A stretch of 16,948 nt of DNA, taken from the NCBI RefSeq assembly GCF_009811555.1, contig NZ_BLIN01000009.1:1-16948 (forward strand), written 5' to 3'. This document shows positions 1-16,948 of this stretch, in pieces. The first letter of the stretch is position 1. Each line of letters begins with the position of its first letter. The notes below the pieces were generated by a model. That model did no database searches. It worked only from the letters and a program-made list of their open reading frames with translations, and was not told where the DNA came from. This DNA is from Streptomyces caniferus (GTDB lineage Bacteria; Actinomycetota; Actinomycetes; Streptomycetales; Streptomycetaceae). The translations under genes and the position numbers were made by a program.

Positions 1-49
1 TCAGCGAACTCACCAACCGCTGCGGCGGTTCGATGGGTGCCGTTGCCAT
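1..49 (-). CDS. 5' end of a leftward gene cut by the window edge
   Basis: Sixteen codons are visible, starting with ATG at 49 and reading MATAPIEPPQRLVSSL. A purine-rich Shine-Dalgarno stretch (AGGAAGGGG on the minus strand, about 60-70) lies upstream, and the start is 49 bases past the stop of the DUF4439 gene on the same strand, so it is probably the third gene of that leftward unit. The short N-terminus resembles, from memory only, aminoglycoside-phosphotransferase-family proteins found beside this cluster in streptomycetes. Sixteen residues cannot establish a function. Confidence 0.45.
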   Translation of the reverse strand, partial: MATAPIEPPQRLVSSL

Positions 50-98
50 GCTTGAGCAGTCCCCTTCCTCGGGCCGTGACCGCACCGCGGCCGGTCGT

Positions 99-617
99 TC
101 AGAGCGCGCCCGCGGAGGCGCTCGCGCCGCCGGACGGAGTGGCGGCCGCGGCCCGCTCCACGAGCCCAGGGAAGGCTACGCCGCTGCCGCGCCAGCGCAC
201 CGCCCGCACTGCCGCCTCGCGCAGCGCGGCCGCCGCCTCCGTGCGCCGGGCCGCGCCGCCGGCCCGTACGAGATCCGCGTAGACGGCGGCCAGCCGGTCC
301 TCCAGCTCCGCCGCCAGCCGGACCGCGGCGGCCGCGTCCGGAACGGGGAAGGGCAGTTCGTAGGCGGCGGCCGAGGCCCGCGGCGTACCGCCCAGGTCGC
401 GCACCACGCGGCGCAGCGCGTCGCGGCGCGCACGGTGCCCGTCGTACGCCGCCTGGGCCTCCTTGCGCCGGTCCCCGGCGATCCGGCCGCCGACCACGCC
501 GTAGCCGTAGACCGCCGCATGCTCGGCGGCCAGTGCCGCCTGTACCGCCGTCAGCTCGTCGTGCCCGCTGTCCGCGTCCGCGCGGCTTTTCCTGCCGTGA
601 ACTGCTGTGGTCCTCAT
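99..617 (-). CDS. Ferritin-like DUF4439 domain protein
   Basis: About 172 residues, mostly alpha-helical and Ala/Arg-rich. The N-terminal half has the DUF4439 signature: LQAALAAEHAAVYGYG-like helix (here VQAALAAEHAAVYGYGVVGG) followed by an Arg-rich helix with AYDGHRARRDALRR, then AAAYELPFPV and AAELEDRLAAVYADLV. This is the pattern of ferritin-like four-helix bundles in actinomycetes; the Glu and His residues could bind metal, but no enzymatic role is known to me. I chose ATG at 617 because it overlaps the stop of the upstream lipoprotein gene as ATGA, implying translational coupling, and has GAAGGGG upstream; GTG at 623 is an alternative. No signal peptide is seen, so it is probably cytoplasmic. 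Family assignment is fairly sure; function is not. Confidence 0.8.
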   Translation of the reverse strand: MRTTAVHGRKSRADADSGHDELTAVQAALAAEHAAVYGYGVVGGRIAGDRRKEAQAAYDGHRARRDALRRVVRDLGGTPRASAAAYELPFPVPDAAAAVRLAAELEDRLAAVYADLVRAGGAARRTEAAAALREAAVRAVRWRGSGVAFPGLVERAAAATPSGGASASAGAL

Positions 618-1222
618 GCGCACGCCCCTTCGCCGGTCCTTGCCCTCCGCGGTGCCGCCGGACCCGTCATCCGGCCCGCTCCGCCAAGATACGCATGTGC
701 CGCACCGGCCGCCGCGACCGAGGCGAGCAGCCGGGCCAACTCCGGGGGTGCGCCGGTCAGCGCCTTGGTGCGGACGTCGGAGAGCTTGCGCTCCGCATCG
801 GCCAGCGCCGCACGTGCGGCCCGTTCGTCCCGGGGGACCTGGGGACCGGACGGCCGCTGGGAGCCGTGCGGCGCGGGTCCGGACGCGGGCGCACCGGCTT
901 CGCGCGCCGGGCCGTCGGAGGCGTCACCCTCGGGGGAGGGGGCAGCCCGGTCCTTGCCGAACGCCTCGGCGTGCCGGGCGACTTCGGCGCGCAGCGGGCG
1001 CAGCCGCGGCTCCAGGGACGGATGCGCGGCCAGCGTCGCGTCGTAGCGCGCCAGCAGGGTCGTACTGTCGCGGGCGGAGCGCTCGCGCAGCCGCTCGGCG
1101 GCGGAGGAGTGTTCGGTCCGGTCGGGGCCGGAGTCCTCGGAGCAGCCCGTCAGCAGCGCCACGCCCCCGAGGGCGGCGCCGGCCAGCAGGGTCCTTCTGC
1201 GCGTGAGCGCCACTTTCGGCAC
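614..1222 (-). CDS. Putative Tat-exported lipoprotein
   Basis: About 202 residues. The N-terminus is a twin-arginine-type signal (ALTRRRTLLAGAALGG) running into a lipobox LLTGC with Cys at about residue 27, so the mature protein should be lipid-anchored outside the membrane. The rest is helical and Ala/Arg/Glu-rich (LRPLRAEVARHAEAFGK; ERAARAALADAERKL) with a Pro/Gly/Ser-rich linker around residues 95-130; no catalytic motif is recognised. The start is GTG at 1222; GTG at 1213 is possible. Its stop overlaps the start of the ferritin-like gene, so the two are probably made together, and they may work together at the cell surface, though the partner has no signal peptide. It diverges from rimP across a 152-base gap. 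Confidence 0.75.
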   Translation of the reverse strand: MPKVALTRRRTLLAGAALGGVALLTGCSEDSGPDRTEHSSAAERLRERSARDSTTLLARYDATLAAHPSLEPRLRPLRAEVARHAEAFGKDRAAPSPEGDASDGPAREAGAPASGPAPHGSQRPSGPQVPRDERAARAALADAERKLSDVRTKALTGAPPELARLLASVAAAGAAHAYLGGAGRMTGPAAPRRARTGEGACA

Positions 1223-1266
1223 GTTGCACTTCCCGGGGTCCTTTCGTAGTGATCACCGCAGGCGAG

Positions 1267-1296
1267 AGTATCCGTGACCACCCACCGAATCGTCAG
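1267..1296 (-). promoter_or_regulatory. Candidate promoter in the divergent lipoprotein/rimP gap
   Basis: On the minus strand CTGACG (1296-1291) and GATACT (1272-1267) are 18 bases apart, a fair match to a sigma-70/HrdB-type -35/-10 pair facing the lipoprotein gene. On the plus strand TAGGCT at 1314-1319 could be a -10 for rimP, but no good -35 sits 17 bases upstream. Both are guesses from motif spacing only. Confidence 0.3.
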
Positions 1297-1374
1297 TACC
1301 CCGCCGGAACCGATAGGCTTTGACCCGACACACGACCCACCCACAACAGCACACGCGGCCGAGGAGTCACCCGG

Positions 1375-1926
1375 ATGAGCACCACCCAGAGCGAGAGGCT
1401 GCGCGGATTGCTTGAACCGCTCGTCGCCGCGCGAGACCTGGATCTGGAAGAGATCGAGGTGACACCGGCAGGCAAGCGGCGGGTGCTGAGGATCGTGGTC
1501 GATTCCGACGAGGGCGTCCAGCTGGACGAGTGCGCCGAGCTGAGCCGAGAGGCCTCGCAGGTCCTGGACGACTCCGATGTGATGGGCGGCGCCCCGTACA
1601 CCCTCGAGGTCACCTCTCCCGGCGCCGACCGCCCGCTGACCGAGCTGCGGCACTACCGCCGCGCCGTCGGCCGCCTGATCAAGGCCCAACTGACCGCCGA
1701 GGCAGGCGCCGGCGAGCTGGTGGCGCGGATCATCGCGGTCGACGAATCCGGGCTGGACCTCGAGGTGCCGGGCGTCAAGGGCCGTAAGCCGACCGCCCGT
1801 CGGGTCTCCTTCGACGAGATCGCCAAGGCGCGTGTCGAGCTGGAGTTCAACCGCAAGTCCGACAAGCGTGACGCACAGCAGGACGAGAAGATCGACGAGA
1901 ACGACGAGAACAAGGAGGAGGCGTAG
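1375..1926 (+). CDS. rimP: Ribosome maturation factor RimP
   Basis: A 183-residue protein, intact. RimP binds the 30S precursor and is needed for assembly around the central pseudoknot and S12. The N-terminal domain shows the family features: [21 protein letters not shown], then [31 protein letters not shown], and the hallmark [14 protein letters not shown] (about residues 79-92). The C-terminal SH3-like domain follows, ending [17 protein letters not shown]. Streptomycete copies add an acidic/charged tail; here it runs about 25 residues and is rich in Asp, Glu and Lys. ATG at 1375 has GAGGAG at 1361-1366. It is first in the rightward cluster; its stop is two bases before the nusA GTG, so they are cotranscribed and probably coupled. 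Confidence 0.95.
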
Positions 1927-1928
1927 CC

Positions 1929-2920
1929 GTGGATATCGACATGAGTGCCCTGCGGGGACTGGTGCGGGAGAAGGAGATCTCGTTCGACCTGCTGGTCGAG
2001 GCGATCGAGTCGGCCTCCTCATCGCATACCACCGCACCGAGGGCAGCCGCCGTCGGGCGCGGGTCGAGCTGGACCGCAACACCGGTCATGTGACGGTGTG
2101 GGCGAAGGAGGACCCGGAGGACCTGGAGGAGGGCGCCGAGCCCCGCGACTTCGACGACACTCCCTCCGGCTTCGGCCGGATCGCGGCGACCACCGCCAAG
2201 CAGGTCATCCTGCAGCGGCTGCGGGACGCCGAGGAGGAGATCACCTTCGGCGAGTTCGCCGGGCGTGAGGGCGACGTCATCACCGGCGTCGTCCAGCAGG
2301 GCAAGGACCCCAAGAACGTGCTGGTGGACATCGGCCCGATGGAGGCCATGCTGCCGGTGCAGGAGCAGGTCCCCGGCGAGGACTACGCGCACGGCACCCG
2401 GCTGCGCTCGTACGTCGTACGGGTGGCCAAGGGCGTCCGCGGCCCGTCCGTGACGCTGTCGCGCACCCACCCCAATCTGGTGAAGAAGCTCTTCGCCATG
2501 GAGGTCCCGGAGATCGCGGACGGCTCGGTGGAGATCTCCGCCATCGCCCGCGAGGCCGGCCACCGCACCAAGATCGCCGTACGGTCCACCCGCTCCGGCC
2601 TGAACGCCAAGGGTGCCTGCATCGGCCCGATGGGCGGCCGGGTGCGCGCCGTGATGGCCGAGTTGCACGGCGAGAAGATCGACATCGTGGACTGGTCGGA
2701 CGACCCGGCCGAGCTGGTGGCGAACGCGCTGTCGCCCGCCCGGGTCAGCAAGGTCGAGGTCGTGGACCTGGCGGCACGCTCCGCCCGGGTCACCGTCCCC
2801 GACTACCAGCTGTCACTGGCCATCGGCAAGGAAGGGCAGAATGCCCGGCTCGCCGCCCGTCTCACGGGCTGGCGGATCGACATCCGTCCGGACACCGAGC
2901 AGCCCGCACCGCAGGACTGA
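1929..2920 (+). CDS. nusA: Transcription termination/antitermination protein NusA (frameshift as written)
   Basis: NusA binds RNA polymerase and nascent RNA and modulates pausing, termination and antitermination. Start is GTG at 1929 ([18 protein letters not shown]), with AAGGAGGAG at 1912-1920 inside the end of rimP. As written the frame breaks near 2014: GAGTCGGCCTCCTC should carry one more C to give the conserved [14 protein letters not shown], and the correct frame then runs to the stop at 2920. Corrected length is about 330 residues, normal for actinobacterial NusA. Domains after the break: N-terminal polymerase-binding domain, S1 domain (from [11 protein letters not shown]), KH1 (around [21 protein letters not shown]) and KH2 (around [20 protein letters not shown]). 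The C-terminal acidic repeats of E. coli are absent, as usual here. The single missing base is most simply a sequencing error. Confidence 0.93.
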
Positions 2921-2941
2921 GGCCGTCCCGGAGGGGCGGCG

Positions 2942-2978
2942 GCGCCGCGGCACCCGAAAATCGGTGGTGCCGCGGCGC
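2942..2978 (+). terminator. 13-bp GC hairpin between nusA and ylxR
   Basis: A perfect 13-bp stem (2942-2954 with 2966-2978, GCGCCGCGGCACC) closes an 11-base loop 21 bases after the nusA stop. There is no T-run after it, so it may be a leaky terminator, an attenuator, or an RNA-processing/stability hairpin separating nusA from ylxR-infB. Confidence 0.55.
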
Positions 2979-3055
2979 TCCGACCGGAATTCTGAGCAGC
3001 CGTTCCGCCTTTACCCCATCGGGGTCGGGCCGGCGCGGGGAGGTAGACTTAAGCA

Positions 3056-3352
3056 GTGTCTGGCCGGACGCATGCCCGCGCATGCCCTGAGCGAACCTGT
3101 CTGGGATGCCGGGAGCGAGCGGCCAAGGGCGATTTGCTGCGCATCGTGGAGATCGAGGGTGAGTGTGCCCCCGATCCTCGCGGTACGCTGCCCGGCCGGG
3201 GTGCTTACGTGCACCCGACACTGGTCTGCCTCGACCTGGCGGTTCGCCGCCGGGCGTTCAACCGGGCCTACCGGGCCCGGGGACCGTTCGACACGACGGA
3301 TTTGCGTCGGTTCATCGAACGGACGCCCGTCGAGCAGCCGCCGTTGCAATAA
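3056..3352 (+). CDS. ylxR: YlxR family RNA-binding protein (DUF448)
   Basis: A 98-residue protein, intact. YlxR (also called RnpM in Bacillus) is a small RNA-binding protein encoded between nusA and infB in many bacteria and linked to modulation of RNase P. The family pattern is clear: RTCLGCRERAAKGDLLRIV near the N-terminus (the R-C-x-x-C-R core), then DPRGTLPGRGAYVHP, and CLDLAVRRRAFNRAYR near the middle. Start GTG at 3056 has GGGGAGG at 3037-3043, a slightly long spacing of 12. It lies 135 bases after nusA, beyond a GC hairpin, and 162 bases before infB, so it could have its own regulated transcript level. Confidence 0.92.
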   Translation: MSGRTHARACPERTCLGCRERAAKGDLLRIVEIEGECAPDPRGTLPGRGAYVHPTLVCLDLAVRRRAFNRAYRARGPFDTTDLRRFIERTPVEQPPLQ

Positions 3353-3376
3353 CGCACAGCAGCAAGAAACGCACAG

Positions 3377-3394
3377 CGCACGGAAAACCGTGCG
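3377..3394 (+). promoter_or_regulatory. Small hairpin in the ylxR-infB leader
   Basis: A 7-bp stem (CGCACGG with CCGTGCG) closes an AAAA tetraloop, 25 bases after the ylxR stop. It has no T-run. It may be a leader RNA element or a weak terminator for ylxR. Confidence 0.4.
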
Positions 3395-3430
3395 GTCAGT
3401 ACCTCGCGAGTCGGAAGTAGGTCGAGATTG

Positions 3431-3462
3431 CGATGAGCACTCGATGAGTACGCGATGAGTAC
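3431..3462 (+). repeat. Three 10-base CGATGAGYAC repeats in the infB leader
   Basis: CGATGAGCAC (3431-3440), CGATGAGTAC (3442-3451) and CGATGAGTAC (3453-3462) recur every 11 bases, about one helical turn, 50-85 bases upstream of the infB start. Each contains an ATGAG, so upstream micro-starts are also possible. Role unknown; a protein-binding site or leader RNA element is plausible. Confidence 0.6.
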
Positions 3463-3479
3463 GCCCATGAAGTAGCGAC

Positions 3480-3510
3480 GGTCCGGTGGACAACCCGGAC
3501 CTAGAAGGAG
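3480..3510 (+). promoter_or_regulatory. Hairpin abutting the infB ribosome binding site
   Basis: GGTCCGG (3480-3486) pairs with CCGGACC (3495-3501) around an 8-base loop. The stem ends one base before the Shine-Dalgarno AGAAGGAG (3503-3510), itself four bases before the infB GTG at 3515. It could tune ribosome access to infB. Confidence 0.5.
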
Positions 3511-3514
3511 CGAA

Positions 3515-6500
3515 GTGGGCTAAGGTCCGGGTATACGAACTCGCCAGGAGTTCGGCGTTGAGAGCAAGGTCGTCATCGGCCAAGCTCCAAGAACTTGGTG
3601 AATTCGTCCGTTCGGCGTCCTCGACGATCGAGGCGCCGGTTGTTCGCAAGCTGACCGACGCTTTCCAGGCAGGCAGCGGCAATGGTCGCGCCGCCGGAAG
3701 CCCGCAGCGCCGCGCAAGTCGGACCCCCGCAGAAGCGATCCGCGCCGTCTCCGGCGCAGGCCGGGGGCACCTCCCCTGCCCCCAAGGCAGCGGGGGAACG
3801 TCCTGCTGCACCGAAGCCGGGCGCCCCCAAGCCTGGCCCCGCGGCTCCGGCAGCCCCCGAGCACCGAAGGCCCCCGAGGCACCGGTGGCTCCCAAGCGCA
3901 CTCCCCGCCGCCGGCCCACCCGGGCCTCGCGCCCCAACCCGGCGCGCCCGCGGCACCAAAGCCCGCTCCGGCCGCCCCCGCGCAGCCGAGTTCCAGGCTC
4001 CGCCGTCCGCGCCGGCCGCTCCCGCCGCCGGCCAGTCGGCTCCCCGTCCCGGTGCCCCCGGCCCCGCGTCCCCCGTGGCGGCAGCGGTCCGGCCGCCCCG
4101 CCGTCGCGCGTTCCCGGTGGCGAGCGTCCGGCCCCGCGTCCCGGTGGCCGTCCCTCCGGCCCCCGTCCGGGGCAAACAAACACGTTCACTGTCCGGCGGG
4201 CTCCCACGGGCATCGGCCCGTCCGCAGGCCCCCCGTCCGGTGGCGCCCCGCGTCCCGGCGGCCAGGGTAGGTCCCGGCGGTCCGCGTCCGCAGGGCGCGG
4301 CCAGGGCGGTCCCCGTCCCCAGTGGCGGTCAGGGCGGCGCGCGTCCACACCCCCGGTGGTATGCCCGTCCGCAGGGTGACGCTCCCGGTGGCGCCCCGCG
4401 TCCCGGCGGTGGGCGGCGGTAACCCGCCCGAACCCGGCATGATGCCGCAGCGTCCGCTGCCGGCCCGCGTCCGGGCCCCGCGGTGGCGGCGGTCGCGGTC
4501 CCGGCGGTGCCGGTCGTCCCGGTGGTGGCGGCGGCGGTCGTCCGGGTGGCGGCGGCGGTTTCGCCGGTCGTCCCGGTGGTGGCGGCGGCGGTCGTCCGGG
4601 TGGCGGCGGCGGTTTCGCCGGTCGTCCCGGTGGCGGCGGTCCCGGTGGTGGCGGCGGCTTCGGCGGTCGTCCCGGCTTCGGTGGGCGTCCCGGCGGCCCC
4701 GGTGGCCGTGGTGGCACGCAGGGTGCGTTCGGCCCGTCCCGGCGGTCCGGCGCGTCGTGGCCGCAAGTCGAAGCGGCAGAGGCGTCAGGAGTACGAGGCC
4801 ATGCAGGCCCCGTCGGTGGGCGGCATCATGCTGCCCCGCGGCAACGGTGCGACGGTTCGCCTGTCGCGCGGTGCCTCGCTGACGGACTTCGCCGAGAAGA
4901 TCAACGCCAACCCGGCGTCGCTGGTCCAGGTCATGCTGAACCTCGGCGAGATGGTCACCGCGACCCAGTCGGTCTCCGACGAGACCCTCCAGCTGCTCGC
5001 CGACGAGATGAACTACGTCGTCGAGATCGTCAGCCCGGAGGAGGAGGACCGCGAGCTGCTCGAGTCCTTCGACATCGACTTCGGTGAGAACGAGGGCGGC
5101 GAGGACATGCTCGTCGCGCGTCCGCCGGTGGTGACCGTCATGGGTCACGTCGACCACGGTAAGACCCGACTGCTCGACGCGATCCGCAAGACGAACGTCA
5201 TTGCGGGCGAGGCCGGCGGCATCACCCAGCACATCGGTGCCTACCAGGTCGCGACCGAGGTCAACGACGAAGAGCGGCGCATCACCTTCATCGACACCCC
5301 CGGTCACGAGGCGTTCACCGCCATGCGTGCCCGTGGTGCCAAGTCGACCGACATCGCGATCCTCGTGGTGGCGGCCAACGACGGTGTCATGCCGCAGACG
5401 ATCGAGGCCCTGAACCACGCCAAGGCGGCCGACGTGCCGATCGTGGTCGCGGTCAACAAGATCGACGTCGAGGGCGCCGACCCGACCAAGGTGCGCGGCC
5501 AGCTCACCGAGTTCGGTCTGGTGGCCGAGGAGTACGGCGGCGACACCATGTTCGTCGACATCTCCGCCCGTGAGGGTCTGAACATCGAGCAGCTGCTCGA
5601 GGCCGTGGTCCTGACCGCGGACGCCTCGCTCGACCTGCGCGCCAACGCGGAGCAGGACGCGCAGGGCATCGCGATCGAGGCCCACCTCGACCGTGGCCGC
5701 GGCGCCGTGGCGACCGTCCTGGTCCAGCGCGGCACGCTGCGCGTCGGCGAGACGATGGTCGTCGGCGACGCGTACGGCCGAGTCCGTGCGATGTTCGACG
5801 ACAAGGGCAACAACGTCGAGGAAGCGGGTCCGTCGACCCCCGTCCTGGTCCTGGGTCTGACCAACGTCCCGGGCGCCGGCGACAACTTCCTGGTCGTCGA
5901 CGAGGACCGTACGGCCCGTCAGATCGCCGAGAAGCGCGCGGCGCGCGAGCGCAACGCCGCCTTCGCCAAGCGCACCCGCCGGGTGTCCCTCGAGGACCTG
6001 GACAAGGTGCTCAAGGCCGGCGAGGTCCAGCAGCTCAACCTCATCATCAAGGGTGACGCTTCTGGTTCCGTCGAGGCCCTGGAGTCCTCGCTGCTCCAGC
6101 TCGACGTCGGCGAAGAGGTCGACATCCGGGTGCTGCACCGCGGCGTCGGTGCGGTCACGGAGACCGACATCAACCTGGCGTCCGGCTCCGACGCGATCGT
6201 CATCGGCTTCAACGTGCGCGCCGAAGGCCGTGCCACGCAGATGGCCGAGCGCGAGGGCGTCGACGTCCGGTACTACTCGGTCATCTACCAGGCGATCGAG
6301 GAGATCGAGGCGGCCCTCAAGGGCATGCTCAAGCCGGAGTACGAGGAGGTCGAGCTCGGTACCGCGGAGATCCGCGAGGTCTTCCGCTCGTCCAAGCTCG
6401 GCAACATCGCGGGTGTGCTCATCCGCTCCGGCGAGGTCAAGCGCAACACCAAGGCGCGCCTCATCCGCGACGGCAAGGTGGTCGCGGAGGACCTCAACAT

Positions 6501-6642
6501 CCAGGGTCTGCGCCGGTTCAAGGACGACGTCACCGAGATCCGCGAAGGCTTCGAGGGCGGTATCAACCTCGGAAACTTCAACGACATCAAGATCGACGAC
6601 GTCATCGCGACGTACGAGATGCGCGAGAAGCCGCGCGGCTGA
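3515..6642 (+). CDS. infB: Translation initiation factor IF-2 (5' third scrambled by indels)
   Basis: IF2 is the GTPase that brings fMet-tRNA to the 30S subunit and promotes subunit joining. GTG at 3515 begins an actinomycete IF2 N-terminus (AKVRVYELA, then [20 protein letters not shown]), but the frame is broken several times: an extra G in GTGGGCTAAG, a missing A near 3543, an extra C near 3577, many indels through the Pro/Ala- and Gly-rich linker (3700-4730), and an extra C near 4731. From about 4735 to the stop at 6642 the frame is intact: second IF2_N domain, G1 GHVDHGKT (5143-5166), switch [15 protein letters not shown] (5293-5307), NKID (5455-5466), SAREG, then domains II-IV ending YEMREKPRG. 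Corrected length is about 1040 residues, normal for streptomycetes. An essential gene would not survive these breaks, so I infer sequence errors. The 3' 492 bases recur inverted at the window end. Confidence 0.95.
4512..4640 (+). repeat. 54-bp tandem duplication in the IF2 Gly-rich linker
   Basis: Bases 4512-4565 and 4566-4619 are identical 54-mers, each encoding an 18-residue unit [18 protein letters not shown] in the IF2 frame; a third, diverging copy starts at 4620. The unit lies in the disordered linker before the conserved IF2 core, where copy number is expected to vary by slippage. Confidence 0.85.
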
Positions 6643-6707
6643 TCAAGCGCGTGACTGCCCGCGCGTAGCACGGTGCACCCGAGAGGGCGGCCGGGCGACA
6701 CGCGGGA

Positions 6708-6748
6708 CCGGGGCCGGTCGGCGGAATATTTCCGTCGATCGGCCCCGG
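6708..6748 (+). terminator. 19-bp hairpin between infB and ylxP
   Basis: CCGGGGCCGGTCGGCGGAA (6708-6726) pairs with 6730-6748 over 19 positions, two of them G-U, around a TAT loop. It lies 65 bases after the infB stop and 93 bases before ylxP. There is no T-run, but this is one of the strongest stems in the window and may end or process infB mRNA. Confidence 0.65.
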
Positions 6749-6840
6749 CCGTTCCGTGTACGGTTCGAAATGACACGAACGCCCCCGGCTCACGCCGGGA
6801 GGTGCCCCTAAGGCCCCGCGGGTGGCTTGACCCGTCTTGC

Positions 6841-7134
6841 ATGTACGTAGGGACGCTGTCCTTCGACCTGCTTCTCGGCGACGTACGGTCGCTGAAGGAG
6901 AAGCGCTCCGTCGTCCGCCCGATCGTCGCCGAGCTGCACCGCAAATTCGCGGTGAGCGTCGCGGAGGTCGGGGACCAGGATCTGCACCGCAGGGCCACCA
7001 TCGGCCTGGCGGTGGTCTCCGGGGACACGGGGCATCTCACCGAAGTCATGGACCGCTGCGAGCGCATGGTCGCCGCACGGCCCGAAGTGGAACTGCTGTC
7101 GGTACACCGACGGCTGCACGGCGACGACGACTGA
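6841..7134 (+). CDS. DUF503 protein, YlxP-like
   Basis: A 97-residue protein, intact. It matches the DUF503/YlxP family (MYVGTLSFDLLLGDVRSLKEKRSVVRPIV, here split as MYVGTLSFDLLLGDV and LKEKRSVVRPI; then VAEVGDQDLHRRATIGLAVVSGD and CERMVAARPEVELLSV). The family usually sits between infB and rbfA, as here, and has a small ferredoxin-like fold; it has been suggested to act near ribosome assembly, but the biochemical role is not settled. ATG at 6841 is chosen because homologues begin MYVGTL; the Shine-Dalgarno is weak (GGGTGG about 18 bases upstream), so it may be poorly translated or coupled otherwise. It is 66 bases upstream of rbfA. Confidence 0.88.
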   Translation: MYVGTLSFDLLLGDVRSLKEKRSVVRPIVAELHRKFAVSVAEVGDQDLHRRATIGLAVVSGDTGHLTEVMDRCERMVAARPEVELLSVHRRLHGDDD

Positions 7135-7199
7135 CCCGGGGACCGGGCAGGCCGCCGCCGGTGGAAGCACAATTGTGGAAGAAAGAAGGAGAAGGACCA

Positions 7200-7652
7200 G
7201 TGGCCGACAATGCGCGGGCGAAGAAGCTGGCGGACCTCATCCGGGAGGTGGTCGCCCAGAAGCTGCAGCGCGGAATCAAGGACCCGCGGCTCGGTTCGCA
7301 CGTGACCATCACGGACACCCGGGTCACCGGCGACCTGCGGGAGGCTACGGTCTTCTACACGGTCTACGGCGATGACGAGGAGCGGGCCAGCGCCGCCGCC
7401 GGGCTGGAGAGCGCCAAGGGCATCCTGCGCTCCGCGGTCGGGGCCGCGGCGGGGACCAAGTTCACGCCCACCCTGGCCTTCGTGCCGGACGCCCTGCCGG
7501 AGAACGCCAAGACGATCGACGACCTGCTGGACAAGGCACGGGCCTCGGACGCCAAGGTGCGCGAGGTCTCCTCGGGCGCCGAGTACGCCGGCGAGGCCGA
7601 CCCGTACCGCAAGCCGGGCGAGGACGACGACGAGGGCACCGCGGCAGAATGA
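7200..7652 (+). CDS. rbfA: 30S ribosome-binding factor RbfA
   Basis: A 150-residue protein, intact. RbfA binds the 30S subunit near 16S helix 1 and helps late maturation and cold adaptation. The KH-like core is clear: ARAKKLADLIREVVAQKLQ, then GIKDPRLGSHVTITDTRVT, DLREATVFYTVYGDDEER and LRSAVGAAAGTKFTPTLAFV, followed by the typical DDLLDKA segment. The C-terminal tail after residue 115 is charged (SSGAEYAGEADPYRKPGEDD) as in other actinomycetes. GTG at 7200 follows AAGGAGAAGGA (7186-7196). Its TGA overlaps the truB ATG as ATGA, so the two are translationally coupled. A frameshifted inverted copy lies at 15445-15900. Confidence 0.94.
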   Translation: MADNARAKKLADLIREVVAQKLQRGIKDPRLGSHVTITDTRVTGDLREATVFYTVYGDDEERASAAAGLESAKGILRSAVGAAAGTKFTPTLAFVPDALPENAKTIDDLLDKARASDAKVREVSSGAEYAGEADPYRKPGEDDDEGTAAE

Positions 7653-8632
7653 AGCGTGAGAGCAACAAGCCCATCCAGAGGGGCGAGCGCGAGGCGCTCT
7701 CCGGCAAGGGTGGTGGTGGGCGACGGGCGGGCCTTGTCATCGTCGACAAGCCGGCCGGCTTCACTTCGCACGACGTGGTGGCGAAGATGCGCGGTATGGC
7801 GCGCACCCGCCGGGTCGGGCACGCCGGCACCCTCGACCCGATGGCGACGGGCGTGCTCGTCCTGGGCATCGAGCGGGCCACCAAGCTGCTCGGCCACCTC
7901 GCGCTGACCGAGAAGGAGTACGTCGGCACGATCCGGCTCGGCCAGACGACGATCACCGATGACGCCGAGGGCGAGCTCATCACGTCGAAGGCGGCGCACG
8001 GGCTCGCCCGCGAGGACATCGACGCGGTGGTCGGCCGGCTGTCCGGCGCGATCATGCAGATCCCGTCGAAGGTCAGCGCCATCAAGATCAACGGCAAGCG
8101 GTCGTACTCACGGGTCCGCGACGGCGAGGACGTGGAGATCCCGGCCCGGCCGGTCACCGTCTCCTCGTTCGTGGTGCACTCCGCGCACGAGGCCGAGGCC
8201 GAGGACGGCACCCCGGTGACCGATCTGCTGGTCTCCGTCGAGTGCTCGTCCGGTACGTACATCCGCGCCCTGGCCCGCGACTTGGGGGAGGGACTCGGGG
8301 TCGGCGGTCATCTGACGGCGCTGCGCCGCACCCGCGTCGGCCCGTACAAGCTGGACCGGGCGCGCACCCTCGACCAGCTCCAGGCCGCCGTGGACGACCC
8401 CGAGGGGGACGGCCTGCCGGTCATGCCGCTCGGGGACGCGGCCGCCGCGGCGTTCACCCGCTGGGACGTGCCCGAGGCACAGGCCCGGCTGCTGCTCAAC
8501 GGCGCACGGATCCCGATGCCGCTGTTCGAGGGCACCGGCCCGGTCGCGGCGTTCGGACCGGACGGCCGGTTCCTCGCACTGGTGGAGAACCAGGGCGGGA
8601 AGGCGAAGAGCCTGGCGGTGTTCGCGGTCTGA
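7649..8632 (+). CDS. truB: tRNA pseudouridine(55) synthase TruB
   Basis: A 327-residue protein, intact. TruB isomerises U55 in the T-loop of tRNAs and also helps tRNA folding. Seen in order: GLVIVDKPAGFTSHDVV (residues 28-44), the catalytic motif VGHAGTLDPMATGVL with the nucleophile Asp at about residue 63, KEYVGTIRLGQTTITDD, the IPSKVSAIKINGKRSY motif (about 145-160), CSSGTYIRALARDLG and LTALRRTRVGPY, then a C-terminal RNA-binding part (GARIPMPLFEGTGPVAAF, FLALVENQGGKAKSLAVF). ATG at 7649 overlaps the rbfA stop. It is the last gene of the cluster; a strong terminator begins 24 bases after its stop. An inverted copy at 14462-15448 keeps the catalytic block but is frameshifted elsewhere. Confidence 0.96.
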   Translation: MKRESNKPIQRGEREALSGKGGGGRRAGLVIVDKPAGFTSHDVVAKMRGMARTRRVGHAGTLDPMATGVLVLGIERATKLLGHLALTEKEYVGTIRLGQTTITDDAEGELITSKAAHGLAREDIDAVVGRLSGAIMQIPSKVSAIKINGKRSYSRVRDGEDVEIPARPVTVSSFVVHSAHEAEAEDGTPVTDLLVSVECSSGTYIRALARDLGEGLGVGGHLTALRRTRVGPYKLDRARTLDQLQAAVDDPEGDGLPVMPLGDAAAAAFTRWDVPEAQARLLLNGARIPMPLFEGTGPVAAFGPDGRFLALVENQGGKAKSLAVFAV

Positions 8633-8655
8633 GGGCCGTGACCCGACACTCCTGG

Positions 8656-8699
8656 GGCCGGGCCCGGCGGCGCGACAAGCGCCCCGGGCCCGGCCTTTT
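8656..8699 (+). terminator. Intrinsic terminator after truB
   Basis: GGCCGGGCCCGG (8656-8667) pairs with 8684-8695; after a one-base bulge five more pairs (GGCGC with GCGCC) close a GACAA loop, and TTTT follows at 8696-8699. It starts 24 bases after the truB stop and should end the rimP-truB transcript. Confidence 0.85.
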
Positions 8700-8992
8700 G
8701 CCTGCCGTACGCGGTCGTCGGCGGGCGCCCCGGGAGGCGGGTGGGGCCTCCGGCTGCCCGGGGCGCCCGAGGCCCCACCGGCCTCCGGCCGCCCGGACGG
8801 AGACGGCACGTGGGCCCGGGTCGCCCCTCCCCGCCCGTCGTCTCGATCCGGTGTGGTTCCGGACATTCACTCATTCGGTGAGGCGCTCGAAGTGAATCAA
8901 GGCGTGGAGGGGGGCGCGTTGGAACGGGTCCCTGTCGAGACGATCACCGCCTGCTTACCGTTCGGAGGACGGACAGGGCGAGAGGACCGGCG
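8700..8992 (+). other. Gene-free gap upstream of the STAND gene with two palindromes
   Basis: No credible gene is seen. GGGCGCCCCGGG (8723-8734) pairs with 8757-8768 around a loop containing AGGC/GCCT, a possible second terminator. ATTCACT (8865-8871) and AGTGAAT (8891-8897) are a perfect 7-bp inverted repeat 19 bases apart, just where an operator or promoter for the next gene would lie. No convincing -35/-10 pair was found. Confidence 0.5.
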
Positions 8993-11218
8993 ATGGCATT
9001 GCTGGATGCCGATGCGGACACGGCACTGGTGCGGATCCGCGATCTGGCAGGTCGGACGCGCGGTACGGGGTTCCTCGCGGACCACGACGGCACCGTGATC
9101 ACCAGCCACGAAGCGGTGGACGGGGCGGCACAACTGGTGCTGCAACCCATGGCGGACGGCGCGGGAAGCGGCGCGGCCGGGGGCGGCGGATGGACGTGCG
9201 TGGTGGCAGCAGACGCCCTCACGCCCCTTCCGGAGGCCGGGCTCGCCCTCGTCAAGGCCGGCGATTTCGGGCCACACCGGCTCGTGCCGCTGCCCATCGC
9301 CGCGGGCCGCCCGGACCCGGGCACCGCGGCACGGCTGTGGGCGGGCGGCTGGCTGGACGGCACGATCGTCGGGCCGGGCTCCGGGGTGATGTACACGGCC
9401 ACCCAGCGCGTCCATCTCCTCGACGAAACGCTGGAGCTCGGCCTGTGCGCCGGGGGCCGGGAGGCGCTGCGGCTGGGCGGCCCCGCGGTCGGCGGGCCGG
9501 TGCTGGACGCCCGGACCGGCGCGGTGCTCGGGGTCCTCGGCACCGCGCTGCACCCCCAGGCCCCCGGCCGCCCCCGGGCGGGGGAGCCCTTCGGGCGCCG
9601 GGCGGGCGGCTTCGCGATTCCGCTGCGCGCGGTCGCCGAAGCCGCGCCCCTGGGCGCCCTGGCCGCGCTGCTGGAGCGCAACGCGGCGACCGTTCCCGCC
9701 TATGGCAGCGAGCTGAACCCGGCCGGTGCGCGGCATCTTGCCGAGGTGTCGATGGGCTCCGCCGAGCGGCCGCGGCTGTGGCGCGAAGCGGTCGAACGGC
9801 CGGAGGTGGCCGCGGAGTTCACCCGCTTCGGGGCGCGCCACGGGACGGCAGAGGCGTGCGTGCTGGGACTGGTGGGGGAGCCGGGGTCCGGGCGGAGCAC
9901 GGAGCTGGCCGGGCTCGCGGCCCGCCGGGCACAGGGCCCGGACGCCGCCCCGACCGTCTGGCTGCGCGGTGCGGAGCTGCGGTCCGGCGACGACGGGGTG
10001 CGCACGGCCGTGGAGCGCGCCTTGCGGTCCGCCGGCCGGATCGTCGCCGGGGCGGGCCGTACGGCCGGTGACCCGGCGGACACCACCGCCCAGGGCGTGG
10101 CACGGGCGGCGTCCGCGGCCGGACGTCCGCTGCTGGTGCTCCTCGACGGGCCGGAGGAGATGCCGTCGGCCCTGGCGCAGGGGGAACGGCTCGCCGAGTG
10201 GACCGCGGCGAGCGCCGACTGGCTGTGCGGCGCCGGGGCGCGGCTGGTGATCGCCTGCCGCCCCGAGTACTGGGAGCGGGCCGGTGCGCTCTTCCCGCCC
10301 GGCCTGCTGCACCGGCCGCTGCGCCCGGCCCCCGCGCTGCCCCCCTGCGTGGAACTCGGCGACCTTCCCGAGGAGGCGGCGGAGCGTGCCCGCGCCCGCT
10401 ACGGCCTGCCGCCCGGCGCACCGGCCGCGCGGGACGCCCGTCATCCCCTGGCGCTGCGGCTGCTCGCGGAGGTCGGCGCGGCGCTCCCCAAGAGCGGTGC
10501 GGCCGGGAGGGGAGTCGACGAGCCGGCCGGCCTCGGTGCACCCGACCGCCACCAGATCTTCGACGCCCACCTGGACCTGGTGTGCCTGCGCATCGCCGTA
10601 CGGCTCGCGGCCGCCCACCGGCCCGAACTGCGCGGCACCGCCGTACGCCGGCTGGCCGCCCAGGTCGCCGGCCAGGTGCACGAGGCGGCTCGGCGCGCTC
10701 TCGGCCCCGGGCCGGGCGCGCTGGACCGTGCCTCCTTCGAGGAGGTGTTCCCGCGGGAGCCCGGCTGGGCCGGTGCGGTGCTGGCCGAGGGCCTGCTGGT
10801 GCGGGCCGGCACCGGATACCGCTTCGCCCACGAGGAGTTCGCGGAGTGGCTGCAGGGCGCCCATGTCGACCTCGACCTGCTGCCCGTCCCCGGACACCGC
10901 GTCGGACCGGCCGTCCAGGCCCTGCTGCTGCTCGGCAGGCGGGAGGGGACGGTGCAACTGACCTTCAGGCTGGCCGAGTTGGTGCCGATGGCGACCGCCC
11001 CCGCGGCCGGCCCGGCGGCCGCACGCGCCGTGGACGGCCGCTGGTGGGCCGCGCATCTGCTGTCCGGCGTGCTGCGCCGGGTCCCCGACGCGAGGCCGTA
11101 CACGGCGTGCTGCGGCTGCTCGCCGACCGGATCACGGAACGGTCCCTGCGGGCGGGCGGCTTCGGACACACGGGCCTGGAGGCGTTCGGGCCGTGGTTCT
11201 GGGAGCGGCTGGCACTGA
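8993..11218 (+). CDS. Trypsin-like fold + STAND/AAA-type NTPase protein (3' end frameshifted, gene incomplete)
   Basis: The literal frame gives 741 residues from ATG 8993, with a GAGAGGA ribosome site at 8980-8986. Residues 1-225 resemble a trypsin-like domain: TGFLADHDGTVITSHEAV carries a His (about 39), but the usual catalytic Asp site reads GLALVKA and the Ser site reads PAVGGPVLD (Val where GxSGGP has Ser), so I infer a dead protease. Residues 290-430 are a P-loop NTPase: GEPGSGRST (Walker A, Arg301 replacing Lys), PLLVLLDGPEE (Walker B, Asp385) and RLVIACRPEYW. A helical region with RFAHEEFAEWLQG follows, as after STAND/NACHT modules. The last 38 codons are out of frame: one G is missing near 11106, and the inverted copy has it, restoring VLRLLADRIT. 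Corrected, the frame stays open to the fold at 11522 (about 843 residues), so the true C-terminus is not in the window. Probably a cytoplasmic signalling or conflict-type protein. Confidence 0.78.
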   Translation: MALLDADADTALVRIRDLAGRTRGTGFLADHDGTVITSHEAVDGAAQLVLQPMADGAGSGAAGGGGWTCVVAADALTPLPEAGLALVKAGDFGPHRLVPLPIAAGRPDPGTAARLWAGGWLDGTIVGPGSGVMYTATQRVHLLDETLELGLCAGGREALRLGGPAVGGPVLDARTGAVLGVLGTALHPQAPGRPRAGEPFGRRAGGFAIPLRAVAEAAPLGALAALLERNAATVPAYGSELNPAGARHLAEVSMGSAERPRLWREAVERPEVAAEFTRFGARHGTAEACVLGLVGEPGSGRSTELAGLAARRAQGPDAAPTVWLRGAELRSGDDGVRTAVERALRSAGRIVAGAGRTAGDPADTTAQGVARAASAAGRPLLVLLDGPEEMPSALAQGERLAEWTAASADWLCGAGARLVIACRPEYWERAGALFPPGLLHRPLRPAPALPPCVELGDLPEEAAERARARYGLPPGAPAARDARHPLALRLLAEVGAALPKSGAAGRGVDEPAGLGAPDRHQIFDAHLDLVCLRIAVRLAAAHRPELRGTAVRRLAAQVAGQVHEAARRALGPGPGALDRASFEEVFPREPGWAGAVLAEGLLVRAGTGYRFAHEEFAEWLQGAHVDLDLLPVPGHRVGPAVQALLLLGRREGTVQLTFRLAELVPMATAPAAGPAAARAVDGRWWAAHLLSGVLRRVPDARPYTACCGCSPTGSRNGPCGRAASDTRAWRRSGRGSGSGWH

Positions 11219-11522
11219 CCGACGAGGACCGGATGGATCTGCTGCGCCGCCTGCTGCCGGCGGACGGACCTCCTGGTGGGGCGGCGCGGCGCGTGGCGGG
11301 CGTGCGGCCAGGCGGGCGGGCAGGCGTGGGGACGGGGGCTGCGGGGGGTGGCGGCCGGTGGGGCGGATGGTGCGGTGTCGCGGTCCGTGTGGGTGCCGTC
11401 GCCGGCCGGGCCGGTGTCGTCCGGGGCGGTGTCGTCCGGACCGGTGCTGTCCGGATCGTCGCCGTCCGGGGCGGTGCCGTCTGGATCGCGTCGTCCGCCG
11501 GTGTCGCCGGGTCCGAGCTGCC
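11219..11522 (+). other. Low-complexity end of the left arm
   Basis: In the corrected STAND frame this begins sensibly (WFWERLALTDEDRMDLLRR ends near 11255) and then becomes Gly/Arg/Val-rich. Bases 11395-11500 are built of diverged GGTGTCGTCCGG-like units. More than one frame is open on each strand; the minus strand reads an Asp/Thr/Pro-rich string (GPDDTAPDDTGPAGDG). I cannot say which frame, if any, is real here, because indels differ between the two arms. Confidence 0.5.
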
Positions 11523-11554
11523 ACGGGCAGCGAGAGCGGGCCGCCGGACCCCAC
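11523..11554. other. 32-base spacer at the fold of the inverted repeat
   Basis: The left arm ends GAGCTGCC at 11522 and the right arm starts GGCAGCTC at 11555. The left arm end is itself a short hairpin, GCTGCC-ACG-GGCAGC (11517-11531), so GGCAGC occurs at 11526 and again at 11555. Such a short inverted repeat is a likely snap-back point. Confidence 0.8.
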
Positions 11555-14105
11555 GGCAGCTCGGACCGCGGCGACACGCGGTCCGGACGACGCCGATCCA
11601 GACGGCACCGCCCCGGAAGCGGCGACGATCCGGACAGCACCGGTCCGGACGACACCGCCCCGGACGACACCGGCCCGGCCGGCGACGGCACCCACACGGA
11701 CCGCGACACCGCACCATCCGCCCCACCGGCCGCCACACCACCCCGCAGCCCCCGTCCCCACGCCTGCCCGTCCCGCCTGGCCGCACGCCCGCCACGCGCC
11801 GCGGCCGCCCCACCAGGAGGTCCGTCCGCCGGCAGCAGGCGGCGCATGCATATCCCTCCGTCTCGTCGGTCAGTGCAGCCGCTCCCAGAACCACGGCCCG
11901 AACGCCCTCCAGGCCCGGTGTCCGAAGCCGCCCGCCCGCAGGGACCGGTCCGTGATCCGGTCGGCGAGCAGCCGCAGCACGCCCGTGTACGGCCTCGCGT
12001 CGGGGGACCCGGCGCAGCACGCCGGACAGCAGATGCGCGGCCCACCAGCGGCCGTCCACGGCGCGTGCGGCCGCCGGGCCGGCCGCGGGGGCGGTCGCCA
12101 TCGGCAACCAACTCGGCCAGCCTGAAGGTCAGTTGCACCGTCCCCTCCCGCCTGCCGAGCAGCAGCAGGGCCTGGACGGCCGGTCCGACGCGGTGTCCGG
12201 GGACGGGCAGCAGGTCGAGGTCGACATGGGCGCCCTGCAGCCACTCCGCGAACTCCTCGTGGGCGAAGCGGTATCCGGTGCCGGCCCGCACCAGCAGGCC
12301 CTCGGCCAGCACCGCACCGGCCCAGCCGGGCTCCCGCGGGAACACCTCCTCGAAGGAGGCACGGTCCAGCGCGCCCGGCCCGGGGCCGAGAGCGCGCCGA
12401 GCCGCCTCGTGCACCTGGCCGGCGACCTGGGCGGCCAGCCGGCGTACGGCGGTGCCGCGCAGTTCGGGCCGGTGGGCGGCCGCGAGCCGTACGGCGATGC
12501 GCAGGCACACCAGGTCCAGGTGGGCGTCGAAGATCTGGGTGGCGGTCGGGTGCAGCCGAGGCCGGCCGGCTCGTCGACTCCCCTCCCGGCCGCACCGCTC
12601 TTGGGGAGCGCCGCGCCGACCTCCGCGAGCAGCCGCAGCGCCAGGGGATGACGGGCGTCCCGCGCGGCCGGTGCGCCGGGCGGCAGGCCGTAGCGGGCGC
12701 GGGCACGCTCCGCCGCCTCCTCGGGAAGGGTCGCCGAGTTCCACGCAGGGGGGCAGCGCGGGGGCCGGGCGCAGCGGCCGGTGCAGCAGGCCGGGCGGGA
12801 AGAGCGCACCGGCCCGCTCCAGTACTCGGGGCGGCAGGCGATCACCAGCCGCGCCCCGGCGCCGCACAGCCAGTCGGCGCTCGCCGCGGTCCACTCGGCG
12901 AGCCGTTCCCCCTGCGCCAGGGCCGACGGCATCTCCTCCGGCCCGTCGAGGAGCACCAGCAGCGGACGTCCGGCCGCGGACAGCCGCCCGTGCCACGCCC
13001 TGGGCGGTGGTGTCCGCCGGGTCACCGGCCGTACGCCCGCCCCGGCGACGATCCGGCCGGCGGACCGCAGGCGCGCTCCACGGCCGTGCGCACCCCGTCG
13101 TCGCCGGACCGCAGCTCCGCACCGCGCAGGCCAGACGGTCGGGGCGGGCGTCCGGGCCCTGTGCCCGGCGGGCCGCGAGCCCGGCCAGCTCCGTGCTCCG
13201 CCCGGACCCCGGCTCCCCCACCAGTCCCAGCACGCACGCCTCTGCCGTCCCGTGGCGCGCCCCGAAGCGGGTGACTCCGCGGCCACCTCCGGCCGTTCGA
13301 ACCGCTTCGCGCCACAGCCGCGGCCGCTCGGCGGAGCCCATCGACACCTCGGCAAGATGCCGCGCACCGGCCGGGTTCAGCTCGCTGCCATAGGCGGGAA
13401 CGGTCGCCGCGTTGCGCTCCAGCAGCGCGGCCAGGGCGCCCAGGGGCGCGGCTTCGGCGACCGCGCGCAGCGGAATCGCGAAGCCGCCCGCCCGGCGCCC
13501 GAAGGGCTCCCCCGCCCGGGGGCGGCCGGGGGCCTGGGGGTGCAGCGGCGGTGCCGAGGACCCCGAGCACCGCGCCGGTCCGGGCGTCCAGCACCGGCCC
13601 GCCGACCGCGGGGCCGCCCAGCCGCAGCGCCTCCCGGCCCCCGGCGCACAGGCCGAGCTCCAGCGTTTCGTCGAGGAGATGGACGCGCTGGGTGGCCGTG
13701 TACATCACCCCGGAGCCCGCCCGACGATCGTGCCGTCCAGCCAGCCGCCCGCCCACAGCCGTGCCGCGGTGCCCGGTCCGGGCGGCCCGCGGCGATGGGC
13801 AGCGGCACGAGCCGGTGTGGCCCGAAATCGCCGGCCTTGACGAGGGCGAGCCCGGCCTCCGGAAGGGGCGTGGAGGGCGTCTGCTGCCACCACGCACGTC
13901 CATCCGCCGCCCCCGGCCGCGCCGCTTCCCCGCGCCGTCCGCCATGGGTTGCAGCACCAGTTGTGCCGCCCCGTCCACCGCTTCGTGGCTGGTGATCACG
14001 GTGCCGTCGTGGTCCGCGAGGAACCCCGTACCAGTGCGCGTCCGACCTGCCAGATCGCGGATCCGCACCAGTGCCGTGTCCGCATCGGCATTCCAGCAAT
14101 GCCAT
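11555..14105 (-). pseudogene. Frameshifted inverted copy of the STAND-protein gene
   Basis: The ATG corresponding to 8993 is at 14105, and the frame breaks after five codons (MALLE). Fragments of the same protein recur in all three minus frames: the Walker A GEPGSGRST, the HEEFAEWLQG block and the end GVLRLLADRIT. About 12106-12537 is identical to the left arm. In this copy the frame ends at WFWERLH with a stop at 11870, where the left arm lacks the stop. It also carries a third G (TACACGGGCGTG) that repairs the left-arm frameshift. I read this as the same locus read with errors, not a second gene. Confidence 0.85.
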
Positions 14106-14461
14106 CGCCGGTCCTCTCGCCTGTCCGTCCTCAGAACGGTAAGCAGGCGGTGATCGTCTCGACAGGGACCCGTTCCAACGCGCCCCCCTCCACGCCTTGA
14201 GTCACTTCGAGCGCCTCACCGAATGGAGTGAATGTCCGGAACCACACCGATCGAGACGACGGGCGGGGAGGGGCGACCCGGCCCACGTCCGTCTCCGTCC
14301 GGCGGGCCGGAGGCCGGTGGGGCCTCGGGCGCCCCGGGCAGCCGGAGGCCCCACCCGCCTCCCCGGGGCGCCCGCCGACGACCGCGTACGGCAGGCAAAA
14401 GGCCGGGCCCGGGGCGCTTGTCGCGCCGCCGGGCCCGGCCCAGGAGTGTCGGTCACGGCCC
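14106..14461 (-). other. Inverted copy of the truB-STAND gap including its terminator
   Basis: Holds no gene. The truB terminator is preserved on the minus strand at 14397-14440 with AAAA at 14397-14400. The ATTCACT/AGTGAAT palindrome is damaged: one half reads AGTGACT and a C is inserted after ATTCACT. Compare 8633-8992. Confidence 0.8.
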
Positions 14462-15448
14462 TCAGACCGCGAACACCGCAGGCTCTTCGCCTTCCCGCCC
14501 TGTGTCTCCACCAGTGCAGAGGAACCGGCCGTCCGGTCCGAACGCCGCGACCGGGGCCGGTGCCCTCGAACCAGCGGCATCGGGATCCGTGCGCCGTTGA
14601 GCAGCAGCCGGGCCTGTGCCTCGGGCACGTCCCAGCGGGTGAACGCCGCGGCGGCCGCGTCCCCGAGCGGCCATGACCGGCAGGCCGTCCCCCTCGGGGT
14701 CGTCCACGGCGGCCTGAGCTGGTCGAGGGTGCGCGCCCGGTCCAGCTTGTACGGGCCGACGCGGGTGCGGCGCAAGCGCCGTCAGATGACCGCCGACCCC
14801 GAGTCCCCCCCCAAGTCGCGGGCCAGGGCGCGGATGTACGTACCGGACGAGCACTCGACGGAGACCAGCAGATCGGTCACCAGGGGTGCCGTCCTCGGCC
14901 TCGCGCTCGTGCGCGGAGTGCACCACGACGAGGAGACGGTGACCGGCCGGGCCGGATCTCCACGTCCTCGCCGTCGCGGACCCGTGAGTAAGACCGCTTG
15001 CCGTTGATCTTGATGGCGCCTGACGCTTCGACGGGATCTGCATGATCGCGCCGGACAGCCGGCCGACCACCGCGTCGATGTCCTCGCGGGCGAGCCCGTG
15101 CGCCGCCTTCGACGTGATGAGCTCGCCCTCGGCGTCATCGGTGATCGTCGTCTGGCCGAGCCGGATCGTGCCGACGTACTCCTTCTCGGTCAGCGCGAGG
15201 TGGCCGAGCAGCTTGGTGGCCCGCTCGATGCCCAGGACGAGCACGCCCGTCGCCATCGGGTCGAGGGTGCCGGCGTGCCCGACCCGGCGGGTGCGCGCCA
15301 TACCGCGCATCTTCGCCACCACGTCGTGCGAAGTGAAGCCGGCCGGCTTGTCGACGATGACAAGGCCCGCCCGTCGCCCCACACCACCCTTGCCGGAGAG
15401 CGCTCGCGCTCGCCCCTCTGGATGGGGCTTGTTGCTCTCACGCTTCAT
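14462..15448 (-). pseudogene. truB: Frameshifted inverted copy of truB
   Basis: ATG at 15448 and stop at 14462 match the intact gene; the length is 987 bases against 984. The block encoding VDKPAGFTSHDVV through SGAIMQIPSK, with the catalytic GTLDPMATG, is identical, but the frame is lost near 15025 (after IPSK) and drifts in and out to the end (GRFLCTGGDTG instead of GRFLALVENQG). The N-terminus also differs (NKPHPEGRARALSG). As written it could not make TruB. Confidence 0.88.
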
Positions 15449-15900
15449 TCTGCCGCGGTGCCCTCGTCGTCGATCCTCGCCCGGCTTGCGGTACGGGGGT
15501 CGGCCTCGCCGGCGTACCTCGCGCCCGAGGAGACCTCGCGCCAACTTGGCGTACCGAGGCCCGTGCCTTGTCCAGCAGAGTCGTCGATCGTCTTGGCGTT
15601 CTCCGGCAGGGCGTCCGGCACGAGGCCAGGGTGGGCGTGACTTGGTCCCCGCCGCGGCCCCGACCGCGGAGCGCAGAGCCCTTGGCGCTCTCCAGCCCGG
15701 CGGCGCGCTGGCCCGCTCCTCGTCATCGCCGTAGACCGTTAGAATGACCGTAGCCTCCCGCAGGTCGCACGGTGAGCCCGGGTGTCCGTGATGGTCACGT
15801 GCGAACGAGCCGCGGGGTCCTTGATTCCGCAGCTGCAGCTTCTGGCGACCACCTCCCGGATGAGGTCCGCCAGCTTCTTCGCCCGCGCATTGTCGGCCAC
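15445..15900 (-). pseudogene. rbfA: Frameshifted inverted copy of rbfA
   Basis: The GTG at 15900 and TGA at 15445 mirror the intact gene, with the same ATGA overlap to the truB copy. The first 20 codons match (ADNARAKKLADLIREVVA), then indels follow in quick succession: a C lost, a T gained, a C gained and a G lost within about 45 bases. It is 456 bases long against 453. Not translatable as RbfA. Confidence 0.87.
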
Positions 15901-15965
15901 TGGTCCTTCTCCTTCTTTCTTCCACAATTGTGCTTCCACCGGCGGCGGCCTGCCCGGTCCCCGGG

Positions 15966-16259
15966 TCAGTCGTCGTCGCCGTGCAGCCGGTCGGTGTACC
16001 GACAGCAGTTCCACTTCGGGGCCGTGCGGCGACCATGCGCTCGCAGCGGTCCATGACTTCGTGAGATGCCCCGTGTCCCCGGAGACCACCGCCAGGCCGA
16101 TGGTGCCCTGCGGTGCAGATCCTGGTCCCCGACCTCCGCGACGCTCACCGCGAATTTGCGGTGCAGCTCGGCGACGATCGGGCGGACGACGGAGCGCTTC
16201 TCCTTCAGCGACCGTACGTCGCCGAGAAGCAGGTCGAAGGACAGCGTCCCTACGTACAT
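15966..16259 (-). pseudogene. Inverted copy of ylxP with compensating frameshifts
   Basis: ATG at 16259 and stop at 15966 give the same 294-base length as the intact gene. The first half is identical through QDLHRRA; a C is then lost near 16107, the middle runs out of frame, and later indels restore the frame for the final LHGDDD. The equal length with a garbled middle fits random read errors. Confidence 0.85.
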
Positions 16260-16351
16260 GCAAGACGGGTCAAGCCACCCGCGGGGCCTTAGGGGCACCT
16301 CCCGGCGTGAGCCGGGGGCGTTCGTGTCATTTCGAACCGTACACGGAACGG

Positions 16352-16392
16352 CCGGGGCCGATCGACGGAAATATTCCGCCGACCGGCCCCGG
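16352..16392 (-). terminator. Inverted copy of the infB-ylxP hairpin
   Basis: Exact reverse complement of the 41-base hairpin at 6708-6748, in one of the error-free blocks of the right arm. Confidence 0.8.
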
Positions 16393-16457
16393 TCCCGCGT
16401 GTCGCCCGGCCGCCCTCTCGGGTGCACCGTGCTACGCGCGGGCAGTCACGCGCTTGA

Positions 16458-16948
16458 TCAGCCGCGCGGCTTCTCGCGCATCTCGTACGTCGCGATGACG
16501 TCGTCGATCTTGATGTCGTTGAAGTTTCCGAGGTTGATACCGCCCTCGAAGCCTTCGCGGATCTCGGTGACGTCGTCCTTGAACCGGCGCAGACCCTGGA
16601 TGTTGAGGTCCTCCGCGACCACCTTGCCGTCGCGGATGAGGCGCGCCTTGGTGTTGCGCTTGACCTCGCCGGAGCGGATGAGCACACCCGCGATGTTGCC
16701 GAGCTTGGACGAGCGGAAGACCTCGCGGATCTCCGCGGTACCGAGCTCGACCTCCTCGTACTCCGGCTTGAGCATGCCCTTGAGGGCCGCCTCGATCTCC
16801 TCGATCGCCTGGTAGATGACCGAGTAGTACCGGACGTCGACGCCCTCGCGCTCGGCCATCTGCGTGGCACGGCCTTCGGCGCGCACGTTGAAGCCGATGA
16901 CGATCGCGTCGGAGCCGGACGCCAGTTGATGTCGGTCTCCGTGACCGC
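16458..16948 (-). pseudogene. infB: Inverted partial copy of the infB 3' end
   Basis: Encodes the C-terminal 140-odd residues of IF2 (from [15 protein letters not shown] to YEMREKPRG), identical to the left copy through 16458-16923. Near 16924 one C is missing (ATCAACTGGCG against ATCAACCTGGCG), so the frame breaks just before the window end. The copy continues beyond the window. Confidence 0.9.

Follow-up and report, generated by a model that had tools for sequence, protein, structure and literature searches.

In the available text of Heinz et al. (PMC12870357), fold-back reads occur in different types of nanopore DNA library and account for ~0.55-0.6% of genomic ONT reads, and library preparation is their suspected source. 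The same text, which covers three PacBio samples in all, describes PacBio HiFi data as virtually free of fold-backs, and the default symmetry filter of the published tool, which can be disabled, demands a turn within 10% of the read midpoint. For inverted duplicates in nanopore data, the pertinent part of another report describes lower accuracy after the turn (PMC7229812). A related structure, template plus complement with a possible spare contig, comes from undetected hairpin adapters in PacBio and 2D nanopore reads, as outlined in a portion of the Canu paper (PMC5411767). In living cells, yeast without Mre11 nuclease activity forms inverted duplications through hairpin-capped ends at short inverted repeats, according to the relevant part of a recent study (PMC10622511).

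Here we describe a window of 16,948 bases that is one complete contig (C9) of an assembly of 10 contigs and 9,147,309 bases. Size and G+C content make Streptomyces a plausible source. Like the fold-back reads in the portion of Heinz et al. referred to above, C9 contains a strand and then its complement, its second segment begins on the opposite strand no more than ~30 bases from where the first ends, the turn has nearly no foreign sequence, and the reference path runs straight through. Unlike those reads, C9 is a contig, presumably one partly corrected with other reads, and its arms are unequal, while a sibling contig (C10) is symmetrical. The midpoint filter is defined on reads, and the turns of C9 (at ~68% of its length, a position that the filter would reject) and C10 (in the middle) were measured on contigs. 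We regard it as nearly certain that the inverted repeat of C9 is a technical fold-back and not chromosome structure; the palindrome is real in the file but most likely absent from the genome.

The contig turns back on itself

Aligned with its own reverse complement by blastn, positions 6151-16948 gave a single long inverted alignment (16948-6151) of 97.8% identity over 10,889 columns, with 53 mismatches and 182 gap bases. The near-perfect inverted repeat that a sequence-only reading had placed at 6151..16948 therefore holds at these coordinates. That reading had also put the coordinate sum of paired landmarks at 23077-23100; the axis is right, as all 3,874 exact reverse-complement 20-mer pairs within the window sum to 23082-23103, and when the second arm was shuffled, zero shared 20-mers were left in all 20 trials.

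The first arm of the repeat (6151..11522, plus strand) corresponds to the minus strand of contig C2 from 149866 to 144488, and the second (11554..16948, minus strand) is its reverse complement and matches C2 144488-149866 on the plus strand at ~98%. The fold between them (11523..11553) starts with ~11 garbled bases, after which come ~20 single-copy bases of C2 sequence. Outside the repeat, the outer part of arm 1 (1..6150, plus strand) equals C2 156050-149867 on the minus strand at 99% and is without a mirror copy in the window, so that the two arms measure 11.5 and 5.4 kb. A spacer of 32 bases had been claimed. Arm 1 can be followed to 11522 (C2 144488) and arm 2 is secure from ~11534 (C2 144467), and by arithmetic C2 144488 is mirrored near 11554, which supports a spacer of about 32 bases. 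A hairpin 3' of truB in arm 1 (8722..8795, also at C2 147222-147295) has its mirror copy in arm 2 at 14309..14374 in the self-alignment. A scan of the window with Rfam at gathering scores returned zero matches.

Every part of the contig is contained in C2

Two matches to C2 cover C9 fully: positions 1-11522 match the minus strand of C2 at 156050-144488 (99.1% identity), and 11505-16948 match its plus strand at 144441-149866 (97.9%). The path of C9 thus runs along C2 from 156.05 kb to ~144.46 kb and then back to 149.87 kb, and the whole contig lies within C2 144441-156050, leaving no unique flanking DNA beyond either arm. When 1-6150, 6151-8000 and 8001-16948 were used as queries, the own genome gave no long match beyond C9 and C2, and the remaining rows were short, below ~200 bases (14 such rows for 1-6150). 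C2 itself continues straight through the fold point; there are no N bases in the 40 kb of C2 126000-165999 that cross it, and C2 144-157 kb contains short hairpins and no long inverted repeat. None of the bases of C9 is new chromosome, and every part is also present straight through in C2. Redundancy with C2 and the lack of any further long match in the genome support the fold-back explanation. A fold-back read left at the end of a contig had been proposed; C9 terminates exactly at 16948, and the entire contig, not only its end, is the fold-back.

The same placement bears on two biological explanations. In the first, a break at C2 ~144.46 kb in part of the culture was followed by fold-back priming or end fusion, giving a real palindromic rearrangement; the product would be a molecule whose sequence comes from C2 to either side of the break. 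The available portion of the yeast study lends it a precedent, since cells lacking Mre11 or Sae2 acquire inverted duplications via fold-back priming at short inverted repeats (PMC10622511). In C9, however, we found no flank outside C2, and C2 passes through the point, so a biological palindrome was rejected; we consider such a rearrangement very improbable. C9 also departs from the yeast case, as far as that part of the study describes it, in lacking unique flanks and a continuation to a chromosome end, in the uninterrupted parental path of C2 and in the weak hairpin at its fold.

Large linear actinobacterial chromosomes carry terminal inverted repeats, which was counted in favour of a second explanation, namely that C9 shows the terminal inverted repeat, or a telomere structure, of a linear replicon (chromosome or plasmid). 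The DNA, however, comes from the core region rimP-nusA-infB-rbfA-truB, which lies 144 kb into the 1.56-Mb C2 and not at a replicon end, and the repeat is absent from C2, whose straight path refutes this explanation unless C2 is misassembled. It was rejected on the position among core genes, and we give it next to no credence.

Core genes are broken in the arms and open in C2

On C2, rimP, nusA, infB, rbfA and truB are open frames of 182, 329, 1051, 270 and 326 residues, each of which passes an NCBIfam model cut-off, the rbfA model spanning residues 123-231 only. For the copies in C9, frameshift counts are given as alignment events against C2. In the first arm, rimP (1375..1926, plus strand; single copy in the window, with the NCBIfam match of its C2 copy), the rbfA frame (6837..7652, plus strand) and truB (7649..8632, plus strand, an open frame) are identical to C2 and contain no frameshift. 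There, nusA (1930..2920, plus strand, also single copy in the window) has one frameshifting deletion near 2013, and infB, encoding IF-2 (3518..6642, plus strand), has 55 differences from C2, of which 42 are frameshifting; the starts of these two genes were placed by coordinate arithmetic. In the second arm, truB (14716..15367, minus strand) is found as two pieces below the family cut-off and has 15 frameshifting indels over the gene, the rbfA frame has 24 and the part of infB that is reached has one.

The earlier observation that duplicated core genes are broken by indels is therefore correct for truB and rbfA of arm 2, whose C2 counterparts are open. A technical fold-back is supported because these two genes and infB of arm 1 are frameshifted while the C2 frames match their families, and a real rearrangement is disfavoured since the arms differ mainly by one-base indels that break core genes. 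Among 100 other genomes of the genus, truB was present once in 99 and missing from one, which is 82% complete. The genome studied here contains the C2 copy, the identical copy in arm 1 of C9 and the two sub-cut-off pieces in arm 2.

Distribution of the errors and consensus correction

Of the 61 differences between arm 1 (1-11488) and C2, 55 fall within 3501-4750, where infB has its very G+C-rich beginning. In arm 2, 104 differences are counted with the junction and 96 without it; they are scattered and mostly one-base indels. The sequence-only reading had described an indel-riddled second arm; arm 2 is indeed rich in errors, but so is this short part of arm 1. Of the one-base indels of arm 2, 57 of 78 are in or adjoin the same base; 500 random placements gave 36.5 on average and at most 49, and the aligner's free choice of gap position may contribute to the excess. 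As a clue to the sequencing platform, error types point both ways: insertions (46) exceed deletions (35) in arm 2, and deletions dominate in arm 1 of C9 and in both arms of the folds of C10 and contig C1 described below. The differences between C9 and C2 are sequencing-like.

In the duplicated part of C9, arm 1 is nearly free of errors, unlike arm 2. Positions 4734-11105, 6,372 consecutive bases, match C2 without any error; C9 is therefore not a bare single read, and the consensus of arm 1 probably draws on several. Reads that fit C2 and arm 1 but not arm 2 may have corrected arm 1. Probable correction of arm 1 by several reads was also counted in favour of a real rearrangement. In C10 and C1, the second arm as written again has more differences (15 versus 32 events in C10, 36 versus 58 in C1); these are corrected consensus sequences of either possible read direction, and we give the comparison little weight.

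The fold junction and the unsplit-read explanation

Within the technical explanations, C9 may be a purely informatic product, an unsplit read in which a hairpin adapter or the signal gap between strands was missed and template and complement were kept together. Such undetected adapters are a known read flaw that trimming must remove, as the relevant portion of the Canu paper states (PMC5411767), and the ~11 garbled bases at the C9 fold and the shorter arm 2, as expected of an interrupted second pass, are in keeping with it. The fold, on the other hand, holds C2's own sequence. When the 45-base SMRTbell adapter was aligned to the junction, it scored 13, below the 95% level of 14 from 500 shuffled adapters, and no adapter remnant was recognised at the turn, unlike the adapter-bearing reads in that portion of the Canu paper. 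The folds of C10 and C1 lie on the strongest local hairpins, sites that an adapter would not pick. We consider an unsplit read possible but unlikely.

A search with 26 junction letters gave zero matches in the genome contigs, a set from which the own genome was possibly left out. With a 451-base junction query, 52 of 60 other genomes of the genus gave some match; among the matches listed, each spans at most ~150 query bases and one crosses the fold (genome G041, query 170-263, 74%). We read them as G+C-rich chance matches. Pfam returned no match for the pair of long opposing frames that C2 carries at the fold, or for two further frames.

Sibling fold-backs and hairpins at the turns

The assembly contains two further fold-backs of similar anatomy, and this also supports the technical origin of C9. 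The first, contig C10 (24,135 bases), is a palindrome over its full extent (1-24135 against itself, 99.7%); both of its ends fall on the final base of C3 (1711507), and its turn, in the middle, lies at C3 ~1699422. The second is the right end of C1, which follows C2 2-11363 before it returns to C2 1; a 31-base pattern from its turn occurs once in the genome with up to three mismatches. Together with the straight path of C2 and the frameshifted genes set against open C2 frames, these siblings justify the earlier preference for a fold-back over a real palindrome.

The turns of C10 and C1 lie on natural hairpins of ~20 bp, the most stable among 3,989 60-base windows of the surrounding 20 kb. With 40-base windows they rank 3 of 1,997 (C10) and 1 of 1,997 (C1), and with 100-base windows 1 of 1,991 and 2 of 1,991, respectively. 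The evidence for closure at a strong hairpin is good in both cases. For C9 it is weak: a search for a strong natural hairpin at its fold found none, and the fold ranks 771 of 7,989 with 60-base windows (top 9.7%), 830 of 3,997 with 40-base windows (top 20.8%) and 108 of 3,991 with 100-base windows (top 2.7%).

The hairpins at C10 and C1 have the geometry of snap-back priming, as in the yeast fold-backs of the cited portion of PMC10622511, and were also counted in favour of a real rearrangement. A replicated palindrome, however, would seldom end on one and the same base after random shearing, as C10 does at both ends on C3, and C10 is the product to be expected of a fragment closed at one end. 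In a broader form of the biological explanation, all three fold-backs would record hairpin-capped breaks that truly occur in chromosomes of the living culture: the ends left by a break would fold over at short inverted repeats (terminator hairpins, for example) and then be filled in. If true, this would be a bacterial counterpart of the hairpin-capped breaks of yeast, caught by long reads before replication. We think it highly improbable, and nothing in the sequence itself calls for it.

Proposed origin of the fold-back

Our favoured explanation for C9 remains a technical fold-back made at a closed fragment end. A sheared fragment covering C2 ~144.46-156.05 kb would have had one of its ends closed on itself, either by folding back and extension of the 3' end or by ligation of the two strands. 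The closed fragment would then have been read in one pass, first along one strand and then along part of the other, so that only half of the second strand is there, as would follow from an interrupted read or from trimming, and the assembler would have kept the product as the redundant contig C9. Among the technical routes, we consider this one probable; the origin would then lie in the library tube and not in an unsplit adapter, and few reads are likely to support the turn of C9.

The weak hairpin at the C9 fold, the unequal arms and the long error-free stretch shared with C2 were counted against this route. So was the virtual freedom of PacBio HiFi data from fold-backs in the samples covered by the cited text of PMC12870357; the platform used here may differ.

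Consequences for the assembly

The main value of these results is housekeeping, and they would gain biological weight only if reads showed real hairpin-capped ends. The duplicated contigs inflate gene counts and inverted-repeat surveys of the assembly, and probably its contamination estimate as well. C8 repeats C1 and C2 sequence, and C9, C10, C8 and the tail of C1 duplicate DNA that is also present in C1, C2, C3 and C7.

Fold-backs in other contigs

Two contigs of the same 9,147,309-base assembly showed sibling cases of a fold-back, in which a strand is followed by its own complement within one sequence. In the right end of C1 (457120-479755), the first 11.36 kb of C2, the 1.56-Mb contig that contains all the sequence of C9, form a fold-back with a hairpin of about 23 bp at its turn. 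C1 and C2 are probably neighbours that this fold-back has separated in the assembly. The second case is a 24-kb palindrome that fills the whole of contig C10 (1-24135), has its source in the right end of C3 and carries a hairpin of about 20 bp at its turn. When the first 20,000 of the 24,135 bases of C10 were searched, an 11.1 kb overlap with the right end of C7 was also found.

Overlaps and repeats between contigs

The right ends of C2 and C5 share about 9.57 kb of overlapping sequence, with 99.98% identity and in a joinable orientation; consequently, these two contigs could be merged there. At their starts, C3 and C5 (1-6675 in each) agree at 99.97% across 6,675 bases in the same orientation, and 6,088 bases of this shared start are repeated in C6 (1-6217). 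Genes on C6 code for two AAA proteins and for another protein that has a Mu-transposase C-terminal match and, scoring below its cut-off, an integrase-core match. This gene content suggests that the repeat is probably a two-copy transposon, which we take to be Tn7/Mu-like, and that it caused the assembly break.

Features at the fold and in infB

We also observed two long opposing open frames adjoining truB at the C9 fold (C2 142726-147120), one of 1464 aa on the plus strand and one of 1370 aa on the minus strand. A Pfam search gave no match for either frame, and at least one of them is probably a high-G+C artefact. In the C9 contig, most errors of arm 1 are concentrated in the infB start (3501-4500), within which the G+C content reaches 82% at 4001-4500.
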